Virus record (IMG/VR): IMGVR_UViG_3300005590_000035
Span: 20,379-84,378 of that record
DNA from: a virus
Length of the DNA: 64,000 bases
Reading direction: 5' to 3' (one strand)
Shown here: positions 1-64,000 of the stretch, piece after piece
Numbering within the stretch: position 1 is the stretch's first letter
Layout of the letters: each line of letters begins with the position of its first letter
Notes under the pieces: generated by a model
Told to the model about the DNA's origin: nothing
What the model saw: only the letters and a program-made list of their open reading frames with translations
Database searches by the model: none
Translations under genes and position numbers: made by a program

Positions 1-66
1 CGTGAAGGTATTCATATTATTCACGAAGAATGGGAGTTCGTTCAAGTGCCAAAAGGCCAAGAATAA
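1..66 (+). CDS. C-terminal end of a gene that begins before the window
   Basis: The first 63 bases read as 21 codons without a stop and end in TAA at 64-66; the peptide ends in VPKGQE. The next gene's promoter box starts 7 bases later. Too little is present to assign a function. Confidence 0.6.
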   Translation, partial: REGIHIIHEEWEFVQVPKGQE

Positions 67-72
67 GAACCA

Positions 73-81
73 TTAAGTGCA
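73..81 (+). promoter_or_regulatory. TATA-like box for the flap exonuclease gene
   Basis: TTAAGTGCA begins 30 bases before ATG 103. Confidence 0.7.
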
Positions 82-102
82 AAGCCGCCATATATTGGCC
101 CT

Positions 103-1116
103 ATGGCCAATCCGAAGGCGGTGTTAATTGATGCCGGTTATTTTATTGGCAGACAAGGCCGTTGGTGGAGTCCTAAAGGAAGTGTTCGCCGTGCTTACAA
201 TCGTTGGCAAAGGACAGGTAGCAATCCCGACTTCTTTAAGTTTAGAGCCGCTATGAAGAAGGCTATTCGCAACGATATTTCATACCTTGGATTTAGAATC
301 CGTCAAATGGGATTTGGTCAAAAGACTACCCGAGTTGTCCTTTGTTATGACGGAACCGAAGGGTGCAATGCAAGAACCAAATTATTCCCACCCTACAAAC
401 AGAATCGCCGTGCGGAACAAGAGGACCCGGACGAGGAACGCAAGATACCAGACATTAGACAAAACTTTGCTGACCTTGGTTTCAATCCCGATGAAATGGG
501 AAAGGGCTGGGAAGCACTTTATGAAACTACTAAGGAAGCAGACGACTTGTTGGCAGAAGAGTTAGCCCGCATAGATAAGAAGACCGAAGTTTTAATCATG
601 AGTGCTGATTCCGACCTCTTTCAATGCTGGAACCTTCACCCCAAAGTTAGGATACACAACTTCCAAGTTGAAATCCTCAAGAAAGAAGTTGAGAAAAAGT
701 TAGGTATCCCAATTTCTAAGTATGCCGACTGGAAAGCCATTGCTGGTGACGCATCGGATAACATCCCCGGAGTTCCTAATCTTGGTGGAACCGCCGCCGC
801 AACCTTACTCCGAACCTATAAGGGTCTTGAAGACATACCCGAAGAATATCTAACTACTGTGGTTGTGTCGGACCCAGCAATTGTAACTACCAAACTTTCC
901 ACATTTAGAGCCGAACAAGAATTATCTATGGCAGCCACAGTAAGAGAGCACGGAGATTATTGGAGGCGTGTTGAGAAACAACAATCTGCATCTATGCGTG
1001 GTGAGCAATACAAAAGTATGGAACAAGTGTTAGACGGAACTGGTGTGCTCGTAACTAACCACAAAGATAGTTGCCTAACTTTTCGTCAAATCATTGCTTT
1101 GCCATTTGTAGGCTAA
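103..1116 (+). CDS. 5'-3' exonuclease / flap endonuclease (FEN, T4 RNase H, Pol I 5'-nuclease superfamily)
   Basis: Predicted metal-dependent nuclease that removes RNA primers and 5' flaps during lagging-strand replication. Visible family marks in order: an N-terminal Asp in VLIDAGYF (residues 7-14); YDG followed by a basic stretch with YKQNRR in the arch region; EADDLLAEELA (about 146-156); SADSDLFQ (about 166-173); and the helix-3-turn-helix DNA-binding loop GDASDNIPGVPNLGG (about 215-229). At 337 residues it resembles phage stand-alone 5'-nucleases in length, and no C-terminal PCNA-binding box was recognised. Leaderless-type start. It fits functionally with the PCNA, DNA ligase and family X polymerase genes in the window. 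Confidence 0.95.
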   Translation: MANPKAVLIDAGYFIGRQGRWWSPKGSVRRAYNRWQRTGSNPDFFKFRAAMKKAIRNDISYLGFRIRQMGFGQKTTRVVLCYDGTEGCNARTKLFPPYKQNRRAEQEDPDEERKIPDIRQNFADLGFNPDEMGKGWEALYETTKEADDLLAEELARIDKKTEVLIMSADSDLFQCWNLHPKVRIHNFQVEILKKEVEKKLGIPISKYADWKAIAGDASDNIPGVPNLGGTAAATLLRTYKGLEDIPEEYLTTVVVSDPAIVTTKLSTFRAEQELSMAATVREHGDYWRRVEKQQSASMRGEQYKSMEQVLDGTGVLVTNHKDSCLTFRQIIALPFVG

Positions 1117-1524
1117 GGCCAATAAACAAGTTTCCAAAGTTTCACCCAATGAGAACAAATCATTTGGCATCACCCCAATAAATGAATATCTGCTTGATTC
1201 GTAAATAGATTCTTTGTAGGCTTTTCTTTCAAGATACTTAGGAATACGACTCTCTAACCATCTTGCTCCCTTTCCCGGACGCAGTAAGCCCCAATACTCA
1301 ATTATGACTGGGTTTTCAAACTTTCTTCCTTTCAATCCGCTGACTACCCAATCAGGGTGGAAGCACTCACCCTCCAACCAAACATTAGGTTCGTATTCAA
1401 AGTCAAAGCCACGCTTGTGTAGCCAGTTATCTATTTGGGCTTCCGAAAAAGATTTCACTTTATTCCCCGCTTTTGTTTTTACAAGAGAGTTAGGGCTGCC
1501 TCTCCGATGACGAGTATTCTTCAT
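1075..1524 (-). CDS. PD-(D/E)XK-like nuclease, lone minus-strand gene
   Basis: 149 residues from ATG 1524. The frame is open to a TTG at 1578, but a box on the minus strand lies about 31 bases before ATG 1524. Residues around EAQIDNWLHKRGFDFEYEP, then HPDWVV, then VIIEYWG follow the E-D-ExK/ExG arrangement of small restriction-endonuclease-fold proteins (Vsr-like and phage nucleases). A role in recombination, repair or homing is possible. Its 3' end overlaps the last 42 bases of the convergent exonuclease gene. It is the only convincing gene on this strand in 64 kb, which may mark a later insertion. The fold assignment rests on eye-read motifs. Confidence 0.75.
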   Translation of the reverse strand: MKNTRHRRGSPNSLVKTKAGNKVKSFSEAQIDNWLHKRGFDFEYEPNVWLEGECFHPDWVVSGLKGRKFENPVIIEYWGLLRPGKGARWLESRIPKYLERKAYKESIYESSRYSFIGVMPNDLFSLGETLETCLLALAYKWQSNDLTKS

Positions 1525-1546
1525 CGGTATATGATTTCGTTCCTTT

Positions 1547-1556
1547 ACTACTTGAA
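1547..1556 (-). promoter_or_regulatory. minus-strand TATA-like box for the PD-(D/E)XK-like gene
   Basis: On the minus strand TTCAAGTAGT precedes ATG 1524 by about 31 bases. This decides ATG 1524 over the upstream TTG 1578. Confidence 0.6.
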
Positions 1557-1581
1557 GATTGAGGGTGGAACACCCCAAAGG

Positions 1582-1590
1582 TTAAATACT
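1582..1590 (+). promoter_or_regulatory. TATA-like box
   Basis: TTAAATACT, 29 bases before ATG 1611. Confidence 0.6.
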
Positions 1591-1610
1591 ACTGGACTTT
1601 ACCCCAAGAC

Positions 1611-1919
1611 ATGAACCGTAACGAGATATGCCCTATCTGTGATGGAGCCGTGCCAAGTGAAGAACATAAAGGTCAATTTCCGGGAGCACTCTCCCGCTTT
1701 GACAACAACGAAGAAATATGCTCCCTGTGTGGCTTGGCAGAAGCCATGACCCCATTCTTTTCCGATGAGGGAAGGGATTTAATGATTATGGGTCGTGAAT
1801 ATGACTCATTTGAGGTTTGGGCCGAAGGTGTCCGTTTGGGACTCCCACAATGCCGAGAATTGATGATTCAACAAAAAGAATCTATTGCTCGGTTGAAGGA
1901 ATTAGAAGGAAGTGAGTGA
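1611..1919 (+). CDS. small zinc-binding protein, function unknown
   Basis: 102 residues. CPIC at residues 7-10 and CSLC at about 37-40 form a four-cysteine zinc site; the rest is acidic and probably helical (EVWAEGVRLGLPQCREL, then a charged tail). It begins a run of overlapping small genes (ATG 1920 overlaps its TGA). Such ribbons usually mediate protein or nucleic-acid contacts; nothing indicates which here. Confidence 0.85.
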   Translation: MNRNEICPICDGAVPSEEHKGQFPGALSRFDNNEEICSLCGLAEAMTPFFSDEGRDLMIMGREYDSFEVWAEGVRLGLPQCRELMIQQKESIARLKELEGSE

Positions 1920-2072
1920 ATGACTTACATTAGCATATACGATATTTCATTCGTAGTTCAAGATGATGAAGGCAACGAGAAATTATACACCACTAAAATG
2001 GATTACGACCATTCATTTATTGCATCCTTAATAGAGTTGGAAGATTTAGTGCCAATAGACGGAGAGGAATAA
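1920..2072 (+). CDS. small acidic protein, function unknown
   Basis: 50 residues. ATG 1920 overlaps the TGA of the upstream zinc protein (ATGA-type junction), indicating coupled translation. The sequence begins MTYISIYDISFVV, looks like a strand followed by an acidic helix, and ends DGEE. Not recognised. Confidence 0.65.
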   Translation: MTYISIYDISFVVQDDEGNEKLYTTKMDYDHSFIASLIELEDLVPIDGEE

Positions 2073-2073
2073 G

Positions 2074-2217
2074 ATGGTAAAGTGCGGTTATTCCAAGTGT
2101 GATAATCATTTGAATGGTTATTTCAATCCACACCATGTCCCCGAAACCTGTGCAAAAGTCACCAAAGAAGGTGAAACATTTTATTGTTGTAAAACACACA
2201 TGGATTGGGATAATTAA
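2074..2217 (+). CDS. small cysteine-rich zinc-binding protein
   Basis: 47 residues starting one base after the previous stop. Cysteines at 4, 9, 26, 38 and 39 plus several histidines (PHH, KTH) suggest a compact zinc site. Part of the same unit as the two genes before it. Not recognised. Confidence 0.65.
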   Translation: MVKCGYSKCDNHLNGYFNPHHVPETCAKVTKEGETFYCCKTHMDWDN

Positions 2218-2222
2218 GAACC

Positions 2223-2232
2223 TTCATATAGG
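2223..2232 (+). promoter_or_regulatory. TATA-like box of the TATAGG type
   Basis: TTCATATAGG, 31 bases before ATG 2254, compared with 25 before ATG 2248. The same 10-mer lies 30 bases before ATG 18569. Confidence 0.6.
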
Positions 2233-2253
2233 AAAAAGCATTGTTTAATGCTT

Positions 2254-2538
2254 ATGGATGCTCCACCGAAGGAATTGAGAATTGAGTTTCGTATCTTGGA
2301 AGAGGCTCTTGAAAGAGTCGGACCAATGAGCAAAGATAATGATAGGCTGACCTATCATTTACTCACCATCCTCAAAGACATGGGCCTCGCATGGCGAAGT
2401 TCACACAAAATTGTTTTATTTGCAGGTGAAGATGAACCGGATTTTTCCGATGAATATGCACAACATCTTGACCGATTGGCAAGTGGCCTTCCGAGCGAGT
2501 GGGAATATCCGGACCCAATGGATGATGAAGAAGAATGA
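2254..2538 (+). CDS. acidic protein, function unknown
   Basis: 94 residues from ATG 2254, preferred over in-frame ATG 2248 because of box spacing. Starts MDAPPKELRIEFRILEEAL and ends in an acidic tail (DPMDDEEE). The N-terminal half looks helical. No family recognised. Its stop overlaps the start of the next small membrane protein. Confidence 0.75.
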   Translation: MDAPPKELRIEFRILEEALERVGPMSKDNDRLTYHLLTILKDMGLAWRSSHKIVLFAGEDEPDFSDEYAQHLDRLASGLPSEWEYPDPMDDEEE

Positions 2539-2618
2539 GTGTTGATGAAGGTTTGTATTTTATGACAGGAATGCTCCTTATTGTTTTAGTCGCCAAATAT
2601 TTTTTTGGTGAGGACTGA
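2535..2618 (+). CDS. 27-residue single-helix membrane protein
   Basis: ATG 2535 overlaps the previous TGA, and its own TGA overlaps the next ATG. MTGMLLIVLVAKYFF forms a probable membrane helix in the middle of the peptide. The two overlapping junctions are the main support. Confidence 0.55.
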   Translation: MSVDEGLYFMTGMLLIVLVAKYFFGED

Positions 2619-2692
2619 TGGAAACTTTCTGTTTAGTTTCTTTATTTTTGTTCTTCTTTGGCATGGCATTTCCACCCGATGATTGGTATTAA
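2618..2692 (+). CDS. 24-residue single-helix membrane protein
   Basis: ATG 2618 overlaps the previous TGA. A hydrophobic Phe/Leu-rich helix is followed by a short polar end (PPDDWY). Its TAA (2690-2692) lies inside the promoter box of the next gene. Tiny and unrecognised. Confidence 0.5.
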   Translation: METFCLVSLFLFFFGMAFPPDDWY

Positions 2693-2697
2693 GTAGG
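2689..2697 (+). promoter_or_regulatory. TATA-like box for the ERCC4-type nuclease gene
   Basis: TTAAGTAGG, 30 bases before ATG 2719; overlaps the stop codon of the preceding small gene. Confidence 0.7.
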
Positions 2698-2718
2698 TGC
2701 TAACACCCCTAAATTAAT

Positions 2719-3414
2719 ATGCCGAGCATAGCATATACTATTGATATTCACGAAGATGCGTGGTTTGCCCTACACCTTAATGGAACTCATCAAGCACTAC
2801 CCGAAGGAGATTTCAAAATAGTCGCCGATGATAAAGTTTGGTTAGTGGAGAGAAAAACTTGGGGAGATGCGTATTCCTCTTTTCGGAGTAAAAGGTTGGA
2901 AGACCAACTTTCCCGAATGTTATTGGCAACGCCAAATACTATCCTACTAATTGAGGGGAGAAAGGAATCTGTTTATACTCAAGATAGACAACAAATCAAG
3001 AATCTGCAAACAGCCCTCAATAGGTTTTCAGCGGAAGTGTGTCCCGTAGTCTATACCGGAGGCAAAGAAGATTCATTAAAATGGCTCAAGTCTATTGGCC
3101 AAAGAATTGAAAACGACCAATTCGGATTATTAGTTAGGAAACCTACTATGGTATCATCTTCCCGCAACAAACATCATGCTTTGTTAGAGTCAATTCCGGG
3201 TGTCGGACGCACTACGGCTAAGAAAATATACACTCACTACGGGAACCTTGTGGAAATGGTAACTAACTGGCCGGAGGCGAAATCGGCGGGACTCGTAGGG
3301 ATGAAAAGATTTGAGGATGTGCAAAACTTCCTTAATGCGGAGTGGGTTGAAACAAGTCGGAAACCTCTAAGTAGTAAGACTGACGAACAAACCTCACTCG
3401 GAGATATTACATGA
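2719..3414 (+). CDS. ERCC4-type (XPF/MUS81/Hef) structure-specific nuclease
   Basis: 231 residues. The nuclease motif is present as VERKTWGDAYSSFRSKRLEDQL (residues about 42-63, with the ERK and following Asp), followed by ILLIEGR. The C-terminal third carries a helix-hairpin-helix, LLESIPGVGRTTAKKIYTHYG (about 155-175). This is the XPF-family order without a helicase domain. Such enzymes cut flaps, forks or branched DNA near single/double-strand junctions, and archaeal members bind PCNA, which is encoded 3.8 kb downstream. Viral copies probably process replication or recombination intermediates (inference). Confidence 0.92.
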   Translation: MPSIAYTIDIHEDAWFALHLNGTHQALPEGDFKIVADDKVWLVERKTWGDAYSSFRSKRLEDQLSRMLLATPNTILLIEGRKESVYTQDRQQIKNLQTALNRFSAEVCPVVYTGGKEDSLKWLKSIGQRIENDQFGLLVRKPTMVSSSRNKHHALLESIPGVGRTTAKKIYTHYGNLVEMVTNWPEAKSAGLVGMKRFEDVQNFLNAEWVETSRKPLSSKTDEQTSLGDIT

Positions 3415-3587
3415 GTAGGCACCCTATAATTCAATGTATTAAATGTGATGCACAAGTCTTGGCTAAGTTTGGGGACATCTCCGAATGCAAGTGTGGAGAA
3501 GTTATGTTGGAAGTAGCCGCAGGTGGTTACTTACGGGTGCACACGAGTAGCGACCACTACAAAGTTATATTTGAGGAGGAAGAATAG
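3411..3587 (+). CDS. small zinc-ribbon protein
   Basis: 58 residues; ATG 3411 overlaps the TGA of the nuclease gene. Cysteines at 9, 12, 27 and 29 (CIKC and CKC) form a ribbon-like site; ends in an acidic EEEE. Probably co-translated with the nuclease. Function unknown. Confidence 0.7.
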   Translation: MSRHPIIQCIKCDAQVLAKFGDISECKCGEVMLEVAAGGYLRVHTSSDHYKVIFEEEE

Positions 3588-3716
3588 ATGAGTTATTGTA
3601 TTGTTTGTAATCAAAGAATTGAAATCGGAGAGCCATCGTGCACCAATAGCGAAGGTAGGCCCCTTCACCTACGATGCAACAGAAATCTATTCGTTCGCCA
3701 GCCTTGGCAACCCTAA
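3588..3716 (+). CDS. small cysteine-containing protein
   Basis: 42 residues, starting immediately after the previous stop. CIVC (4-7), a Cys at 18 and a Cys at 30 could bind one zinc. Ends with RQPWQP. Function unknown. Confidence 0.6.
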   Translation: MSYCIVCNQRIEIGEPSCTNSEGRPLHLRCNRNLFVRQPWQP

Positions 3717-3718
3717 AG

Positions 3719-3727
3719 TTTATTAGG
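3719..3727 (+). promoter_or_regulatory. TATA-like box, divergent form
   Basis: TTTATTAGG, 30 bases before ATG 3749. Supports ATG 3749 over ATG 3674, which would overlap the previous gene. Confidence 0.5.
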
Positions 3728-3748
3728 GAGAGGTCCACCCCTCCCAAC

Positions 3749-3961
3749 ATGGATTCCGAACAACTCCGAGAATTAGCCGAAAGATTAGATGCACTAACAA
3801 ATATGCAAATGACCGTAATGGAAGCACTTGACATGGCTCAACAAGTGGAAAACTTGTGTAATGAGTTAAACATTATGACTCCGCACCATGCTACAATGGA
3901 ACTTGATGAGTGCCTTGCCGAAGTTGGTGAAGCCATTGAATTGATTGAATCTATGAAATAG
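3749..3961 (+). CDS. small helical acidic protein
   Basis: 70 residues from ATG 3749 (MDSEQLRELAERLDAL). The frame is open from 3674, but that stretch overlaps the previous gene and the box position argues for the shorter form. Almost wholly helical with heptad-like leucines; could be a small coiled-coil adaptor. Not recognised. Confidence 0.7.
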   Translation: MDSEQLRELAERLDALTNMQMTVMEALDMAQQVENLCNELNIMTPHHATMELDECLAEVGEAIELIESMK

Positions 3962-3967
3962 AGGTCA

Positions 3968-3978
3968 TTAAATAGTCG
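3968..3978 (+). promoter_or_regulatory. TATA-like box
   Basis: TTAAATAGTCG, 29 bases before ATG 3997. Confidence 0.7.
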
Positions 3979-3996
3979 TGTGTATAATTACACTAC

Positions 3997-4275
3997 ATGA
4001 CTTTCGGACATGACTTTTTCGGTAATAATAATTTTAATACTGAAACTTTAGGTCCCGGCGGAGAAGAAGACAACTCCGGACTAATTGGACCCGGTGGAGA
4101 GCAACAACCCGAACAAACTACTGTGTCGGACATAGAAACCATGAGTGATATTCAATATCTATCTATGAGGACTGGATATTCCACACCTGCAATTTTTGGA
4201 CTGACACTTTTAGGATTTGGTGTTTTTATGGTTGGAATGGGCCAATTAATTAAACTGGTTGAAGATACTGAATAG
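3997..4275 (+). CDS. tail-anchored membrane protein with the MxFGH leader
   Basis: 92 residues. Begins MTFGHDFFG, an N-terminus shared in form with proteins at 4639, 29431 and 31206. Two GPGGE repeats and an acidic linker lead to one membrane helix (about 64-85), leaving a short exposed end (KLVEDTE). Tail-anchored layout. Candidate virion-membrane or cell-surface protein and a candidate client of the Get3-like ATPase at 27762 (inference). Confidence 0.8.
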   Translation: MTFGHDFFGNNNFNTETLGPGGEEDNSGLIGPGGEQQPEQTTVSDIETMSDIQYLSMRTGYSTPAIFGLTLLGFGVFMVGMGQLIKLVEDTE

Positions 4276-4307
4276 TTTTGATTAGAACTAAGAAGTAATG
4301 AAAGTCA

Positions 4308-4316
4308 TTAAGTAGT
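4308..4316 (+). promoter_or_regulatory. TATA-like box
   Basis: TTAAGTAGT, 29 bases before ATG 4337. Confidence 0.7.
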
Positions 4317-4336
4317 CAAAAGGGCTACTAAATGGT

Positions 4337-4642
4337 ATGCAGTTTAACCCGCTCCGTTTAGATGAAGGCGACTTAGGTTTGATAGTCGGTGCAGCCGTGT
4401 TTGTTTCTTTTATGTTAGAGAATTGGGTTAATCATTCTGTCGCCGAAGCCGGAGAGGACAAAACCTCTTTTCTATCAGCCCTCGCCACCCCTCCACCATT
4501 AGGAGTGTTTGCGGGCATGGCGGGAGTGACGCTGATATTCAGCACAATTGCCGCATATACAGCCAATGAAACAACTGAATTGATTGAAGGTTCCAAGTTT
4601 TACATTGCACCAAGGTTGTCATCGGGTGAGGGAGAAGTATGA
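4337..4642 (+). CDS. two-helix membrane protein
   Basis: 101 residues. Hydrophobic helices at about 13-28 (LGLIVGAAVFVSFMLE) and 55-73 (LGVFAGMAGVTLIFSTIAAY) flank an acidic/polar loop. Its TGA overlaps ATG 4639 of the NTF2-like gene. Function unknown. Confidence 0.75.
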   Translation: MQFNPLRLDEGDLGLIVGAAVFVSFMLENWVNHSVAEAGEDKTSFLSALATPPPLGVFAGMAGVTLIFSTIAAYTANETTELIEGSKFYIAPRLSSGEGEV

Positions 4643-5055
4643 GTTTTGGAACAGATTTTTTCGGTAACCAACCTTTCCGTATGGAAGAGAACAATAGCAT
4701 AGGGAGTGCCGTGCAGAATTGGTTAGATACACTTTGCACACACAATGTTGATGCCATAGTTTCACTTTATGCTCCCGAAGGTATATTGTTAGGGACAGTT
4801 GCTAAGGAAATCGCACAAGGGCAAGCAGAAATTAGGAAATACTTTGAAATGTTTGTGCAGAAGAAACCGTGTGGCAAGATTACCAGCATGATGGTCCAAA
4901 ACTTTGGTAATGTAAAAGTTGTGGACGGGACTTATACCTTTGAACTTCAGGACGGGAAAAAGAAATCCATAGTGGACGCTCGTTATACTTTCGTATTCCA
5001 ATACAGGCGAGGTCGGTGGGTAATCATGACACATCACTCATCCAAGCAACCTTAA
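4639..5055 (+). CDS. NTF2-like protein of the SgcJ/EcaC / CaMKII-association-domain type
   Basis: 138 residues. After an N-terminal tag (MSFGTDFFGNQPF) the sequence follows the cone-shaped NTF2-like fold: a helical start with WLDTL, NVDAIVSLYAPEGILLGT, GQAEIRKYFEMF, GTYTFEL, and the family-typical end RWVIMTHHSSKQP. Bacterial relatives are small dimeric proteins, some acting on polyketides and many of unknown role. The tag matches the leaders of the tail-anchored proteins at 3997, 29431 and 31206, which suggests a shared destination rather than shared function. No membrane helix. Overlaps the preceding gene by four bases. Confidence 0.8.
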   Translation: MSFGTDFFGNQPFRMEENNSIGSAVQNWLDTLCTHNVDAIVSLYAPEGILLGTVAKEIAQGQAEIRKYFEMFVQKKPCGKITSMMVQNFGNVKVVDGTYTFELQDGKKKSIVDARYTFVFQYRRGRWVIMTHHSSKQP

Positions 5056-5062
5056 GTAGTCG
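5052..5062 (+). promoter_or_regulatory. TATA-like box
   Basis: TTAAGTAGTCG, 29 bases before ATG 5081. Confidence 0.75.
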
Positions 5063-5080
5063 TTTAGCGGAATAATAAAT

Positions 5081-6901
5081 ATGAAACTTAGTTTAGCATC
5101 TGCTGGTGTAGCCGCTGGGTTAGTTACATTAGGCTGGGTAATCTTTGGAGAACAAGATGCCAAGAATGCCGAAGCGGAAGAAAAGTCATGGGATGATTAC
5201 CCCGATGAGTTCAAAGATGATACCTTTCCTTACGATTCTCACCCTAACGCTGATACTTACGACATGGCCGATGTGGAGAATCAATATCGCATTTGGGAAA
5301 ACAAGATTGCTGAAGAATGGTTAGGTGATTGTAGCGTTTGCGATAAGGCCATCTATGAAAAGGATGACCCACAAGATGACGAATTGTGTGATGATTGTTT
5401 CAAAACTCACAAACAATGTGCAGTCTGCCAAGACTATGAACTTTACAATGAAATGACTTCGTGCTTCACTTGCGGCCAAAACTATTGTGAGGATTGTGAT
5501 AAATACGATTCATGCGAAGATATGGAAGCCGAATATCAACCTAACCAAACTTTAGAAGATTATGATGATGAGGGATTAACACATTCTTCGGCAATTCACG
5601 GTTACGAACCATTCAAGTATTCAGTAATGACGAGTCGTGCTGAAACACTTAGTAAGACTTCATGTTGTTGTGGAGCCGATGAAGCCAATCCTTGTATTTG
5701 TATGAAGCAGCCCGAACCTATGCAATGTTCCGCTAAAGAACCTATGTGTCCTTGTTACAAGGAATTAGCAAAAGCCAAAATGGGGGCTGAAACTTTGGAA
5801 GCAGAAAAAGTTTGGGGTGAGAAACTCATCTCGGGCTGGTCTGGTAGTAACTTAAGCAAAAGGAAGGCAGAATCCGAATGTTCTTGGTGTAAGAAAGAGA
5901 GTGCTAAAGTTCGTGATGTTGAGTATGGAGGTGGTGGGTCTATTTGCCCTAATTGCCATTATGCTTATCGCAAACTTGGGTATAATCCTCACAAACCTCC
6001 ACACCCTTTCAAGAAGAGTGCAGAATCCGAAGATGATGACTCCACAAATTGTGGAGTTTGCGAAGTAAAGATTGGCTATGATGGAGCGATTCATTACGAG
6101 GAATTGGATTGGTGTGAAAAATGTTATGAGGAACAGATGGAGAGAGATATGCAAAATTATACACACGATGAAACGGATTGCATTTCATGTGGATTTGCTA
6201 TTAGTCCAACTGATGTTCGTGTTGAATTGGTTGAGGGGTTATGCCCCGATTGTAATGAATATAAATGGAACAATGGTGAAAAGGTGCAATGTTGCTGTTC
6301 CGAACCAACAAGAAAGGATGATTTTTGTCCCGAAGGTGGCTACAATAATAGTGGAGATGAGTGCAAGTTTGAATGCGGCCATGAAGAATGTGAAGCCGAA
6401 ATGAAAGCCAAATATGGGGCAGAATCCTTCGGGGCAGAATACAAGAAGATGAATCCTATTGAAAAGCCAATGATTGCCGGAGTTACTTCCCGCATAACCG
6501 CTGACGGTCTTGAAGACTTGATGATGGCTGAAGATAAAGCAATGCCTATTCGTCATACGAGGCGGCTGAATGGTTATTACGGGATAAAGGGTTATGACGA
6601 TGCTTCCGAGGATGGATTCGTATATCGTATCTATCGTGCACCCGGAACAGATGATTGGTTTAAGGCTATGGTCTATGATGATAATTCCGTGAAAGATAAC
6701 TTTGGTAGGCCCACCAGCCGTAGGTTAAATCCAAGTGGTAAAATGACAATTTCTAATGACCCACCCTTTTTGCTTATTGGAGCATTCCCAAAGTTTGAGG
6801 ATGCAAAGAGGGCTTTGGTATTTCGTATGATACAAGATGGCAATTATCACCACATGATAACTGATGGTAACTTGAAATGGTTGCTTAAAGAAAACCGTTA
6901 A
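5081..6901 (+). CDS. membrane-anchored multi-zinc-ribbon protein with recurrent GAE motifs
   Basis: 606 residues. One N-terminal membrane helix (about 5-22), then NAEAEE, then an acidic region packed with CxxC pairs (CSVC, CDDC, CAVC, CFTC, CSWC, CPNC, CGVC, CEKC, CISC, CPDC and more), enough for several zinc sites. KMGAET, LEAEK, KYGAES and SFGAEY fall between cysteine-rich blocks and before the cysteine-free C-terminal domain (from about residue 465), where they could be cleavage sites (inference). The C-terminal domain (RRLNGYYGIKGYDDAS onwards) is not recognised. Acidic and cysteine-rich, so probably a structural or scaffold protein rather than an enzyme. Confidence 0.85.
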   Translation: MKLSLASAGVAAGLVTLGWVIFGEQDAKNAEAEEKSWDDYPDEFKDDTFPYDSHPNADTYDMADVENQYRIWENKIAEEWLGDCSVCDKAIYEKDDPQDDELCDDCFKTHKQCAVCQDYELYNEMTSCFTCGQNYCEDCDKYDSCEDMEAEYQPNQTLEDYDDEGLTHSSAIHGYEPFKYSVMTSRAETLSKTSCCCGADEANPCICMKQPEPMQCSAKEPMCPCYKELAKAKMGAETLEAEKVWGEKLISGWSGSNLSKRKAESECSWCKKESAKVRDVEYGGGGSICPNCHYAYRKLGYNPHKPPHPFKKSAESEDDDSTNCGVCEVKIGYDGAIHYEELDWCEKCYEEQMERDMQNYTHDETDCISCGFAISPTDVRVELVEGLCPDCNEYKWNNGEKVQCCCSEPTRKDDFCPEGGYNNSGDECKFECGHEECEAEMKAKYGAESFGAEYKKMNPIEKPMIAGVTSRITADGLEDLMMAEDKAMPIRHTRRLNGYYGIKGYDDASEDGFVYRIYRAPGTDDWFKAMVYDDNSVKDNFGRPTSRRLNPSGKMTISNDPPFLLIGAFPKFEDAKRALVFRMIQDGNYHHMITDGNLKWLLKENR

Positions 6902-6906
6902 ATAGG
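6898..6906 (+). promoter_or_regulatory. TATA-like box
   Basis: TTAAATAGG, 30 bases before ATG 6928; contains the stop codon of the previous gene. Confidence 0.65.
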
Positions 6907-6927
6907 TGAACCACAAGTTAAGGGTAT

Positions 6928-7212
6928 ATGACGACCCCCAACTATCATGATAAGGCTTGGCTCACAACCGAATACATCTCCAAGAACCGCACAATGGGCG
7001 ACATTGGAAGTGAATGTGCAGTATCACCTATGACAATTCAAAACTGGTTAGACCGTCTTGAGATTCCAACACGCCCAAGAGGTCGCCGAAGTTCAGCCAA
7101 TCAACCACGCATTCGTGCTAAAATGATGAGCGTTTCCAAGACTTCATACGAGAGTATGGAAGCAGAAATAACTGCTCTCAAAGAAAAACTTGCTAACATC
7201 AAGTTTGAGTGA
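6928..7212 (+). CDS. helix-turn-helix DNA-binding protein
   Basis: 94 residues. YISKNRTMGDIGSECAVSPM followed by TIQNWLDRLEI is a typical helix-turn-helix with the recognition helix TIQNWLDRL, then a basic PRGRRS stretch and a C-terminal helix ending LKEKLANIKFE. It resembles small phage and archaeal regulators or the HTH part of recombinases. Immediately upstream of PCNA, so a regulator of the replication genes is plausible but unproven. Confidence 0.8.
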   Translation: MTTPNYHDKAWLTTEYISKNRTMGDIGSECAVSPMTIQNWLDRLEIPTRPRGRRSSANQPRIRAKMMSVSKTSYESMEAEITALKEKLANIKFE

Positions 7213-7217
7213 TTACT

Positions 7218-7226
7218 TTAAGTGGG
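7218..7226 (+). promoter_or_regulatory. TATA-like box for PCNA
   Basis: TTAAGTGGG, 30 bases before ATG 7248; decides ATG 7248 over TTG 7230. Confidence 0.7.
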
Positions 7227-7247
7227 TAATTGCGACATACAGAATGT

Positions 7248-8000
7248 ATGGCCACCCTCAATGCTACTATCTTTGCCGGACCCTTCAAGGACATTATCAA
7301 AGGGTTAGAAACTCTTAATGAACAAGCAGTCTTTGAATTAGATAACTCCGGTTTAGTTATCAAGTGTTTGGATAATGACTACACATCAGTTTTGAGAATC
7401 CAAGCCGACAAAGAATTGTTTGAAGAATACACATTTAATTCTTCACAATCACCCCTTAAACTTGGTATTGTATTGGAGCGTTTGAAAGACATTACTAAAA
7501 CACTTACAGTAAAAGATTTGGTTTCCCTTGAATATGATGGAGCGACACCACAAAACCTTACCATTTCAGCCAATGGCATTCGCCGAACAGTTCGTTTGGT
7601 AAAGTTAGACTTGATTAAACAAGTGAAGCAACTTCCAACACCCGAAGATGGATTCAAGTTTAGTGGCAATGTAGCCACCAAAGGTTTGAAGGATTTTGTT
7701 CGCACAATTCCCGCCACAGTTCAAGATTTCAAATTGATTGCTGGAAAGAACAAACTTTATCTTCAAGCCATGCACGGTGAAGAACCTATTGAATGGAATC
7801 CAACACCTAAAGATTGGGTAGTTGAAGAAGATGCAGTTACCTCCTACACGGTGGCTAAAATTAAAGAAGTCCTACACGCTGCGAAGAAATCCGAAGCCAC
7901 CATTATGGGAGGTCAAGACCTACCAATTAGGATTGAGTGGATTCAAACCGAGGGTTTAACCTTCACCGCAGTAGTAGCACCAAGAATGAGCAAGAGTTGA
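7248..8000 (+). CDS. pcn: DNA polymerase sliding clamp (PCNA)
   Basis: 250 residues from ATG 7248, the usual archaeal PCNA length; TTG 7230 would add six residues and is less likely. Recognisable blocks: FKDIIKGLETLNEQAVFELD, GLVIKCLDNDYTSVLRIQ, a central ISANGIRRTVRLV, the interdomain and second-domain stretch KFSGNVATKGLKDFVRTI, and the C-terminal LTFTAVVAPRMS. The protein forms a trimeric ring tethering polymerase, flap nuclease, ligase and XPF-type nuclease to DNA; the last three have candidates in this window. Its presence is strong evidence for an archaeal host. Confidence 0.95.
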   Translation: MATLNATIFAGPFKDIIKGLETLNEQAVFELDNSGLVIKCLDNDYTSVLRIQADKELFEEYTFNSSQSPLKLGIVLERLKDITKTLTVKDLVSLEYDGATPQNLTISANGIRRTVRLVKLDLIKQVKQLPTPEDGFKFSGNVATKGLKDFVRTIPATVQDFKLIAGKNKLYLQAMHGEEPIEWNPTPKDWVVEEDAVTSYTVAKIKEVLHAAKKSEATIMGGQDLPIRIEWIQTEGLTFTAVVAPRMSKS

Positions 8001-8006
8001 TATACA

Positions 8007-8225
8007 ATGAGAACGAAACCGACAAATTATGAGGCCGCCAAAGCATTGGTAGCCATAGAAGAAACGATAACTGTGCCAGCCCTCGTAGGGCGGCTGCTTG
8101 ATGCCGGAAGGCGAGAGATGCCGACCAAGCGTGAGTTGTCTGCTAAGATGATGAAAGACCGTGACTTTTTGGTTATTGAAAGAGCCTCCGGAAAAACGCC
8201 GACTATCTTTCAAAGAATCAATTAG
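8007..8225 (+). CDS. small basic protein, function unknown
   Basis: 72 residues, six bases after the PCNA stop, so probably translated from the same message; no box at the expected spacing. Predicted helices (NYEAAKALVAI; VPALVGRLLDAGRREM; KRELSAKMMKDR) and an FLVIERASGKTPTIFQRI end resemble a compact winged-helix protein. Not assigned. Confidence 0.7.
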   Translation: MRTKPTNYEAAKALVAIEETITVPALVGRLLDAGRREMPTKRELSAKMMKDRDFLVIERASGKTPTIFQRIN

Positions 8226-8342
8226 GGTCTTGAATACACAGGTCTTGAGTCTTGTTTATGCGGCCACCGAGTCCGCCGTTCACGGCCCTTGTGCCAACCA
8301 TTAAGTATCTGTAAGTGCAAGTGAATAAATCTGTGATGTGTG
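8226..8342 (+). promoter_or_regulatory. upstream region of the ribonucleotide reductase gene
   Basis: About 115 bases without a convincing gene. It holds GGGTCTTGAATACA (8225-8238), a second partial copy GGTCTTGAGTC at about 8241, a box TTAAGTATC at 8301 (42 bases before ATG 8343) and a weaker GTAAGTGC at 8311 (32 bases before). Either could drive the reductase gene; the first would leave a short untranslated leader. Confidence 0.5.
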
Positions 8343-10334
8343 ATGACCGAGAAGTATGAGCCGACTGATTTTGCCAGCGTGATATTTAGCCAAAGATATT
8401 CTCTTAATGGAGAGGAAAGTTGGGGTGACGCTTGTAAGCGAATTGCCACACACATTGCATCGGCTGAACAAAATGGAAGCCGGACAAAGTGGGAATCTCG
8501 TTTTACAGAAGCCCTACAATCTGCTAAGTTTATTCCCGGCGGACGCATTTGGTATGGAAGTGGCCGCCCTAAAGGACAGTTGCTTAATTGTTTCGTAGTC
8601 CCTACTGATGACAGCCGTGAAGGTTGGGGAAAGACTGTGAGCGATATGCTCGTAATTTCCGGAACCGGTGGCGGTGTGGGAATGAACTTCTCACCTATCC
8701 GCCCAAGAGGAACCTCAATTAAGGGAACCGGTGGCGAGGCTACCGGTGCAGTTTCCTTAATGGAAGTTATCAATCAAACTGGCGAAGTTATCAAGAGTGG
8801 CGGTGGCCGCCGAACTGCTTTGATGATGTGCCTTGCTTACAATCATGGGGATTTGATGGAGTTCCTTCACAAGAAGTTCAACAAAGTGGATTTAGCAGAC
8901 GAAGATAAACTCAATGAAGCGATTACTTCGGCCTTCCCATACCTACCACCAGCGGAAAAGACTAAGATGATGGAAGTTGCTTTCGCCGATGGCATTCCGG
9001 ATGATGCAGACATTATTGAATCTGTTCTCCGCCCGCTCATCAAACACCAAAAAGACCAAACTTTGAAGAATGCTAACATAAGCGTTTTAGTGGACCAGCA
9101 ATTCTTTGACGCAGTTGAAAACAACGAAGATATTGAAGTTGTTTGGAGAGGGAACACCGTTACATCCTATCCAGCCAAAGAAGTTTGGGACCTCATCGTG
9201 CAGAATGCTTGGGAGTCCGGAGAGCCGGGAATCTTGAACATCGGTCTTGCTAATGAGATGAATAACATTCATTATCACAAACCACTTATCTCCACAAACC
9301 CTTGTGGTGAGATTTGGCTTGAAGCCTATGGTTGTTGTGACCTTGGAGCCATCAACCTTGCACAACACATCAATGAAGATGCCAGCGATTTTGACTGGGA
9401 CGCATTGAATGATTCAGTTAATCTTGGTGTAAGGTTCCTTGATAATGTTTTGGATGTCAATACATACCCGCTCGCAGAAATTGAAAAGAACTGTAAAGAT
9501 GTCCGCCGTATTGGATTGGGCGTTATGGGACTGGGACACGCTCTCGTAAAACTTGGCCTTCGTTATGATAGAGCGGATGGAAGGAAGAAAGTGGACCAAG
9601 TTTTCAACTTCATGAAAAAGAAATCCTATGAAGCCTCCACTTATCTTGCCGCCGAGAAAGGATGTTTCCCATCTTTCAAAGCAGACCCATTCCTTGAGTC
9701 CGGATTCTGTAAGACACTTACGAAAAGTTTGCGAAATAAAATTAAAGAACACGGTATGAGAAACTGTGCCGTTTTAACAATCGCTCCAACTGGCACCACC
9801 AGCATTCTTGCAGCGACCTCATCCGGTATTGAACCAATCTTTGCACCGGGCTATCAGCGAACTTATTATGCAGATGCAGAAGGTAGCAATGATAGAGTAT
9901 TGAAAACAGAAGTTGTTATTGACCCTCTCTTTGAGCAACTTTATCGTGAAAGCGGAGATATGGAACAATTGGCAGAAGTGTTTGTAGGGGCAATGGATAT
10001 TGATGTTGAATCACATTTGAAAATGCAAGTCATTTGCCAAAAGCATATTGATAACGCAGTATCTAAAACAATCAATGTTCCAAATGATTATCCAGTTGAA
10101 AGTTTTGGAGAAATGATGTTAAAGTATGGACCTCAACTTAAGGGAACTACGGTGTATCGTTCCGGCAGTCGTGGCAATGAACCACTCCAACCAATGACGG
10201 CTCAAGAAGCGATTGATTACTTGAATGATAGGGAAGATACAATCATTGGAACTGTGGTTTCCGATTGCCCTTCTGGTATATGTGAGATTGGTGATACTCC
10301 AATCCCAACCGAGGAACTTGCTCCTACGGAGTAG
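8343..10334 (+). CDS. nrdJ: adenosylcobalamin-dependent (class II) ribonucleotide reductase
   Basis: 663 residues from ATG 8343 (GTG 8340 also possible). Converts ribonucleotides to deoxyribonucleotides using vitamin B12, supplying DNA precursors without oxygen dependence. Seen: FIPGGRIWYGSG and LLNCFVVP near the N-terminus, ISGTGGGVGMNFSPIRPRG, SGGGRRTALM, the catalytic STNPCGEIWLEAYGCC block (about 317-332) with Cys and Glu radical residues, RRIGLGVMGLGHAL, NVPNDYPVESF, and a C-terminal cysteine pair in DCPSGICEIG that re-reduces the active site. No separate small subunit nearby, as expected for class II. Works with the dCMP deaminase at 28948. Confidence 0.96.
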   Translation: MTEKYEPTDFASVIFSQRYSLNGEESWGDACKRIATHIASAEQNGSRTKWESRFTEALQSAKFIPGGRIWYGSGRPKGQLLNCFVVPTDDSREGWGKTVSDMLVISGTGGGVGMNFSPIRPRGTSIKGTGGEATGAVSLMEVINQTGEVIKSGGGRRTALMMCLAYNHGDLMEFLHKKFNKVDLADEDKLNEAITSAFPYLPPAEKTKMMEVAFADGIPDDADIIESVLRPLIKHQKDQTLKNANISVLVDQQFFDAVENNEDIEVVWRGNTVTSYPAKEVWDLIVQNAWESGEPGILNIGLANEMNNIHYHKPLISTNPCGEIWLEAYGCCDLGAINLAQHINEDASDFDWDALNDSVNLGVRFLDNVLDVNTYPLAEIEKNCKDVRRIGLGVMGLGHALVKLGLRYDRADGRKKVDQVFNFMKKKSYEASTYLAAEKGCFPSFKADPFLESGFCKTLTKSLRNKIKEHGMRNCAVLTIAPTGTTSILAATSSGIEPIFAPGYQRTYYADAEGSNDRVLKTEVVIDPLFEQLYRESGDMEQLAEVFVGAMDIDVESHLKMQVICQKHIDNAVSKTINVPNDYPVESFGEMMLKYGPQLKGTTVYRSGSRGNEPLQPMTAQEAIDYLNDREDTIIGTVVSDCPSGICEIGDTPIPTEELAPTE

Positions 10335-10346
10335 TGAGGCCCACCA

Positions 10347-10357
10347 TTAAGTAGTCG
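10347..10357 (+). promoter_or_regulatory. TATA-like box
   Basis: TTAAGTAGTCG, 29 bases before ATG 10376. Confidence 0.75.
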
Positions 10358-10375
10358 GATGGATAATCCTTATCT

Positions 10376-12988
10376 ATGGATGCTATCGTCACGGCTTCGT
10401 TTTTACTGGTAGGTTGGAATACATATTCTGCCATCGTAGTGGCTAAAGATACCTATACAGGTAAGATGCCCGGACCTAAAAGTTTAGGATATTCTATTGC
10501 GGGACTTGCTGGCTTGTCGGCATTCCTTTTATATTTTTACGGCATTAAGGCCGAAGAAAATCCACAACTACTCGCAGCGGAAGATGATAGTTGGCAAGGG
10601 ATTTCACTTGCAGGTTCCGTTGATGAAATAGACGAAATGTTAGGACGCAAAAGAAAAGATGCAGAAGACCGGGACGAAGACGAACGCATGACCCGTGCCG
10701 AAGCCGAAGATTTAGTTCAAAAAGTTGAGAAACTTATGGCTCCTTATGTGGACCGACTGGAAGTTTGTGGTAGTTACCGCCGAGGTTCCCAAAGTCCCGG
10801 CGATTTAGATGTTATCATCATTCCCAAGAAAGGGATGACATTACCTATGATAGTCCAAGACATAAACCCAGCCCAAGTTAATTGGTTAGGAGAACAAAAG
10901 ACACAGATAGTGATTGATGGCCATAAAGTGGACTTTCGTGTTTCATCCACCAAAGGATGGGGTGCCGCACTCCTTTACTTTACAGGTCCCGCTGGTTACA
11001 ATATCGGTATGAGGATGCGAGCGAAAAAGTTAGGAATGAAACTTAATGAATATGGAATCTTTGACCGGGCCACAGACAAATACCTTGGAGGAGAAACCGA
11101 GGATGAGATTTACCAAGTTTTAGGCAAGACACCTAAAACTCCCGAAATGCGTAGTAAGCGAGCCGAGCAAACTTTTGTTCGCACAAAGGCCGACACCAAT
11201 AAGTGCTCCCATTGTGGAGTAATCGGAGAAACATTCACCGTCAAGGAAGAACATTTCTGCGGACCAGTTTGCCTACACAAATATGAAGGTTTGGCCGCTG
11301 AAGATAGTAGCCCGTATAGTTGGCTAACCGAAGGCGAGTGTGCAATGTGCAATCACGATGCCAAGTTTGTTGTGGAAGATTTAGCCGTAGGGACTCGTGG
11401 ATTTTGTTGTGAAGCCTGTTATGCGGTTTTTGTTGGACTTCCTGTAAAAGAAGAAGGTTACTATGGTTTGGCTGCCGAAACTCTTACCTTAGAAGCACCC
11501 CGGGCAACTTATACAGATGTCGGACAGCAAACTTTTGAGAAATCATATAACATCAAGGCCAAGAAGCCCTTGAATGCCATTGTCAAAGACAAGATGGCTG
11601 GGCAGTTACCATCCGATGACAGCCGAAAATATAACTGGAACCGGGATTTTACCATTTCAAACATGAGCAAAAAGGAATCTAAATTAGTTCAGCAGTATTT
11701 TAGTGGCTTATGTATGGCACACGCAAGATTTCAAACATCAAATGAAGGCAATGATTTAACATCAGTTCAAAATGCTACTGCCAATAATGCTTACATGAAA
11801 AGTTTGCGTGAGCAAGAATGGTTGAGAGCAGAACTCAAAGACTATGTTGCTATGCAAAATATGTCCGACCAAGAAATAGTGGACTACATAGCCGGAACAA
11901 ACAATGGCATGGACTTTGACGGTATGTTACAATTAATCCGATATTGTGAGTTAATGGAAGGCCCCTATGCAGACATCAAGATGGTTGCCACCGACAGGTC
12001 CCCGTTTGAAGTAAATGGTGGATATGGGAATGTTTATTATTCCTCAAGAAATCCTTATTCTTTTGAAACACTCTCCATGAAAAACTTTGGTTCATGGGAC
12101 GGGACAGACGATACTTTCAAATCCCGGGATGGACGGAGAGCCGGTAAAGTTTTCACCCGAATGACTAAATTAAGACCCTACACTACTTTCCCCGAAATTA
12201 CATCCGATGAAGATTCATACATTGAGTATCAAACAGATGGAGGTTACACCAGTAGTTCCAACTACTTCACTATGAGTCCAATGGTATTTGCCAATTTGAG
12301 TCGCCGAAGAAATGTGGATGGATATTCCGCTACTGTGGGTGCGGGGTGGAGATATAACATCAAAGATTGGGAGGGTGTAAAGTCCGCTCCATACCGATAC
12401 GCCACAATGGTTAGACTACCTACAATGGAAGAACTCTTTCAAGCATACGCTAAAAGCCCACCAATTAGCCGAGCAGATTTAGCGTCCATTTACAATAAGT
12501 CTAAGAACTTAAACTCCGTTGCAGAAGCCGCAAAGAAAAAGAAAGAAGAAGAGGAAAGAGCATTACGAGAAAAGCAAAGTAACCTCGCTGCCAAAAATAA
12601 GGCCCAAGCAGACTTAGAAGAAATCAATAAATCTATCGCCGTTCTTATCAAACAGAAAGTTACCGAAGCCCGAGCAGCGGGATTAGGTGATGATGAGATT
12701 TACGAAACTTTGGAAAACACACTCTATGATATTGAAGATATGGTCCATGACTGGGAACCAGACAACTACATGGCAGAAGAAGACCAAACTTTTGGTTGTG
12801 GAAGTTGTGGCATAGGGCCACTCCACACAACCACAGTTGAGGGTCTAAGTTTTGTGCTATGTCCCGATTGCGGATTGGTGAAAGGAAAGGAAGGGGCCAA
12901 TGATTGGAATGTTGATTGGTCGGAAGGAAAACCAAAAATTGCAGACCCACTCTTTGCCGACTTGGAGTGGGACGATTCGGAGGAGTAA
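10376..12988 (+). CDS. membrane-anchored polyprotein-like protein with a DNA polymerase family X domain
   Basis: 870 residues. Order: two N-terminal hydrophobic segments (about 4-24 and 38-57); an IKAEEN...LLAAEDD linker; a family X polymerase catalytic region with GSYRRGSQSPGDLDVIII (about 132-149, the two catalytic Asp), VDFRVS (third Asp) and ALLYFTGPAGYNIGMRMRAK then LNEYGIFD, as in Pol beta palm and thumb; two zinc modules (CSHC...FCGPVC and CAMC...FCCEAC) separated by GLAAEDSS; GLAAETLTLEA; a roughly 350-residue unrecognised domain; a Lys/Glu coiled coil (about 720-780); MAEEDQ; and a final zinc ribbon CGSC...CPDC. Soluble Pol X normally fills gaps in DNA repair; the membrane anchors and AAE-separated domains are unusual. 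Confidence 0.85.
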   Translation: MDAIVTASFLLVGWNTYSAIVVAKDTYTGKMPGPKSLGYSIAGLAGLSAFLLYFYGIKAEENPQLLAAEDDSWQGISLAGSVDEIDEMLGRKRKDAEDRDEDERMTRAEAEDLVQKVEKLMAPYVDRLEVCGSYRRGSQSPGDLDVIIIPKKGMTLPMIVQDINPAQVNWLGEQKTQIVIDGHKVDFRVSSTKGWGAALLYFTGPAGYNIGMRMRAKKLGMKLNEYGIFDRATDKYLGGETEDEIYQVLGKTPKTPEMRSKRAEQTFVRTKADTNKCSHCGVIGETFTVKEEHFCGPVCLHKYEGLAAEDSSPYSWLTEGECAMCNHDAKFVVEDLAVGTRGFCCEACYAVFVGLPVKEEGYYGLAAETLTLEAPRATYTDVGQQTFEKSYNIKAKKPLNAIVKDKMAGQLPSDDSRKYNWNRDFTISNMSKKESKLVQQYFSGLCMAHARFQTSNEGNDLTSVQNATANNAYMKSLREQEWLRAELKDYVAMQNMSDQEIVDYIAGTNNGMDFDGMLQLIRYCELMEGPYADIKMVATDRSPFEVNGGYGNVYYSSRNPYSFETLSMKNFGSWDGTDDTFKSRDGRRAGKVFTRMTKLRPYTTFPEITSDEDSYIEYQTDGGYTSSSNYFTMSPMVFANLSRRRNVDGYSATVGAGWRYNIKDWEGVKSAPYRYATMVRLPTMEELFQAYAKSPPISRADLASIYNKSKNLNSVAEAAKKKKEEEERALREKQSNLAAKNKAQADLEEINKSIAVLIKQKVTEARAAGLGDDEIYETLENTLYDIEDMVHDWEPDNYMAEEDQTFGCGSCGIGPLHTTTVEGLSFVLCPDCGLVKGKEGANDWNVDWSEGKPKIADPLFADLEWDDSEE
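12978..12984 (+). promoter_or_regulatory. Shine-Dalgarno sequence deciding a TTG start
   Basis: CGGAGGA just before the stop of the preceding gene, about 6-8 bases before TTG 12991. Confidence 0.6.
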
Positions 12989-12990
12989 CT

Positions 12991-14463
12991 TTGGGTCTTG
13001 AATACATAGAAGTGGATAATACTATCCTATTAATGACTGCCTTAGAAGATGCAGGTTACCCAACATACATTGTGGGTGGAGCGGTAAGAGATACCATCAT
13101 GGGTAATCCCATCAAAGATTTGGATATAGCAACTAAAGCAACTCCGTCCCAAGTTGAAGAAGTTGTCAAAAGTTTGGAAGGGTTCAGTTACATATCTGGG
13201 AGCCAAGGAGCAGTCAGTATTGCTAACCTTGTATCATTAGTTAATTTTCCTAATCATAAGAAGGGCCAACCTCATGATATTGAGATTGCTACTTTCCGAA
13301 AAGATTTAGGTTTTGAAAGAGATGCTAACGGTAAGAAAGATAGGACCAAACCCATTCTTGTCCCAGCCCAAACTTTGAAAGAAGATTTGAAGCGTAGGGA
13401 CTTTACTATTAACGCCATTGCCATGACTAAGGATTTTGAAATAGTGGACTTGTTGAATGGCAAGGCCGACATAGAAGCAGGGATTGTTAAGGCAGTTGGC
13501 AAACCAAGCCTAAGATTTAATGAGGACCCTGTAAGAATGTTAAGAGCCTTGAGATTCAGCACAAGATATGGATTTGAATTGGACCCTGCAACTCGTCAAG
13601 CAATTGTTGATAACATAGAATGGATGGAAAGAATATCTCCACCACGCATGAGGGATGAGATGGGTAAAGTTTTGATGCAGAAAGGAGGATTTCAAGAATT
13701 GTATGAAATAGGTTTCATTCCATTGCTGATGCCTGAACTTAGAAACATCAAAGACTTAGAACACAATCCCGAATATCATCCGGAAGGTTCCGTGTATGGC
13801 CACTATTGCGCTATCTTTGACAGACTTGGTGACGCAGTAAAGTTATCCCCTCCCGCACCCACCCCATTATATTTTGAAAAGTTTGGTTACCGCACAGCAG
13901 GTGGCGGGGCCTCCGACATCCTTGCATGGGCCTTACTTTTCCATGACATCGGCAAGAAGGCTACTGCCGAAGCATCAACCAAAGGAGATTGGTTCTCCTT
14001 CCACGCACACGAGAGCGTGGGTGCTACTATCTTTTATGATAACTATGGGTCAAAGGCCAAGACATCCCCATTTGAGTTCAGCCGTAAGGAAACGGATGCG
14101 ATTACATGGGTGACCCTATTCCACCTTGGAAAGTTTTGGGATAGTAAGAAGTTCAAGAAAGTTGCCGAGATGGTAAGTCACGAAGATTTCACCCTCTTGT
14201 GTAGTGTGGCTTATTTTGATTCATCTATGCGGAGTAAAGGGGACAAGTTTGCTGGGAGGATGGAATACTTGACAGAAATTAGGGAAAAAGTAAGCACTAT
14301 TGAGGACGCTACACCGATGCCGAAAGGGTTTGGTAATACAGTTTCCGAGGCGTTGAATATCGCTGCGGGTCCCGCATTAGGTGACGCAATACAACGAATA
14401 AGGCAAATGGTTATTAGCGGAAACGCCAAATCTTACGAGGAAGCCCTTGACCGTATGAGATAG
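12991..14463 (+). CDS. cca: tRNA nucleotidyltransferase (CCA-adding) / poly(A) polymerase family, bacterial type with HD domain
   Basis: 490 residues from TTG 12991 (MGLEYIEVDN), two bases after the previous stop; ATG 13033 is a shorter alternative. Class II nucleotidyltransferase marks: YIVGGAVRDTIMG (about 26-38), KDLDIATKA with the catalytic Asp pair, LKRRDFTINAIA (about 132-143), FNEDPVRMLRALRFSTRYGF, and a C-terminal HD domain with LLFHDIGKK (about 315) and HAHESVGA. The family adds CCA or poly(A) to RNA 3' ends. Archaea normally use the unrelated class I enzyme, so this copy is probably of bacterial or phage origin. No tRNA gene was found in the window. Confidence 0.9.
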   Translation: MGLEYIEVDNTILLMTALEDAGYPTYIVGGAVRDTIMGNPIKDLDIATKATPSQVEEVVKSLEGFSYISGSQGAVSIANLVSLVNFPNHKKGQPHDIEIATFRKDLGFERDANGKKDRTKPILVPAQTLKEDLKRRDFTINAIAMTKDFEIVDLLNGKADIEAGIVKAVGKPSLRFNEDPVRMLRALRFSTRYGFELDPATRQAIVDNIEWMERISPPRMRDEMGKVLMQKGGFQELYEIGFIPLLMPELRNIKDLEHNPEYHPEGSVYGHYCAIFDRLGDAVKLSPPAPTPLYFEKFGYRTAGGGASDILAWALLFHDIGKKATAEASTKGDWFSFHAHESVGATIFYDNYGSKAKTSPFEFSRKETDAITWVTLFHLGKFWDSKKFKKVAEMVSHEDFTLLCSVAYFDSSMRSKGDKFAGRMEYLTEIREKVSTIEDATPMPKGFGNTVSEALNIAAGPALGDAIQRIRQMVISGNAKSYEEALDRMR

Positions 14464-14474
14464 TTTAGCAATCA

Positions 14475-14485
14475 TTAAGTAGTCG
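14475..14485 (+). promoter_or_regulatory. TATA-like box at unusual spacing
   Basis: TTAAGTAGTCG, 44 bases before ATG 14519. This implies a leader of about 14 bases, which contains GGTGA (14508-14512) as a ribosome-binding site. Confidence 0.6.
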
Positions 14486-14518
14486 GGGAATATAAATCGT
14501 AACTACTGGTGAATTAAG

Positions 14519-14731
14519 ATGACTGGAATGATAGATAAAATCTGCACAACCCTAACTGATGGAAAAGTCGTAATGGGCGTTCTGCTTCTTGTCGGACTTC
14601 ACAGCGTAGCAACTGATATGGTAGCCCCTCTTTGGGATATGTCTATCATGGGTGTTAGCGTTGGGAATGCCGTTGGAGTAGTTGCCCTTGCATCCGCAGT
14701 CTGTATGCTCAAAGCCGAGTTTATGGAATAA
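14519..14731 (+). CDS. two-helix membrane protein
   Basis: 70 residues with hydrophobic segments at about 17-33 (VVMGVLLLVGLHSVATD) and 43-63 (MGVSVGNAVGVVALASAVCML). Holin-like in size and layout, but no charged-end signature decides this. One of few genes whose box leaves room for an untranslated leader. Confidence 0.75.
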   Translation: MTGMIDKICTTLTDGKVVMGVLLLVGLHSVATDMVAPLWDMSIMGVSVGNAVGVVALASAVCMLKAEFME

Positions 14732-14772
14732 TGTTAGTGTAAGCAGCAAAAGAAATAATAGGCGTGAAGTTT

Positions 14773-14952
14773 ATGGTAGCGAAAGTATGCGAGTTGGAAG
14801 CCACATTGGTTAGACTCCACACCGGATGTCAATATAACAACACATTATGTGAGTATATGGGACATACCACGCAATCAAAATCAACCACGCTCAAAGAATT
14901 AGAGTTGATATTGAAAAATTGGGGGACGCTGGATGGCCAAGTCATCGGATGA
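14773..14952 (+). CDS. small protein, function unknown
   Basis: 59 residues from ATG 14773 (GTG 14764 possible). Overlaps the next gene by 20 bases. Contains LEATLVRLHTGC and LKELELILKNW, probably helical. No clear box; low confidence that it is translated. Confidence 0.45.
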   Translation: MVAKVCELEATLVRLHTGCQYNNTLCEYMGHTTQSKSTTLKELELILKNWGTLDGQVIG

Positions 14953-15253
14953 CCCTTCTAATGAGTTCACTAAAGACCTCCTTCAATTGATTCGCTCAAG
15001 TATAGCGAACAATCAACACTTAAGTGAAGCAATCATTCGTCTGCAAGAGCAAGGTCGTGTTACCGAAGCCGATGTAGGCTCTCTCCTTAAAATTATTCGT
15101 GATGGGAATGGCCGACCTCCGCTAATGTCCCGATTAGAAGCCTTAGAAAGAGCAGTTGCTAAGGAAGAAATAGATAATAAGATGCGTTGGGACTTAGTTC
15201 TCGTCATGGCTCCGGGCTTAGTTGCCCTACTTGCCACCATGATGGGAATGTAA
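14933..15253 (+). CDS. helical protein with a C-terminal membrane helix
   Basis: 106 residues. Acidic start (KSSDDPSNEF), long amphipathic helices including SRLEALERAVAKEEIDNKMRW, then a single hydrophobic segment at the extreme C-terminus (about 87-105). Tail-anchored layout; possible target of the Get3-like ATPase. The next gene's box (15257) follows within five bases of its stop. Confidence 0.75.
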   Translation: MAKSSDDPSNEFTKDLLQLIRSSIANNQHLSEAIIRLQEQGRVTEADVGSLLKIIRDGNGRPPLMSRLEALERAVAKEEIDNKMRWDLVLVMAPGLVALLATMMGM

Positions 15254-15256
15254 AGA

Positions 15257-15265
15257 TTAAATACC
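15257..15265 (+). promoter_or_regulatory. TATA-like box
   Basis: TTAAATACC, 30 bases before ATG 15287. Confidence 0.6.
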
Positions 15266-15286
15266 TCCCCGCATTATAGGGATGAT

Positions 15287-15631
15287 ATGCCCTATCTTAC
15301 ACAAGATGCCCGAGAGAAGTTGGATTCACACATCAACGATATTTTAGAAGTCCTCCTTGAAAGTAATGTTTCAGTTCCGGGCGGCTTAAACTACGCCATC
15401 TGCCGTGTGGCCGATGGGGTAATCGCCGCCAAAGGAGAGAGTTATTCCCTTTACAATACTTTACTGGGTGCTACCGAAGCAGCCAAGTTAGAAATCTATC
15501 GCCGAATGGTGGCTCCTTATGAAGATGAGAAGTGCAAACAAAATGGTGAAGTCTTTTCCATTAAGACCCCTAATAAGGATGAAGGCCAACAAAAGTTATT
15601 TCACCTTGGCCAACCTCACGGCGGGGCTTGA
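15287..15631 (+). CDS. hypothetical soluble protein
   Basis: 114 residues. DILEVLLESNVSVPGGLNYAICRVADGVI and GATEAAKLEIYRRMVAPYEDEKC resemble small phage-encoded proteins of unknown role that carry a conserved GxLNYaI/..Y..EKI..NGDV-like pattern. Mostly helical. No catalytic motif seen. Confidence 0.8.
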   Translation: MPYLTQDAREKLDSHINDILEVLLESNVSVPGGLNYAICRVADGVIAAKGESYSLYNTLLGATEAAKLEIYRRMVAPYEDEKCKQNGEVFSIKTPNKDEGQQKLFHLGQPHGGA

Positions 15632-15643
15632 ATACAAGAAGCA

Positions 15644-15652
15644 TTAAGTAGT
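15644..15652 (+). promoter_or_regulatory. TATA-like box
   Basis: TTAAGTAGT, 30 bases before ATG 15674. Confidence 0.7.
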
Positions 15653-15673
15653 AGGGCGAAGAGATTATAACTC

Positions 15674-16057
15674 ATGCCTTATGCAGACCCCGAGAAGAAA
15701 CGGCAATACATGGCTTCTTACAATAAGAAGTGGTATCAAGCCAATAAAGAGCCAAAAGATTTAGTTAGTAAAGCGGTGGACCGTAAAAAGGAATTACGCT
15801 CCAAGAAACGCCGATGGTTAGTTGATAACCTCGGTGGAAAATGTGTAGTTACCGGTTCCGATAACGGACTTAATCTTGAAGTCTATCTTAAGACACCTTC
15901 GGACAGACAATCATGGGGACCTGCCGGTGGTAAGACCCATCCAAAGTCCGTCTATGATTATTCATGGTCGGAATTACAGACTAACCTTCCTAAGTTTGTC
16001 GTGTGCGACAGGGACCACATTACCAGTTATTACAGTTCCCAGCAAAGCCAATCCTAA
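15674..16057 (+). CDS. HNH-nuclease-related protein, probably degenerate
   Basis: 127 residues. The start PYADPEKKRQYMASYNKKWYQ is the basic aromatic-rich leader common in phage HNH proteins, and GGKCVVTGS occupies the position of the first zinc knuckle. The expected CxxC pairs and the catalytic DH-N-H series are incomplete: only CDRDHIT near the end is reminiscent. It may be a decayed homing nuclease or a DNA-binding relative. Confidence 0.65.
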   Translation: MPYADPEKKRQYMASYNKKWYQANKEPKDLVSKAVDRKKELRSKKRRWLVDNLGGKCVVTGSDNGLNLEVYLKTPSDRQSWGPAGGKTHPKSVYDYSWSELQTNLPKFVVCDRDHITSYYSSQQSQS

Positions 16058-16059
16058 CC

Positions 16060-16069
16060 TTAATATAGG
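16060..16069 (+). promoter_or_regulatory. TATA-like box of the TATAGG type
   Basis: TTAATATAGG, 30 bases before ATG 16090; supports the small zinc protein as a real gene. The same 10-mer lies 30 bases before the DNA ligase gene. Confidence 0.65.
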
Positions 16070-16089
16070 ACCTAACCATAGGATAGGCT

Positions 16090-16242
16090 ATGTGCCACAA
16101 TCCGGACTGCGACTCAACTGATGTTGAACAGTATGAATGCACTAACCGTGCTACCTTAGAGTATAGGACAGAATGTAATGAGTGTGGCTATTATGAAGTT
16201 CACGCCAGTCTTAACTACCATTTGGAGTTCCCTTGCCTGTGA
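16090..16242 (+). CDS. small zinc-finger protein
   Basis: 50 residues. Cysteines at 2, 7, 29 and 32 plus Cys17 and Cys49; the CNECGYYEVHASLNYHL portion looks like half a ribbon followed by a helix. Leaderless-type start. Function unknown. Confidence 0.75.
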   Translation: MCHNPDCDSTDVEQYECTNRATLEYRTECNECGYYEVHASLNYHLEFPCL

Positions 16243-16277
16243 TATTGAAAAGAGGGGAGAAGTAGGGGTTTGAATAC

Positions 16278-16403
16278 ATGACTAATAAGATTTGGGAAGA
16301 TTGGGGAGAGATAGGGGAGGCCCTTTCTTGGGGTCGTAAGTTGGCATGGGGTTTGTTGTTTGCATTATTAGGAATAATTATCTTCTTTCCGATTATGGCT
16401 TAA
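16278..16403 (+). CDS. 41-residue tail-anchored peptide
   Basis: ATG 16278 follows a purine-rich GGGGAGAAGTAGGGG and the sequence TTGAATAC. Polar Trp-rich start (WEDWGEIGEALSWGRKLAW) then a membrane helix to the end (LLFALLGIIIFFPIMA). Function unknown; it may be an accessory membrane peptide. Confidence 0.65.
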   Translation: MTNKIWEDWGEIGEALSWGRKLAWGLLFALLGIIIFFPIMA

Positions 16404-16431
16404 CTCCCTAAATTGGCTGACGAGTGATACT

Positions 16432-16442
16432 TTAAGTAGTCG
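16432..16442 (+). promoter_or_regulatory. TATA-like box
   Basis: TTAAGTAGTCG, 29 bases before ATG 16461. Confidence 0.75.
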
Positions 16443-16460
16443 TGTCGCCAAGTTTCAAGT

Positions 16461-18530
16461 ATGACTGATGCTGACTATCGCCGACACATGGCAGAATACT
16501 TCCGCATGAAGGCCGAAGGTTCTTCATCACCGGATTACACACCGGAAGACAATGGCCCGACTGAATCCTATGAACCAGCCGTTGCTACTCCCTCCGAGAT
16601 TGAATGGGGAGCAGAAGGTCAATACGAACCTACTACTAACTATTCACTTGATGGTTATACACCTATTGATTCAGTAGTTGTTGAAGCACCAATGGGTCAT
16701 GGCGTTGCCTTTGACCTTGGAGCAGAAGGTCGTCCTTATCCGGACGCATCTGTTGGGGACATTTTTGAAGACCTACCCCGCCAAAACGCAGAAATTAGTG
16801 GAGTTAATTTCCAAGCAGAAGATAATCCAATTATTGAAGGAACCAAAATGGATTCCGATAAGATTTACATTGAGCCTCTTGAAGTTCAAGAAGGCCGTTC
16901 ACTACAAGGTTACACCGCTATGGACTCCGTTGTTGAACAAGCCCCATTGGGCTATGGAGTTCCACAATGGTATGGCCGTGCTGAAGGTTCCGCTGGCGAC
17001 CAAGTAGTTTCTTGGGAAGACGGTGCCGGAGTTTCCTCACCATCCTCTCCCCCATCTAACATTATGTGGGCGGAACAAAAGAATGCTCACAACGACAACA
17101 TAACGCAAATGGAATTAACCTATGAAGGCCATGCTATTATTGAGATGGATGAGTTAGAGTCAAACCATTTATTCGCAAAAGGTATGGTAAAAGATTGGTG
17201 GATTAAATATGGAACACTATACATAGAATTAGAGGATGGCACCGTAAAAGAAGAAAGTATTGATGTATCTATGGCCTTTGATACATTAGATACAAAACAT
17301 CCTACCGCTATTATGATAGAAGATAAAGAAGGCAATTGGCATAGGCACGAGGCAGAAGAAAGCAAAACTATGTATGCACAAGGCTATAATGACAAGATGG
17401 ATGAATCTATGGGTATGCGTCACCGTGGCTCTCACTCACAATCTATGAAGGACCGAAGAGATGAAGCCTCCGCAATGGATAAAGACCATTCAATGATGGG
17501 TCGTAAGTATGATGATGTTATGACTATGGACGCATCCGGTAAATACTATTCCGAACACCACAAAGGTCAAGGTTACAATGATGAATTAGATGAAAGTTTG
17601 GGAATGTCCCACAAAGAATCGGGAATGCACCAGTCTATGAAAGACCGAAGGGATGAATCTAAAGGAACTGAAAAGTTTGACAACTCTCGTGCATACTCTC
17701 GTGTGCAAGCAATGGACGCTGAAATGGATGGCGGAAAAGATTGGAACATGGGACTCACACAATACGCAGGTTCAGCAGGTGGCTCCGGTCAAGGAACTCC
17801 TGTAAATTATGGTGGTATCTCACTACCGGAAACTGCGGTTGCTTCACTTGTTGAAAACTCCGGCGATAATCCTTTGGACGCTTCCATTGGAACAGTTATG
17901 GGAACAATGGGTGCTGAAACATCACTAAAGAGTAAGAAGTCCAAGAACCCTTCCGCTCGTCAGCGTGGCCGTGCAGCAACTCAAGGAACAGATAATGACC
18001 CTTGTGCTAAATCCGACAGGGCTTGCCCGAAAGATAAGGCACTTTGGCAGAAGTCAAAGCAAAGGGCTTCCAAAGAATACCGAGTATGGCCTTCACCTCA
18101 CGCAAGCGCATACGCAGTTCAATTGTATAACCAAGCAGGTGGAAAGTGGAGTGGAGCAACTAAAGCCGCTCACAAAGGTGCTAAGAGTTCAAACCTTGGC
18201 AAGAATAGCCTTACTAACTATTACGATGGTAACTATCAAAGAGGAAACGACAAAGGAAAAGCCGTGGACTTCTCGGACCGCAAGGCTCATGTAACACATG
18301 GCGACTGTGGCCGTGCCTACACTAAAGATATGTCCCCAGCGGAGTTTAGAAAATCATTCCCACGATGCCTCCCTCAATCCGGAGCAGCAGGTATGTCCTC
18401 AAGAGGACAAACTAAGGAAACACTCAAGAAGAGAGCACGACTGAACAAAAACAAGTTCCGTGGTGGCCGTGGTGTCGCTGTTCCTGTGGACCGTAAAGCA
18501 GGTAGCAAGGCTAAGAAATCTAAGAAGTGA
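16461..18530 (+). CDS. repeat-rich putative structural protein with GAE motifs and a basic cysteine-containing C-terminal domain
   Basis: 689 residues. N-terminal third has two degenerate copies of GYTxxDSVVExAPxGxGV, each followed by a GAEG or RAEG motif (EWGAEG, DLGAEG, YGRAEG). The middle is acidic and probably beta-rich. Two copies of GYNDxxDESxGMxH...QSMKDRRDE follow (about 305-405). After TMGAETSLKSKK comes a Lys-rich region and a domain with CAKSDRACPKDKALW and EYRVWPSPHASAYAVQLYNQ, a pattern met in uncharacterised phage and large-virus proteins. The acidic front, cleavage-like motifs and basic DNA-binding-like rear suit a packaged or core virion protein (inference). Confidence 0.8.
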   Translation: MTDADYRRHMAEYFRMKAEGSSSPDYTPEDNGPTESYEPAVATPSEIEWGAEGQYEPTTNYSLDGYTPIDSVVVEAPMGHGVAFDLGAEGRPYPDASVGDIFEDLPRQNAEISGVNFQAEDNPIIEGTKMDSDKIYIEPLEVQEGRSLQGYTAMDSVVEQAPLGYGVPQWYGRAEGSAGDQVVSWEDGAGVSSPSSPPSNIMWAEQKNAHNDNITQMELTYEGHAIIEMDELESNHLFAKGMVKDWWIKYGTLYIELEDGTVKEESIDVSMAFDTLDTKHPTAIMIEDKEGNWHRHEAEESKTMYAQGYNDKMDESMGMRHRGSHSQSMKDRRDEASAMDKDHSMMGRKYDDVMTMDASGKYYSEHHKGQGYNDELDESLGMSHKESGMHQSMKDRRDESKGTEKFDNSRAYSRVQAMDAEMDGGKDWNMGLTQYAGSAGGSGQGTPVNYGGISLPETAVASLVENSGDNPLDASIGTVMGTMGAETSLKSKKSKNPSARQRGRAATQGTDNDPCAKSDRACPKDKALWQKSKQRASKEYRVWPSPHASAYAVQLYNQAGGKWSGATKAAHKGAKSSNLGKNSLTNYYDGNYQRGNDKGKAVDFSDRKAHVTHGDCGRAYTKDMSPAEFRKSFPRCLPQSGAAGMSSRGQTKETLKKRARLNKNKFRGGRGVAVPVDRKAGSKAKKSKK
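17371..17673 (+). repeat. two in-gene copies of a GYND...QSMKDRRDE repeat
   Basis: Encodes two imperfect copies, about 33 residues each, within the 16461 protein; the first spans about 17380-17470 and the second about 17566-17663. Confidence 0.7.
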
Positions 18531-18538
18531 AGGTAATC

Positions 18539-18548
18539 TTCATATAGG
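18539..18548 (+). promoter_or_regulatory. TATA-like box of the TATAGG type
   Basis: TTCATATAGG, 30 bases before ATG 18569. Confidence 0.65.
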
Positions 18549-18568
18549 AGGCCCACCTACCATTAGGT

Positions 18569-19336
18569 ATGACTGATACCGTAGTGGTTCAACCGTGGAC
18601 TCAATATCCCCCTGCACTTGCTAATGTTCGTATCTTGAACCAGTCCTCATTAGAATTGGATGGTGTTAAAACAGAACAAACTACTGTTATGTTACTGGAA
18701 CCTCTATGGGTATGGGGTCAAAAGATATATTCCGAAGATGAAGTCATTCTTTTGGAGAAGAGTTCTAAAGTTATCGTTGGTAGTGGAACAAGTGTTAGAA
18801 TACGCTTAGACAAAAATCCAAACTTAGTCTATGAAAAGTATGGTCCGAGGAAAGGTTATTTGAATCCTTGGCAAAGAACTGCCATTAGTCCAGCAGATGC
18901 TAAGAAATGGAATAAAGAATTACTCCGTAGTATGGTAATGGATGAGGAAGAATACGACCAGTTCCTAAATCCATTCATTATTAATCTTAGTGATGAAGTT
19001 TCGGATGCAATTAGTGATGCGGGGAGTAGTAGCAATTGGGAAGACATGACTGGCTCTATGATTGAAGATGATGCAAAAGACGAAGCCGAAGAGTTTATCC
19101 GTATGCTTACACTAAATCAACTTATTAGACTCAATCATTATTACAGCGGCTATACTGTTAATGATTACAAAGATTCACCCGATAAAGAGGCCATTCTTCA
19201 ATCCCAAATGGATAGTTTGTTAGAAACTATCTTTGCTGAAATCTATGCTTCCGATGATGACATTTATTCAGCCCGTGTTAGTTATGTGGAGGGTCTTGAA
19301 GACAGCAGATACGATAATTGGGAACCCAATTATTGA
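18569..19336 (+). CDS. acidic hypothetical protein
   Basis: 255 residues. N-terminal half looks like beta-strands (TVMLLEPLWVWGQKIYSEDEVILLEKSSKVIVGSG cut into hydrophobic strands), middle and C-terminus strongly acidic and helical (YVEGLEDSRYDNWEPNY end). No catalytic motif or membrane helix. Could be a virion or assembly component from its position after the repeat-rich protein; not recognised. Confidence 0.8.
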   Translation: MTDTVVVQPWTQYPPALANVRILNQSSLELDGVKTEQTTVMLLEPLWVWGQKIYSEDEVILLEKSSKVIVGSGTSVRIRLDKNPNLVYEKYGPRKGYLNPWQRTAISPADAKKWNKELLRSMVMDEEEYDQFLNPFIINLSDEVSDAISDAGSSSNWEDMTGSMIEDDAKDEAEEFIRMLTLNQLIRLNHYYSGYTVNDYKDSPDKEAILQSQMDSLLETIFAEIYASDDDIYSARVSYVEGLEDSRYDNWEPNY

Positions 19337-19367
19337 TATTCTAAGCGATTTTTGATATTCCGAATCT

Positions 19368-19447
19368 TTAAGTAGTTGCACTCACAATGAAAGTGTTAGA
19401 GGGAACAGCGGGTTCCCTATGAACGAAATACACGAATGTGAAAAGAT
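19368..19447 (+). promoter_or_regulatory. promoter and hairpin leader of the surface-protein gene
   Basis: TTAAGTAGT at 19368 would place transcription start near 19398, leaving a leader of about 50 bases before ATG 19448. Inside it, 19401-19417 can fold as GGGAAC paired with GTTCCC around a five-base loop. A short frame, ATG 19419 to a stop at 19473, overlaps the main start. Most neighbours have no leader at all, so a post-transcriptional control element is possible. Confidence 0.55.
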
Positions 19448-21133
19448 ATGGATAAAAATACTAATTCAAAACTAAAAAGAACGATAACTACAATTTTAAT
19501 GGCCTTTATGCTCGCTATGAGCGTAGGTGTTGCTGGCGTAAGTGCTGATGGGTCCGACCCATTAGACCCTTCCGATGGTGGCGCAGACTGGGACGGTGAT
19601 GGTTTAACCAACGCCGAAGAACAGCAACAAGGCACTAATATGAATAATGCCGATTCGGATGCAGACGGCTTACCCGATGGATGGGAAGTCGCTAATGGAC
19701 TCAACCCTCTTAGTGGTGGAGATGCTAATGCAGACCCCGATGGTGACGGTTTAACCAACGCACAAGAATATGCGGCTGGAACAAACCCAAATAATGCAGA
19801 TACAGACGGGGATGGTGTGGCCGATGGCCAAGATGCTTTCCCTAATGACCCTAATGATGGTTCATCATCGGACTCCGATGGTGACGGTATTCCCGATGCT
19901 TACGACCCCGATTTCCAAGACTCCGATGAGGGTAGCGGAAACGGTGGCACCGAAGGTGGCGGTGAAGGACAAGGAGAGGGCGAAGGCCAAGGTCAAGGCC
20001 AAGGTCAAGGACAGGGCCAAGGACAAGGACAAGGACAAGGACAAGGACAAGGCCAAGGCCAAGGACAGGGACAGGGACAGGGCCAAGGTCAAGGTCAGGG
20101 TCAAGGTCAGGGTCAGGGTCAGGGTCAAGGACAAGGACAAGGACAGGGACAGGGACAGGGACAAGGCCAACAACAAGGCCAAGGCCAACAACAAGGTCAA
20201 AACGGACAAGAAGGACAGAACTCCGGCCAACAAGGTCAAGCGGGCCAACAAGGACAACAAAGCGGTCAAAGTGATGAGCAAGGACAGCAAGGACAGCAAG
20301 GCCAAGACGGTGAACAAGGTCAGCAACAAGACAATGGCCAAGGTCAGCAACAAAACGGTGGCGAGCAGGGAGGTCAGCAGACCGAACAAGAAGGCACGGA
20401 CCAAAATGGCAACAACCAAAACGGACAAAATCAACAACAGCAAGGTCAAACACAGAACGGTCAGCAAGGCCAACAAGGTGACGCAACCGACCAACAACAA
20501 GGCCAGCAATTGGATAATCAAGACATTAACGGTGATAACGACAATGACGGTGATGGAATCCCCGATGACATAGACACCGATGATGATAACGATGGAATCC
20601 CCGACATGACTGATGATAGCCCAATGGACCACGATAATGACGGCATTGAAGATAATGACGACAATGATGATGACGGGGATGGCTTAGATGACCGAGAAGA
20701 AGTTACCGATGGTTGGGATAACACGAACATTTACGACCATGATAACGATGGTATAGAAGACCGATATGATTTTGACATTGACAACGATGGCATAGATAAC
20801 TGGAATGACTTGTATGAGAACGGAAGTGATGCTTCTCGGGACCACGACAATGACGGTATGAATGATGGCATAGACACCGATGACGATAACGACAACATCT
20901 TAGATGTGGACGAGTTCGGCGGTATGTGGAGTGAGTTCCGATACGACCACGACAATGACGGTATTTGGGATATGACAGACTTAGACGATGATAATGATGG
21001 TCTTTCCGACTGGTTTGAAATCAACGATGGTAACACAAACACCGGTCAATTTGACCATGATAATGACGGTTTATCCGACTATCTTGACGATGATGACGAT
21101 GGTGACGGTATCTTAGACACTCTTGAAAACTAA
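19448..21133 (+). CDS. secreted Ca-binding-repeat (thrombospondin type 3 / EF-loop-like) surface protein with a Gln-Gly tract
   Basis: 561 residues. Signal peptide (basic KLKR, then ILMAFMLAMSVGVAGVSA, cleavage likely after the last Ala). Then DxDGDGLTNAEE- and DxDGDGxxDxxD-type loops like thrombospondin type 3 repeats, a low-complexity Gly-Gln tract (about 175-255) grading into Gln/Asn-rich sequence to about 355, and a second block of DNDGDGIPDDIDTDDDND-type Ca-binding loops to the end. Expected to be exported, calcium-stiffened and extended, so a candidate receptor-binding fibre or coat protein. No membrane anchor or sortase signal. Extremely acidic, with Ca loops every 12-20 residues. Confidence 0.85.
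   Translation: MDKNTNSKLKRTITTILMAFMLAMSVGVAGVSADGSDPLDPSDGGADWDGDGLTNAEEQQQGTNMNNADSDADGLPDGWEVANGLNPLSGGDANADPDGDGLTNAQEYAAGTNPNNADTDGDGVADGQDAFPNDPNDGSSSDSDGDGIPDAYDPDFQDSDEGSGNGGTEGGGEGQGEGEGQGQGQGQGQGQGQGQGQGQGQGQGQGQGQGQGQGQGQGQGQGQGQGQGQGQGQGQGQGQGQQQGQGQQQGQNGQEGQNSGQQGQAGQQGQQSGQSDEQGQQGQQGQDGEQGQQQDNGQGQQQNGGEQGGQQTEQEGTDQNGNNQNGQNQQQQGQTQNGQQGQQGDATDQQQGQQLDNQDINGDNDNDGDGIPDDIDTDDDNDGIPDMTDDSPMDHDNDGIEDNDDNDDDGDGLDDREEVTDGWDNTNIYDHDNDGIEDRYDFDIDNDGIDNWNDLYENGSDASRDHDNDGMNDGIDTDDDNDNILDVDEFGGMWSEFRYDHDNDGIWDMTDLDDDNDGLSDWFEINDGNTNTGQFDHDNDGLSDYLDDDDDGDGILDTLEN
19966..20215 (+). repeat. in-gene hexamer repeat encoding Gln-Gly
   Basis: Tandem GGN-CAR hexamers (GGACAA, GGCCAA, GGTCAA, GGACAG, GGTCAG) encode the Gly-Gln tract of the surface protein. 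Mixed synonymous codons mean it is not a recent pure expansion, though runs of identical units occur. Long open frames on other frames here are by-products. Confidence 0.85.
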
Positions 21134-21152
21134 TATACCATTAAGGTGTAAC

Positions 21153-21164
21153 TTCAAGTAGTCG
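21153..21164 (+). promoter_or_regulatory. TATA-like box
   Basis: TTCAAGTAGTCG, about 31 bases before ATG 21185. Confidence 0.65.
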
Positions 21165-21184
21165 TAAGACATATACGATAGTAT

Positions 21185-21901
21185 ATGGCGAGCATTAAGG
21201 ACCAGTTTGCCCCGTTCTTAACGGCCGCAGGTATTGTATCACTAAAAAATGTTATCAAAGACCCGGAAAAATATACTTCCAATGGGAGAGCGATTGTAGC
21301 GGAACCCCTACATTGGGACCAAACTACTGTTGATTTAACTCGGCCCTACATGGTCTTGTTCAAAGACGATTCCGAAGATTGGAGTTTCTTTGAGGTTGCA
21401 TTCTTTACCGGAACGAATGATAGGTCAGTTGTGCGTAGTGATTTATTGGAGCGTAGTGATTTTAACGCTAATCTATGGGACACATTGAATGACCTTAATT
21501 CCGATAATAAATTGGATAAGCCTTGGCTAATCAAGGACCTCAAACAAGAATTGTTGAATCGTGACAGACAAGGTAGTGGTGCTACTGAATCTTCTTTAGG
21601 GGAGTTTGAGGAAGCCATGATTATTGGTTATGAAAAGGCATTTGAAGCAATGGAGTTTGAGCCATTTGCTAATTGGGGTGAAACAACACCACCTATCTTT
21701 GCAGTCCCTAATCCGTTGGAAGGTGCTATGGAAGAAGGATTCTTTACTGATGAATGGGTTGCAGCGAACCCTTGGATGGGAGAAGTAGCCAACATTTACA
21801 ATGATATGTTAGATAAGATGCCCGAGTCATCCCGTGGTGCCTTCATCAAGAATATGGAAGATAACATATCCGACAAAGAATGGGAAGCAATAGGAAAGTA
21901 A
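21185..21901 (+). CDS. hypothetical acidic protein
   Basis: 238 residues, soluble. Contains VDLTRPYMVLFKDDSEDWSFFEVAFF, a long polar middle and a helical C-terminus (SRGAFIKNMEDNISDKEWEAI). No family recognised. It precedes the palindrome-rich gap at 21902-22148. Confidence 0.8.
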   Translation: MASIKDQFAPFLTAAGIVSLKNVIKDPEKYTSNGRAIVAEPLHWDQTTVDLTRPYMVLFKDDSEDWSFFEVAFFTGTNDRSVVRSDLLERSDFNANLWDTLNDLNSDNKLDKPWLIKDLKQELLNRDRQGSGATESSLGEFEEAMIIGYEKAFEAMEFEPFANWGETTPPIFAVPNPLEGAMEEGFFTDEWVAANPWMGEVANIYNDMLDKMPESSRGAFIKNMEDNISDKEWEAIGK

Positions 21902-22148
21902 AAGTTTGGAGCAAAATTAGTGCTCAACTAAGATGACTCCTACTGCGTCCGTCTTGCTCAAAAAAAGATTCAAATCTCTAATTCCGAGATTCAAATCATT
22001 TTTGGGACAACATCGGCAGTATAGATAGACAAATGTTTGGTGAAAGTTTGGAGAGCATAGTAATGTCACATAAAGTGTTAAACATTTTATTTTCGGAAAG
22101 TTTTCCGAGATTCTCCGAAAGTTTTCAGATTTTTAGAATATCCACACT
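21902..22148 (+). promoter_or_regulatory. palindrome-rich non-coding region (candidate operator or origin)
   Basis: 247 bases with no convincing gene. AGATTCAAATCT (21966-21977) is a perfect palindrome, and GATTCAAATC recurs at 21988-21997, 21 bp on. TCGGAAAGTTTTCCGA (22093-22108) is a palindrome, and its core GAAAGTTTTC recurs at 22117-22126, again 21 bp on. The downstream gene lacks the usual box at -30. AT-rich overall. Confidence 0.6.
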
Positions 22149-22703
22149 ATGGAAGATGATACTATGTTAGGAAACTGGGAATTAGGAATTGGAAACACAC
22201 CATCACTATTTCGTGATGCTCAAAGTGATAAGGAAGATGCTAAGAGAGCATACTATGACCTCCACTCCAAAGAATTATCTAATCTATACAATATGTCCTT
22301 TTGGCGTAGTCGCATGACGGACCAGCACAAGGAGATGAGAAGCCATCCCAATCGTAGTTCCGACTGGATTCCTCAAGAAATACTCAAAGTTCGTGAGCAA
22401 AGGGAAAAAGACTGGCTCCAATTAACTTTAGAAGATTCCGAATGGGATGCTACTTACACGAGTTGGAGTTCTTGGGAGGATGGGGAGCGTTGTAGGTGCT
22501 GTAATGCTGCTCATGAAGAAACCCAGTTGAGAGTTAAGCAAGAATTAGATGGAAATGGTTGGATGTATAATGCTCGCTTATATTATGGCTGGTGTAACTT
22601 TTGCACAGATAAAATGGAAGCCAAGATTGCCTCAAGTATCAAGCAGATGGACTTTACCATAGATTTAAGCGCATTTTGCGAAGAGGCCGGAAAGATTAAA
22701 TAG
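22149..22703 (+). CDS. zinc-binding protein, function unknown
   Basis: 184 residues. Helical N-terminal half (AKRAYYDLHSKELSNLYNMSFWRSRM), then a zinc site from CRCC (about 117-120) and CNFC (about 155-158). Follows the palindrome-rich gap and lacks a standard box, so it may be controlled differently from its neighbours. Not recognised. Confidence 0.8.
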   Translation: MEDDTMLGNWELGIGNTPSLFRDAQSDKEDAKRAYYDLHSKELSNLYNMSFWRSRMTDQHKEMRSHPNRSSDWIPQEILKVREQREKDWLQLTLEDSEWDATYTSWSSWEDGERCRCCNAAHEETQLRVKQELDGNGWMYNARLYYGWCNFCTDKMEAKIASSIKQMDFTIDLSAFCEEAGKIK

Positions 22704-22732
22704 GAGGGCCTCACAAGTGGTCTTGAGCGAGT

Positions 22733-22984
22733 ATGAACGACCATCAAGATTCCGAACATTTTAGTTATACCCGTTCATGGGATGAAATAGAAGATATGTT
22801 GCGTGAGGCAGAACGCACTCTTAATTTTCATCAATTGAAACTTTTGGAGAACACACCACCCAAGGGGAGAAGCCCCAGCAAGGAGTGGACTTATCACGCT
22901 CGCAACTTCAAAGCCTTACAAGGCGTTGTCAAAACATTGCGGTGGACTCTTGGTGATAAAGATGTTCGCCATCCACTTGAATGA
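22733..22984 (+). CDS. small hypothetical protein
   Basis: 83 residues. Helical (WDEIEDMLREAERTLNFHQLKLLEN) with a basic SPSKEWTYHARNFKALQGVVKTLRW end. Starts 29 bases after the previous stop behind GGTCTTGAGCGAGT. Not recognised. Confidence 0.7.
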   Translation: MNDHQDSEHFSYTRSWDEIEDMLREAERTLNFHQLKLLENTPPKGRSPSKEWTYHARNFKALQGVVKTLRWTLGDKDVRHPLE

Positions 22985-23052
22985 GGGAAGGTCTTGAAGC
23001 CAAAGAGATATGGATTGGCGAAGTTACTACTTCGTATGACAGTTCGTTATAA
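22981..23052 (+). CDS. possible 23-residue overlapping gene
   Basis: ATG 22981 overlaps the previous TGA (ATGA junction) and the frame runs to TAA 23050. An alternative frame from TTG 22994 to 23122 also exists. No motif; translation uncertain. Confidence 0.3.
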   Translation: MREGLEAKEIWIGEVTTSYDSSL

Positions 23053-23079
23053 TTCATGGCGTGGTGAAGATGCGAACCC

Positions 23080-23088
23080 TCAAGTAGC
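23080..23088 (+). promoter_or_regulatory. TATA-like box
   Basis: TCAAGTAGC, 32 bases before ATG 23112. Confidence 0.5.
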
Positions 23089-23111
23089 AGAACATCTAAT
23101 GAATAAGGTGT

Positions 23112-23342
23112 ATGAAGTCTAAGTCCCCATTTGATAATGGCAAAAAAGAGCCGAGGGACCCAAAATCACTCCCCCTACCACCTACTGCACCTGCGGCTGA
23201 TAAACCTTCTTGGGTGGACTTGATTACGAAAAAAGATAGTAAGGCAGTTAAGAAGGCTATGGATAATGAGAAACTCATGAACGACCTTCATGATAAACTC
23301 ATGGGTGCTACTGGCCTTCATAGCAAGCCAAACAAGAAGTAG
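23112..23342 (+). CDS. small basic Pro/Lys-rich protein
   Basis: 76 residues. Basic, Pro-rich start (PRDPKSLPLPPTAPAADKP) then a charged helix (KKDSKAVKKAMDNEKLMNDLHDKLM). Possibly nucleic-acid-binding or an assembly factor. Not recognised. Confidence 0.7.
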   Translation: MKSKSPFDNGKKEPRDPKSLPLPPTAPAADKPSWVDLITKKDSKAVKKAMDNEKLMNDLHDKLMGATGLHSKPNKK

Positions 23343-23350
23343 TGCGAACC

Positions 23351-23360
23351 TTCAAGTATC
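23351..23360 (+). promoter_or_regulatory. TATA-like box
   Basis: TTCAAGTATC, 30 bases before ATG 23381; decides ATG 23381 over GTG 23342. Confidence 0.65.
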
Positions 23361-23380
23361 ACGAGGGAATACATAGTAGT

Positions 23381-23869
23381 ATGTCTATGCGCCGTCAAGG
23401 TTACGAATGGTTCGTAGCCGACCTCGGAAATCTCCCACCAAAAAGACTGGAAGATTTGGAAACTCCACAATCTGTATTCTTTTCCGGTATCGGGGATGCC
23501 ACCCTCAAAAATCGTCAAAGGACTTCTTCGGATGAGTTTTATGTTATTCATTATTTCGGTAGCACACCGGGTATTTATGGTTTGGGTGAGAACTGGGTTC
23601 CCGGCGGTTATGTGAACTTTAATCTTGGGACCTCAACTTATTTCAAGAACCCCGATGGTCTTCCCGGAGTTGGAGTTAGCGGAGATGCACAACCATACCC
23701 AATTACAATTTCCAATAGCCCAGTTTTCGTAGGGGCTTGGCATATTGAAATCCCACCGGACACCGATTGGGATTTTACCTATTTCCTTTCCAATGCAATT
23801 GTTGATACCACAGAAAAATACGAGGCCCCGGCTTACACATGGTCTATTAAGTTTGCATTAAATGGTTGA
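23381..23869 (+). CDS. beta-rich hypothetical protein, probable virion component
   Basis: 162 residues from ATG 23381. Many Gly/Pro/aromatic residues and short alternating strands (FYVIHYFGSTPGIYGLGENW, GGYVNFNLGT, YPITISNSPVFVGAWHIEI). Its TGA overlaps the TTG at 23866 of the next frame, so the two are coupled. Composition resembles tail or baseplate proteins; no family recognised. Confidence 0.75.
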   Translation: MSMRRQGYEWFVADLGNLPPKRLEDLETPQSVFFSGIGDATLKNRQRTSSDEFYVIHYFGSTPGIYGLGENWVPGGYVNFNLGTSTYFKNPDGLPGVGVSGDAQPYPITISNSPVFVGAWHIEIPPDTDWDFTYFLSNAIVDTTEKYEAPAYTWSIKFALNG

Positions 23870-23877
23870 GTGATATT

Positions 23878-26799
23878 ATGAGTCTGTCCTATAAATTAGA
23901 TGTCACTAACTATCCTTGGTGGAATGAATTGCCGGACTGGTTAGGTAACACCAGCACGAGTGGGGGTGGAGGCGATTTCGGTTACGGTAATGGAATCTTA
24001 GGAGGTCAAGAGATTCAACAAAGATGGTTCAGCGTTACAGGTAAGGTTGGCTCACCCACCGGAGAATACATCATACGAGATGGTTATTATCATAACGGTA
24101 TTTATATTATTGTAGGGAGTTATCGTGCTTATTGGCAAGAGATTTATAACACCGGTGGTCCGGGTTATGCTTGGGATGGTTTCATCTTGATGCACCGAGG
24201 CTACAATGTAACTACTGGATTCGGTGCTGGCACCGGTGCTCCACCCGGATTTTTTGACCCTGCTAACTACACATTCTTCCCAATGCTATATCCCACGACT
24301 ATGCTGGCCTCCAATCCAGCCGAATGGGATAATGCAGACCAAGGTATTGGACTGTATGCAGTCGCACCGGTGAAATCTCGTGAAACATTAACAGTAGGAG
24401 AATCCATCCCTGCACTAAACTTTGCCGTTTGCGGACATCATGTTAGTAAGGGTATAACTCCTACGGATATTAAAACCGTTGCCTCGTTTGCACTCCTAAA
24501 CTTTACAATAGACACACCTCTAACACCTCAAAGACCGACCTACACATGGGACTCTTTGGGGTCATTTCAAATCGGACCGGTGGACCAAACTAATGTTGAA
24601 TCCATTGCTCGCTTTGGAGTTACAAGGACTTGGAATGAAACAGCCGCTATGAGTCTGTCAAATCTTGAGGCATTTGCACAACCCTATGAGCGAGTTCTTT
24701 ATGAGGATGGAGTCTTGCCCGATGGGACTAATCCAACAGGAGGTGGGCTGACATCCACCAATAACTCACTTGTAACTAATGGCTATCACCTATCAACGGC
24801 TTTCGGGATGCGTTGCGTAAGTGGAGTCAAAATAGGCCCAACATTAGTGGGTGCCTTAGATACCGTATTCTTCCTCACAGGCCAAATAAACACGGCTAAT
24901 AGTCTGGGCTTAACGCAATACGAAACCCCATACATAATGGGTATCAATGCCTCTCCCCAGTATCAAAAAAACATGAAAGACGGTGTTGCCCCATGGGATA
25001 GGCTATCTTTTTACTCGGCTTGTCAAAATGCGTTTTCATCGGGGATTATTAAGGGTGTCACCCAACCACAAAACACAGGATGGTATGCGGAAGATATAAC
25101 CGATGGTGTGAATCCCAGTTTGAATGAGTTCAGTATGGTCGGTGCGGCTGGAATAGACCTCTTACCACCTGCTGAAATTATTGCTGCCGTTAGTGCAACC
25201 GATACATCACCGGTGGCTATTGTAGTGGGGAACATGGGGTATAAGGAACCAACAGCCCCTTTTACCTCCGGCGAACCTCGTGGGGGCATATTCCTACTTA
25301 CTGCGTGGCCCGCCTTTGGTGACCCAGTTCTTCCATGGGGGTTTGCCGATGGTGCACTAACTACTGCCAGCGGAGTGGAACTTCCGAGTAAGTGGCACCA
25401 CACCCTCCAACAATTTAGAACTTATTCATTTGGGGAGGAAAATGAATCTATGAAAGTAGCCCTAACTTCCGATTCTCAAAACGACCAAGGCCGAGTAGCC
25501 ACCGATTTATCACTCTTTGATAACGATACAAAGCAATTCGTAGGATATATCGGCAATTACCCCCGTTATGATGATGCACCGGATGGAGGGTTCCAAGGTG
25601 GGGTTCAATCATTCCAAGGCTACGCCGCCGTTGGCTGGTATGACCCTCTTGATGGGAACCTTACCGCTCAAGGACCTTGTTTGTTCTCCTACGATAAGGG
25701 AACTCCAACAATCCAAAACTTAGTAGCCCCCGCCCCACCAACGCAAGGGACTTACGATACCACGGGACGATTACGAGAGGATGGTTCCAAACTTTCGGCT
25801 GCCATTGGGACGGTCCTCGGCACTCGCCAATGTATGTGGGCTGGGTGGGACAATGATAGGGACCAATGGTTGTTTATTACTTCCGATACTGCCGGTGGGG
25901 GAGTGGATATTATTAGCGTGGATGCACCTTATACTACATTCCTTAAGCAATCAACCGTCTTTAATCCCTACACAGAAAGTGCAGATTGGACTAATGCTAA
26001 GTATTTCCCAATCTCTATGAGTAATGCTTTAGATGGTTTAGTCGTCTTTGGTGAAACAGTTGAGGACATTTATGGGAATACAGGCATAAGAGCGAAAGTT
26101 GCTGGAACTCAAACATTAGTATCGTCTTGGAATCCCGCAGTTACTTACACAGGAGTCCTTACATCTCAACTTCCAGCATTCCGTATTACTGGTAGCACCG
26201 GAAGAACATCCCGAGTATGGATTGATTATATGCTTTACGATGGGGTGGATTCAGTTATCGCTATGCAATTGCGTGACTGGGGTATGAGAGTGACGGTTGA
26301 GAATGTTGAGTGGTTTAAGGCTCGTATCCTCCAAAATGGAGGGGACTTAACTGCCAAGAGTGAAGAAATTGAAGAATGGATGGAACAACAAGGCAAAGAA
26401 TACCAAGATATGCTGAAACAAAAAGAGCGTAGCGGAAGATTGCGTAAGAGGCGAAGTCAAGTATCGGGCTATGCTCGGGAAGTTGGCGACTTGATGACGA
26501 GGGACCAGATGGATACTGAAGTTTATGATTTCGTTCCTAAAGGAATTGCTGCTATGCAAAGATTGAAAGATTCCGAGGGTGCTCTCAAATCAGTTCCACC
26601 CGACTCTATTGAGGCAATGGTGGAGCGTGACTATCGTGCTGGCTTTGACACTACGCCAAGCGGTGTTACTGAACCCGGCGACCAACTTGCAGAAGACCCA
26701 GCCAAACCAGCCGGAACCTTCATGGATACCGGAGATGCCCCTAAGAAGGCTCCCGATGAAGGCGGGGACCCCGATGAAGAATACATTAGTGAGAATTAA
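23878..26799 (+). CDS. large beta-rich putative virion (tail/spike) protein
   Basis: 973 residues from ATG 23878 (TTG 23866, overlapping the previous stop, gives 977). Gly/Ser/Thr/aromatic-rich, strand-dominated sequence over about 800 residues, then a charged coiled coil (about 820-900, EWMEQQGKEYQDMLKQKERS then RLRKRR) and an acidic disordered tail (DAPKKAPDEGGDPDEEYISEN). The long beta region plus trimerisable coiled coil, and the tail-assembly-chaperone-like gene directly after it, point to a host-contact tail protein (inference). No enzymatic motif. Confidence 0.7.
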   Translation: MSLSYKLDVTNYPWWNELPDWLGNTSTSGGGGDFGYGNGILGGQEIQQRWFSVTGKVGSPTGEYIIRDGYYHNGIYIIVGSYRAYWQEIYNTGGPGYAWDGFILMHRGYNVTTGFGAGTGAPPGFFDPANYTFFPMLYPTTMLASNPAEWDNADQGIGLYAVAPVKSRETLTVGESIPALNFAVCGHHVSKGITPTDIKTVASFALLNFTIDTPLTPQRPTYTWDSLGSFQIGPVDQTNVESIARFGVTRTWNETAAMSLSNLEAFAQPYERVLYEDGVLPDGTNPTGGGLTSTNNSLVTNGYHLSTAFGMRCVSGVKIGPTLVGALDTVFFLTGQINTANSLGLTQYETPYIMGINASPQYQKNMKDGVAPWDRLSFYSACQNAFSSGIIKGVTQPQNTGWYAEDITDGVNPSLNEFSMVGAAGIDLLPPAEIIAAVSATDTSPVAIVVGNMGYKEPTAPFTSGEPRGGIFLLTAWPAFGDPVLPWGFADGALTTASGVELPSKWHHTLQQFRTYSFGEENESMKVALTSDSQNDQGRVATDLSLFDNDTKQFVGYIGNYPRYDDAPDGGFQGGVQSFQGYAAVGWYDPLDGNLTAQGPCLFSYDKGTPTIQNLVAPAPPTQGTYDTTGRLREDGSKLSAAIGTVLGTRQCMWAGWDNDRDQWLFITSDTAGGGVDIISVDAPYTTFLKQSTVFNPYTESADWTNAKYFPISMSNALDGLVVFGETVEDIYGNTGIRAKVAGTQTLVSSWNPAVTYTGVLTSQLPAFRITGSTGRTSRVWIDYMLYDGVDSVIAMQLRDWGMRVTVENVEWFKARILQNGGDLTAKSEEIEEWMEQQGKEYQDMLKQKERSGRLRKRRSQVSGYAREVGDLMTRDQMDTEVYDFVPKGIAAMQRLKDSEGALKSVPPDSIEAMVERDYRAGFDTTPSGVTEPGDQLAEDPAKPAGTFMDTGDAPKKAPDEGGDPDEEYISEN

Positions 26800-26804
26800 G
26801 TAGT
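26796..26804 (+). promoter_or_regulatory. TATA-like box
   Basis: TTAAGTAGT, 29 bases before ATG 26825; overlaps the previous stop codon. Confidence 0.7.
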
Positions 26805-26824
26805 AGTGAAGCACAGGATATATT

Positions 26825-27157
26825 ATGAGTGTTACTGCTGCCGACAATTTATTGACGATAATGCAAGCCGACAACACAATTGGTTGTGAAATGGCCTCGT
26901 ATGTCGCTAATGAAGATGGTGATATGGAACGCACAGGTGGGACTGATGTGGCTTCACAATGGAATAGAATCCGAACTATTAGACAGGGTTATTTGGAGGC
27001 TACTGATTGGTATTTGTTGGAGGCCAATGCCGACAAATTACAAGACAAAAATGCCTTCCTTGCATGGCGGACCGATATGCTAAATCTTCCTCAAGATTAC
27101 GCCACACCCGAACTCGCCTTTACTAATTGGCCAACTAAGCCCGCATGGGTCGTATGA
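26825..27157 (+). CDS. tail-fibre-assembly-chaperone-like protein (Phage_tail_APC type)
   Basis: 110 residues. The pattern WNRIRTIRQGYLEATDWYLL (about 46-65), then FLAWRTDMLNLPQDY, then FTNWPTKPAW at the end matches the small proteins encoded after phage tail fibres: W-x-x-(I/V)R-x-x-R...L-x-x-x-DW...W-R-x-x-L-x-x-x-P...WP-x-x-P. In phages these help fibre assembly. Placement right after the 977-residue protein repeats the phage gene order. This is the best single sign that the element makes a tailed particle. Confidence 0.75.
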   Translation: MSVTAADNLLTIMQADNTIGCEMASYVANEDGDMERTGGTDVASQWNRIRTIRQGYLEATDWYLLEANADKLQDKNAFLAWRTDMLNLPQDYATPELAFTNWPTKPAWVV

Positions 27158-27160
27158 TTT

Positions 27161-27184
27161 AATTACCGGAAAACGGTAATTTTG
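27161..27184 (+). terminator. hairpin followed by T residues
   Basis: AATTACCG (27161-27168) pairs perfectly with CGGTAATT (27174-27181) around GAAAA, followed by TTG. Lies just past the tail-chaperone-like gene; may stop or protect the transcript. Confidence 0.5.
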
Positions 27185-27241
27185 AGCCTAATTACGACAT
27201 AATAAGGTTACAGGTGTAAAAGATGCACCGATTCTAAGATA

Positions 27242-27250
27242 TTAAGTAGT
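27242..27250 (+). promoter_or_regulatory. TATA-like box
   Basis: TTAAGTAGT, 31 bases before ATG 27273 (28 before GTG 27270). Confidence 0.65.
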
Positions 27251-27272
27251 TGAAGATACATAGTAATAGGTG

Positions 27273-27716
27273 ATGGAAAGAAAGGAAACTTACGATGAAT
27301 ACCGTCACGATGTTAAAACGCCCATATCACCTATGGTGGCCACATTTAATAGCATAACCGTGCCAGCAGGGGTGGAATTACAAGAATTAGTCTTGGCCCC
27401 GTTCCAAGACTTTTCATATCTTGCCGACCTCAATATGGTTATCATTATCAATGGCCAAATAGCCTACTCCGGAGAAATCCCCACCAAAGGACTTAGAATT
27501 GACTTCATGGATGATAATTCCATAGATTTTGCTCGTGAAATCGTTATCGCCGTAGCACCCAGTCAAGAGTTCCAAGAGCATTTGAATAGTGGCCTAACTT
27601 TTGGTAACACCGAAAGAAGTTTCAATATCATAGTTATTGGTCGTTGGAGCAAACCTATTGTTTCAATGGATAAAATTAGGCGATTTGACATAGCATTCAT
27701 CACAGATAACTCTTAG
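27273..27716 (+). CDS. beta-sandwich-like hypothetical protein
   Basis: 147 residues from ATG 27273. Strand-rich: MVATFNSITVPAGVELQELVLAPF, LNMVIIINGQIAYSGEI, GLRIDF, REIVIAVAP, FNIIVIGRW. Could be a small jelly-roll or carbohydrate-binding-like domain of the virion. Not recognised. Confidence 0.75.
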   Translation: MERKETYDEYRHDVKTPISPMVATFNSITVPAGVELQELVLAPFQDFSYLADLNMVIIINGQIAYSGEIPTKGLRIDFMDDNSIDFAREIVIAVAPSQEFQEHLNSGLTFGNTERSFNIIVIGRWSKPIVSMDKIRRFDIAFITDNS

Positions 27717-27731
27717 TGACGACACAGAACC

Positions 27732-27740
27732 TTGAAGTAG
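27732..27740 (+). promoter_or_regulatory. TATA-like box for the Get3-like gene
   Basis: TTGAAGTAG, 30 bases before ATG 27762; decides that start over GTG 27744. Confidence 0.6.
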
Positions 27741-27761
27741 TTAGTGATTCTATTAAGAATT

Positions 27762-28937
27762 ATGGCATCTATGATGTTATTTACAGGAAAAGGAGGTGTA
27801 GGGAAGTCCACCGTATCGGCGGCCACAGCCCTACATCATGCCAGCAAGGGATTAAAGACTATTTTAGTTTCATCGGACCCCGCACACAGCACAGACGACA
27901 CCCTCGGAGTTTCCGTAGGAAATGGGGTCCTTACTCAAATTAATGAGAATCTATGGGCTAAGAATATCAATGCCGAGGCGAACGCAAATGTATTTGCCGA
28001 TGAGATGAAGAACGGCATGGAAGCCATGTTCGCTAAACAGATTCCCGGATTTGATTCGGAAATCTTTACAGACATGACTTCATTTCCTGGAATGGATGAG
28101 TTTTTTGCCCTTGATGAGATACTAAAGTTAGTTCAATCATGCGACTACGATATAATCGTTTTTGATACCGCCCCTACGGGACATACTTTGAAGGCTCTTA
28201 ATGCACCCGCAGCCATTAGAACATTTTTGTTAAGGATTCTTCGTATGAAGGCCAAAATAGATAATATCAAGGGATTTTTACTCAAAAAAGGGGACACTCC
28301 TAAACTAATTGAACACTTGGAACAGATTTGTGCCAAGGTGGAGCGACTGACGCTAATTCTGCGTAACCCAAAGTTTGTGAATATAAATCTTGTTTCCATT
28401 GCGAGTGAGGCTGGATTCCAAGAATGTTTCCGCACCATTCAATTCTTGAAAAAGATGCAAATACCAATCGGTAACATAATTGTGAACAACATTATGCCAA
28501 ACTTTGGTCCGGATGAGTGGGCTTTAGCGGAAGAACACCCAAGTGTGGGACTGATAAAGAGAGAATACGATATTCAGCAACCCTATTTACAACGATACCG
28601 AGAACTTTGTTCCGAAGAAAACCTCAAACTTGTAGGTTTGAGCCGTCTTCCGTTTGAGCCAAGGGCTGAAAAGTTAGGAGAGGTTGCTAAAATGTTATGG
28701 AGGCCCGGGAGCCTTGACTGGGAACCAACTTTGCCCCTTGTGGAACATGATGAAAATTACCGAGTCCAACTCCCCTTTGTTGCTAACGCTAAATGGAGCC
28801 TCAAAAATGGAATTGCTAAATATCGCTATGAAACTTTTAACTTCGGTCAAGGAGATGGCTGGTATGAAGTCCCTCTTGAAGATGTCAAGAAAAAGCGTAA
28901 GTTAAATGAAGATACCATGACTTTGATTACCGAGTGA
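27762..28937 (+). CDS. Get3/ArsA-family ATPase (tail-anchored-protein targeting type)
   Basis: 391 residues from ATG 27762. Deviant Walker A FTGKGGVGKSTVSAA (about 6-20), switch I SSDPAHSTDDTLG, switch II / family signature FDTAPTGHTLKAL (about 133-145) and IIVNNIMP identify the family. Get3 dimers carry tail-anchored membrane proteins to the membrane; ArsA drives arsenite export. The Cys pair of eukaryotic Get3 and the metal-site cysteines of ArsA were not seen, and no arsenic genes are near. Three tail-anchored proteins lie within 4.5 kb downstream and at least seven more elsewhere, favouring the targeting role (inference). The last 60 residues (FGQGDGWYEVPLEDVKKKRKL) are an unusual charged extension. 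Confidence 0.92.
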   Translation: MASMMLFTGKGGVGKSTVSAATALHHASKGLKTILVSSDPAHSTDDTLGVSVGNGVLTQINENLWAKNINAEANANVFADEMKNGMEAMFAKQIPGFDSEIFTDMTSFPGMDEFFALDEILKLVQSCDYDIIVFDTAPTGHTLKALNAPAAIRTFLLRILRMKAKIDNIKGFLLKKGDTPKLIEHLEQICAKVERLTLILRNPKFVNINLVSIASEAGFQECFRTIQFLKKMQIPIGNIIVNNIMPNFGPDEWALAEEHPSVGLIKREYDIQQPYLQRYRELCSEENLKLVGLSRLPFEPRAEKLGEVAKMLWRPGSLDWEPTLPLVEHDENYRVQLPFVANAKWSLKNGIAKYRYETFNFGQGDGWYEVPLEDVKKKRKLNEDTMTLITE

Positions 28938-28947
28938 GGGGAGAAGT

Positions 28948-29409
28948 TTGGGACTTGAAGCCAACAGTAAAGATTTGGTTTGGTTAGAATCCACCCGACA
29001 TTTTGCTACTGGTTTTTCTAAATGCCCTCGTAAGACATTTGCAGCCATTCTTGTGGATAGCGATAATCAAATCCTATCTTTAGGTTATAATGGAAATATC
29101 CGAGGACAATGTGGTGACTTATGTGGTGGGGATAGTTGTTTGAGAGATACACAGAATATCCCAAGTGGAACTGAAACTGATATAGGTTGCGTTCATGCGG
29201 AAGAAAATGCTATCCTTAATTGTGCTCGTCAAGGAGTTTCATGCAAAGGAAGCACACTATATGTCAATGGTGAGCCGTGTGCTAAATGCGCCCACCGAAT
29301 CGCCCAAGTGGGCGTGAAGCGGGTGATATGCTATGGTGGTGAATATCCTCAAAATGGGTTGGATGTCCTAAAGGCCCACGGAGTTGAAACCAAGGTCATT
29401 ATTAAGTAG
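28948..29409 (+). CDS. deoxycytidylate (dCMP) deaminase
   Basis: 153 residues from TTG 28948, preceded by GAGGGGAGAAG. Zinc-dependent deaminase marks: VHAEENAILNC (about 82-92) with the catalytic His and Glu, and GEPCAKCAHRIAQVGVKRV (about 107-125) with the two zinc cysteines; the CGDLCGGDSCLRD insert upstream is usual for dCMP deaminases. Produces dUMP for thymidylate synthesis, complementing the ribonucleotide reductase. Its last codons (ATT AAG TAG) form the next gene's promoter box. Confidence 0.93.
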   Translation: MGLEANSKDLVWLESTRHFATGFSKCPRKTFAAILVDSDNQILSLGYNGNIRGQCGDLCGGDSCLRDTQNIPSGTETDIGCVHAEENAILNCARQGVSCKGSTLYVNGEPCAKCAHRIAQVGVKRVICYGGEYPQNGLDVLKAHGVETKVIIK

Positions 29410-29412
29410 TCG
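29402..29412 (+). promoter_or_regulatory. TATA-like box overlapping a stop codon
   Basis: TTAAGTAGTCG, 29 bases before ATG 29431; also encodes the last Lys and the stop of the deaminase. Confidence 0.75.
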
Positions 29413-29430
29413 TAGGGTCAATCACTTTAT

Positions 29431-30402
29431 ATGGCTTTCGGACATGGTAGTTGGGACACCTTCGGTGCATCCACCATAGTTAAACATTCCGATGCTTCCA
29501 TGCTAACAGGGTATGAAAAGATTACTACACTTGATGGAGTCGCTATGAACTTCAAATCTATTCAAGAATCTTTTTGCCCTAATACGGGTGCACATGAAAC
29601 TTGTATTAAGGGGCCTTTCACTCAATTAACGATTAGAGGTGACCCCGGACAATATGCGGCTTCTAATGGAGGTCGTTGGTTTTGGAGCGGCACAAATACA
29701 TTATTCCTAAATGATTATGATGGGTCCGGTAAGCAAAACTCCGGTGCTCTTGAAATAGATGTTAGAGATGACTATGTAGTGAAGATGAAAATAGCACTCA
29801 AAAGAGCGGCGCACGGTTCGGAGTTCAAGAATAGCACCTTCAACGAAATAGTTGTTGGCTATGACGGTATTTTGAGCAAAGACGCACTAAATACAACATT
29901 CCTAATGACTGGTGGAGATAAACTTTCAATTGATATTGACGATGATTGGTCCGGAACCACACGATTCTATTTGAAGGTGAATGGAGTAAAGATAGCAGAA
30001 GCCCCTTCCGGAGTTCTCATAAATGACGAAGTTCAAGTTACCCTACTTGATGTTTGGAAAAAGATTGAGGCAACAGATGACGATTCCGGAAACGACTCGG
30101 ACGACTCCGATGACTCGGATGATGACTCGGATGATGGAACCGATGACACAGGTAGCGGAAACGGTGACGATGACGGAACCGATGACGGAACCGATGACGG
30201 AACCGATGATGGAACGGATGACGGGACTGATGACGGGACTGATGATGGAACCGGAACAAACGGAACGAACGGAACAAACGGAACCATAACAACTCAAACT
30301 ACTGGAATGCAAGTTGAACCCGAACCCGCATCTAAAACACCACTTATTATCGTGGGTGTATTGGGTTTGGGTGCTATTTTAATGATGGGTGGGAAAGAGT
30401 AA
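29431..30402 (+). CDS. tail-anchored surface-type protein with the MxFGH leader and an Asp/Gly/Thr stalk
   Basis: 323 residues. Begins MAFGHGSWDTFGAS; a beta-rich globular domain to about residue 210 with one Cys pair (C50 and C58); then a very acidic stalk of DDSDD and repeated DDGT units (about 215-275), TNGTNGTNG, and a membrane helix (about 302-319) before GGKE. Layout of a membrane-rooted ectodomain on a rigid stalk, plausibly a virion spike or cell-surface protein. First of three consecutive tail-anchored genes after the Get3-like gene. Confidence 0.8.
   Translation: MAFGHGSWDTFGASTIVKHSDASMLTGYEKITTLDGVAMNFKSIQESFCPNTGAHETCIKGPFTQLTIRGDPGQYAASNGGRWFWSGTNTLFLNDYDGSGKQNSGALEIDVRDDYVVKMKIALKRAAHGSEFKNSTFNEIVVGYDGILSKDALNTTFLMTGGDKLSIDIDDDWSGTTRFYLKVNGVKIAEAPSGVLINDEVQVTLLDVWKKIEATDDDSGNDSDDSDDSDDDSDDGTDDTGSGNGDDDGTDDGTDDGTDDGTDDGTDDGTDDGTGTNGTNGTNGTITTQTTGMQVEPEPASKTPLIIVGVLGLGAILMMGGKE
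30169..30252 (+). repeat. seven tandem 12-bp units encoding DDGT
   Basis: GATGACGGAACC and close variants (GATGATGGAACG, GATGACGGGACT) repeat in frame in the stalk of the 29431 protein. Unit number may vary between relatives. Confidence 0.85.
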
Positions 30403-30998
30403 TGAAACTCTTTGGTGCTCAAGGTAACTCTTCCAACTTTAGTGGCGAACACCCAATTTTATTTGAACACTCTATTGAAGATGAAAACTTTACCGAAGGT
30501 TGGACTAAAACTTTCCGAGAAACAGGTGCTTACGACTTTAATAATAGAGATTTTGACTTCCCTAATGATGAAGCATCAGCACTCTATGTTCCCGAAGGAT
30601 TCAAAGTAACACTTCACGAACACACTACTTATGACCCAAGTTTTGAGGATGGGGCTACTAAAGAATATGTGGGTCCAATAAATGTTAAATCCTTAGCAGA
30701 TGATGGTATCAATGACTGGACCTCCCACATAAAAGTGGAAAAAGTGGAAATTGTTAGAGATTGCACCGGAGAGAATCGGGCTACTGCCGACAGTCCCGGA
30801 GATTGTGGAGATTGTATAGAGGGATTCGCAGAAGATGATGCCGGAGATTGCCAACCTCTTTTGGATGTCGCCCCGATGAGTTCCCAAACTACTCAAGTAT
30901 CTCAACCTCCTAAGATGAATCCAATTCTTATGATTCTCGGTATTGCAGCATTCGGTATGGTAGCATATACCAGCATGACACCAAGTAGTTCTAAATAG
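30402..30998 (+). CDS. tail-anchored protein with a small cysteine cluster
   Basis: 198 residues; ATG 30402 shares a base with the previous TAA. Begins MKLFGAQGNSSNF, a weaker form of the FG leader. Beta-rich body, then CTGENR...CGDCIEGFAEDDAGDC (about 125-152), an EGF-like short cluster, a linker, and a membrane helix (about 171-190) with a short polar end. Co-translated with the 29431 gene. Function unknown; probable surface or virion membrane protein. Confidence 0.78.
   Translation: MKLFGAQGNSSNFSGEHPILFEHSIEDENFTEGWTKTFRETGAYDFNNRDFDFPNDEASALYVPEGFKVTLHEHTTYDPSFEDGATKEYVGPINVKSLADDGINDWTSHIKVEKVEIVRDCTGENRATADSPGDCGDCIEGFAEDDAGDCQPLLDVAPMSSQTTQVSQPPKMNPILMILGIAAFGMVAYTSMTPSSSK
30990..30998 (+). 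promoter_or_regulatory. TATA-like box, weak
   Basis: TCTAAATAG, 30 bases before ATG 31020; overlaps the end of the preceding gene. Confidence 0.45.
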
Positions 30999-31019
30999 TA
31001 AGTTACCCGTGGTAGGGCT

Positions 31020-31184
31020 ATGGACCCCATTATATTGTGGTTATTGATATTAACTATCATTGGAGCCATCGGAGGTCTTGGAGCCATTTACTTTGTTTGG
31101 TGGAGTTTGTGGCGAAATAAGGGCTTAACTATGCTCTTAGTTGAACACTATCGTAATCAAGAAGAACGAGAACCTATTAAGTAG
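31020..31184 (+). CDS. 54-residue membrane protein
   Basis: MDPIILWLLILTIIGAIGGL begins a long membrane helix (about 4-29), then WWSLWRNKG and a charged soluble tail ending REPIK. N-anchored single-pass protein. Its final codons ATT AAG TAG coincide with the next promoter box. Confidence 0.65.
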   Translation: MDPIILWLLILTIIGAIGGLGAIYFVWWSLWRNKGLTMLLVEHYRNQEEREPIK

Positions 31185-31187
31185 TCG
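31177..31187 (+). promoter_or_regulatory. TATA-like box overlapping a stop codon
   Basis: TTAAGTAGTCG, 29 bases before ATG 31206. An imperfect inverted repeat GGGGAATGATTCTCC follows at 31190-31204. Confidence 0.75.
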
Positions 31188-31205
31188 TAAGGGGAATGAT
31201 TCTCC

Positions 31206-32087
31206 ATGACCTTCGGACACGGAGTATTTGACTCATTTGGTGCTGATACCTTGAACTTCGGGGCGGAGTCCTCGTATGGCCCAGCCACAATTACAACTTT
31301 ATACAATACCACAGGCTACAAAGCCAATACAAAAAGATATTTGGTGAGTGGAAAGTTCCACCAAGCCAAAACACTTGGAAATCAAGACTTCCCTGCGGGA
31401 CATGAGTTTAGTTATGCAAGAGATAGCCTCGCTTCTGCCAAATCCGCCACAAGTGGCACTACCAGCGGAATGTATAAGGTCGCCGAAGTTTGGGAGAGTG
31501 ATTTGAACACCGCATGGCCAGCAAGTGGTCGTGACACCAATACTACACCAACATTGCAGGTCTTTTCTATTGAGAATGGTAGTAAAGTATCATCAGCGAT
31601 TCCAGCCGAAGTAGGTTCATGGGGTGCTTGGAGTGAATGGAGCGAAAGCAGTTCATGTAAAGAAAGTCGTTCAAGAAGCCGACCAATAACCCGTAAAGCC
31701 TTTGGTAGTGGAATTGGAGCCGAAGAAGGCAACCTTAATGAAGTTGAGGAGCGAGATATTGCCGGAGTTGATGAAGTCCTTTCGGATTGGAGCGATTGGG
31801 GAGTTTGCACCGATGGGAAGCAGACACGCACTCGCAGTATAGATGTAGCATCCTCGTGCGGCGGTTCATCCACAGACCCAGCCACCCACACAGAAACTCA
31901 AGATTGCACCGTTGAAACTGATAACACTACTAACACAAACATTACTGCACAAAGCACCACAGTAACACCCGTTGTTGCTACTTCCGGTGGAATGAGTGGA
32001 GCCATGCAAGGTATTCTTGCAGTTGGAGTTCTCGGTGGCGGTTTCTTATACATGAAAAACAAGAAAGCCAAGAAGTCTAAGGCTTAA
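31206..32087 (+). CDS. tail-anchored protein with thrombospondin type 1-like repeats
   Basis: 293 residues. Leader MTFGHGVFDSFGAD then NFGAESS; a beta-rich region; then two thrombospondin type 1-like segments: WGAWSEWSESSSC...SRSRSR (about 140-160) and LSDWSDWGVC...GKQTRTR...CGG...QDC (about 194-238), showing the stacked Trp-x-x-Trp, Arg ladder and cysteines of the fold. A Thr/Asn-rich linker leads to a membrane helix (about 263-283) and a basic end KNKKAKKSKA. TSR domains bind glycans and proteins on animal cell surfaces; here a receptor or adhesion role is likely (inference). Confidence 0.82.
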   Translation: MTFGHGVFDSFGADTLNFGAESSYGPATITTLYNTTGYKANTKRYLVSGKFHQAKTLGNQDFPAGHEFSYARDSLASAKSATSGTTSGMYKVAEVWESDLNTAWPASGRDTNTTPTLQVFSIENGSKVSSAIPAEVGSWGAWSEWSESSSCKESRSRSRPITRKAFGSGIGAEEGNLNEVEERDIAGVDEVLSDWSDWGVCTDGKQTRTRSIDVASSCGGSSTDPATHTETQDCTVETDNTTNTNITAQSTTVTPVVATSGGMSGAMQGILAVGVLGGGFLYMKNKKAKKSKA

Positions 32088-32092
32088 GTAGT
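32084..32092 (+). promoter_or_regulatory. TATA-like box
   Basis: TTAAGTAGT, 30 bases before ATG 32114; contains the previous stop codon. Confidence 0.7.
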
Positions 32093-32093
32093 T

Positions 32094-32111
32094 AGACGCA
32101 TCTATGCGTCT
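32094..32111 (+). promoter_or_regulatory. perfect inverted repeat between promoter box and start codon
   Basis: AGACGCAT-CT-ATGCGTCT sits just after the box and two bases before ATG 32114, where a bound repressor would block transcription start. Confidence 0.6.
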
Positions 32112-32113
32112 GT

Positions 32114-32497
32114 ATGAGTGGTCTAACTTTTGATTGGGACGATACGGATTTAGAGAATCCAGTTGTAGTCAAAGCCCTTAACTATCTTGAAGATGAGTTC
32201 GGCTGGGGAAAAGTTTGGGTGAGAGTTTCTTCATCAGGAACGGGCCTTCATGTTATCATTGCTGAACCTAAACTTCATTTTGATTTAACGCAAACTCTCT
32301 TTCCCGAAGAAATGGATACTCAAACTCAATTCCATTGGCGCAAAGTTTTCTCCGAAGAACCTTGGAGCCTTGAATGTCGTGGAAGATTCATTAGTGATGC
32401 AGCCCGCTCTCAAACTGGTTTCACTACTTCAAGAATCTTTGGAGTCAAAAATGGTAAGTCTGCGGGACCTTGGCAACTTTGGAGGACGCAATCATGA
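32114..32497 (+). CDS. hypothetical protein with an SSSGTGLHV motif
   Basis: 127 residues. FDWDDTD at the start, VWVRVSSSGTGLHVIIAEP (about 36-54) and CRGRFISDAARSQTGFTTSRIF later. The SxSGxGxH pattern recalls archaeo-eukaryotic primase-fold proteins, but the catalytic Asp pair typical of primases is not convincing and the protein is short. Possibly a primase-related accessory protein. Preceded by a palindrome that may be its operator. Confidence 0.65.
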   Translation: MSGLTFDWDDTDLENPVVVKALNYLEDEFGWGKVWVRVSSSGTGLHVIIAEPKLHFDLTQTLFPEEMDTQTQFHWRKVFSEEPWSLECRGRFISDAARSQTGFTTSRIFGVKNGKSAGPWQLWRTQS

Positions 32498-32658
32498 AAT
32501 TAACAAAAGGCGAACGGGCAATCTTTCTTCAAGTTTTGAATGTCAAAATACAGCAAGGTAGTGTTTTCATGTTGGGTGATGGCACTACGACTGATGATGT
32601 GGAGCGTATTCTTGAAACCATTGAAGATGGTAGGCCACTTATGGAAATTAGCCGATGA
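32494..32658 (+). CDS. small hypothetical protein
   Basis: 54 residues; ATG 32494 overlaps the previous TGA. Helical, charged (KGERAIFLQVLNVKIQQG; DDVERILETIEDGRPL). Probably co-translated with and functionally linked to the upstream gene. Confidence 0.65.
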   Translation: MKLTKGERAIFLQVLNVKIQQGSVFMLGDGTTTDDVERILETIEDGRPLMEISR

Positions 32659-32662
32659 ACTT

Positions 32663-32671
32663 TTAAGTAGG
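32663..32671 (+). promoter_or_regulatory. TATA-like box
   Basis: TTAAGTAGG, 32 bases before GTG 32695 (41 before ATG 32704); favours the GTG start. Confidence 0.55.
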
Positions 32672-32694
32672 TAAAGGACCTGTGGTATAGATAA

Positions 32695-33111
32695 GTGATT
32701 AAGATGCCGCAGAATACAGAAACAATGAGATTTTGGCCGAGAGTGGGATTGTATGTGGACCGAGATATGGCGGAAGAGTTTATTGAGCGTATGGTAGGTC
32801 ATGGTTCAGTCTTGGATGACGACCTTGATGAGTTCGTTCAACCCAGCATTCCCGATGCTATGTTTTTACAGAATGAAGTTGATGGTTTGTTTTCAAACCC
32901 GTTTGAAGATATGCCACTTGATGAGGCCAACCAAGCGATTCTTAATTTGATGACTTTTGAGGGTAACCGCAAAGATTACATCAAATCTAAGAAAGCAGAA
33001 GGTATGACCCTTGAAGAAGCAAAAGAAGATTACAAGTTCAACCTTGACCTCAAAGTTAAGGCAGCCCTACCCGAAAACTTTACCGAAAAATTAACCAGCG
33101 AAGAGGAATAA
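32695..33111 (+). CDS. acidic hypothetical protein
   Basis: 138 residues from GTG 32695. VGLYVDRDMAEEFIERMVGH, acidic middle, charged helical end (KKAEGMTLEEAKEDYKFNLDLKVKAAL). No known family. Confidence 0.75.
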   Translation: MIKMPQNTETMRFWPRVGLYVDRDMAEEFIERMVGHGSVLDDDLDEFVQPSIPDAMFLQNEVDGLFSNPFEDMPLDEANQAILNLMTFEGNRKDYIKSKKAEGMTLEEAKEDYKFNLDLKVKAALPENFTEKLTSEEE

Positions 33112-33128
33112 GCGGTTGGGTAATTCAC

Positions 33129-33548
33129 ATGAGTGAAAGACAACGACCTTTACCTTTGACCGAAACATTGGTCTTTGACATAGTGGACTATTTGTTAGAC
33201 CACAATGGATATGGCTATTCCACCGAGATTTCTTCCTATATGGTTGAGCGGAAACCTCGCCGATATACTTCTCGTGAAGTAGTTGGCATCCTTCGTAACC
33301 GCCCCATGTTTCGCCACGCCCAATCAAAAGATAGGAGAGGTGGTATTCGTTGGAGATTGGATTTACTACAATTAGAAAGATACTTTGCTCAAAAAGGCTA
33401 TCAAGAAAGAGCCAACGACCAAGGAATATATGATTCCATGAGAGAATTGAAACTATCTCAAATTACTAAAACCATTCAAGCGTTGGAAACTATGGATACC
33501 TCCAACATCAATGAAGTTTATGAAAACATTGCCACTCTTTGGTCGTGA
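33129..33548 (+). CDS. winged-helix DNA-binding protein
   Basis: 139 residues. VFDIVDYLLDHNGYGYSTEISSYM followed by RRYTSREVVGILRNRPMFRH and GGIRWRLD resembles a winged helix with basic recognition helix (SREVVGILRN) and wing, then an amphipathic helix (LSQITKTIQALETM). Candidate regulator. No clear box at the usual spacing. Confidence 0.7.
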   Translation: MSERQRPLPLTETLVFDIVDYLLDHNGYGYSTEISSYMVERKPRRYTSREVVGILRNRPMFRHAQSKDRRGGIRWRLDLLQLERYFAQKGYQERANDQGIYDSMRELKLSQITKTIQALETMDTSNINEVYENIATLWS

Positions 33549-33552
33549 TACA

Positions 33553-33675
33553 ATGGATGCCGAAGGGTGGATGGAAAAACATCAACATCGGATGGCCTTC
33601 CTAAGAACCTTAACTTCTGCCCTCGGGATGATTGTTAGCATTATTATCGCCTTCAAAGTATTCGGTTATCTTTGA
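33553..33675 (+). CDS. 40-residue tail-anchored peptide
   Basis: Short charged N-terminus (DAEGWMEKHQHRM) then a membrane helix (about 21-36, ALGMIVSIIIAFKVFG). Starts four bases after the previous stop. Function unknown. Confidence 0.55.
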   Translation: MDAEGWMEKHQHRMAFLRTLTSALGMIVSIIIAFKVFGYL

Positions 33676-33689
33676 AATCTTTGGAAAAG

Positions 33690-33699
33690 TTTATTAAGG
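33690..33699 (+). promoter_or_regulatory. TATA-like box, divergent form
   Basis: TTTATTAAGG, 30 bases before ATG 33720. Confidence 0.5.
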
Positions 33700-33719
33700 T
33701 CCCCCACTCACCACAATAT

Positions 33720-33827
33720 ATGGACCGATGTGAATGCACCACAGGATTCTTGAGGCACGAAATAATCAACAATAATTGTGTTGATTGCGATTTACCTATC
33801 TTTCAAAGTGTCGTGGTGGTGGAATAG
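33720..33827 (+). CDS. small zinc-binding peptide
   Basis: 35 residues with Cys at 4, 6, 20 and 23 (CEC...CVDC). First of four overlapping or adjacent small cysteine-rich genes. Function unknown. Confidence 0.55.
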   Translation: MDRCECTTGFLRHEIINNNCVDCDLPIFQSVVVVE

Positions 33828-33828
33828 T

Positions 33829-33978
33829 ATGTCTGCAAAGATTTGCGAAGCAAACGGCCACCACGATTGGGATGTGAATTACTACGATGACTACCACATG
33901 ATTTCTTTTTCATCCACTTGTAGGATGTGCGGTGCAGAAGCCTCATCAAGAGAAATTGGAGTTGAGTTGTGTGAGTAA
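33829..33978 (+). CDS. small zinc-binding protein
   Basis: 49 residues, one base after the previous stop. ICEANGHHDWD and CRMCGAE supply Cys/His zinc ligands. Overlaps the next gene's GTG. Confidence 0.6.
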   Translation: MSAKICEANGHHDWDVNYYDDYHMISFSSTCRMCGAEASSREIGVELCE

Positions 33979-34447
33979 TTATTACTTGGGCGACCCTTGC
34001 TATGTAATCCCCGATGCTGAATGGGATGACTTTTGTGGCTACATAGACACAGACGGCGACTTTGAATACAAAGGTGAAACTTGCCGTATAGTTAGCACAG
34101 GTGGAGATGGAGATTTTGGCGGGTTGTCTGTTGATGCAGGGATTCTCGGTGTGATTCCGATTTCTCTATGCGACCCACAGAAACTCATTAGTGCAGCCGG
34201 TCATAGCCGGTTAGTTAGTAAGTTTGTGGAATTGGAGGCATCCGATGATTTCATTTGGATTGATGGCGTAGCCATTAATGGAGTGGAATGTGAATGTGAA
34301 AATTGCCAATACTCTCACACCAATGCTCACCATGATTGGAATATGACCTCATGTGCGTCTTGTGGTAGTGTGTTAGCCGATGAATGCGTTGAATACATTG
34401 ATGGCAAAGAGTATTGTGGTGAGTGGTGTGCCGAAGACGACAACTGA
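33971..34447 (+). CDS. YxLGDPCYVI-type phage protein with a C-terminal zinc site
   Basis: 158 residues from GTG 33971, which overlaps the previous TAA. YYLGDPCYVIPDAEWDDFCG, STGGDGDF and VDAGILGVIPISL match an uncharacterised protein type common in phages and bacteria. The C-terminal part adds CECENC...CASCG and CGEWC cysteines, likely one or two zinc sites. Function unknown. Confidence 0.75.
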   Translation: MSNYYLGDPCYVIPDAEWDDFCGYIDTDGDFEYKGETCRIVSTGGDGDFGGLSVDAGILGVIPISLCDPQKLISAAGHSRLVSKFVELEASDDFIWIDGVAINGVECECENCQYSHTNAHHDWNMTSCASCGSVLADECVEYIDGKEYCGEWCAEDDN

Positions 34448-34547
34448 ATATGTCCCAGTAGGTGGCCCTTGTCGCCGTCAATGTGATGTGGATAAAAAGA
34501 CGCTCGTTTGTAATTCTTGTGGATTATCATATAAGAAGATAGAGTGA
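34428..34547 (+). CDS. 39-residue zinc ribbon
   Basis: GTG 34428 overlaps the end of the previous gene. CRRQC (15-19) and CNSC (28-31) make a four-cysteine ribbon, and the end GLSYKKIE is basic. The overlap chain from 33720 supports translation. Confidence 0.5.
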   Translation: MPKTTTEYVPVGGPCRRQCDVDKKTLVCNSCGLSYKKIE

Positions 34548-34550
34548 ACC

Positions 34551-34560
34551 TTTATCAAGG
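34551..34560 (+). promoter_or_regulatory. TATA-like box, divergent form
   Basis: TTTATCAAGG, 30 bases before ATG 34581. Confidence 0.5.
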
Positions 34561-34580
34561 TAGCAGACCATTAGACCCCT

Positions 34581-35792
34581 ATGAAAGTAGGTATTATCGG
34601 CGTAGGATTTGTCGGTTCAGCCGTCAAAGCCACGATGGAAAAGAAATATCAAACAGAAACATTTGATATTGAACCTTCCCTTTCAACCACTACTTCTATT
34701 GAAGAATTAGCAAAAAAATGCGATTGTATTTTTGTTTGTGTTCCCACCCCACCAGCCGCAGACGGAACTGTTGATACTTCCATTGTGGAATCTGTCTTAG
34801 CCGCCATAGGGAAGTCGGAGTGTGCGGTGGTTCTCAAATCCACCGTTCCACCCGGCTTTACCGAGGCGGAATCTCAAAAGATAGGAAGAGAAATAACTTT
34901 CAATCCGGAGTTCTTGACTGCTGCCAATGCTACCAAAGATTATGCTAACCAAAATCATACCATTTTAGGGGTCCAAGATACTGGAAGGCTAACTAATCAA
35001 GAATACCTCATCACCCAAGTTATAGGTGAAGCCTTGCCGCACACCGTCATAGTCCACACCTCTCATACCGTTGCCGAGATGACGAAGTATGCTCGGAACT
35101 GTTTTTTGGCCACCAAGGTGGCTTATGCTAATGAGATTTGGGGAGCCTGTTATGCCCTCGGCATATCGTATGACGAAGTTCGTTCCCTTATGGTTATGGA
35201 TTCAAGAATTATGGATTCACACCTTCAAGTTCCCGGACCGGACGGCAAGTTTGGATTCGGAGGGGCCTGTTTCCCTAAAGACACCGTTGGCCTCCACAGG
35301 GTCTTGAATACATTAGATGTCCCGAAAGAATTATTGGAAGGAGTTATTGCCAGCAATCTAAAAGTTAGGAATCGTATTGTAGGAGTTACAGCCGGGGCCT
35401 TTGATTTACTTCACGCCGGTCACATCAAACTTTTGGAAGATGCGAAAAGTCAATGCACACATCTAATTGTTCTATTACAGTCGGACCCTTCCATTGACAG
35501 ACCACACAAGAACAAACCCATTCAAAGTTTAGATGAAAGGTTGATACAGTTAGAAGCAGTAAAGTTTGTGGACCAAGTTTTAGTCTATGATACTGAAGCC
35601 CAACTTTATCAATTGCTTGAGAATCTCAAACCCGACATTCGTATTCAAGGCAATGACTGGAATGGCAAATCATATACAGGACAAGATTTGAATATACCTA
35701 TTTATCATCATGACCGACTTTCACATACATTTTCATCAACAGACCTAAGAATGCGTGTATTAGAGTCCAAAAGTCCGAAACTATCCGATTAG
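34581..35792 (+). CDS. fusion of nucleotide-sugar dehydrogenase (UDP-glucose/GDP-mannose type) and cytidylyltransferase
   Basis: 403 residues. Residues 1 to about 265: Rossmann start VGIIGVGFVGSAV, CVPTPPAADGTVD, KSTVPPGFTE, NPEFLTAANA, TKYARNCFLATKVAYANEIW and the catalytic FGFGGACFPKD (Cys about 230), all as in UDP-glucose/GDP-mannose dehydrogenases, but lacking their C-terminal UDP-binding domain. From about 270: VTAGAFDLLHAGHIKLLEDAK (HxGH), a TagD/RfaE-like nucleotidyltransferase. Suggests making or activating an unusual sugar or polyol for a glycan or glycolipid. The fusion is unusual; both active sites look intact. Confidence 0.9.
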   Translation: MKVGIIGVGFVGSAVKATMEKKYQTETFDIEPSLSTTTSIEELAKKCDCIFVCVPTPPAADGTVDTSIVESVLAAIGKSECAVVLKSTVPPGFTEAESQKIGREITFNPEFLTAANATKDYANQNHTILGVQDTGRLTNQEYLITQVIGEALPHTVIVHTSHTVAEMTKYARNCFLATKVAYANEIWGACYALGISYDEVRSLMVMDSRIMDSHLQVPGPDGKFGFGGACFPKDTVGLHRVLNTLDVPKELLEGVIASNLKVRNRIVGVTAGAFDLLHAGHIKLLEDAKSQCTHLIVLLQSDPSIDRPHKNKPIQSLDERLIQLEAVKFVDQVLVYDTEAQLYQLLENLKPDIRIQGNDWNGKSYTGQDLNIPIYHHDRLSHTFSSTDLRMRVLESKSPKLSD

Positions 35793-35806
35793 CAGGTCCG
35801 AATGCT

Positions 35807-35816
35807 TTAAGTATCA
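35807..35816 (+). promoter_or_regulatory. TATA-like box
   Basis: TTAAGTATCA, 29 bases before ATG 35836. Confidence 0.65.
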
Positions 35817-35835
35817 GCACAGCGAATGGTTCGGT

Positions 35836-36717
35836 ATGGCTTACTTCATCCGCCGATACCAAAAGGGTGTTGCTCAATCCGGAACAACTGATGTTTTCGT
35901 TTCGGATAGCGAAATCCCAATCTCTATGTTTTGTGAGATGGCGGAGATGGTAGGTCCCGGAAAATATATTCTTGGTCAGCGTGGGGAGGGTATTCGTGGT
36001 TTCAAAAAGATTACCGATACCATAGTCCCCGAACCAATTATGAAGGTGTTCGCAGCGGAAGATGAGTCAAACAAAGAAGATAGTGATTCAAAAGAAGATA
36101 CGAAAGAAGACGACACACCGGAAGTAACACCCGAATTGGTTGAAAAGAAGGAGAAAGCAACCTCCCCACCACCAGCACCAAAAACTGTGGAGCGTGAAAC
36201 TATTTCAATGCGCCGAACAGAAAAACTTAGTGACATGACTAATGAACAATTGAGCGAATTACTAAGCGGTATGGCCACTACCGAATTATCGGCCGAATCA
36301 ATTTCCACATTCCAAGCAGACCTCGCCCGAGTTCACACAGAAATGGCCGAGCGTGGTATGATAACACAACCAAAGAATGCCGAAGACCGAATCGTTATCG
36401 GAACTGGATTCAGCCCGTGGGCTGCTTTTGGTGTTGGAGGAGTAGTCGGTCTTGCAGTCGGTGTTTTGGGTAGTATGCACTACTACAAGAAAAAGATGGA
36501 TGACATCAATGTTAAACTCGCAGAAATGGATGCTTCAATCAAAGAGGCAGAATCAACCATTGGCAAACAGGAGAAAAAGATTATGAGGGCCGAAGAGAAA
36601 CAAGAAAATGCAGCCAAGGCAGCCGCTATTCCACAACCTAATGTGAAGGACCCTTTTGACCTTGACTTACAATTTTTATCATCTTATAATCGTAGCAATG
36701 GCAGGTTCCAACCTTAA
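35836..36717 (+). CDS. membrane protein with acidic linker, internal helix and coiled coil
   Basis: 293 residues. N-terminal small domain (to about 72) ending at VFAAEDES, then an acidic, Pro-rich linker, a helical segment, one membrane helix (about 200-220, FGVGGVVGLAVGVLGSM), a coiled coil of about 55 residues (KMDDINVKLAEMDASIKEAE onwards) and a short polar end. The AAED motif sits exactly between the first domain and linker. Possibly an envelope-associated or assembly protein. Confidence 0.75.
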   Translation: MAYFIRRYQKGVAQSGTTDVFVSDSEIPISMFCEMAEMVGPGKYILGQRGEGIRGFKKITDTIVPEPIMKVFAAEDESNKEDSDSKEDTKEDDTPEVTPELVEKKEKATSPPPAPKTVERETISMRRTEKLSDMTNEQLSELLSGMATTELSAESISTFQADLARVHTEMAERGMITQPKNAEDRIVIGTGFSPWAAFGVGGVVGLAVGVLGSMHYYKKKMDDINVKLAEMDASIKEAESTIGKQEKKIMRAEEKQENAAKAAAIPQPNVKDPFDLDLQFLSSYNRSNGRFQP

Positions 36718-36726
36718 GTGATTTAG

Positions 36727-37257
36727 ATGTCCGAACAAACATTACCTAATCTTTCCAAACTTTTAGAGCAAAAAGCGACTTTGGAGAAATATAAAGATTT
36801 ACTCCAAATGGAACGAGAAGTAACACTCAAAAGGCAGTTCGCTCGCTTCATGAATACGATTGGCATTCAAAGCGATAAAGTGATTGATGATTATTACCCA
36901 CGATTCCGCAAAACAGTTTCCGTAGTGGAAAATGAAGAATTAACTATCAAAGACCGTATGGTTTCTATTGTGGAGTCGGATTTTTTGTTTGACTTGATGA
37001 GGCTTAAGACTGCCAGCCGTGAAAGAGAGTTGCGAAGAATCACCAAAGAATTATCATCGTTTATGACTCATGCAGCAATTGAAGCCGGTGATGACGATTC
37101 ATTATTCCTTCAAAGATTGATTTCCCGTTCATTGGCTACTATCGCCGAAGAAATAGACCCTAAAGAAAATAGAACAGCCGGACAGCCTATGACCGAGGCA
37201 TGGATTAGTGCTATGAAGACTGGGATGGATGCTTACTTGACTTCATTAAGTGAGTGA
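36727..37257 (+). CDS. all-helical hypothetical protein
   Basis: 176 residues, nine bases after the previous stop and without its own box. Almost entirely charged helices (LLEQKATLEKYKDLLQMEREVTLKRQF; RERELRRITKELSSFM). Likely an assembly or scaffolding partner of its neighbours; no family recognised. Confidence 0.75.
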   Translation: MSEQTLPNLSKLLEQKATLEKYKDLLQMEREVTLKRQFARFMNTIGIQSDKVIDDYYPRFRKTVSVVENEELTIKDRMVSIVESDFLFDLMRLKTASRERELRRITKELSSFMTHAAIEAGDDDSLFLQRLISRSLATIAEEIDPKENRTAGQPMTEAWISAMKTGMDAYLTSLSE

Positions 37258-37263
37258 GAACCA

Positions 37264-37273
37264 TTAAGTATCA
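37264..37273 (+). promoter_or_regulatory. TATA-like box
   Basis: TTAAGTATCA, 30 bases before ATG 37294. Confidence 0.65.
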
Positions 37274-37293
37274 AACATGGGGATAGAGATAGT

Positions 37294-38436
37294 ATGGGTG
37301 AGTTTGACGAGTTTATCCGAAGTGAGCCGAAAGAGAAACCGAAGGAAGAACCTTCTCAATCCGAAGCAAAACCTCGGTCCAGCACTAAGCCAAAAGGCAA
37401 AGGTAAATCTTTAACTGAATTGATTGTAGGTGACGGTGATGCTCACCAGTTCGCAGACCGTTTTGGCCTTGATGCTGAAATGACTCAAAAGGTATTAGTT
37501 CCACTTCTCAACTTCCTTGATAAATATGAGATAGGTTCGGGAATTACAGAAACTAATACTGCTCAAGGTGTCATGGATATTGGAAGCGTGGTAGCCGATG
37601 TCGCACCCGTAGTTAAGAATGCAGCCGAGTATTTCAGCGGAAGGAACGCCACATTGTCGGAAGATGATGCAGCCTTCCTTAATAAAATCCGAGAATCACA
37701 AGGAGGCGGTGACATGGATATGTTTTTCAATTCCGAAGAGGGTATTGAAGTTGGAGAGGTCGCAGACGAGCCTGTGGCACCCCCAGAACCCGTTTATACT
37801 GGGTTAGTGCCAATTGATGCTGACCCATTCCAAGAAGGGATTGATTGGGCTACTGTCCTTGACGCACCCGAGTTCCGACCCAAAAACTCCGGTGCATACA
37901 CCTATACAGATTTAATGCCCTCACCCGACCTAATGATTAAAGGTCTTGATGACTTGGCCAAAGAAGCAGGTTTGGACCCACGCAAAGTTTCAGCCTCGGA
38001 CGGTCAAACAAGGATTAATAATAAAGGTTCAAGCAGCACAGCAGATTCTATGGCTTTGGCCCGTGGTGATGCAAGCGGTATTCAATTAGACTTAACTTCC
38101 ATTAGAGAAGAAATGGCAGCGGAGAAGGCTAAACAGAAGCGAACATCCGCCGTTAGGTTTGATGATGATAACGGAGTATTAGTTCCCGAAAACATTGAAG
38201 AATACGACCCACTAAGCGTTCCCGGATTTACCCTTCCGCCTTCGCCAACTGGTGCATTGGAAACTCTTGAGGAAATGCAACGCCGTCAAGAATCATACGA
38301 TGACGAAGATGAAGAGATAACCGAAGCACAGGAAAGTATGGATAACGAAGGTGGTGCAATTCGTTCCGAGGTCGGAGCATTTGAATCCGATTATTTCGGA
38401 GCAATTAGCCTTGGTGAATCTAATGACGATGAATGA
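37294..38436 (+). CDS. acidic, partly disordered protein
   Basis: 380 residues. Charged low-complexity start (EKPKEEPSQSEAKPRSSTKP), a helical domain (about 40-125), an acidic Pro-rich middle, EEMAAEKAKQKR and an acidic end. Overlaps the next gene. Resembles scaffold-type proteins in composition; no direct evidence. Confidence 0.7.
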   Translation: MGEFDEFIRSEPKEKPKEEPSQSEAKPRSSTKPKGKGKSLTELIVGDGDAHQFADRFGLDAEMTQKVLVPLLNFLDKYEIGSGITETNTAQGVMDIGSVVADVAPVVKNAAEYFSGRNATLSEDDAAFLNKIRESQGGGDMDMFFNSEEGIEVGEVADEPVAPPEPVYTGLVPIDADPFQEGIDWATVLDAPEFRPKNSGAYTYTDLMPSPDLMIKGLDDLAKEAGLDPRKVSASDGQTRINNKGSSSTADSMALARGDASGIQLDLTSIREEMAAEKAKQKRTSAVRFDDDNGVLVPENIEEYDPLSVPGFTLPPSPTGALETLEEMQRRQESYDDEDEEITEAQESMDNEGGAIRSEVGAFESDYFGAISLGESNDDE

Positions 38437-38851
38437 TGAAGTAAATCCTATTTGGGCGCATTATTGTGCTGAACAAATGGAAGATTGGCTTACTTGGTTA
38501 GGTAATGTTCATACCCGTTCCTATGTGGAATTGTGCGAAAGATTCATAGAACTACATCCTTATTACACGCCTACATCGGGTAAATCATTAGGTGACTCTC
38601 TCCAATTGATGGAGCGAATGTTAATGAATTATGAGTTCCTAAATAGTTTGAGTGATATAGGATTGCGTGTTTGGGCCAACTCGGGTCTTGAAGACTTTGT
38701 GAACGCTTTAGAATTATATGCAACTCGTTATCCCGACATACGCACCGTGCGTAATTTTTTCATTCGTAATTTTGTTTGGACTGATAGGCTATACAGATTC
38801 GCTCGTGCAGAAATCATTGCAGACCTTCGTGAGAGCGGAAGAGATATATGA
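38423..38851 (+). CDS. helical hypothetical protein
   Basis: 142 residues from ATG 38423 (ATG 38429 also possible), overlapping the previous gene by 14 bases. Trp/Tyr-rich helices (WAHYCAEQMEDWLTWLGNVH; LQLMERMLMNYEFLN; RYPDIRTVRNFFIRNFVW). Not recognised. Confidence 0.75.
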   Translation: MTMNDEVNPIWAHYCAEQMEDWLTWLGNVHTRSYVELCERFIELHPYYTPTSGKSLGDSLQLMERMLMNYEFLNSLSDIGLRVWANSGLEDFVNALELYATRYPDIRTVRNFFIRNFVWTDRLYRFARAEIIADLRESGRDI

Positions 38852-38862
38852 ACCCGTAGTCA

Positions 38863-38871
38863 TTAAGTAGT
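38863..38871 (+). promoter_or_regulatory. TATA-like box
   Basis: TTAAGTAGT, 29 bases before ATG 38892. Confidence 0.7.
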
Positions 38872-38891
38872 AGCAAGCCTTAACTTATGCT

Positions 38892-40808
38892 ATGGCAACG
38901 ATTTCCGAGGCACAAGCAAGGGAGATGGCCGAATATATTTACTTGAGCGGTTTTAACAAGAAAGCCGTCTTAGTCTTGATGTCCGGTCCTATCCGCAAAC
39001 ACCTTGAAAATGAAGGCTATACAATCGCAGAAACAGCGAGAAGTGAATGGATGGACCCTAACTATGAAAACTCCAAATGGTCGCAAAAGTTTGTGAGGGG
39101 AATGACCTATCTTAGCACACCTGTGAATGCGGGACAACTTATGACCTTTAGAAAGATGCAACCTTTAATCGTTGAATCCGGTTCTAAATCCAAAAGCCCT
39201 GCTGGTGTAAAGGAAAAGTTATTCGTAGGTTCAGTTAAGACTGAAGTTTTAGACAACATTGAAAAGATTGCCGAAGGTGCATCTTTTGAAGAAATTACTA
39301 TTGAAGAGGGAGTTGAAGGTGGTGAAGCACCCGCAGTTCCGGATGCACCACAAGTTGCTATTACAATTCCGGGAGCAGTCCCTCGTTTAACCAATACAAG
39401 AAAACTTAGGAAGTCCACCTTCCCAGAAAATGGTAGGTTACCTATGGGTGATAAACCAGTTATAGTAAGTATTCAATCCAACCAAACTATTCTTGATAAT
39501 ATGGCCATTCCAAAAGTTTGGCAAAAGAAAGCCCCGCAATGGAGGCAGCCTACCCTCATCCTAATTTTTGAGCAAGGACAAACTGTTCGCTATACTTTTG
39601 ACAACACCAGCGACATTTACGAATTAGTGATGGGTGGTGAAGCCGTTATTTGTGAAGGCGGTAATGTTTATATGGATGAGTTTAAGGCTGACCCAACCAG
39701 CGTTACAGGTTTTGAGGCTAAACTTTCACAGGGAACCTTTTTCGTGCAGCGTGGTGCTGTCAAAGAGTTCTTTATGCCTAACCTCGTTATGAATGAAGGT
39801 TACCCATTCCCACCAGTAATTGCCCCATTGATTGGATTTGCAGTTCCCGACTTAACTATGACAGAAGTTGATGGATTAGACATAGTATTCAATATGGCTG
39901 ACTACGCCAATGATGGCCCTTCTCGTAAAAATTGGTTCCCATCTAACCGCACACTTACTGAACCTGTAAATAGTGGAGGCCAAGCCAACCCAACTAAATG
40001 GGTCGGCATTTATACATCAGTTGGAAATGTTGCATGGACTCCGGATTCATTAGAAATGGATGCACAATACTTACAACCAATTCCATTTGACAGCAGTAAG
40101 GCTACTAAGTTAGACCTATCTAAACAGTATATCCAAGTTGAAATGGAAGTTGATGCGGCTACTGATAACTATACCGGTTATGATTGGAAAGCACCAACCA
40201 GCACAAGCGGGACCTTAATTTTCCCCGGTGATGAACGAAATCTAATTCCACTCGCTCGTGACGGAGATGGCAACGAACAAGAAGTTGTAATTAAAGGTGC
40301 CGCTCGTGGTAACGCTATTAAAGATATACTCTTTGCAGGGAAGCAAGCCCGCATTGAAGTTGATGGCGGATATTTCATGATACCCGATGATACCGGAGAT
40401 GGCACATTCTATGCTTATGATAATACATCGGCTAAACTACCCGATGGAAAGAAGCAAGAATTGAAATCCCGAATTAAGAGTGTTCAAATTGTTGATTATG
40501 AAAGTGGAGCGGGACCCGACACTACATGGAGTAACATGAAGACGGCTCGCCGATATAAAAACCTTGCTACCAGTATATTACCTGCGGCCGTTGATGGACC
40601 CGGTAAAACTTGTAGCGTTTGTGGCATGGAAGATGTAGTATCACCGTGCGATATTGAAAATTGTCCTATGCCTACTGAAACAGAAGTGGGCGTTGCTTCT
40701 TTGGCTTATGAGTCAAGAGAGGCCAGCGGAACTTACATTGTGCTGTTAGTTCCCGATGAAAAAGACCCCAGCAGCACTTATGAAATCCGTTTAACGGTCC
40801 GAAATTGA
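38892..40808 (+). CDS. large hypothetical protein upstream of the AAA+ gene
   Basis: 638 residues. N-terminal helical region (EAQAREMAEYIYLSGFNKKA), then mainly beta/loop sequence, and a zinc knuckle near the C-terminus (CSVCGMEDVVSPCDIENCP, about 575-593). No membrane helix, no enzymatic motif. The AAA+ gene starts 10 bases after its stop behind a Shine-Dalgarno, so the two share a message; it may be a substrate or adaptor of that ATPase. Confidence 0.75.
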   Translation: MATISEAQAREMAEYIYLSGFNKKAVLVLMSGPIRKHLENEGYTIAETARSEWMDPNYENSKWSQKFVRGMTYLSTPVNAGQLMTFRKMQPLIVESGSKSKSPAGVKEKLFVGSVKTEVLDNIEKIAEGASFEEITIEEGVEGGEAPAVPDAPQVAITIPGAVPRLTNTRKLRKSTFPENGRLPMGDKPVIVSIQSNQTILDNMAIPKVWQKKAPQWRQPTLILIFEQGQTVRYTFDNTSDIYELVMGGEAVICEGGNVYMDEFKADPTSVTGFEAKLSQGTFFVQRGAVKEFFMPNLVMNEGYPFPPVIAPLIGFAVPDLTMTEVDGLDIVFNMADYANDGPSRKNWFPSNRTLTEPVNSGGQANPTKWVGIYTSVGNVAWTPDSLEMDAQYLQPIPFDSSKATKLDLSKQYIQVEMEVDAATDNYTGYDWKAPTSTSGTLIFPGDERNLIPLARDGDGNEQEVVIKGAARGNAIKDILFAGKQARIEVDGGYFMIPDDTGDGTFYAYDNTSAKLPDGKKQELKSRIKSVQIVDYESGAGPDTTWSNMKTARRYKNLATSILPAAVDGPGKTCSVCGMEDVVSPCDIENCPMPTETEVGVASLAYESREASGTYIVLLVPDEKDPSSTYEIRLTVRN

Positions 40809-40816
40809 GGGGAGAA
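40807..40816 (+). promoter_or_regulatory. Shine-Dalgarno for the AAA+ gene
   Basis: GAGGGGAGAA directly before ATG 40819. Copies of GGGGAGAAG also precede 16278, 28948, 56097 and the short frame at 63104. Confidence 0.65.
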
Positions 40817-40818
40817 GT

Positions 40819-43800
40819 ATGGCAGACGAAACTGATTTAGATAACACAATTACAACCGACTCCCTTGAGGATGGCCTCGTTACACCCGTTGTGCCTTCTA
40901 AGAAAGGAATGAATAAGAAAGAAGAAGAAGTCTTGATTCAAGCATTGGGTGAAGACATGGCCAAAAGAGTCATGGACGAAGCCTTAGTGTCTGTCAAGAA
41001 GATGGATGATGCTAACCGTTTTGAAGTTACTGTGGATAGGAACAAGACTCCACACACTTTGTTTTATTATGATGATGACGACATTATCATGGATGGTTCA
41101 CTTGAAAAGACTTCAAAGATTGGTAAGATTCTCAAGAACACCGCAAGTGCCGTAGGAAAATACAGTCAAGATGACATGGCACGAGCAGTAGGTAAATACC
41201 TTGACAGCCGAACAGTTATTGATACTGGCCAAGGTCGCCGTAAAACTCATGTAGCCCTTTCATCACAAGTTAGAAGACTTACTAAGAATCTTTCCGATGT
41301 ATTCGGGTTTGATGACCCACGCCAATTGGAAACTTTCATGGCCGCTTGGTTAATGAAGGATTCAACTTGCCGACTATCCGGTATTCCGGGAACAGGTAAG
41401 ACAACCGTTATTGAGAGTGCGGCTATTCTTATGGCCAACTCATACGGTTACTCTAATACTCCACGCTATGTCGGTGGTAATAATACTACTAACCTTTACA
41501 TGGCGGGACAAGATTACGAAGTTTATCTTAACAGCGATACTGAACTTCGCCGTGAGTGGGACGATTGGCGGTTCTCCGCTTGGAGTGCTGGTTCTTCAAA
41601 GAGTGGAGCCTACACTTTCGGCTTCCCATTCCTCCAAAAAGGCACAAGTAAGAAACCTTTGAGTCCCGAGGACTTTTCAAGAGCATTGTTCAACTGCACC
41701 GTCAAGGAAGAAGTGGACGCAGATGGCAAAGTTTTGCGAATCATTACTAAACCTTTGATGGTGAATAAAGATACTAAGACTACTGCGGCTAACATTAGTG
41801 AGCGTCAAGGAAAGGGCGGACCACTTTATTCTGTGGATTATTCCACTATTCTTTCCGGTAGCGAAGAGTTTGAAACTGATGCGGGACGCAACGAAGGTTA
41901 CGCTTTCCGTGAGTGGTTGATGGAGAACTTCTATGATGCTCGGTTAGACCAAGAACGCTCCGGTATGAAGTCTATTCAATCCGAGATGCTAAAAGAAATA
42001 GGCATTGCTAAGATTGACTACGATAAGAGGGCTGATGAGGTTCTTTATGGTATGGAAATCCAGCAAATCACTACTGACATGGATGGTAAGAGTGTATCAG
42101 CGTATGCCTTTGAGCCTATTCCTCGTCCCGTAGTTACTCAACCAATCAAGTTCTTTAACGAAGCAAACCGTTCTCAATCCGGTGTTGAAGATGCAATTCT
42201 TGGTTTGATTGCTGAAAAGACCGTTGAATACCGTGGTAAAACTTTTGATTCGCCGTCTTTCGTGGCTTGGATGGATACTAACCCTCACCAAAAAGGAAAC
42301 GACCTTGCATTTATTGACCGTATTGATACGGAACTGTTCTTTACTACTATTACTCTTGGTGAGCGATATGCACAACTAAATGAAAGATACCGTGCAAAAG
42401 GCGGGCAAGCCCCACAACAATTGTTGGTTGGTCGTATTACTAATGATAATAATTCCGATGAGGCAATTAAGCCTTACAGATTTAACGACCTTGATAATGT
42501 TTGGGAGTTCGTAGGAACTATGCCGTTTGCACCTCCGGCAGCGGAAGGTGTGTATGATGGATTGCGAGATATTGCTATGCTGTCCGTTCTCTTCACTCAA
42601 AGATACTTTATTCGTGAGGATAAAACTTCTGTCCTTGGAGATGGAAACCTTGAGCACACCCTTTATAGTGCAAGTGATATTCACCAATCACCATTGATGG
42701 ATATTTCTAAGGCTTCTAACGATATGCTTTTGAAAGACCCTCAAGAAACTTTCGCTACCCGATTTGGTAATAAGGAAGATGGAACCGGATTCCAAGCCCC
42801 AGCATTGTTCCGCCGTGTTCTCGGTTTCCGTTTCACTAACTCATTAGTTAAACTATCTCGTGCCTTCGCATTCTTGCGTGGTAAAGACTATGTAAGCCGT
42901 CAAGAAATCCTTGATGCCCTACCTTATGTTATCGGTCATCGTCTTGGACCGGCCCGTGCTGGTGAGGACTCCGAAGGAAGAACCAATGGTTTAGTTTCTA
43001 ACAAAGCATTCGGAACTCTTCTTAATGAACAGGAGATGATTCGTGAGTTCGTAGTTCACGGATATTTGTTAGCAGATACACCTTCACTTCTTGGAGATGT
43101 GACCCCAAGAGCAGGTGGCACTAATCAAACTATGATGGATGCTTGGGACGCTTTCTTTTCACGATGTCAAGAAAGTTTGAAGTCTTCCACAAACTTTGTG
43201 GATTTTGAGGCTAATGTGCTATCACCAGTCAAGAATGAATTGATTAGCGGGGACGGAGCAGTTATTAGCGGTTATACCCCAGTTCATTGGCATTTGGCCT
43301 CTATGATTGTTGAGAATGAGCGTAAAGGTGTAACTGTAAATGCAGATTATGGAGTTCATGGTAACTATCGTAAAATGTATGAAAACTATTTGCGTCTAAT
43401 GGACCGCCCTACTGATGCTGATGTGAGCACCTCGGCCGCTCTCACCCAAGATTACTCTATATGGGACTACTATGACCTGCGTGGAACCATTGCTCGTGAA
43501 CCACATCTATTTACAGATGACCGTTGCCGATTGCTGGCTCTTGTTGAATCTCGTATCAACACAATTGCGAAGGGTCCCTACTCTAATGTGGACGCTCCAC
43601 CACAACAGGCGAGCCGTATTGCGTTAGCAACTGCGACTCAATTCCCTAACACCGGTAATGCGTTCCGCATTGAACCTAACCCACTCAAACTTACTCTTAG
43701 AACTTATGGAGATGCACTCGGGGCTTACGGTTACCTAATCAGCCAAGGAAACAACAACATTGACCCACAATCCATTGATGTCAAGTCAGCGAAGTTTAAC

Positions 43801-44526
43801 CTTAATGTAGCCAATTGGTCCGACCAAACAATGGTCTTAACTGATTACTACCCATTCAACTTTACTGATGTTTCAGCGAATCCAACTAAGGCAGACTTAC
43901 AACGAAGTCAAATGTTCCAACAATTGAATGCTTTAGAAGATAGTTTCGGTCCAATGACTGGTCAAGGAATGAGATTCTTTGGTGATGATGAACAAGCCTA
44001 CCAAAACATTGGTGACTTGTCTGTATTTTTAGCCCAAGTTCAGCAAACTATTGTCAATGCTATGGGTGGGGACTCACTCGCTATTGCAGAAATCCAAAAT
44101 GGAACTTTGATGGCTTGCTTTGAATTAGACCACGCACCTAACAGCCTTGGTGCAGCGGAACTGATTAAGAGAGGAGTTTTGAGTCAAGATAATGATAGTC
44201 TGCGTCTATGGCTAAAATTAAGACCAATTGGTGACTTTACACAAGAGTCCACAGCCGCAGCATTTATGTTCACTATCGGTATCAGCAGTAACTTATTGAT
44301 TGGCAACAGTTATGAGAACAATAAGGGAGTCATCACAGAAACTATTGGAAGTTTAGCAGCCATTACAGACAAAGCAGTTCTAAATTACAAAAACTTTGGA
44401 GCAGCCTCAAGTGCAACCAGCACAACTGGCTGGGATGTGAAGGGTATGGCCGATGCTGGAAACATGACCGGACAGGATTTAGCGTATTATCAAATGCTTT
44501 ATCGTCAAGTAATTTCCGGAGAATGA
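40819..44526 (+). CDS. giant MoxR-like AAA+ ATPase
   Basis: 1235 residues, about three times a usual MoxR. Walker A SGIPGTGKTTVIESAA (about 188-203); the Walker B region FFNEANRSQSGVEDAILGLI (about 444-463) with the MoxR pattern E-x-N-R; sensor region FVAWMDTNPHQKGNDLAFIDRIDTEL (about 482-507). The long C-terminal half is not recognised. MoxR ATPases act with VWA-domain proteins to remodel or activate protein complexes; here a HExxH protein, a zinc-ribbon protein and a VWA protein follow within 5 kb. No Phi-[GA]-A-E motif was seen. Confidence 0.9.
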   Translation: MADETDLDNTITTDSLEDGLVTPVVPSKKGMNKKEEEVLIQALGEDMAKRVMDEALVSVKKMDDANRFEVTVDRNKTPHTLFYYDDDDIIMDGSLEKTSKIGKILKNTASAVGKYSQDDMARAVGKYLDSRTVIDTGQGRRKTHVALSSQVRRLTKNLSDVFGFDDPRQLETFMAAWLMKDSTCRLSGIPGTGKTTVIESAAILMANSYGYSNTPRYVGGNNTTNLYMAGQDYEVYLNSDTELRREWDDWRFSAWSAGSSKSGAYTFGFPFLQKGTSKKPLSPEDFSRALFNCTVKEEVDADGKVLRIITKPLMVNKDTKTTAANISERQGKGGPLYSVDYSTILSGSEEFETDAGRNEGYAFREWLMENFYDARLDQERSGMKSIQSEMLKEIGIAKIDYDKRADEVLYGMEIQQITTDMDGKSVSAYAFEPIPRPVVTQPIKFFNEANRSQSGVEDAILGLIAEKTVEYRGKTFDSPSFVAWMDTNPHQKGNDLAFIDRIDTELFFTTITLGERYAQLNERYRAKGGQAPQQLLVGRITNDNNSDEAIKPYRFNDLDNVWEFVGTMPFAPPAAEGVYDGLRDIAMLSVLFTQRYFIREDKTSVLGDGNLEHTLYSASDIHQSPLMDISKASNDMLLKDPQETFATRFGNKEDGTGFQAPALFRRVLGFRFTNSLVKLSRAFAFLRGKDYVSRQEILDALPYVIGHRLGPARAGEDSEGRTNGLVSNKAFGTLLNEQEMIREFVVHGYLLADTPSLLGDVTPRAGGTNQTMMDAWDAFFSRCQESLKSSTNFVDFEANVLSPVKNELISGDGAVISGYTPVHWHLASMIVENERKGVTVNADYGVHGNYRKMYENYLRLMDRPTDADVSTSAALTQDYSIWDYYDLRGTIAREPHLFTDDRCRLLALVESRINTIAKGPYSNVDAPPQQASRIALATATQFPNTGNAFRIEPNPLKLTLRTYGDALGAYGYLISQGNNNIDPQSIDVKSAKFNLNVANWSDQTMVLTDYYPFNFTDVSANPTKADLQRSQMFQQLNALEDSFGPMTGQGMRFFGDDEQAYQNIGDLSVFLAQVQQTIVNAMGGDSLAIAEIQNGTLMACFELDHAPNSLGAAELIKRGVLSQDNDSLRLWLKLRPIGDFTQESTAAAFMFTIGISSNLLIGNSYENNKGVITETIGSLAAITDKAVLNYKNFGAASSATSTTGWDVKGMADAGNMTGQDLAYYQMLYRQVISGE

Positions 44527-44535
44527 ACACAAAGG

Positions 44536-44547
44536 TTAAAGTAGTCG
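44536..44547 (+). promoter_or_regulatory. TATA-like box with an extra A
   Basis: TTAAAGTAGTCG, 30 bases before ATG 44566. Confidence 0.6.
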
Positions 44548-44565
44548 CCGCCCCAACAAGATATT

Positions 44566-45759
44566 ATGGGTGCCTACGACAAGTTATTCCACGATGGTCC
44601 GACACATCTTCCACAGGAGTTTATTGACAAATATAATTTACTACGGGAATGGTATGCTATGCCCGATATTCCTCTAAAAATTGGCCTATCACAACATGGT
44701 GCACATACAGATATGAACTCCATTGAAATGGGAATCCAAATGGTCGCCGCTTGTTTGAAGCCTAACTATCACGGTTTTTCTCCTAAAGAATTAGAAGAAG
44801 TTGCAGGTGCGGCTACATATTTCGTGTTAGCACACGAGATGGCTCACAACAATACACATCCGGGCCGAGAAGTAAAAACTTGGGAAGCCTCCGTTAAAGA
44901 TGTGGATGTTGAGAATCAAGATAAGTTCCGATGGATGAACATTATTTCCGATATTTGCATTAACTATAATCTTATCAATGGTATGAATATCACACCCGGA
45001 ATTACTGGTAAAGACCGTCAAGAGATTGCCGATTACATGAGGATGGGTTTAATGACCGAGATTTTCATGCGTAGGTGTCCTGTCTTGGGTGCCGCTTCCG
45101 ATGTAGTGAATAAAGGTGTGAATGTCTATGGCGAAACCATAACTGACAACCGTGTATTAGATGATGCCGGAGTCCCACTTTCAATGGATGAAAACACCCC
45201 ACTTTGGGTTCAATATCAAGGATATGGCCGAGGTGAGCAACTTTACCCCAGCATTGCCTATTGTGTTGAAAAGCAAATGAGTGAGCGTTGGAGAAAAGTT
45301 AGGTGTTTGAAAGGCAGCACAGCGAATGGAGTAAGGGCTGGAAACACTTACACAGTCACTAATGTTCGGACCTATGACGGCAGAATGCCCGGAAATAAAG
45401 CATTCTCCCCTTGGGAACCTATCAAAGATTATGAAGTTAATGGTAAATGGCAATCTTCACGCTACTTCCTATCCCTATGCCCCGATACCGCAGAAATCGC
45501 TCCTTGCATTTGGGAGGGAATCGGAATGGCTGACGGAACTATGAATCGTTATTGGTGGGCTTTCGTGAGTAAGAAAGAATCCCGAAGCACCAAAGGAGCA
45601 GGTTATGAGTATCTCGGAACGCAACTATTTTTATATGAGTGGGCTGGCATTTATGGGACTAATTATCCTCGTTATGCCGGTAAGAAAGGTCAAGCAGCAG
45701 CGGAGCAATGGATTGAGGATGTGTCCGAGGATATGCACCGAGTTATGATATACAGTTAG
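44566..45759 (+). CDS. predicted zinc metallopeptidase of the MoxR/VWA-associated (DUF2201-like) type
   Basis: 397 residues. FVLAHEMAHNNTHPG (about 86-100) supplies the zinc-binding HExxH, with WMNIISDICINYNL downstream giving Asp ligands as in DUF2201 N-terminal domains. The rest has beta-rich segments with no call. In bacteria and archaea such a domain is commonly fused to a VWA-like domain and sits next to a MoxR ATPase; here the parts are separate genes in order ATPase, peptidase, zinc protein, VWA. Its substrate is unknown. Confidence 0.8.
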   Translation: MGAYDKLFHDGPTHLPQEFIDKYNLLREWYAMPDIPLKIGLSQHGAHTDMNSIEMGIQMVAACLKPNYHGFSPKELEEVAGAATYFVLAHEMAHNNTHPGREVKTWEASVKDVDVENQDKFRWMNIISDICINYNLINGMNITPGITGKDRQEIADYMRMGLMTEIFMRRCPVLGAASDVVNKGVNVYGETITDNRVLDDAGVPLSMDENTPLWVQYQGYGRGEQLYPSIAYCVEKQMSERWRKVRCLKGSTANGVRAGNTYTVTNVRTYDGRMPGNKAFSPWEPIKDYEVNGKWQSSRYFLSLCPDTAEIAPCIWEGIGMADGTMNRYWWAFVSKKESRSTKGAGYEYLGTQLFLYEWAGIYGTNYPRYAGKKGQAAAEQWIEDVSEDMHRVMIYS

Positions 45760-45773
45760 GGGGTCTTGAATAC

Positions 45774-48020
45774 ATGAGTTATATTGATAATCCTTACAAT
45801 TCCGATGTTGGAAAAGCATTGCTAAAGAAAAATCTAACCAACATATTTTTGGTTGGAGAGCAGCCTAACAGTTTAGAAAGCGACTCCAAAGAAACGATGG
45901 TTTCAAACTTTAGGCAACAAACTAATTCAATAATCACAATCATGAAGCGGTTTGTGAAAGGCTACAAACAAATTAGCCTTGGTAATTCCTATGACTCGGG
46001 AATCTATGTTTGCCCCAACGAAAGTTGCGGACGAAGAGATTTCATTTATCATTGGGAGTCCGTTGATTTAGGGCTTTACAGTCCTAAAGATTGGTTAGGC
46101 ACCGTGAAACCCAGCAAAGTCAATAGCGGTATCCCTAATTATGGAAAAGGTAATTACATGATTATGCACCGTGTTAGGTGTAATACAGTCACGACTTGTA
46201 ATAAGTGTCATATTACTTACCAAGGTAAAGTAACAAATTGCCCCAATGTGGCCTGTAATGGTGGTTCCGAATATATGAAAACCGTAGGGTGTGGTGAAGA
46301 AGCCTGTGCTATTCACTATGTAAAAGAGAAAACTTTGATGCAAGAATACCCAACCAATGAACTAACTGCCGGAAGAGGGCAAAGTTACAACCGAGCAGTT
46401 ACAACATTCCGTCATGGATTGGTGCGAGAAACAAGGGGAGAAGATGTGGCATTTGAAATTGTCCCACCTTCAATGAGGACACCAATGAGTGGACTCCCAC
46501 AAGATTTAGAAAGTATTACTAATTATACACCCGTATTTAGGATGACCTATGGTGCAGAAAATAGAACCAAGGTAGTTAATTATCCAATTTCCCTCTATCG
46601 TTATGGATTCACAAGAATTAACCGAAGATTCTGCATGGGATTACCCGATGGAAGAGGTGGGAGTATGCACCAAAACTACCGCTATGACGGCCGTGTATGG
46701 CTCACAGACATGAATGGTAGGGAAACTGCCGCTTGCCCTCAATGTGGTGGAATGGAACCTCCAACAGTCATTCAAAGTAGGCAACTTTTACAACCAAGAC
46801 CATTAGTAATTGAGAATCCACAACCACTTAGTCAAGCCGATGTGTTGGCGAGTCATGAAGGGCAAGTTATGTGGCAAATGTATTTGAGCGACCCATCAGA
46901 CTCAAGAGAGCGTTCAAACTTTTTAGTCCCAGTTGCTCAAGCATGGAACCTTCAAAAGATTCCAACAGAAGTTACCGTTGCCGAAGTAGGTATTGGTCGT
47001 TCTTCTTGCCCTAATGATGTTGGTTTCCAAAATGCAGTCACGGATATTAAACAAGCAGAAGGTGAGAAAACAGAAAGCATTGTTGATTATTTAGCCCTAC
47101 CTCGTGCAAGAGTTATAACTATCAAGGGTCAATATGAAGATGATTATAAGAAGGCTAAAGAGGATAATGCTATTCCATCTATTTTTGCTAAGAAGCCCGA
47201 AGGTTATGTCGTCTGTGTGAAATCCGAATCAGGAGATACCGTCACCGTTAGCGGAATTGAGGTTGCAGAAAATGGAAAGGCCGGATGGACTCTAAAATTG
47301 GAGAAGAAACAATTAGATTATTTCTCCAAAGGTTTAGGTGAGTCGGGTCCTAACTTTACTTATGCTGTCTGTGAAGGCCGTTCTAATGCGGCTTTCAAAT
47401 GGGATGGTAAGTGGGTGGATTGTAGCCAACCCTGTGTTTCCTACCGTTCTCAAGATGGAAAAACTATGAAGAGTGCAAGACAATATCCTCGTTTTAATGA
47501 ATACCCCGAATGGTATTTGGAGGGTTATGAATCCGATGAGTGGCGCAGAACCAAAGATAATTTGATACGGTCCGCACCTCCACCACCTGACCCTGCGGGA
47601 TTACAAGTTGGGAAATCTTATTTATGGATGGATGAATTATCACACCTCATCATGGACCCGTTGCGATATGGGCCGATTGTGGAAGGAGCGGTTAATAATC
47701 TCATGACCTACCATACCGTTAAGTCAATTTCGGAAGAAATTAACCTTGACCTTGGCAGTAAAACTGTGATTAATGAATGCCAAACTTGTAAAAAGGCATA
47801 TCAAGCGGGCGGTATTGAGAAGTCCCGACAAGCAGAAGGATTTGTTGATAAGGATGGTAAGACGAAGGCAGCATTCATTTATCCACAAGAAGTTTTTGAC
47901 TTAGAAGTTAAGTATCAAGAAAAGTTTGGAATGAATATCCTTGACAAGCCAATTGCTTGGGGTGTGGAAGGTCGTGGAAAAGATATGTTGAGTAACCCAT
48001 CTCAAATAAGGATTGATTAA
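45774..48020 (+). CDS. multi-zinc-site protein of the MoxR/VWA module
   Basis: 748 residues, 14 bases after the peptidase stop, behind GGGGGTCTTGAATAC. Cysteine pairs at CPNESC, CNTVTTCNKC, CPNVAC, CAQC-like CPQCGG and CQTCKK indicate at least three zinc sites. One MTYGAEN motif is present. Ends three bases before the VWA gene. Probably a substrate-binding or scaffolding component of the module (inference). Confidence 0.78.
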   Translation: MSYIDNPYNSDVGKALLKKNLTNIFLVGEQPNSLESDSKETMVSNFRQQTNSIITIMKRFVKGYKQISLGNSYDSGIYVCPNESCGRRDFIYHWESVDLGLYSPKDWLGTVKPSKVNSGIPNYGKGNYMIMHRVRCNTVTTCNKCHITYQGKVTNCPNVACNGGSEYMKTVGCGEEACAIHYVKEKTLMQEYPTNELTAGRGQSYNRAVTTFRHGLVRETRGEDVAFEIVPPSMRTPMSGLPQDLESITNYTPVFRMTYGAENRTKVVNYPISLYRYGFTRINRRFCMGLPDGRGGSMHQNYRYDGRVWLTDMNGRETAACPQCGGMEPPTVIQSRQLLQPRPLVIENPQPLSQADVLASHEGQVMWQMYLSDPSDSRERSNFLVPVAQAWNLQKIPTEVTVAEVGIGRSSCPNDVGFQNAVTDIKQAEGEKTESIVDYLALPRARVITIKGQYEDDYKKAKEDNAIPSIFAKKPEGYVVCVKSESGDTVTVSGIEVAENGKAGWTLKLEKKQLDYFSKGLGESGPNFTYAVCEGRSNAAFKWDGKWVDCSQPCVSYRSQDGKTMKSARQYPRFNEYPEWYLEGYESDEWRRTKDNLIRSAPPPPDPAGLQVGKSYLWMDELSHLIMDPLRYGPIVEGAVNNLMTYHTVKSISEEINLDLGSKTVINECQTCKKAYQAGGIEKSRQAEGFVDKDGKTKAAFIYPQEVFDLEVKYQEKFGMNILDKPIAWGVEGRGKDMLSNPSQIRID

Positions 48021-48022
48021 TT

Positions 48023-49045
48023 ATGTCGTCATTTACCGAGAGAGCCAGTTGGACTGAAAATCCATTCGTATTTCAAACGCACGAACCCTTACCGCAAGGA
48101 GTTCCGATTGATATTGAAACTGTCCCTCTTCACAAAGCCCTCTATGATAAGTTAGCAAAACTTGTGATTCCTTCACCGAAGTCTAAAACGGACCCGTGGA
48201 GTGACAAAGGCCGCCGAGAATGGAGGCCGGGATATGACCCAATTACTAAGGTGGACCCAACCACAGTTGCACCGGGATTAGTTGAAGGTATGCCTCTCCA
48301 ATCAAGACGCAGAAAAGAACCACAAGGAGATGGTGGAAAGGCCACCTTCTTGAATCTTATTGTGGATGTTTCCGGAAGTATGTCCTCTCCAATGGGTGGT
48401 GGGGGTCAATGTTTTGGTTATTATGATGGATTACCTCTTGGTGGGGAGGACTTAGCCCGAGTAGTTACACCACTTATGATACGAATGGCGAAACAGAATG
48501 GAGATAAGTTTCAAGTAATCCGTTTCGGTTCATCGGCTACCGTTGATTGGCCGGGACCTGCTACTGATTATGACGATGCAATCGCTTATTACACTAACTC
48601 AACTACTGCCGGTGATAGAGGACGACCATTAGCGGGGACTGAAAGTGCCACTAATACAGAAAAAGGTTTGGCCTTGACCCGCTTTGAGATGGAACGCTAT
48701 CTTGAGGAAGAAAACCTTGATGTTAAAGCCGCCGTTACCATTGTCATTAGTGACGGTCATTTCTCTTATGGCTCTTGCATGAGTGATGATACTTGGCTTC
48801 GCCAGTATGGACCTGTTTTCTATGTGTTTATCGCACCCAAAGAGGGTGCTATGGCCGGAGCAGTTCAAGGAATGAGAGAGGCACTCAAGCAAACACACGG
48901 AACATTAGGGTGTAAAAATTGTGTAGTGGACTTCGCTCCAAGTGTGGGACAAGGAGGCACCGTAACCGGATTTGCAGGTGCTTTAGTGGAGATGTGTCAA
49001 GCCAATGCAGGTGAGGCAGTTGATTGTGGCTCATATAATGAGTGA
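48023..49045 (+). CDS. von Willebrand factor A-domain protein
   Basis: 340 residues. LNLIVDVSGSMSSPMGGGG (about 111-129) contains the metal-ion-dependent adhesion motif DxSxS, and VTIVISDGHFSYG (about 243-255) supplies the later Asp. VWA proteins are the usual partners of MoxR ATPases, presenting substrates or completing a metal site. Starts two bases after the zinc-protein stop, so translated together with it. Confidence 0.9.
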   Translation: MSSFTERASWTENPFVFQTHEPLPQGVPIDIETVPLHKALYDKLAKLVIPSPKSKTDPWSDKGRREWRPGYDPITKVDPTTVAPGLVEGMPLQSRRRKEPQGDGGKATFLNLIVDVSGSMSSPMGGGGQCFGYYDGLPLGGEDLARVVTPLMIRMAKQNGDKFQVIRFGSSATVDWPGPATDYDDAIAYYTNSTTAGDRGRPLAGTESATNTEKGLALTRFEMERYLEEENLDVKAAVTIVISDGHFSYGSCMSDDTWLRQYGPVFYVFIAPKEGAMAGAVQGMREALKQTHGTLGCKNCVVDFAPSVGQGGTVTGFAGALVEMCQANAGEAVDCGSYNE

Positions 49046-49056
49046 TAACGACAGTA

Positions 49057-49066
49057 TTAAGTAGCG
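49057..49066 (+). promoter_or_regulatory. TATA-like box
   Basis: TTAAGTAGCG, 29 bases before ATG 49086. Confidence 0.7.
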
Positions 49067-49085
49067 AGAGGGTCTATTCAATTCC

Positions 49086-50309
49086 ATGACTACCGGAGGT
49101 TCTAAATCGGGAGAGATTGTATTAGGTGAGAACCTATCGTTTCCAGCGTATGGTGAAAAATCACTTTCTTCGCAAGTTGTTTTCGTAACTGGTAAGCGTG
49201 GTAGTGGTAAGTCTTGGACTTCCGGAGTGATGATGGAAGAGATGGAACGCTGTGATTTGCAGTTCGTTTGTTTTGATACATTAGGAGCACATAAAGGTTT
49301 GGAACAATTACCAAATGTTGAAATGATTACTCCTCGTGACGATGAAACTTTGGATATGCAAGGAATAGTGGATAAAGTAGCCAACAGTAACAAAAGTTTG
49401 GTCCTTAACCTAACTGGTTGCGGTCTTCCGAAACAACAACTCCTTATCGCAGACTATTGTGAAGCACTCATTGATACTAAAATTGGCCACAATCATGGCA
49501 AAACTTTGATGACTGTTTTTGAAGAATGTCAAGATTATGTTCCTCAACAGGGCAAGCCAGTTTCCCACAACGCTATTGTGAGGTTGTGCAAACTTGGTCG
49601 TGGATTGGGTTATGGATGCACACTTGTTACTCAAAGACCGGCTTCATGTAGTAAGGAAGCCGTTTCTCAAGCAGCCATTTATCTAACACACAATGTAATT
49701 AACTCTCGGGATTTGAAAGCCTTGGAAGACCAACTAAGTTTTGGAACAGACAAAGATAGGATTAAGAGAATCCTTCAAGGAGTTACTGCGGCACAAAAAG
49801 GTGAGTGTGTTGCTTTCGCCCCCGAGTTCTTCCGTAACTCCGGTTACATACGAATCTCAAAAATTAGAGGTGACCGCCGAACAAAACATTCGGGTGGTAA
49901 CATATCAGCCGCACCAGTAAGCAGTCTATCCAATTCCGAGAACACAAATAGTGGAGGTTCAGCATATAGCCCATCCACCAGTAGCGGAAGTATGTCCTAC
50001 CCTTCCAACATGAAACCACTTACTTCATTCGGAACTGATTGGAGTTCAGCCGAGAATGCACTCCCCAACTCTCCAACTAATCCCTACGCATCCAGCGACA
50101 TGGGTGCTGACACCTTCAAAACTGAAACCGAAGAACCGCCAGTAGTTTGGCTGCCTCCGGTGGATTACGATGCTCCAATAGGAGTGCAAGAAGAGATGGC
50201 TGCCGAAGATGGTTCACCATTTGGTGGTGCCGGACCTATCGTGGGAATGGTAATCGCTTTGGGTATGGCCGCAGGTGGATTCGTTCTCATCAAAGGTCTA
50301 AGCGATTAA
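49086..50309 (+). CDS. HerA/FtsK-superfamily ATPase with a C-terminal membrane anchor (candidate genome-packaging motor)
   Basis: 407 residues. FVTGKRGSGKSWTSGVMMEE (Walker A, about 35), KTLMTVFEECQDYVP (Walker B with Glu pair, about 139-153), then CTLVTQRPASCSKEAVSQAA and INSRDLKALEDQL, the HerA-type Gln/Arg segment. From about 275 a Ser/Pro linker with DMGADTF and EMAAEDGS leads to a C-terminal membrane helix (about 382-403). HerA-like ATPases move DNA; relatives package genomes in several archaeal viruses with internal membranes. The tail anchor would fix it to a membrane. A recombination-helicase role is the alternative. Confidence 0.85.
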   Translation: MTTGGSKSGEIVLGENLSFPAYGEKSLSSQVVFVTGKRGSGKSWTSGVMMEEMERCDLQFVCFDTLGAHKGLEQLPNVEMITPRDDETLDMQGIVDKVANSNKSLVLNLTGCGLPKQQLLIADYCEALIDTKIGHNHGKTLMTVFEECQDYVPQQGKPVSHNAIVRLCKLGRGLGYGCTLVTQRPASCSKEAVSQAAIYLTHNVINSRDLKALEDQLSFGTDKDRIKRILQGVTAAQKGECVAFAPEFFRNSGYIRISKIRGDRRTKHSGGNISAAPVSSLSNSENTNSGGSAYSPSTSSGSMSYPSNMKPLTSFGTDWSSAENALPNSPTNPYASSDMGADTFKTETEEPPVVWLPPVDYDAPIGVQEEMAAEDGSPFGGAGPIVGMVIALGMAAGGFVLIKGLSD

Positions 50310-50313
50310 ATAG
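50305..50313 (+). promoter_or_regulatory. TATA-like box
   Basis: TTAAATAGG, 30 bases before ATG 50335; contains the previous stop codon. Confidence 0.65.
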
Positions 50314-50334
50314 GTTCTCGCCTTCTATTACCTC

Positions 50335-51363
50335 ATGACCGTAGCGTATAGCAACTCTCAAGCCCGCTATACGGCGGGAGATTGGGTCTATACAGAACAC
50401 CCTACTCAAGTTTGGTATAAGCGAGATTCCCAAATGATTGAAGCCCACATCCCTATGCTGGATTATCAAATGTGGGACCACGCCTTCTTGACTAAACATG
50501 GTGTTACTAAAGAGGAAGCACGAAAAAACATGAGTGCCAACAATAAAGATAAAATCTTCATAGTATTGCGACCTACTACCCGAAAGCAAGGCAAGAAAAG
50601 GGTCAAGGTCTTGAATCCATACGATGGTAAAACAAAAGCAATTTTCCACGAACAGATTAAGGGAAGGCTGACAGTTAATTTCGCCGTGACCGATATTGAG
50701 CGTTGGCTCCTTTTAGATAAAGTAGGCACCCTTGGTTCAACTGATGATTCCGATTTGGAACTTGACTACGACATAGAAACTTTGGAGTCGGAATCCAATT
50801 TCGTGTGGCCCACAGATGAAGATAATAATTCCATTCGTTTGAAGAAGAGTAGTTATTTCGGAGCCGCTTGTATCATGTGTCCTCGTAACGCTTACACCGA
50901 CCTCGGAATGAAGTTACGAGCCGAGGGAGCACACATTAGCGGAACTGCCAACCAAAACAAAGAAACCGAAGATTTGATAAAAACTTTGATGCAATCATTA
51001 GGGATGGATGGGAGTAATAGAAACAACGGCCACACCGTTTATCCAAATCAAGTTCATTTAGTTACTGGTGTCCCGCACTTTAATAAGAACATGACGAAAA
51101 TGTATAATTCAAAACCAAGTGTTGGTTGTGTGGTTAAAGTGGAGAATAATACTTTGGCTTATGACTTAGCCAGCCTTTACAATAAACAGGCACCCGAGGA
51201 ATTAAAGACTAAATCAGTTCAAGAAAATGATTATCAATACTTCTATGTCCCCTTTCAAAATATGCAACATAACTTCACGATTCAGCAACCTACATACCGC
51301 CCAATGGGTCTGTTTGGTAACTATCCCGAAAGAGGAGCAGCACACCTCCTTAATGCTCTATGA
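50335..51363 (+). CDS. hypothetical protein
   Basis: 342 residues, soluble. FIVLRPTTRKQGKKRVKVLNPYDGK, an acidic middle, FGAACIMCPRNAY and VHLVTGVPHFNKNMTKMY. No cysteine pairs beyond CIMC and no catalytic motif. Between the HerA-like ATPase and a Pro-rich gene; function unknown. Confidence 0.78.
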   Translation: MTVAYSNSQARYTAGDWVYTEHPTQVWYKRDSQMIEAHIPMLDYQMWDHAFLTKHGVTKEEARKNMSANNKDKIFIVLRPTTRKQGKKRVKVLNPYDGKTKAIFHEQIKGRLTVNFAVTDIERWLLLDKVGTLGSTDDSDLELDYDIETLESESNFVWPTDEDNNSIRLKKSSYFGAACIMCPRNAYTDLGMKLRAEGAHISGTANQNKETEDLIKTLMQSLGMDGSNRNNGHTVYPNQVHLVTGVPHFNKNMTKMYNSKPSVGCVVKVENNTLAYDLASLYNKQAPEELKTKSVQENDYQYFYVPFQNMQHNFTIQQPTYRPMGLFGNYPERGAAHLLNAL

Positions 51364-51374
51364 GTGGGGAGTCT

Positions 51375-51384
51375 TTAAGTATCG
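51375..51384 (+). promoter_or_regulatory. TATA-like box
   Basis: TTAAGTATCG, 29 bases before ATG 51404. Confidence 0.65.
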
Positions 51385-51403
51385 GAACAACTAACTTAAC
51401 TTC

Positions 51404-52345
51404 ATGCGTATCACCGATAGACGCTCTATGAGCCGTAACCTACCGCCTTCGCCCAATATGCCAGCGTTGCCGACAATTAATATCGCACGAGATACTCTTC
51501 CAGCATATAACGCTGAAGGACAAGGACTCGTGGCTGCTGGACCAAGACCAGCACCTCCGGTTATGCCAAGAGCACCTCAACTTAATATCCCACAGGGAAA
51601 ATCACATTCACTTGCAGACTTCGCTGCTGGACTGGGTGCAGGGCAAGGATTTGTCCCTAACACACCACTACCTGCGGCACCTCAAGTTAAAATGCCATCT
51701 CTTAGATTAGATGCAGATTACGCAACTCGTGACCGTGACCTATCTCGTTATAACCTACGAAACCAAGGCGTTTCACCTGCGGGTCAATACAACCGTCCAT
51801 CTCACACACTTGAGATTTACGGACAGGGTAGGACTCTTGATGTTTCCCACATTAACAGAATGGGAACACCTATGGGAACTGGTGCAGGGGCTATGAATCA
51901 TGGACCAGCACATAACTTTGGTGGCGACCCAAGAATGGATGCTGAAATGGCTTCCATCCGTCCAACCGCCGCACAAATGGATATTTCAACTGCTATGAAG
52001 GGTCAAAGGGACCGTAAGATGGCGGAGTTCGTTCAAGCAAACAAGAACCAACCAATTGGTATCAGCGGATTTGACCGCCGAATCAAAGGACTACGAAGGG
52101 CAGAATCTAAAGCAATCCCGATTCACAACCACCCAATCATCCCAAGGGCAGTTATGCCGTCTGCACCTAAAGTCGGTCATCTTCTAAGCCCTGCTAAGAA
52201 AATGAACCTTGAAGCACAATACATTGCACCTCCAATCCGTAACGGCGACATGGGAGGCACATTTGCTTCCATGAGCACTATTTCCGGAAACATTGGTATG
52301 TCACCGGGCCGAGCATTCGGCGCAGAAGCACACTTGTTTAGGTGA
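51404..52345 (+). CDS. Pro/Ala/Met-rich basic protein, probable virion component
   Basis: 313 residues of low-complexity, largely disordered sequence with recurrent PxxPQxxxP segments (PSPNMPALPTINI; PPVMPRAPQLNIP; LPAAPQVKMPSLRL; MPSAPKVGHLL), basic patches (RRIKGLRRAESK) and motifs NAEGQG, MDAEMA and the C-terminal AFGAEAHLFR. Composition suits a DNA-coating or minor virion protein that is proteolytically trimmed (inference). Confidence 0.7.
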   Translation: MRITDRRSMSRNLPPSPNMPALPTINIARDTLPAYNAEGQGLVAAGPRPAPPVMPRAPQLNIPQGKSHSLADFAAGLGAGQGFVPNTPLPAAPQVKMPSLRLDADYATRDRDLSRYNLRNQGVSPAGQYNRPSHTLEIYGQGRTLDVSHINRMGTPMGTGAGAMNHGPAHNFGGDPRMDAEMASIRPTAAQMDISTAMKGQRDRKMAEFVQANKNQPIGISGFDRRIKGLRRAESKAIPIHNHPIIPRAVMPSAPKVGHLLSPAKKMNLEAQYIAPPIRNGDMGGTFASMSTISGNIGMSPGRAFGAEAHLFR

Positions 52346-52360
52346 ATAGATACCAAGAGT

Positions 52361-52370
52361 TTAAGTAGCA
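52361..52370 (+). promoter_or_regulatory. TATA-like box
   Basis: TTAAGTAGCA, 29 bases before ATG 52390. Confidence 0.7.
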
Positions 52371-52389
52371 GCGACTCATACTATTAAGT

Positions 52390-54246
52390 ATGGCAGACGC
52401 AAAGATTATTGATACTACTAAGGGCATCAACGCACCTTCGTTCAAATCTTATGATGTGGACGCACAAGGAAATACTGAAATAGAGTCTTGGACTCCACCA
52501 TCTCGTAGGCACGGTATGAAGCGTGTCATGGAGAGAGTTAAGCGTGGAGCCGATGGAGCCGGAATCTTGTTTGAGTATTCCATTGATGATGAAGATATTG
52601 TTACTTACACCGAAAAAGACTATAAAGCCCTACCCGACAAACAAAAAGAAGGTTTAATCTTTGACGACTCTATGAAACTTTGGTATCGTGTTGAATGTGG
52701 TGTCTATCTAAAGTTCGGACCCTTCCAAAAGAAAGGTTGGAAAGTTTTGGCTCGTTTAGAACCAATGAATGAAACTACGGAAAAAGATAGGAAGTGGAGA
52801 GCCATTAAGGTGTTACCATTTCCCGGAGTTCCCGACTCGGACATTTACCCTTACCTTCCCAAAGCCGCTCACGATGCCAGCCGGTGTGACGCTTGTGGAA
52901 ACATTCGTTATCGTGTTGATACCTACCTGTTAGTAAGTCCTAAAGGTAAGCATGAAATTGTAGGAACAACTTGTCTGCAAGGCTATACTGGTTTAGACCC
53001 CGATACTTTGTTATCATTATATGCCGCCCTTGACCCAACCAATCGTTATAGGGCTGGTAAGAGTGCATCTCCAAGAAATCTCAAAGTAGCCAACAAAGAC
53101 TTTACTCAATTTTTACTGTTAGTATCACGCTGGGTTGAGGAACGAGGCTACAACAAATATGCACCCGGAGTTACACCTACGACTCGCCGAAGTTATTATG
53201 GTCGCTCCTATTCTTCCGGAACTCAATTAGGTGAGTTCTTATTCCAAGGTTTCGTGCTTCCCCAAGGTATGGACCTTGAAGTTACCAATGTTAGTGCAGC
53301 AAGGATGCAAAAGTTTGCTGATGAGTTCAAAGCAGTTGGCAAACAATACAAGAGCACCGGAGCAGACTCTTATGTTTTGAGTGGCCCTCTCTTTGTTTCG
53401 GAAGGAAATGTGCCTTACAAAATTGCCGATGCTACGGATAAAGATGTAGTATCACTACATACCGAAATGATGAATTATGTAAGGAATCTAACCCCTGCTA
53501 ACTCTTACCAAGTCAGCATTAAATCTTTGTTCACTACCGGAGAAGTTACTCGTAAAGTTTCCGGACTGGCAGCCAGCGTTTATCAAGCACTCCAAAACTT
53601 TAAGAATCCTCCACCACCACCTCCAACAAAGCCAAAGCCTTCCACACAAGGTCAGTATTACAATAGACAGAAGCCAAGTGCTCCTACTGCCCCACCACAC
53701 CCTACTTGTTTTGGTAATGTTGGCTCTATTGAAATACTTACTATTAAAGTAACTAATAACCGCAACATGACCTCTCAAGCAGGGAACAATTTCAATCTCA
53801 TGAAAGGCGAAGTCATTAATCAAGGCAATAAGAAAGTTACATGGTTTGAAAGCCCCGGAACTCCGGTGGCTAATACCAATGTAGGTCAAATCATTAGCGT
53901 TGAGGCAAGTATCAAAGGACATTCACAATACAAAGGAGTTTGGTCCACCACACTATCGGGCGTAACTCTTGTTCCACAAGGCACTACCAGTTCAGTAACA
54001 TATCTTGGAAGTCCCGGAACTATCATTAGTGAAAGAGTAAAAGTTATGAGTAGTAAGCCAGCCACTTATGGAGGTAAAGAAGTTCGTATGGAAACTCCAA
54101 GTGGAAAAAGGTTGATTGCTTATGATTCGCACTCGCAACTGCAACTCGCAAATCCCGGAGAAGTTTGGGAAATTACTGCCAAGGTCAAGAAACACAGTCG
54201 TGGAATGACCCAAATATACTACATCAGTTCGGCCACGAAGGTTTAA
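52390..54246 (+). CDS. zinc-containing probable nucleic-acid-binding protein with repeated beta domains
   Basis: 618 residues. A central CDACGNIRYRVDTYLLVS...VGTTCLQGYTGLDP segment (about 165-200) resembles the CxxC...VGxxC zinc module of phage proteins linked to DNA metabolism. A Pro-rich linker (NPPPPPPTKPKPSTQ, about 403) is followed by two beta-rich repeats of about 85 residues, the last ending KVKKHSRGMTQIYYISSAT; their strand pattern recalls OB-folds. Candidate single-stranded-DNA-binding or replication accessory protein; medium confidence. Confidence 0.7.
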   Translation: MADAKIIDTTKGINAPSFKSYDVDAQGNTEIESWTPPSRRHGMKRVMERVKRGADGAGILFEYSIDDEDIVTYTEKDYKALPDKQKEGLIFDDSMKLWYRVECGVYLKFGPFQKKGWKVLARLEPMNETTEKDRKWRAIKVLPFPGVPDSDIYPYLPKAAHDASRCDACGNIRYRVDTYLLVSPKGKHEIVGTTCLQGYTGLDPDTLLSLYAALDPTNRYRAGKSASPRNLKVANKDFTQFLLLVSRWVEERGYNKYAPGVTPTTRRSYYGRSYSSGTQLGEFLFQGFVLPQGMDLEVTNVSAARMQKFADEFKAVGKQYKSTGADSYVLSGPLFVSEGNVPYKIADATDKDVVSLHTEMMNYVRNLTPANSYQVSIKSLFTTGEVTRKVSGLAASVYQALQNFKNPPPPPPTKPKPSTQGQYYNRQKPSAPTAPPHPTCFGNVGSIEILTIKVTNNRNMTSQAGNNFNLMKGEVINQGNKKVTWFESPGTPVANTNVGQIISVEASIKGHSQYKGVWSTTLSGVTLVPQGTTSSVTYLGSPGTIISERVKVMSSKPATYGGKEVRMETPSGKRLIAYDSHSQLQLANPGEVWEITAKVKKHSRGMTQIYYISSATKV

Positions 54247-54251
54247 GTAGG
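54243..54251 (+). promoter_or_regulatory. TATA-like box
   Basis: TTAAGTAGG, 30 bases before ATG 54273; contains the previous stop codon and decides the short start. Confidence 0.6.
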
Positions 54252-54272
54252 TTATCACCGCAATTAGGGGAT

Positions 54273-54419
54273 ATGGTGAAAGCCACAATAGCCAATGAAA
54301 ATACCGTTTTCAGCGTCTATGACACAATAATAAACGAAACTGCTGTGGAAGTCAGTAGTGTTAGGGTCAGCGACATATTTCCCCTTGGGGTAATACGCTT
54401 CTTATCCGGACATAAATAA
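54273..54419 (+). CDS. small hypothetical protein
   Basis: 48 residues from ATG 54273 (the frame is open further upstream, but inside the previous gene). Strand-rich (ATIANENTVFSVYDTII; VSDIFPLGVIRFL). Box spacing supports it. Function unknown. Confidence 0.6.
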   Translation: MVKATIANENTVFSVYDTIINETAVEVSSVRVSDIFPLGVIRFLSGHK

Positions 54420-54580
54420 ACTCCCGCTATTAAAGGACGGAAAATAATTCGGTTAGCATCAAGCATAGACGGATAACGAAAAGGTTACGAACCGTAAGTT
54501 ATTGCTCTTGACCTCCGCCGGAACCCCCCTTCACTATATTCTTCGGTGCCTTTAAGTAGCGAAACGGAGAATGTTCTCCT
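54420..54580 (+). promoter_or_regulatory. non-coding gap with promoter and inverted repeat
   Basis: 161 bases with no open frame of note. TTAAGTAGC at 54552 lies 29 bases before ATG 54581, and GGAGAA-TG-TTCTCC (54566-54579), a perfect inverted repeat, lies between box and start codon. Upstream, GAACCCCCCTTC (54530-54541) is a pyrimidine-rich run. No tRNA-like fold was convincing. Confidence 0.6.
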
Positions 54581-54937
54581 ATGCACAAACTCAAGGCCGA
54601 GGCCCTTGCTCGTAGTCAATGCGAAAAAGGTGTAGCCGTTTATTTGGCTCAACAGCATGGTAAGCACCGAAATAAGTCGGTAGCATACGGACTTCTTGGC
54701 GGATTAGCCGGAAGTGTAATTCTCATGGTTTGGGGTCAAATCCCCAAAGGCCCTATGGCATTCATTCCATTAGTTGTTGGACTTGTCGGTGGTATGGCTA
54801 CTGGTCTTGCTACTCAAGATAATAACGATGCCGCACGAGAAATGACATTTGAGGATGTTTGTTCCCAATACGATGAGGAAGACGAGTTAGCGGAAGATGA
54901 TGTGGAAGAGGATGAAGAAGACGGCGGTAATGAGTGA
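54581..54937 (+). CDS. two-helix membrane protein with acidic tail
   Basis: 118 residues. Soluble basic start (HKLKAEALARSQCEKG), glycine-rich helices at about 35-51 (YGLLGGLAGSVILMVWG) and 58-77 (MAFIPLVVGLVGGMATGLAT), then a very acidic C-terminus (EDELAEDDVEEDEEDGG). A possible operator covers its promoter. Function unknown. Confidence 0.75.
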   Translation: MHKLKAEALARSQCEKGVAVYLAQQHGKHRNKSVAYGLLGGLAGSVILMVWGQIPKGPMAFIPLVVGLVGGMATGLATQDNNDAAREMTFEDVCSQYDEEDELAEDDVEEDEEDGGNE

Positions 54938-54941
54938 GTCT

Positions 54942-54950
54942 TTAAGTAGC
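54942..54950 (+). promoter_or_regulatory. TATA-like box
   Basis: TTAAGTAGC, 30 bases before ATG 54972; decides that start over ATG 54897. Confidence 0.7.
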
Positions 54951-54971
54951 GAAAAGGGGAATGGATATACC

Positions 54972-55292
54972 ATGAAGATGACGCATCAAGTAGGAATGGC
55001 ATTCGTAATCGGATTCGCCGGATATTTCGTGGCTACCAAGGTAAGAGATACTATGGGAGCAGAAGGAGTTGCGACAACCGACCCGTTCCAGCAAGAAATG
55101 TTTGACAGCCTACCCCCTATGCCTTTGGCTAATGAAGTCATAGATAATATGATGCTCCGTGAAGATACGAACGAAGCGTTACTTGCTCAAAATGCTCCAA
55201 TGATTGCACCACCGGAGTTAAACATGGTGAATCTTCTTGCAGCGATTAAGGGTGCAAATAACCTGCCATCACCTGCAACCGTAAAAGTTTGA
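54972..55292 (+). CDS. N-anchored membrane protein with a TMGAEG motif
   Basis: 106 residues from ATG 54972. One membrane helix (about 6-22, VGMAFVIGFAGYFVATK), RDTMGAEG directly after it, then an acidic Pro/Met-rich soluble part. If the motif is a cleavage site the soluble part would be released from the anchor (inference). Confidence 0.75.
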   Translation: MKMTHQVGMAFVIGFAGYFVATKVRDTMGAEGVATTDPFQQEMFDSLPPMPLANEVIDNMMLREDTNEALLAQNAPMIAPPELNMVNLLAAIKGANNLPSPATVKV

Positions 55293-55297
55293 GGTGA
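55291..55297 (+). promoter_or_regulatory. Shine-Dalgarno GAGGTGA
   Basis: Five bases before ATG 55303; decides ATG 55303 rather than the GTG at 55294, which lies within it. Confidence 0.65.
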
Positions 55298-55302
55298 ATA
55301 AA

Positions 55303-56082
55303 ATGGATAAGTTTAGTAAAACATTTCTTATGGGCGCATCTGCCGCTATCCTTATAGTCGGTTTTCGTATGTTTCGTGGTGAAGAAATGACCCCACGAGC
55401 CGGTATGACTGAAACAGTTACCAAAGAAGCATCCGGATGTGGTTGTAGTGGTGGCTATGAAAATCAAGAAGTTCAAAACGCTCAAGATGGCGGAGTAACA
55501 TTCAAATCGGAGTATTCTTTAGAATATATCAATCCTGAACCAGTTTCCGGTGCCAACGATGTTCACGGTGCAGAAAACACCGGATTCGTTAGTAGGGGAC
55601 AAACTTCCACTTCACACGGCCGTGGCTTTGCTTCGGACACCGTGGCAACTAAACAAATGGCCAGCATTATGGAAGGTGCCAGCCCCACATTAGCACCCGG
55701 ACAACGCTATGTTCCTAATGCTACTATGAATGTTGGAACTGATTGTCGCATCGGCCATGCTTACAATGACCTTTGCCCTCAATGTAGTGGACCCGGAGGC
55801 AAGAGTGCCTCTATCCCAGTCCGTGTGCCACCACCATATAATCCAACAAGTTACCAAACTTTATCCGGATTAGTTCATGACCGTCCAATTTCTCCCGACA
55901 GCCCACAAGGTAGCGGAACTGGTGGCGGTTATTCGGGCGACATGATGAGTATGGCTGGTATGCCATACGATAATGCTAACGATTTCTTACCGGAATATAG
56001 GTTCCCTTGGCCTTGGAGTCCGGCATACAACCCAGTTTCACCGGGCCGACAAGATGATTATAGAATGATTAGGACATACTAA
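55303..56082 (+). CDS. N-anchored membrane protein with cysteine motifs
   Basis: 259 residues from ATG 55303. Membrane helix about 6-22 (FLMGASAAILIVGFRMF), ASGCGCSGGYE next, later CRIGHAYNDLCPQCSG, and a Pro/Gly/Tyr-rich, probably extended C-terminal half (YRFPWPWSPAYNPVSPGRQ). Part of a run of small anchored proteins (54581-56573). Probable virion membrane or sheath component; unrecognised. Confidence 0.75.
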   Translation: MDKFSKTFLMGASAAILIVGFRMFRGEEMTPRAGMTETVTKEASGCGCSGGYENQEVQNAQDGGVTFKSEYSLEYINPEPVSGANDVHGAENTGFVSRGQTSTSHGRGFASDTVATKQMASIMEGASPTLAPGQRYVPNATMNVGTDCRIGHAYNDLCPQCSGPGGKSASIPVRVPPPYNPTSYQTLSGLVHDRPISPDSPQGSGTGGGYSGDMMSMAGMPYDNANDFLPEYRFPWPWSPAYNPVSPGRQDDYRMIRTY

Positions 56083-56096
56083 GGGGAGAAGATATT

Positions 56097-56573
56097 ATGG
56101 CACGAAGTAACTACCAAAACGCATACATCTCACGAGATACTAACGGACGCTTTGGAGCAGACTTCGGAGATGCAAGATTCTTTAGCGCATCCACAGCCGA
56201 AAAACCTTTGTTGGCTTTAGACGGTGGTATCACAATGGATGCTAATGCTTTTCGTGACGACATCCCTTCACTATCTCACACACCCGAAGAATTGGGAATG
56301 AAACTTGAAGGAACTCCTTTTGAGAAGTCAGCCACTCCACCCCAAGCAGTTGGAACTCCGGCAGAAATGAAAGCCGACCCTCCGATTGGCGGTTACCCAC
56401 TAACTCACGATGTCAATTCTTATCCACTCAATGACCGAAGCCATTTCGCAGCAGATGGGGTCTTGAATACTATGAACCAAAAAATTATGAATGGTGTAAG
56501 TCAGTATTGGGGCATGGGATTAGTCATTGCATCTCTTGTTGGTGTTGGATTCTATTTAGGCCGCAAGAAGTAA
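56097..56573 (+). CDS. tail-anchored membrane protein
   Basis: 158 residues behind GGGGAGAAGATATT. RFGADFGDARFF near the N-terminus, a Pro-rich acidic body, FAADGVLNTM, then one membrane helix (about 137-154, YWGMGLVIASLVGVGFYL) and the basic end GRKK. GAD/AAD variants replace GAE here. Candidate client of the Get3-like ATPase. Confidence 0.78.
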   Translation: MARSNYQNAYISRDTNGRFGADFGDARFFSASTAEKPLLALDGGITMDANAFRDDIPSLSHTPEELGMKLEGTPFEKSATPPQAVGTPAEMKADPPIGGYPLTHDVNSYPLNDRSHFAADGVLNTMNQKIMNGVSQYWGMGLVIASLVGVGFYLGRKK

Positions 56574-56584
56574 CAAAGCGAGCC

Positions 56585-56594
56585 TTAATATAGG
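56585..56594 (+). promoter_or_regulatory. TATA-like box of the TATAGG type
   Basis: TTAATATAGG, 30 bases before ATG 56615. Confidence 0.65.
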
Positions 56595-56614
56595 AGAAAG
56601 CCATAACTTAAGTT

Positions 56615-57868
56615 ATGACAGACAGTATCAACCCTAAAGATTATTTTTTCAATCCTAACGATGTTATTTGGCAGTCCAGTAATTATTACAAAAGGGACAC
56701 CAATGGCAACATACGAGTATGGTGTGTTTGGGTATCTAAAGTTCCCGGCAGTTTGAATCCCGAAAATATCGTTGCTGGAAAGGACAAACTTTTCATCCAA
56801 TCCGCACAAGGAGTTATTGGTGGGACTATCTCATTACATCAAGCGACTACGATTACAGATGCACGAAGTAAAAACACTTTGAAAGAGCAAGCCATATTTG
56901 ATGCCGCATCTAAAGTTAAGGATAAAGTCAAGGGTGGATATTTGGATGATATGGAAAAATCCAAAACTTATGTTAAAGTCCGTCCAATGGGTGCAAATCA
57001 TTTCAAAGACCGAGGCCACAATATCACCTTCCCTGCCGCTATTCAAAGAAAATATGATGGAGTCCGAGTTTTAATTCGTAAAGATGGCAATAAAGTTACC
57101 CTTACTTCAAGAGGTGGCGAAGGTTATAATGGATTTACCAAAATTGAAAATGCAGTTAAGCGAATGAATCTTCCCGATGGATTCGTTCTTGATGGGGAGT
57201 TATATGCACACGGAAAAGCCCTGCAATCCATAGGTGGAATTGCACGGAAAGGTATGAGTGAATCTTGGGATAAGATGACTGATAAACAGAAAGAAGCCGC
57301 ATCGGAGAAAAAGAATGAATTATATGTCCGAGTGTATGACGGTATTAATACCAAAGATTTAGACGAAAACTTCTTTACCCGATACAATAAGGCTATGAAA
57401 ATTATAAAGGGAAATCCTTATCTCAAAAAGGTGGAAACCTATATTGTTGCAGATTCGGATGCTGGATGGGAAAGACAATCCCAGTTTATTGACGAAGGAT
57501 ATGAGGGAGCCATGATAAGGAATCTCAAATCACCTTACAAGTTTGGACCTTCTAAATCTAATGATTTACTCAAATTGAAAAACTTTGAAGATAGTGAGTT
57601 CAAGATTGTCGGAGCGTGGGATGCCGGAGGTGGCCATTCCGGAGCCATTATGTGGGTTTGTGAAACTACGGATGATGACGGGAACAAAGTGGAGTTCAAT
57701 GTAACTCCAATGGGAACAATTGATTCTCGCCGTGCCTTATACGAAGAATATAAAAAAGACCCAACCCAATTCATCGGCAAGGACATGACAGTTCGTTACA
57801 TGGGCCTCAATCCCAAGACTAACATTCCTAATATCGCCAAAGGCGTGGCTATTCGGGACTACGAGTAA
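56615..57868 (+). CDS. lig: ATP-dependent DNA ligase with an N-terminal WGR-like domain
   Basis: 417 residues. The N-terminal region (about 20-110; RVWCVWVSKV, then TISLHQATTITDARSKNTLKEQAIF and KVKGGY) resembles WGR-like domains found before some viral ligases. Catalytic core: AIQRKYDGVRVLI with the adenylated Lys (motif I, about 144-156), FVLDGELYAHG (motif III), EGAMIRNL (motif IV, about 298) and DLLKLKNF (motif V), then an OB-fold-like C-terminus. Seals nicks left after primer removal, working with the flap nuclease and PCNA of the same element. No PIP box recognised. Confidence 0.93.
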   Translation: MTDSINPKDYFFNPNDVIWQSSNYYKRDTNGNIRVWCVWVSKVPGSLNPENIVAGKDKLFIQSAQGVIGGTISLHQATTITDARSKNTLKEQAIFDAASKVKDKVKGGYLDDMEKSKTYVKVRPMGANHFKDRGHNITFPAAIQRKYDGVRVLIRKDGNKVTLTSRGGEGYNGFTKIENAVKRMNLPDGFVLDGELYAHGKALQSIGGIARKGMSESWDKMTDKQKEAASEKKNELYVRVYDGINTKDLDENFFTRYNKAMKIIKGNPYLKKVETYIVADSDAGWERQSQFIDEGYEGAMIRNLKSPYKFGPSKSNDLLKLKNFEDSEFKIVGAWDAGGGHSGAIMWVCETTDDDGNKVEFNVTPMGTIDSRRALYEEYKKDPTQFIGKDMTVRYMGLNPKTNIPNIAKGVAIRDYE

Positions 57869-57872
57869 CCCA

Positions 57873-57883
57873 TTAAATAGTCG
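57873..57883 (+). promoter_or_regulatory. TATA-like box
   Basis: TTAAATAGTCG, 29 bases before ATG 57902. Confidence 0.7.
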
Positions 57884-57901
57884 GGACGAGTAATCATCTC
57901 T

Positions 57902-58462
57902 ATGAGGGCTTGGCAAGTCAATGACCGTGTAAGTAGCATTGCTACAAGTTATCCAGTTCCCGGCCGCATCATTAGAATAGGTTTTGAGAACATTGAAGTT
58001 CGTTGGCCCGATGGGTCTTGGAGCCGTGAAAGACCTCAAGATTTAATTTTTGGTGGGCGTGATGAAGACCCTGTGACACCTATGGGTTCTAATATACCAG
58101 TTGTAAATCCAACACCGAATCAAGGATGGGGAAGGATTCTCCCATCATTCAATGCAGAAAGTTTCGCTGCACAAGGAATGCCTAACTTTTCAAAACCTCT
58201 TAATCCGGAATCACGGACAAGAGAAAACTATGCTCAAAATAGTTTGACCGGAGTTATTACTCCTACTGTGGAAGTGCTACCTCAACCTTGGGGTAGTGGC
58301 AGTTTTACCTCACTACTGGTTCCTACCCGTAGCGGAACAGTCCGTCAAAACAATGTTCCCAATTCTTTGGTTGAAAACTTCCCAACATACGAGCGTATGT
58401 ATAGACAGTCCCGACAACCCGGAGCAGCCATTCCTATGATTGCGAAGGGGGTAATCTTTTGA
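57902..58462 (+). CDS. protein with an SH3/KOW-like N-terminal domain
   Basis: 186 residues. WQVNDRVSSIATSYPVPGRI then GFENIEVRWPDGSWSRERPQ looks like a small beta-barrel (about 1-50). A polar, Pro/Asn-rich region follows (FNAESFAAQGMPNFSKP). Its TGA overlaps the next TTG start. Possibly paired with the next protein, which has a similar barrel (DWKVGDVVNVSRP...LEVTWPPDE). Confidence 0.7.
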   Translation: MRAWQVNDRVSSIATSYPVPGRIIRIGFENIEVRWPDGSWSRERPQDLIFGGRDEDPVTPMGSNIPVVNPTPNQGWGRILPSFNAESFAAQGMPNFSKPLNPESRTRENYAQNSLTGVITPTVEVLPQPWGSGSFTSLLVPTRSGTVRQNNVPNSLVENFPTYERMYRQSRQPGAAIPMIAKGVIF

Positions 58463-59364
58463 GTCAATATCAAGAAGCCCAACAAGCACTAATGGAACTT
58501 GGAATTAATTTAGTTAATGCAAGACCTATTCCACCACATTGGAAAACTTTGGATACTGAAGTTATAGGACCCTACCAAATTACATGGGCTGTGGCTCCCG
58601 AGTTTTATACAGGTTACGAAAAAGGAGAAGGCCAACAAGTAGTGGGAGGCTTCGGTGCCGCCGGGATTAATAAGTTCGGAATTGAAATTGAAGTTCGCAC
58701 AGCACAAAACTTTGGAACAGATAGAGTGTTGGAAGACGCTCCGTTTGAAAGACAGGAGGCCCTGTATCAAGAAGTTCTCAAAACTTTGGAACGCTTGGCG
58801 TATCCCCCAGATTCATACAAGTTGGTGGGAACTACTATTGTGGAAAGTCCCTTAGCACCTACGGGCCGAGATTGGAAAGTTGGGGATGTTGTAAATGTTA
58901 GCCGACCTACACACGATGGCGGAGCATTCACATTAGGAATAGTTACCCGTATTTACCCTACCACGCTGGAAGTTACATGGCCACCGGATGAAATGCACCC
59001 TCGTGCATGGACTACAACCGAGGAGAAAAAACACATGATTCTTGTTCGTAACAATCCGGAATGGAGAAATAAGGTTAATACTTGGTATGGTCGCAAAGAA
59101 TATGCCGCCGAGGGGAAACCGCCTTCTTGGACTCAATTAGTTAAGATGGATAAAGAATTACTACCTCGTCAATCACCTTTACCCTACTCTAAGGACACGA
59201 CTCATGAACGCAATCAACAATTGAAAGTCATTGAAGTAGCCTTAGAGCCATTCAAAATACATGAAGGAAGTGAGTTAGTAAATTGGAATCCTACCGATTT
59301 AGCAGGGAGTAGGGCCATAGAAGGCTACGCCCCATACACAGGAGTGTTTCCCCGAAGTCTTTAA
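58459..59364 (+). CDS. protein with an internal SH3/KOW-like domain
   Basis: 301 residues from TTG 58459, overlapping the previous stop. Helical start, a beta region (GIEIEVRTAQNFG), then WKVGDVVNVSRPTHDGGAFT and TLEVTWPPDEMHPRAW, the same barrel pattern as the preceding gene, and EYAAEGKPPSW. Tandem related genes may have arisen by duplication of the barrel. Function unknown. Confidence 0.75.
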   Translation: MSQYQEAQQALMELGINLVNARPIPPHWKTLDTEVIGPYQITWAVAPEFYTGYEKGEGQQVVGGFGAAGINKFGIEIEVRTAQNFGTDRVLEDAPFERQEALYQEVLKTLERLAYPPDSYKLVGTTIVESPLAPTGRDWKVGDVVNVSRPTHDGGAFTLGIVTRIYPTTLEVTWPPDEMHPRAWTTTEEKKHMILVRNNPEWRNKVNTWYGRKEYAAEGKPPSWTQLVKMDKELLPRQSPLPYSKDTTHERNQQLKVIEVALEPFKIHEGSELVNWNPTDLAGSRAIEGYAPYTGVFPRSL

Positions 59365-59370
59365 GTATCG
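59361..59370 (+). promoter_or_regulatory. TATA-like box
   Basis: TTAAGTATCG, 29 bases before ATG 59390; contains the previous stop codon. Confidence 0.65.
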
Positions 59371-59389
59371 GTGGAGTGAATGTTTCAGT

Positions 59390-59794
59390 ATGCAGATGCC
59401 TTCATGGATTCTTGGACTTACTGCTGGGCTACTTGTAGGCTATGCAGCAAAGAAGTCGGGCCTTACAGAAAAGTTTGGTGCTGATATGGGAATCTCCGAG
59501 CAACCATATATGACTCGTAACATGACTCCCGCAGATTATGAAGAGGCTTATGTGGAATCTTCCGGTGCTACCGCAGATATTATTCCAGTCGTTATGTCGG
59601 ATGAGTTCGTGGGAAGTTACATGGGTAAAGAATTACTGGACCTACAAATGACTACTAACTGTTTCAATGACGACCCTTGGGGTGGACCAATTACTGATGT
59701 GCAAGCATACTGGGAGAACCCGTATGCACCTAAAGATTGCCCTACCTGTGATGGAACCCCAATAGGCCCTAACCTTGACGGTTCAACAATGTGA
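59390..59794 (+). CDS. N-anchored membrane protein with a KFGAD motif
   Basis: 134 residues. Membrane helix about 4-20 (PSWILGLTAGLLVGYAA), KKSGLTEKFGADMGISE right after it, then an acidic soluble part with CPTC near the end. Same anchor-KKSG-motif order as the next gene, so the two are probably paralogues in their N-termini. Confidence 0.75.
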   Translation: MQMPSWILGLTAGLLVGYAAKKSGLTEKFGADMGISEQPYMTRNMTPADYEEAYVESSGATADIIPVVMSDEFVGSYMGKELLDLQMTTNCFNDDPWGGPITDVQAYWENPYAPKDCPTCDGTPIGPNLDGSTM

Positions 59795-59804
59795 GATGAT
59801 TAAA

Positions 59805-60374
59805 ATGGAAATGAAAGACTTCTTAGGAATTGGATTAGGAATTGGCGCAGTATTACTTATTTTTACTTCTGCTAAAAAATCGGGATTCGCCGCAGAAAGC
59901 CCCGGACAAGGAACTGGATTCAGTAATGTTGTTTCCGAAAGCGGGCAACACGCATCATCTCAAAATGCAAACTCTCATGTTGCTCAATATAAGACAACTG
60001 CCGCTGGTTATGATGTAATCGGTTTAAGTCCGGACGCACCTTCTTCAACTTTGAAGCCATGCTGCCGAGTCCCAGTTAATGCAATCAACCCATTAATTCC
60101 GCTAATACCGGACGCTCCATTCAAGACTGTTGAAACTTCCAATGGCGGTAATCGCTATGGAAGTCTAACTCGTAATTCGGATGATGATACGGTAATGGGA
60201 AGATTTGGCCAACTATCACTCCCACCGGGCCTTAATGACGGTTATACTGATGGTTCAAGAACAATGACACTTGCTGAATGGCGACAAAACCACGACCTTC
60301 AAGGAGTATCGGACACATCATACATGGCACGGTCTATGAGTGGTGGCGGAAACACAATGTTACGCCGAGTTTGA
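59805..60374 (+). CDS. N-anchored membrane protein with a GFAAES motif
   Basis: 189 residues from ATG 59805, chosen because GTGAGATGAT lies just before it. Membrane helix about 4-22 (DFLGIGLGIGAVLLIFTSA), KKSGFAAESPGQG, then a Ser/Asn/Pro-rich soluble part. Shares the KKSG-motif arrangement with the preceding protein. Probably a virion or envelope protein. Confidence 0.73.
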   Translation: MEMKDFLGIGLGIGAVLLIFTSAKKSGFAAESPGQGTGFSNVVSESGQHASSQNANSHVAQYKTTAAGYDVIGLSPDAPSSTLKPCCRVPVNAINPLIPLIPDAPFKTVETSNGGNRYGSLTRNSDDDTVMGRFGQLSLPPGLNDGYTDGSRTMTLAEWRQNHDLQGVSDTSYMARSMSGGGNTMLRRV

Positions 60375-60390
60375 TATGGAGTGAAAGGTA

Positions 60391-61623
60391 ATGACAGACG
60401 CAGTTTGGATAGTAACTGATAACTATTTTAGTATGGACCCCGATGCGGGCCGAAATACTCAACGACCCGGACCCATTTATAATGCTCCGTGGATGATTCC
60501 AGCATCTCAATATGCTAAACTTTCCACAGATGATAAAAAGAAGTTCCTCAAGTTACAATGGCTATTCATTGACGGTGAGAAAGATTCAACCGGCCGTGAA
60601 GTGTATCTAATTGATATTGAAGGTGATGTTTGCGAGATTTACGCTTACGAAGGTTCGGACGACATTGTTTCGGAGTTTGAAGTAGGACCCGGAAATGAAT
60701 ACTTAAACTATTATGGAGTTAGCGATTTTTTGACTACATGGAAGGAAATGAAAGAAGAAGTAGGAAGTGCACTCGTAAGTGGAGAACCACCTAATGGAAC
60801 ATTTACTATTGAAAAGTTTGTAACTGATAATCAAGAATTGAAAGACCTTTGGGCCGCTCTCAAAAAATCAGAACGAGAAATGGGTGAACCTAAGAATGCA
60901 GAAACAAACTTTTCCGCAGAAGGTGTGGAATACAAGTTTGCACTTATCGCTAAATATCCCGATACGGATGTAAGCGAGGCTACATGGGAGAAGATTCCGG
61001 AAGGAATGGACGCTATTGACAAAACTCATGTTACTCTTGTGGGTGGTCAAGCCCTCAAAGGATTCAAACAAGAATTAAAAGAAGGCACTAAATCAATTAT
61101 CGCTGGAATGCCCGAACCCCCTAAGCCCGAATTGGGACGCACAGGTGTAGCATATCGTGAAGGGAATGATGGTGAAGTTCGTGAAACATATTTTATGGAA
61201 ATTGGTAATCAAGAAGATTATCAAGATTACGCCGACAAACTTTGTGACGCACTTGGTATAGCCAATCCCGAACCGGATAGATTCTTCCACATTAGTATTG
61301 CTAACAATCATGGTGGAAATCCTTTCAAAAGTGTTGGAGATATTTCTGAATCCGACCTACACGGCTTTGCCGCAGAAGATGTTCCGCTGGGATACCATGC
61401 AACCCTCGCCGCAGATGGAGAAACAATTGTGGTTGAACCCGATGCTTGGTTGGCTGAAACTTTTGGATTAGCCGCTCCCGCCGATGCGTATGCCTTTGCC
61501 TTTGGTGAGGGATATAGAGATGGGAGAGAAAACAAACCTTATCAACCAATTTTGAAGCCAAGAGATAGAGATTTATTTCGTGATTCGTTCAAACTTAAAC
61601 CCGATACTCGCCGAACTGTCTAA
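60391..61623 (+). CDS. 2H-phosphoesterase-like protein flanked by AE motifs
   Basis: 410 residues. N-terminal acidic domain (about 1-165), NAETNFSAEGVEYKFA, then a domain with THVTLVGG (about 212) and FHISIANN (about 299), the paired HxTx/HxSx motifs of the 2H phosphoesterase superfamily (RNA ligase/cyclic phosphodiesterase-like; phage Acb1 belongs here). GFAAEDVPLGYH follows, then a C-terminal segment with FAFGEGYRDGRENK. The central enzyme domain is bounded by motifs that look like cleavage sites. Possible roles: RNA end processing, or destroying cyclic nucleotide defence signals; sequence alone cannot decide. Confidence 0.75.
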   Translation: MTDAVWIVTDNYFSMDPDAGRNTQRPGPIYNAPWMIPASQYAKLSTDDKKKFLKLQWLFIDGEKDSTGREVYLIDIEGDVCEIYAYEGSDDIVSEFEVGPGNEYLNYYGVSDFLTTWKEMKEEVGSALVSGEPPNGTFTIEKFVTDNQELKDLWAALKKSEREMGEPKNAETNFSAEGVEYKFALIAKYPDTDVSEATWEKIPEGMDAIDKTHVTLVGGQALKGFKQELKEGTKSIIAGMPEPPKPELGRTGVAYREGNDGEVRETYFMEIGNQEDYQDYADKLCDALGIANPEPDRFFHISIANNHGGNPFKSVGDISESDLHGFAAEDVPLGYHATLAADGETIVVEPDAWLAETFGLAAPADAYAFAFGEGYRDGRENKPYQPILKPRDRDLFRDSFKLKPDTRRTV

Positions 61624-61640
61624 AGTTAAGTTCCAAATGA

Positions 61641-61650
61641 TTAAATAGGA
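61641..61650 (+). promoter_or_regulatory. TATA-like box
   Basis: TTAAATAGGA, 30 bases before ATG 61671. Confidence 0.65.
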
Positions 61651-61670
61651 GAAGCCTCCTACGATTACAC

Positions 61671-63077
61671 ATGACACAAGTAACTGCAATCAATACTCGT
61701 CAAGTAAAGAAAATTGACGGCCACACTATCTTTAATATCGTTAAAACGATGACAGGAGAACCGGCCGATGAAATTATGAGAGTAATTCCTCCAAAAATGG
61801 TTCCTATGATTGGGAAAAATGACCCACAAACCACAAGATGGCATTCACATAATACCCATCTCCGTGTTAGTTGGGATAGCGACCAACAAGTTTCATGGGG
61901 TAATGCACTCAAGCATTTGAATGAGTGGAAGCGAAAAGCAGGTGATTATAATGACATCCTTCTTAAAGTAGGGAATAAGCAAGCCCCACCTTTACCGAAG
62001 ATATTTACCGATTGGGTCAAAAATAATCAACCCATACCTTGGACTCAAAGGGAACGGGACACATCAGCCCACGAAATTATGGTAAATGTTCTCGTTTCCA
62101 ATGCTTCTTGGAATGTTAGAAGCACCGAAAAAACAAGATTGAGAGGCTTGTCTAACAAAAAGTTAGAACAGGCACTCTTTGATGTTGCATCAACTCCTCT
62201 TAATAATGCTCCTTGGTCGTGGAGAAATCTGACTACCTCCAAACAACGCAAAGAACAATTGGCTAAGTTAGTAGCCAAAGAGGAAGCCGGAGCGGTTCAT
62301 AAAAACTTACTAAAGGCTTGGAGAGATTCACCCGAAGCCATGAGTAAAGAGATGCTCATGTATGTTGGAGGCAATTCACCCCAATACATGATGAGTTGGA
62401 TTATTGCCAATACCTATCAACAAGCCAACCCCTTAGTAAAGAATATAGCCTCCAAAGAAGGCTCCTATCAATACCGAGTATGGCGACTTAATGAAAGATA
62501 TTATCCCAGTATGAATGCGAATGATACCTTACCAAAGACTACTATGAATTGGCCTCGTTATACCTCGGACCCTAAGATTCTGCAAGTATTTACTTTACCG
62601 GAAATCATGAAAAGCCTCAAAAGCACATTCAGCAGTAAGCAAAATATCATGGCCAATCAACAACAATTAGCCTTTGTTAAATGGAAGGCTCAAGCAGAAA
62701 AGAGTAGGGATTCCCTATTTCAAGGCAACTTTGAATGGACTATGAACAAGATATTAGACAATGGTTTAGATTACTACAATGAAAATAATATGAATAATTC
62801 CTACACATGGTATCCCGATTATAACAATCAAAATTACAATAACCGGAAGTTGGTTAAAGTGGACCCTAAAGACCAAATACTCTTGAGTTGGCCATTTATT
62901 GAAAAGAAGATAGGGGCTAAGAAATTGAAATCCATAATTGATAAGCGTGAAGTGGCAGCCAAACTAAGATATGATGCAATAACTAAGGAGGCCAAAGACC
63001 AATATGATAGAATCACAGCAGATATTCAAGCCGCAAGAACCGCCTCCACTATGAAAGGCAAGGCCACCAAGAAATAA
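61671..63077 (+). CDS. large helical basic protein, function unknown
   Basis: 468 residues, Trp- and Lys-rich and mostly helical (WGNALKHLNEWKRKAGDYND; LLKAWRDSPEAMSKEMLMYVGG; IMKSLKSTFSSKQ), with an Asn/Tyr-rich stretch (about 370-390) and a basic end. No zinc site, membrane helix, AE motif or catalytic signature. Could bind nucleic acid. A TROVE-type fold was considered but not supported. Confidence 0.75.
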   Translation: MTQVTAINTRQVKKIDGHTIFNIVKTMTGEPADEIMRVIPPKMVPMIGKNDPQTTRWHSHNTHLRVSWDSDQQVSWGNALKHLNEWKRKAGDYNDILLKVGNKQAPPLPKIFTDWVKNNQPIPWTQRERDTSAHEIMVNVLVSNASWNVRSTEKTRLRGLSNKKLEQALFDVASTPLNNAPWSWRNLTTSKQRKEQLAKLVAKEEAGAVHKNLLKAWRDSPEAMSKEMLMYVGGNSPQYMMSWIIANTYQQANPLVKNIASKEGSYQYRVWRLNERYYPSMNANDTLPKTTMNWPRYTSDPKILQVFTLPEIMKSLKSTFSSKQNIMANQQQLAFVKWKAQAEKSRDSLFQGNFEWTMNKILDNGLDYYNENNMNNSYTWYPDYNNQNYNNRKLVKVDPKDQILLSWPFIEKKIGAKKLKSIIDKREVAAKLRYDAITKEAKDQYDRITADIQAARTASTMKGKATKK

Positions 63078-63103
63078 GGGGAGAAGTTAGGGTCTTGAAC
63101 CCA

Positions 63104-63142
63104 TGATAGGTTCAACCTCTCAAAGACTCATCATTAAATAGT
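63104..63142 (+). CDS. possible 12-residue frame before a promoter
   Basis: ATG 63104 follows GGGGAGAAGTTAGGGTCTTGAACCC and reads MIGSTSQRLIIK to a TAG inside the next promoter box (ATT AAA TAG). Good ribosome-binding sequence but very short; may be a leader peptide or chance. Confidence 0.25.
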
Positions 63143-63144
63143 CG
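63134..63144 (+). promoter_or_regulatory. TATA-like box
   Basis: TTAAATAGTCG, 30 bases before ATG 63164. Confidence 0.7.
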
Positions 63145-63163
63145 GCGAGTGCAAGTTTAGACT

Positions 63164-63868
63164 ATGAGTGATGCTGATACTGGCCTGTCGCCCGAATTGA
63201 AGGCACTTATGTCGGAAGTCGGAGATGAACCGGAAGACGAACCCGTTATTGAAGAACCTACTATGTCGGAAGATAATGTGGAAACTTTGCCGAATGCAGG
63301 TGAACATGGAAACTTAGACGCACCACACCTACTGGAACCAAGTGGAATTGACCCTATGGAAGAAGGTGGTCCAATGAGTGAACCAGTCCCAGCACCATAC
63401 ATGGAGAGTCCTAACGACTATAACTTTGAAGTTTCAATGGCCGAAGACCGAGTGGATATTGCAGCCATGCCTTTGGCTGATTATCAATCATGGTTGTTCC
63501 CACCAAAAGGTGAGGACGGACACGAAGAAGGAACCAATACTTTGGAGATGATTTGGGCTACACTCAAGGCAGCCGGATTTGATGAAGAGATTTCTAAGGT
63601 AAAGATTGCGGCTACTTTGTGGAGTCGCCGACACTATGAAGGAGAAACACCTTCCGCTGCACGACACATCGTTCAACGAGTGCCAGCCTCTAAAATTGTA
63701 AATTACCTTCCACCATCAATGGAGGTCAAGGCTCTTGAATCTCTATCTCCCGTTCCTATACAAATGGTAAAGGAAGCCGAGCAGAAAACTAACTGGATGC
63801 CAATTGCGGTTGCGTCCGGAGTGGCTCTCCTATTACCAATTATAGCAAATATGAAAAGAAGTGATTAA
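63164..63868 (+). CDS. tail-anchored acidic protein
   Basis: 234 residues. Acidic, Pro/Met-rich N-terminal half, a helical domain (TLEMIWATLKAAGFDEEISKVKIAATLWSRRHYE, about 125-160; cut here into helices), PSAARHIVQRVPASKIVNYL, then a membrane helix near the end (about 211-229, MPIAVASGVALLLPIIANM) and KRSD. Another candidate Get3 client. Confidence 0.75.
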   Translation: MSDADTGLSPELKALMSEVGDEPEDEPVIEEPTMSEDNVETLPNAGEHGNLDAPHLLEPSGIDPMEEGGPMSEPVPAPYMESPNDYNFEVSMAEDRVDIAAMPLADYQSWLFPPKGEDGHEEGTNTLEMIWATLKAAGFDEEISKVKIAATLWSRRHYEGETPSAARHIVQRVPASKIVNYLPPSMEVKALESLSPVPIQMVKEAEQKTNWMPIAVASGVALLLPIIANMKRSD

Positions 63869-63869
63869 G

Positions 63870-64000
63870 ATGGACCGGAATAAATTAATTGGTATAGCGG
63901 CAATAGGTGGCGGACTGATATGGTATATGAACAGCCAAAGTTCAGCAAGCACATTACCGGCAGCAACTACACCAGCAGCAACTACGACAACTACAACAAC
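63870..64000 (+). CDS. N-anchored Thr/Ala-rich protein, truncated by the window end
   Basis: ATG 63870, one base after the previous stop. Begins DRNKLIGIAAIGGGLIWYM (membrane helix about 6-20) and continues into a Ser/Ala/Thr/Pro-rich stretch still open at 64000. Likely an anchored stalk or mucin-like protein. Confidence 0.65.
   Translation, partial: MDRNKLIGIAAIGGGLIWYMNSQSSASTLPAATTPAATTTTTT

Follow-up and report, generated by a model that had tools for sequence, protein, structure and literature searches.

Layout of the 2H-encoding locus

The window analyzed here is a 64,000-nucleotide stretch of viral DNA that forms part of an 84-kb IMG/VR record. Its forward strand (+) contains an ATG-initiated ORF at 60391..61623 encoding a 410-aa protein, which consists of a lineage-specific N-terminal domain, a 2H phosphoesterase cassette, and a C-terminal tail. 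The N-terminal 'carrier' domain (60472..60858, +; residues ~28-156) is common to the syntenic modular proteins of related viruses. Downstream of it, on the same strand, lie FSAE, a candidate cleavage site (60910..60921; residues 174-177), and then the 2H module itself (60922..61377; residues 178-329, 152 aa), which contains the first catalytic motif, HVTL (61027..61038; residues 213-216, including H213 and T215), and the second, HISI (61288..61299; residues 300-303, including H300 and S302), after which comes A-N-x-x-G-x-P-x-x-S, a signature of the family. The module ends with a second candidate cleavage site, FAAE (61366..61377, +; residues 326-329), and the remaining C-terminal tail (61378..61620, +; residues 330-410), for which relatives were sought and none found, carries an additional LAAD at residues 339-342. 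The ORF, the HVTL/HISI pair, and the FSAE/FAAE bracket had all been pointed out in a preliminary description and are present as stated there. Phosphoesterases of this two-histidine (2H) type cleave RNA ends or nucleotide signals. No activity-bearing domain other than the 2H domain was recognized in the protein.

When the 410-aa protein was shuffled, a pair of H-hydrophobic-[TS]-hydrophobic motifs 55-120 residues apart arose in only 0.015% of shuffles, and such a pair occurs in none of the other ORFs of a 150-kb record, IMGVR_UViG_3300027845_000169 (G001), that contains a 100% identical copy of this ORF. The two [FYLMW][GAS]AE sites in the protein compare with 0.13 expected from shuffling (P = 0.008). 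The stretch that they enclose is 152 residues long, and stand-alone homologues are 150-175 aa. Because G000 and G001 represent the same virus, G001 is not independent evidence, and the 2H insertion is known from a single lineage.

The virus and its late region

The genes of G001 include those for the two subunits of the archaeal DNA polymerase D (PolD) as well as for TFB, MCM, and PCNA (33052-36612, 137873-139213, 10816-11787, and 26655-28346 in G001; 7230-8000 in the window). From these genes, the host is presumed to be archaeal; the virus, a marine one, is probably an archaeal virus. With the 410-aa ORF, its 638-aa neighbor, or the packaging ATPase as query, only the same virus was recovered. 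A repeated 212-aa protein used as query identified three related viruses: G014 (166 kb), G015 (160 kb), and G016 (123 kb). Relatives in these genomes were found for 111 of the 171 ORFs of G001, and the PolD large subunit shares 54-55% identity with its counterparts in all three.

A family of repeated proteins with the pattern M-x-x-R-x-Q-x-Y-E-W ... LPGQxWD ... DALIAxKLL (G001 44955-46644 and 58280-59574; window 23342-26799) is well conserved within the group, at up to 78% identity, and its members are candidate major virion proteins. The sole packaging-like ATPase seen is a HerA-type enzyme with a C-terminal hydrophobic anchor (window 49086-50309), and a search for Terminase_6N was empty. Within the late region, window positions 40819-49045 hold a cluster of a MoxR-like AAA+ protein, a zincin-like metallopeptidase with the motif HEMAH, and a vWA protein; each has relatives in G014 and G015, and the cluster is possibly assembly or maturation machinery. 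The metallopeptidase (44566-45759) is one candidate for a protease shared by the group. The protein encoded at 19448-21133 of the window has TSP3-like DxDxDG repeats of the calcium-binding type, with long GQG repeats separating them, and parts of this protein match ORFs in all three relatives.

Homologues and profile comparisons

Searches of Pfam, PHROGs, PDB sequences, and phage genomes (tblastn) with the 410-aa ORF gave no match above chance, and the Pfam 2H models PF13563 and PF02834 stayed below threshold. A DNA pattern encoding RFFH[IV]S-x-A-N recovered a stand-alone 175-aa phage homologue (E 6e-23) with both histidines aligned, and a relaxed pattern combined with an alignment search added about fifteen further homologues from IMG/VR, which make up a family of ~150-aa phage proteins. 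Pattern scanning also returned a single distant homologue, from Myxococcales (profile E 2.3e-5), and one false match, L043, which by eye resembles a GntR/FCD-type regulator. A search of genome contigs with a two-sequence alignment found no match. The first motif, H-x-T, had been left out of the DNA search patterns and is invariant in 18/18 aligned rows; R-x-F-H and N..G.P..S near the second motif are invariant as well.

To place the family, we compared its profile with those of known 2H enzymes. The window domain alone aligned to the rest of the family with an hhalign P of 1.1e-22. The family profile scored 40.6 against bacterial ThpR (P 9.3e-6) and 26.2 against Acb1 (P 0.002), compared to at most 15.6 and 19.0, respectively, for reversed or column-shuffled controls. 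The known relationship between ThpR and Acb1 scored 37.5, comparable to the score of the family against ThpR. Several family members also gave sub-threshold matches to 2_5_RNA_ligase2, LigT_PEase, HVSL, and 2H-SAK. On the strength of these alignments, the domain in the 410-aa ORF is a genuine 2H phosphoesterase that looks catalytically intact; the invariant H-x-T and the ThpR score bear out the earlier assignment of a 2H-phosphoesterase-like domain.

A structure search had been proposed in the preliminary description. For residues 163-342, AlphaFold modeling from an alignment gave a pLDDT of 68 and a pTM of 0.66, whereas a single-sequence model of the full-length ORF (pLDDT 35) was useless. 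The top seven PDB fold matches of the former were all 2H enzymes (drCPDase, Usb1, MHV ns2, and Arabidopsis CPDase), but these Foldseek matches were individually non-significant (E 0.18 or worse, TM < 0.3). The list of viral Foldseek matches, which are also individually non-significant, is rich in 2H annotations, with Acb1 among them.

Presence and absence of the 2H cassette at a syntenic locus

The three related viruses encode proteins of 735 aa (G014), 556 aa (G015), and 783 aa (G016) at the same place, and these share the N-terminal domain of the window ORF. The N-terminal domain of the window protein matched G014 in tblastn (E 5e-6), and hhalign of the window N-terminus gave a P of 1.7e-6, compared to 0.62 for a reversed control. 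When a profile of residues 1-175 of the G014 and G015 proteins was searched against the G001 and G016 proteomes (hmmsearch), the two best matches were the syntenic ORFs (E 1.9e-5 in G001 and 6.7e-7 in G016; next match 0.5). Each syntenic orthologue contains 4-6 AE motifs, compared to 0.2-0.35 expected, and the 2H domain is absent from all three. Because these orthologues keep the N-terminal domain and the AE motifs without the 2H domain, the 2H module is, by sequence comparison, a cassette swapped at one syntenic locus; it may have been gained in the window lineage or lost in the relatives. G014 and G015 share a different module, which ends in GVAWD-x-V-x-x-[ML]-GLAAE; in both genomes, AE sites mark its two ends.

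The AE motif throughout the virus group

In G001, [FYLMW][AGS]AE occurs 45 times forward and 8 times reversed, and shuffling predicts about 9 occurrences. These counts, together with the P value within the 410-aa protein, uphold the earlier observation of bracketing AE motifs. Forward and reversed counts were 39/12, 24/9, and 36/5 in G014, G015, and G016, respectively, and 144 versus 34 for the four genomes pooled (G001 included), whereas unrelated phage loci showed no excess (10 forward, 11 reversed). We rejected chance as an explanation of the motifs on the basis of the reversed-motif and control-phage counts, although the reversed count implies that roughly a quarter of single AE sites may be fortuitous. 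The positions of the G001 motif are each specific, with Ala at P2 and Glu at P1 standing out over all other residues. A short motif with Glu at P1 is thus common to many proteins of the four genomes, as in head proteins processed by prohead proteases. Searches of G001 for S78 (PF04586) and S77 (PF03420) prohead proteases were empty.

The AE motif also brackets a second enzyme. An 870-aa protein (10376..12988, +) contains an N-terminal hydrophobic stretch, LAAE at residue 66, a DNA polymerase X domain (residues 104-259; Pfam DNA_pol_B_thumb 3e-17), and further LAAE motifs at residues 306 and 365, and its G015 orthologue has FGAE directly ahead of the PolX domain. As read from these sequences, DNA polymerase X is a second AE-bracketed enzyme. 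In G014, a Cu/Zn superoxide dismutase domain (1.5e-40) occurs in a 923-aa modular protein (L089:15394-18162) together with DUF5872 and AE motifs; relatives in G001 and G016 carry DUF5754 and DUF5872.

Comparable placements of the 2H family are found in polyproteins of unrelated phages, where it sits between copies of a repeat particular to each. A 3102-aa ORF of phage record G003 contains five FSK motifs (0.45 expected), two of which enclose a member of the family, and in proteins of G012 (723 aa) and G002 (738 aa), it lies between two SRALNPCGQ...GNTCAAG units. In the head module of G012 (L073 1078-11862), the SR[AS]LNPCGQ...GNTCAAG unit recurs from one ORF to the next. The 2H polyprotein and a neighboring ADP-ribosyltransferase are among these unit-bearing ORFs, which lie upstream of the genes for an S78 prohead protease and for the HK97 capsid protein.

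A proposed release mechanism and its alternatives

We propose that, in a set of late or virion-like proteins of this virus group, [F/L/M/Y]-[G/A/S]-A-E delimits the modules and is most likely recognized by a maturation protease, which would cleave after Glu. Cleavage behind E177 and E329 would release a 2H enzyme of 152 residues. This enzyme would be carried in the particle and delivered, and it would act at an early stage inside the cell as a phosphodiesterase that is independent of metal. Because of the affinities to CPDase and Usb1, 2',3'-cyclic-phosphate or 2'-5'-linked RNA or oligonucleotides would be likelier targets than the small 3'-5' cyclic di-/trinucleotides of CBASS, and the outcome might be a blunted nucleotide- or RNase-based host response or remodeled RNA. 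We assign a probability of about 0.5 to this reading, in which a carrier domain, a 2H cassette, and a tail make up a protein whose central module is cut out after Glu as a virion-delivered phosphodiesterase. Release of the domain, perhaps from an incoming particle, had been suggested in the preliminary description; the bracketing AE sites make release a reasonable expectation, but the S77 and S78 searches supplied no protease for it.

Those empty protease searches would also fit a lineage-specific interaction or linker motif that docks proteins to a scaffold, membrane, or capsid and leaves the 2H domain tethered. Under such a scheme, it would be natural that AE sites are not conserved in some orthologues, as is the case for the site in the packaging ATPase among relatives, and that some lie near hydrophobic stretches. 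Counted per ORF, AE motifs and hydrophobic segments were not significantly associated (P 0.22). The specificity of all four positions, with P1 strongly Glu as for the T4, phiKZ, and SPN3US head proteases, argues against simple docking, as does the location of the sites at module edges, such as one per end of the module shared by G014 and G015. We regard permanent tethering as somewhat unlikely.

Other explanations differ in what the enzyme does. LigT/ThpR-type CPDases are the closest profile match and among the closest fold matches, and a role in RNA repair has been proposed for phage 2H proteins (PMC9503650, PMC7824862); the domain might thus be a 2',3'-cyclic phosphodiesterase that acts with an RNA ligase in RNA-end healing or tRNA repair, restoring RNAs that host RNases have cleaved. 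Direct support for a repair partner encoded by the virus is lacking, however, because a search of the 150-kb record found no RtcB and the ligase gene in the vicinity specifies a DNA ligase (phrog_114 5e-60; DNA_ligase_A_M 3.6e-21), and the AE-bracketed placement is unlike an RNA-repair operon. We consider this role unlikely. Destruction of 3'-5' cyclic di-/trinucleotide CBASS signals, as by Acb1, is more doubtful. Acb1 (T4 gp57B, phrog_755) belongs to the same superfamily, both catalytic motifs align with its profile, and Acb1 proteins appear among the viral fold matches, but the affinity is weaker than that to ThpR, and the spacing between histidines is 87 residues in the window domain compared to 69 in Acb1. 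In Acb1, E141 and W147 contact the bases, and residues 145-152 form a lid (PMC9117128). These elements are part of about 39 residues that follow its second histidine, whereas most stand-alone members of the window family stop about 15 residues past the corresponding position in the alignment and are without the E141/W147/lid region. We ruled out membership in Acb1 on the basis of the lower sequence affinity and the absent C-terminal lid. Moreover, tblastn with T4 Acb1 matched 1443 phage records in a collection in which the window ORF and the stand-alone family members had no match, and phrog_755 does not match the window, so the specific Acb1 link raised in the preliminary description was not borne out. 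A counter-defense role of some kind is plausible for the 2H module; neither a defense target nor a further anti-defense gene was identified. Least probable, in our estimation, is that a degenerate 2H fold serves as a non-catalytic structural module of the particle. The domain is embedded in a putative structural region, and we know of no 2H domain in such structural-type proteins that has been shown to be active, but both H-x-[ST] motifs and A-N-x-x-G-x-P-x-x-S are kept despite only 23-35% identity to relatives.

A broader scenario can be entertained, which we put forward tentatively and hold to be possible rather than probable: a lineage of large, PolD-encoding archaeal viruses would load swappable cargo (2H, polymerase X, and perhaps Cu/Zn superoxide dismutase) into modular virion proteins, and a so far unrecognized kind of protease would cleave these at [FLMY][GAS]AE. 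The 2H family would then be cargo that recurs in virions of unrelated archaeal and bacterial viruses, each of which inserts the cassette between copies of its own processing motif. The presence of 2H domains in injected phage proteins was predicted in 2017, with their mode of release unclear (PMC5512222). The domain edges, the lineage-wide motif, and the comparison of syntenic genes that carry or lack the cassette turn the present locus into a concrete, testable case of release. If the proposed release holds, virion-delivered enzymes and motif-guided polyprotein processing would extend to large, presumed archaeal viruses, and the AE motif would be a signature for finding further cargo enzymes and the protease.

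Comparison with known systems

Like the window domain, the bacterial ThpR/LigT RNA 2',3'-cyclic phosphodiesterases, the best profile match of the family, have two H-x-[TS] motifs and the same order of elements, but the window family adds a virus-specific A-N-x-x-G-x-P-x-x-S after the second motif. Similarity to Acb1 is much weaker, and the window domain, unlike Acb1, is embedded in a modular protein.

The processing of head proteins in SPN3US, phiKZ, and T4 offers a parallel for the AE motif. The SPN3US protease cleaves after A-X-E (PMC5694885), and the T4 and phiKZ head proteases likewise cleave after Glu (PMC5694885, PMC10052503). Their sites (A-X-E / S-X-E / [IL]-X-E) resemble the AE motif in being short and Glu-ended and in occurring in many virion-like proteins and at module edges, whereas the motif here, a candidate cleavage site, is [FLMY]-[GAS]-A-E, with Ala at P2 and a small residue at P3.

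The polyvalent proteins (Iyer et al. 2017, PMC5512222) resemble the window ORF in having a 2H domain within a multi-module virus protein, and 2H domains in these injected proteins have been proposed to be RNases or signal-degrading enzymes (PMC5512222; PMC9503650). By comparison, the window virus is presumed archaeal, has a HerA-type ATPase and no recognized Terminase_6N, S77, or S78, and its ORF has one recognizable enzymatic domain only. The 2H proteins of G003 and G012 resemble the polyvalent proteins that are proposed to be injected.
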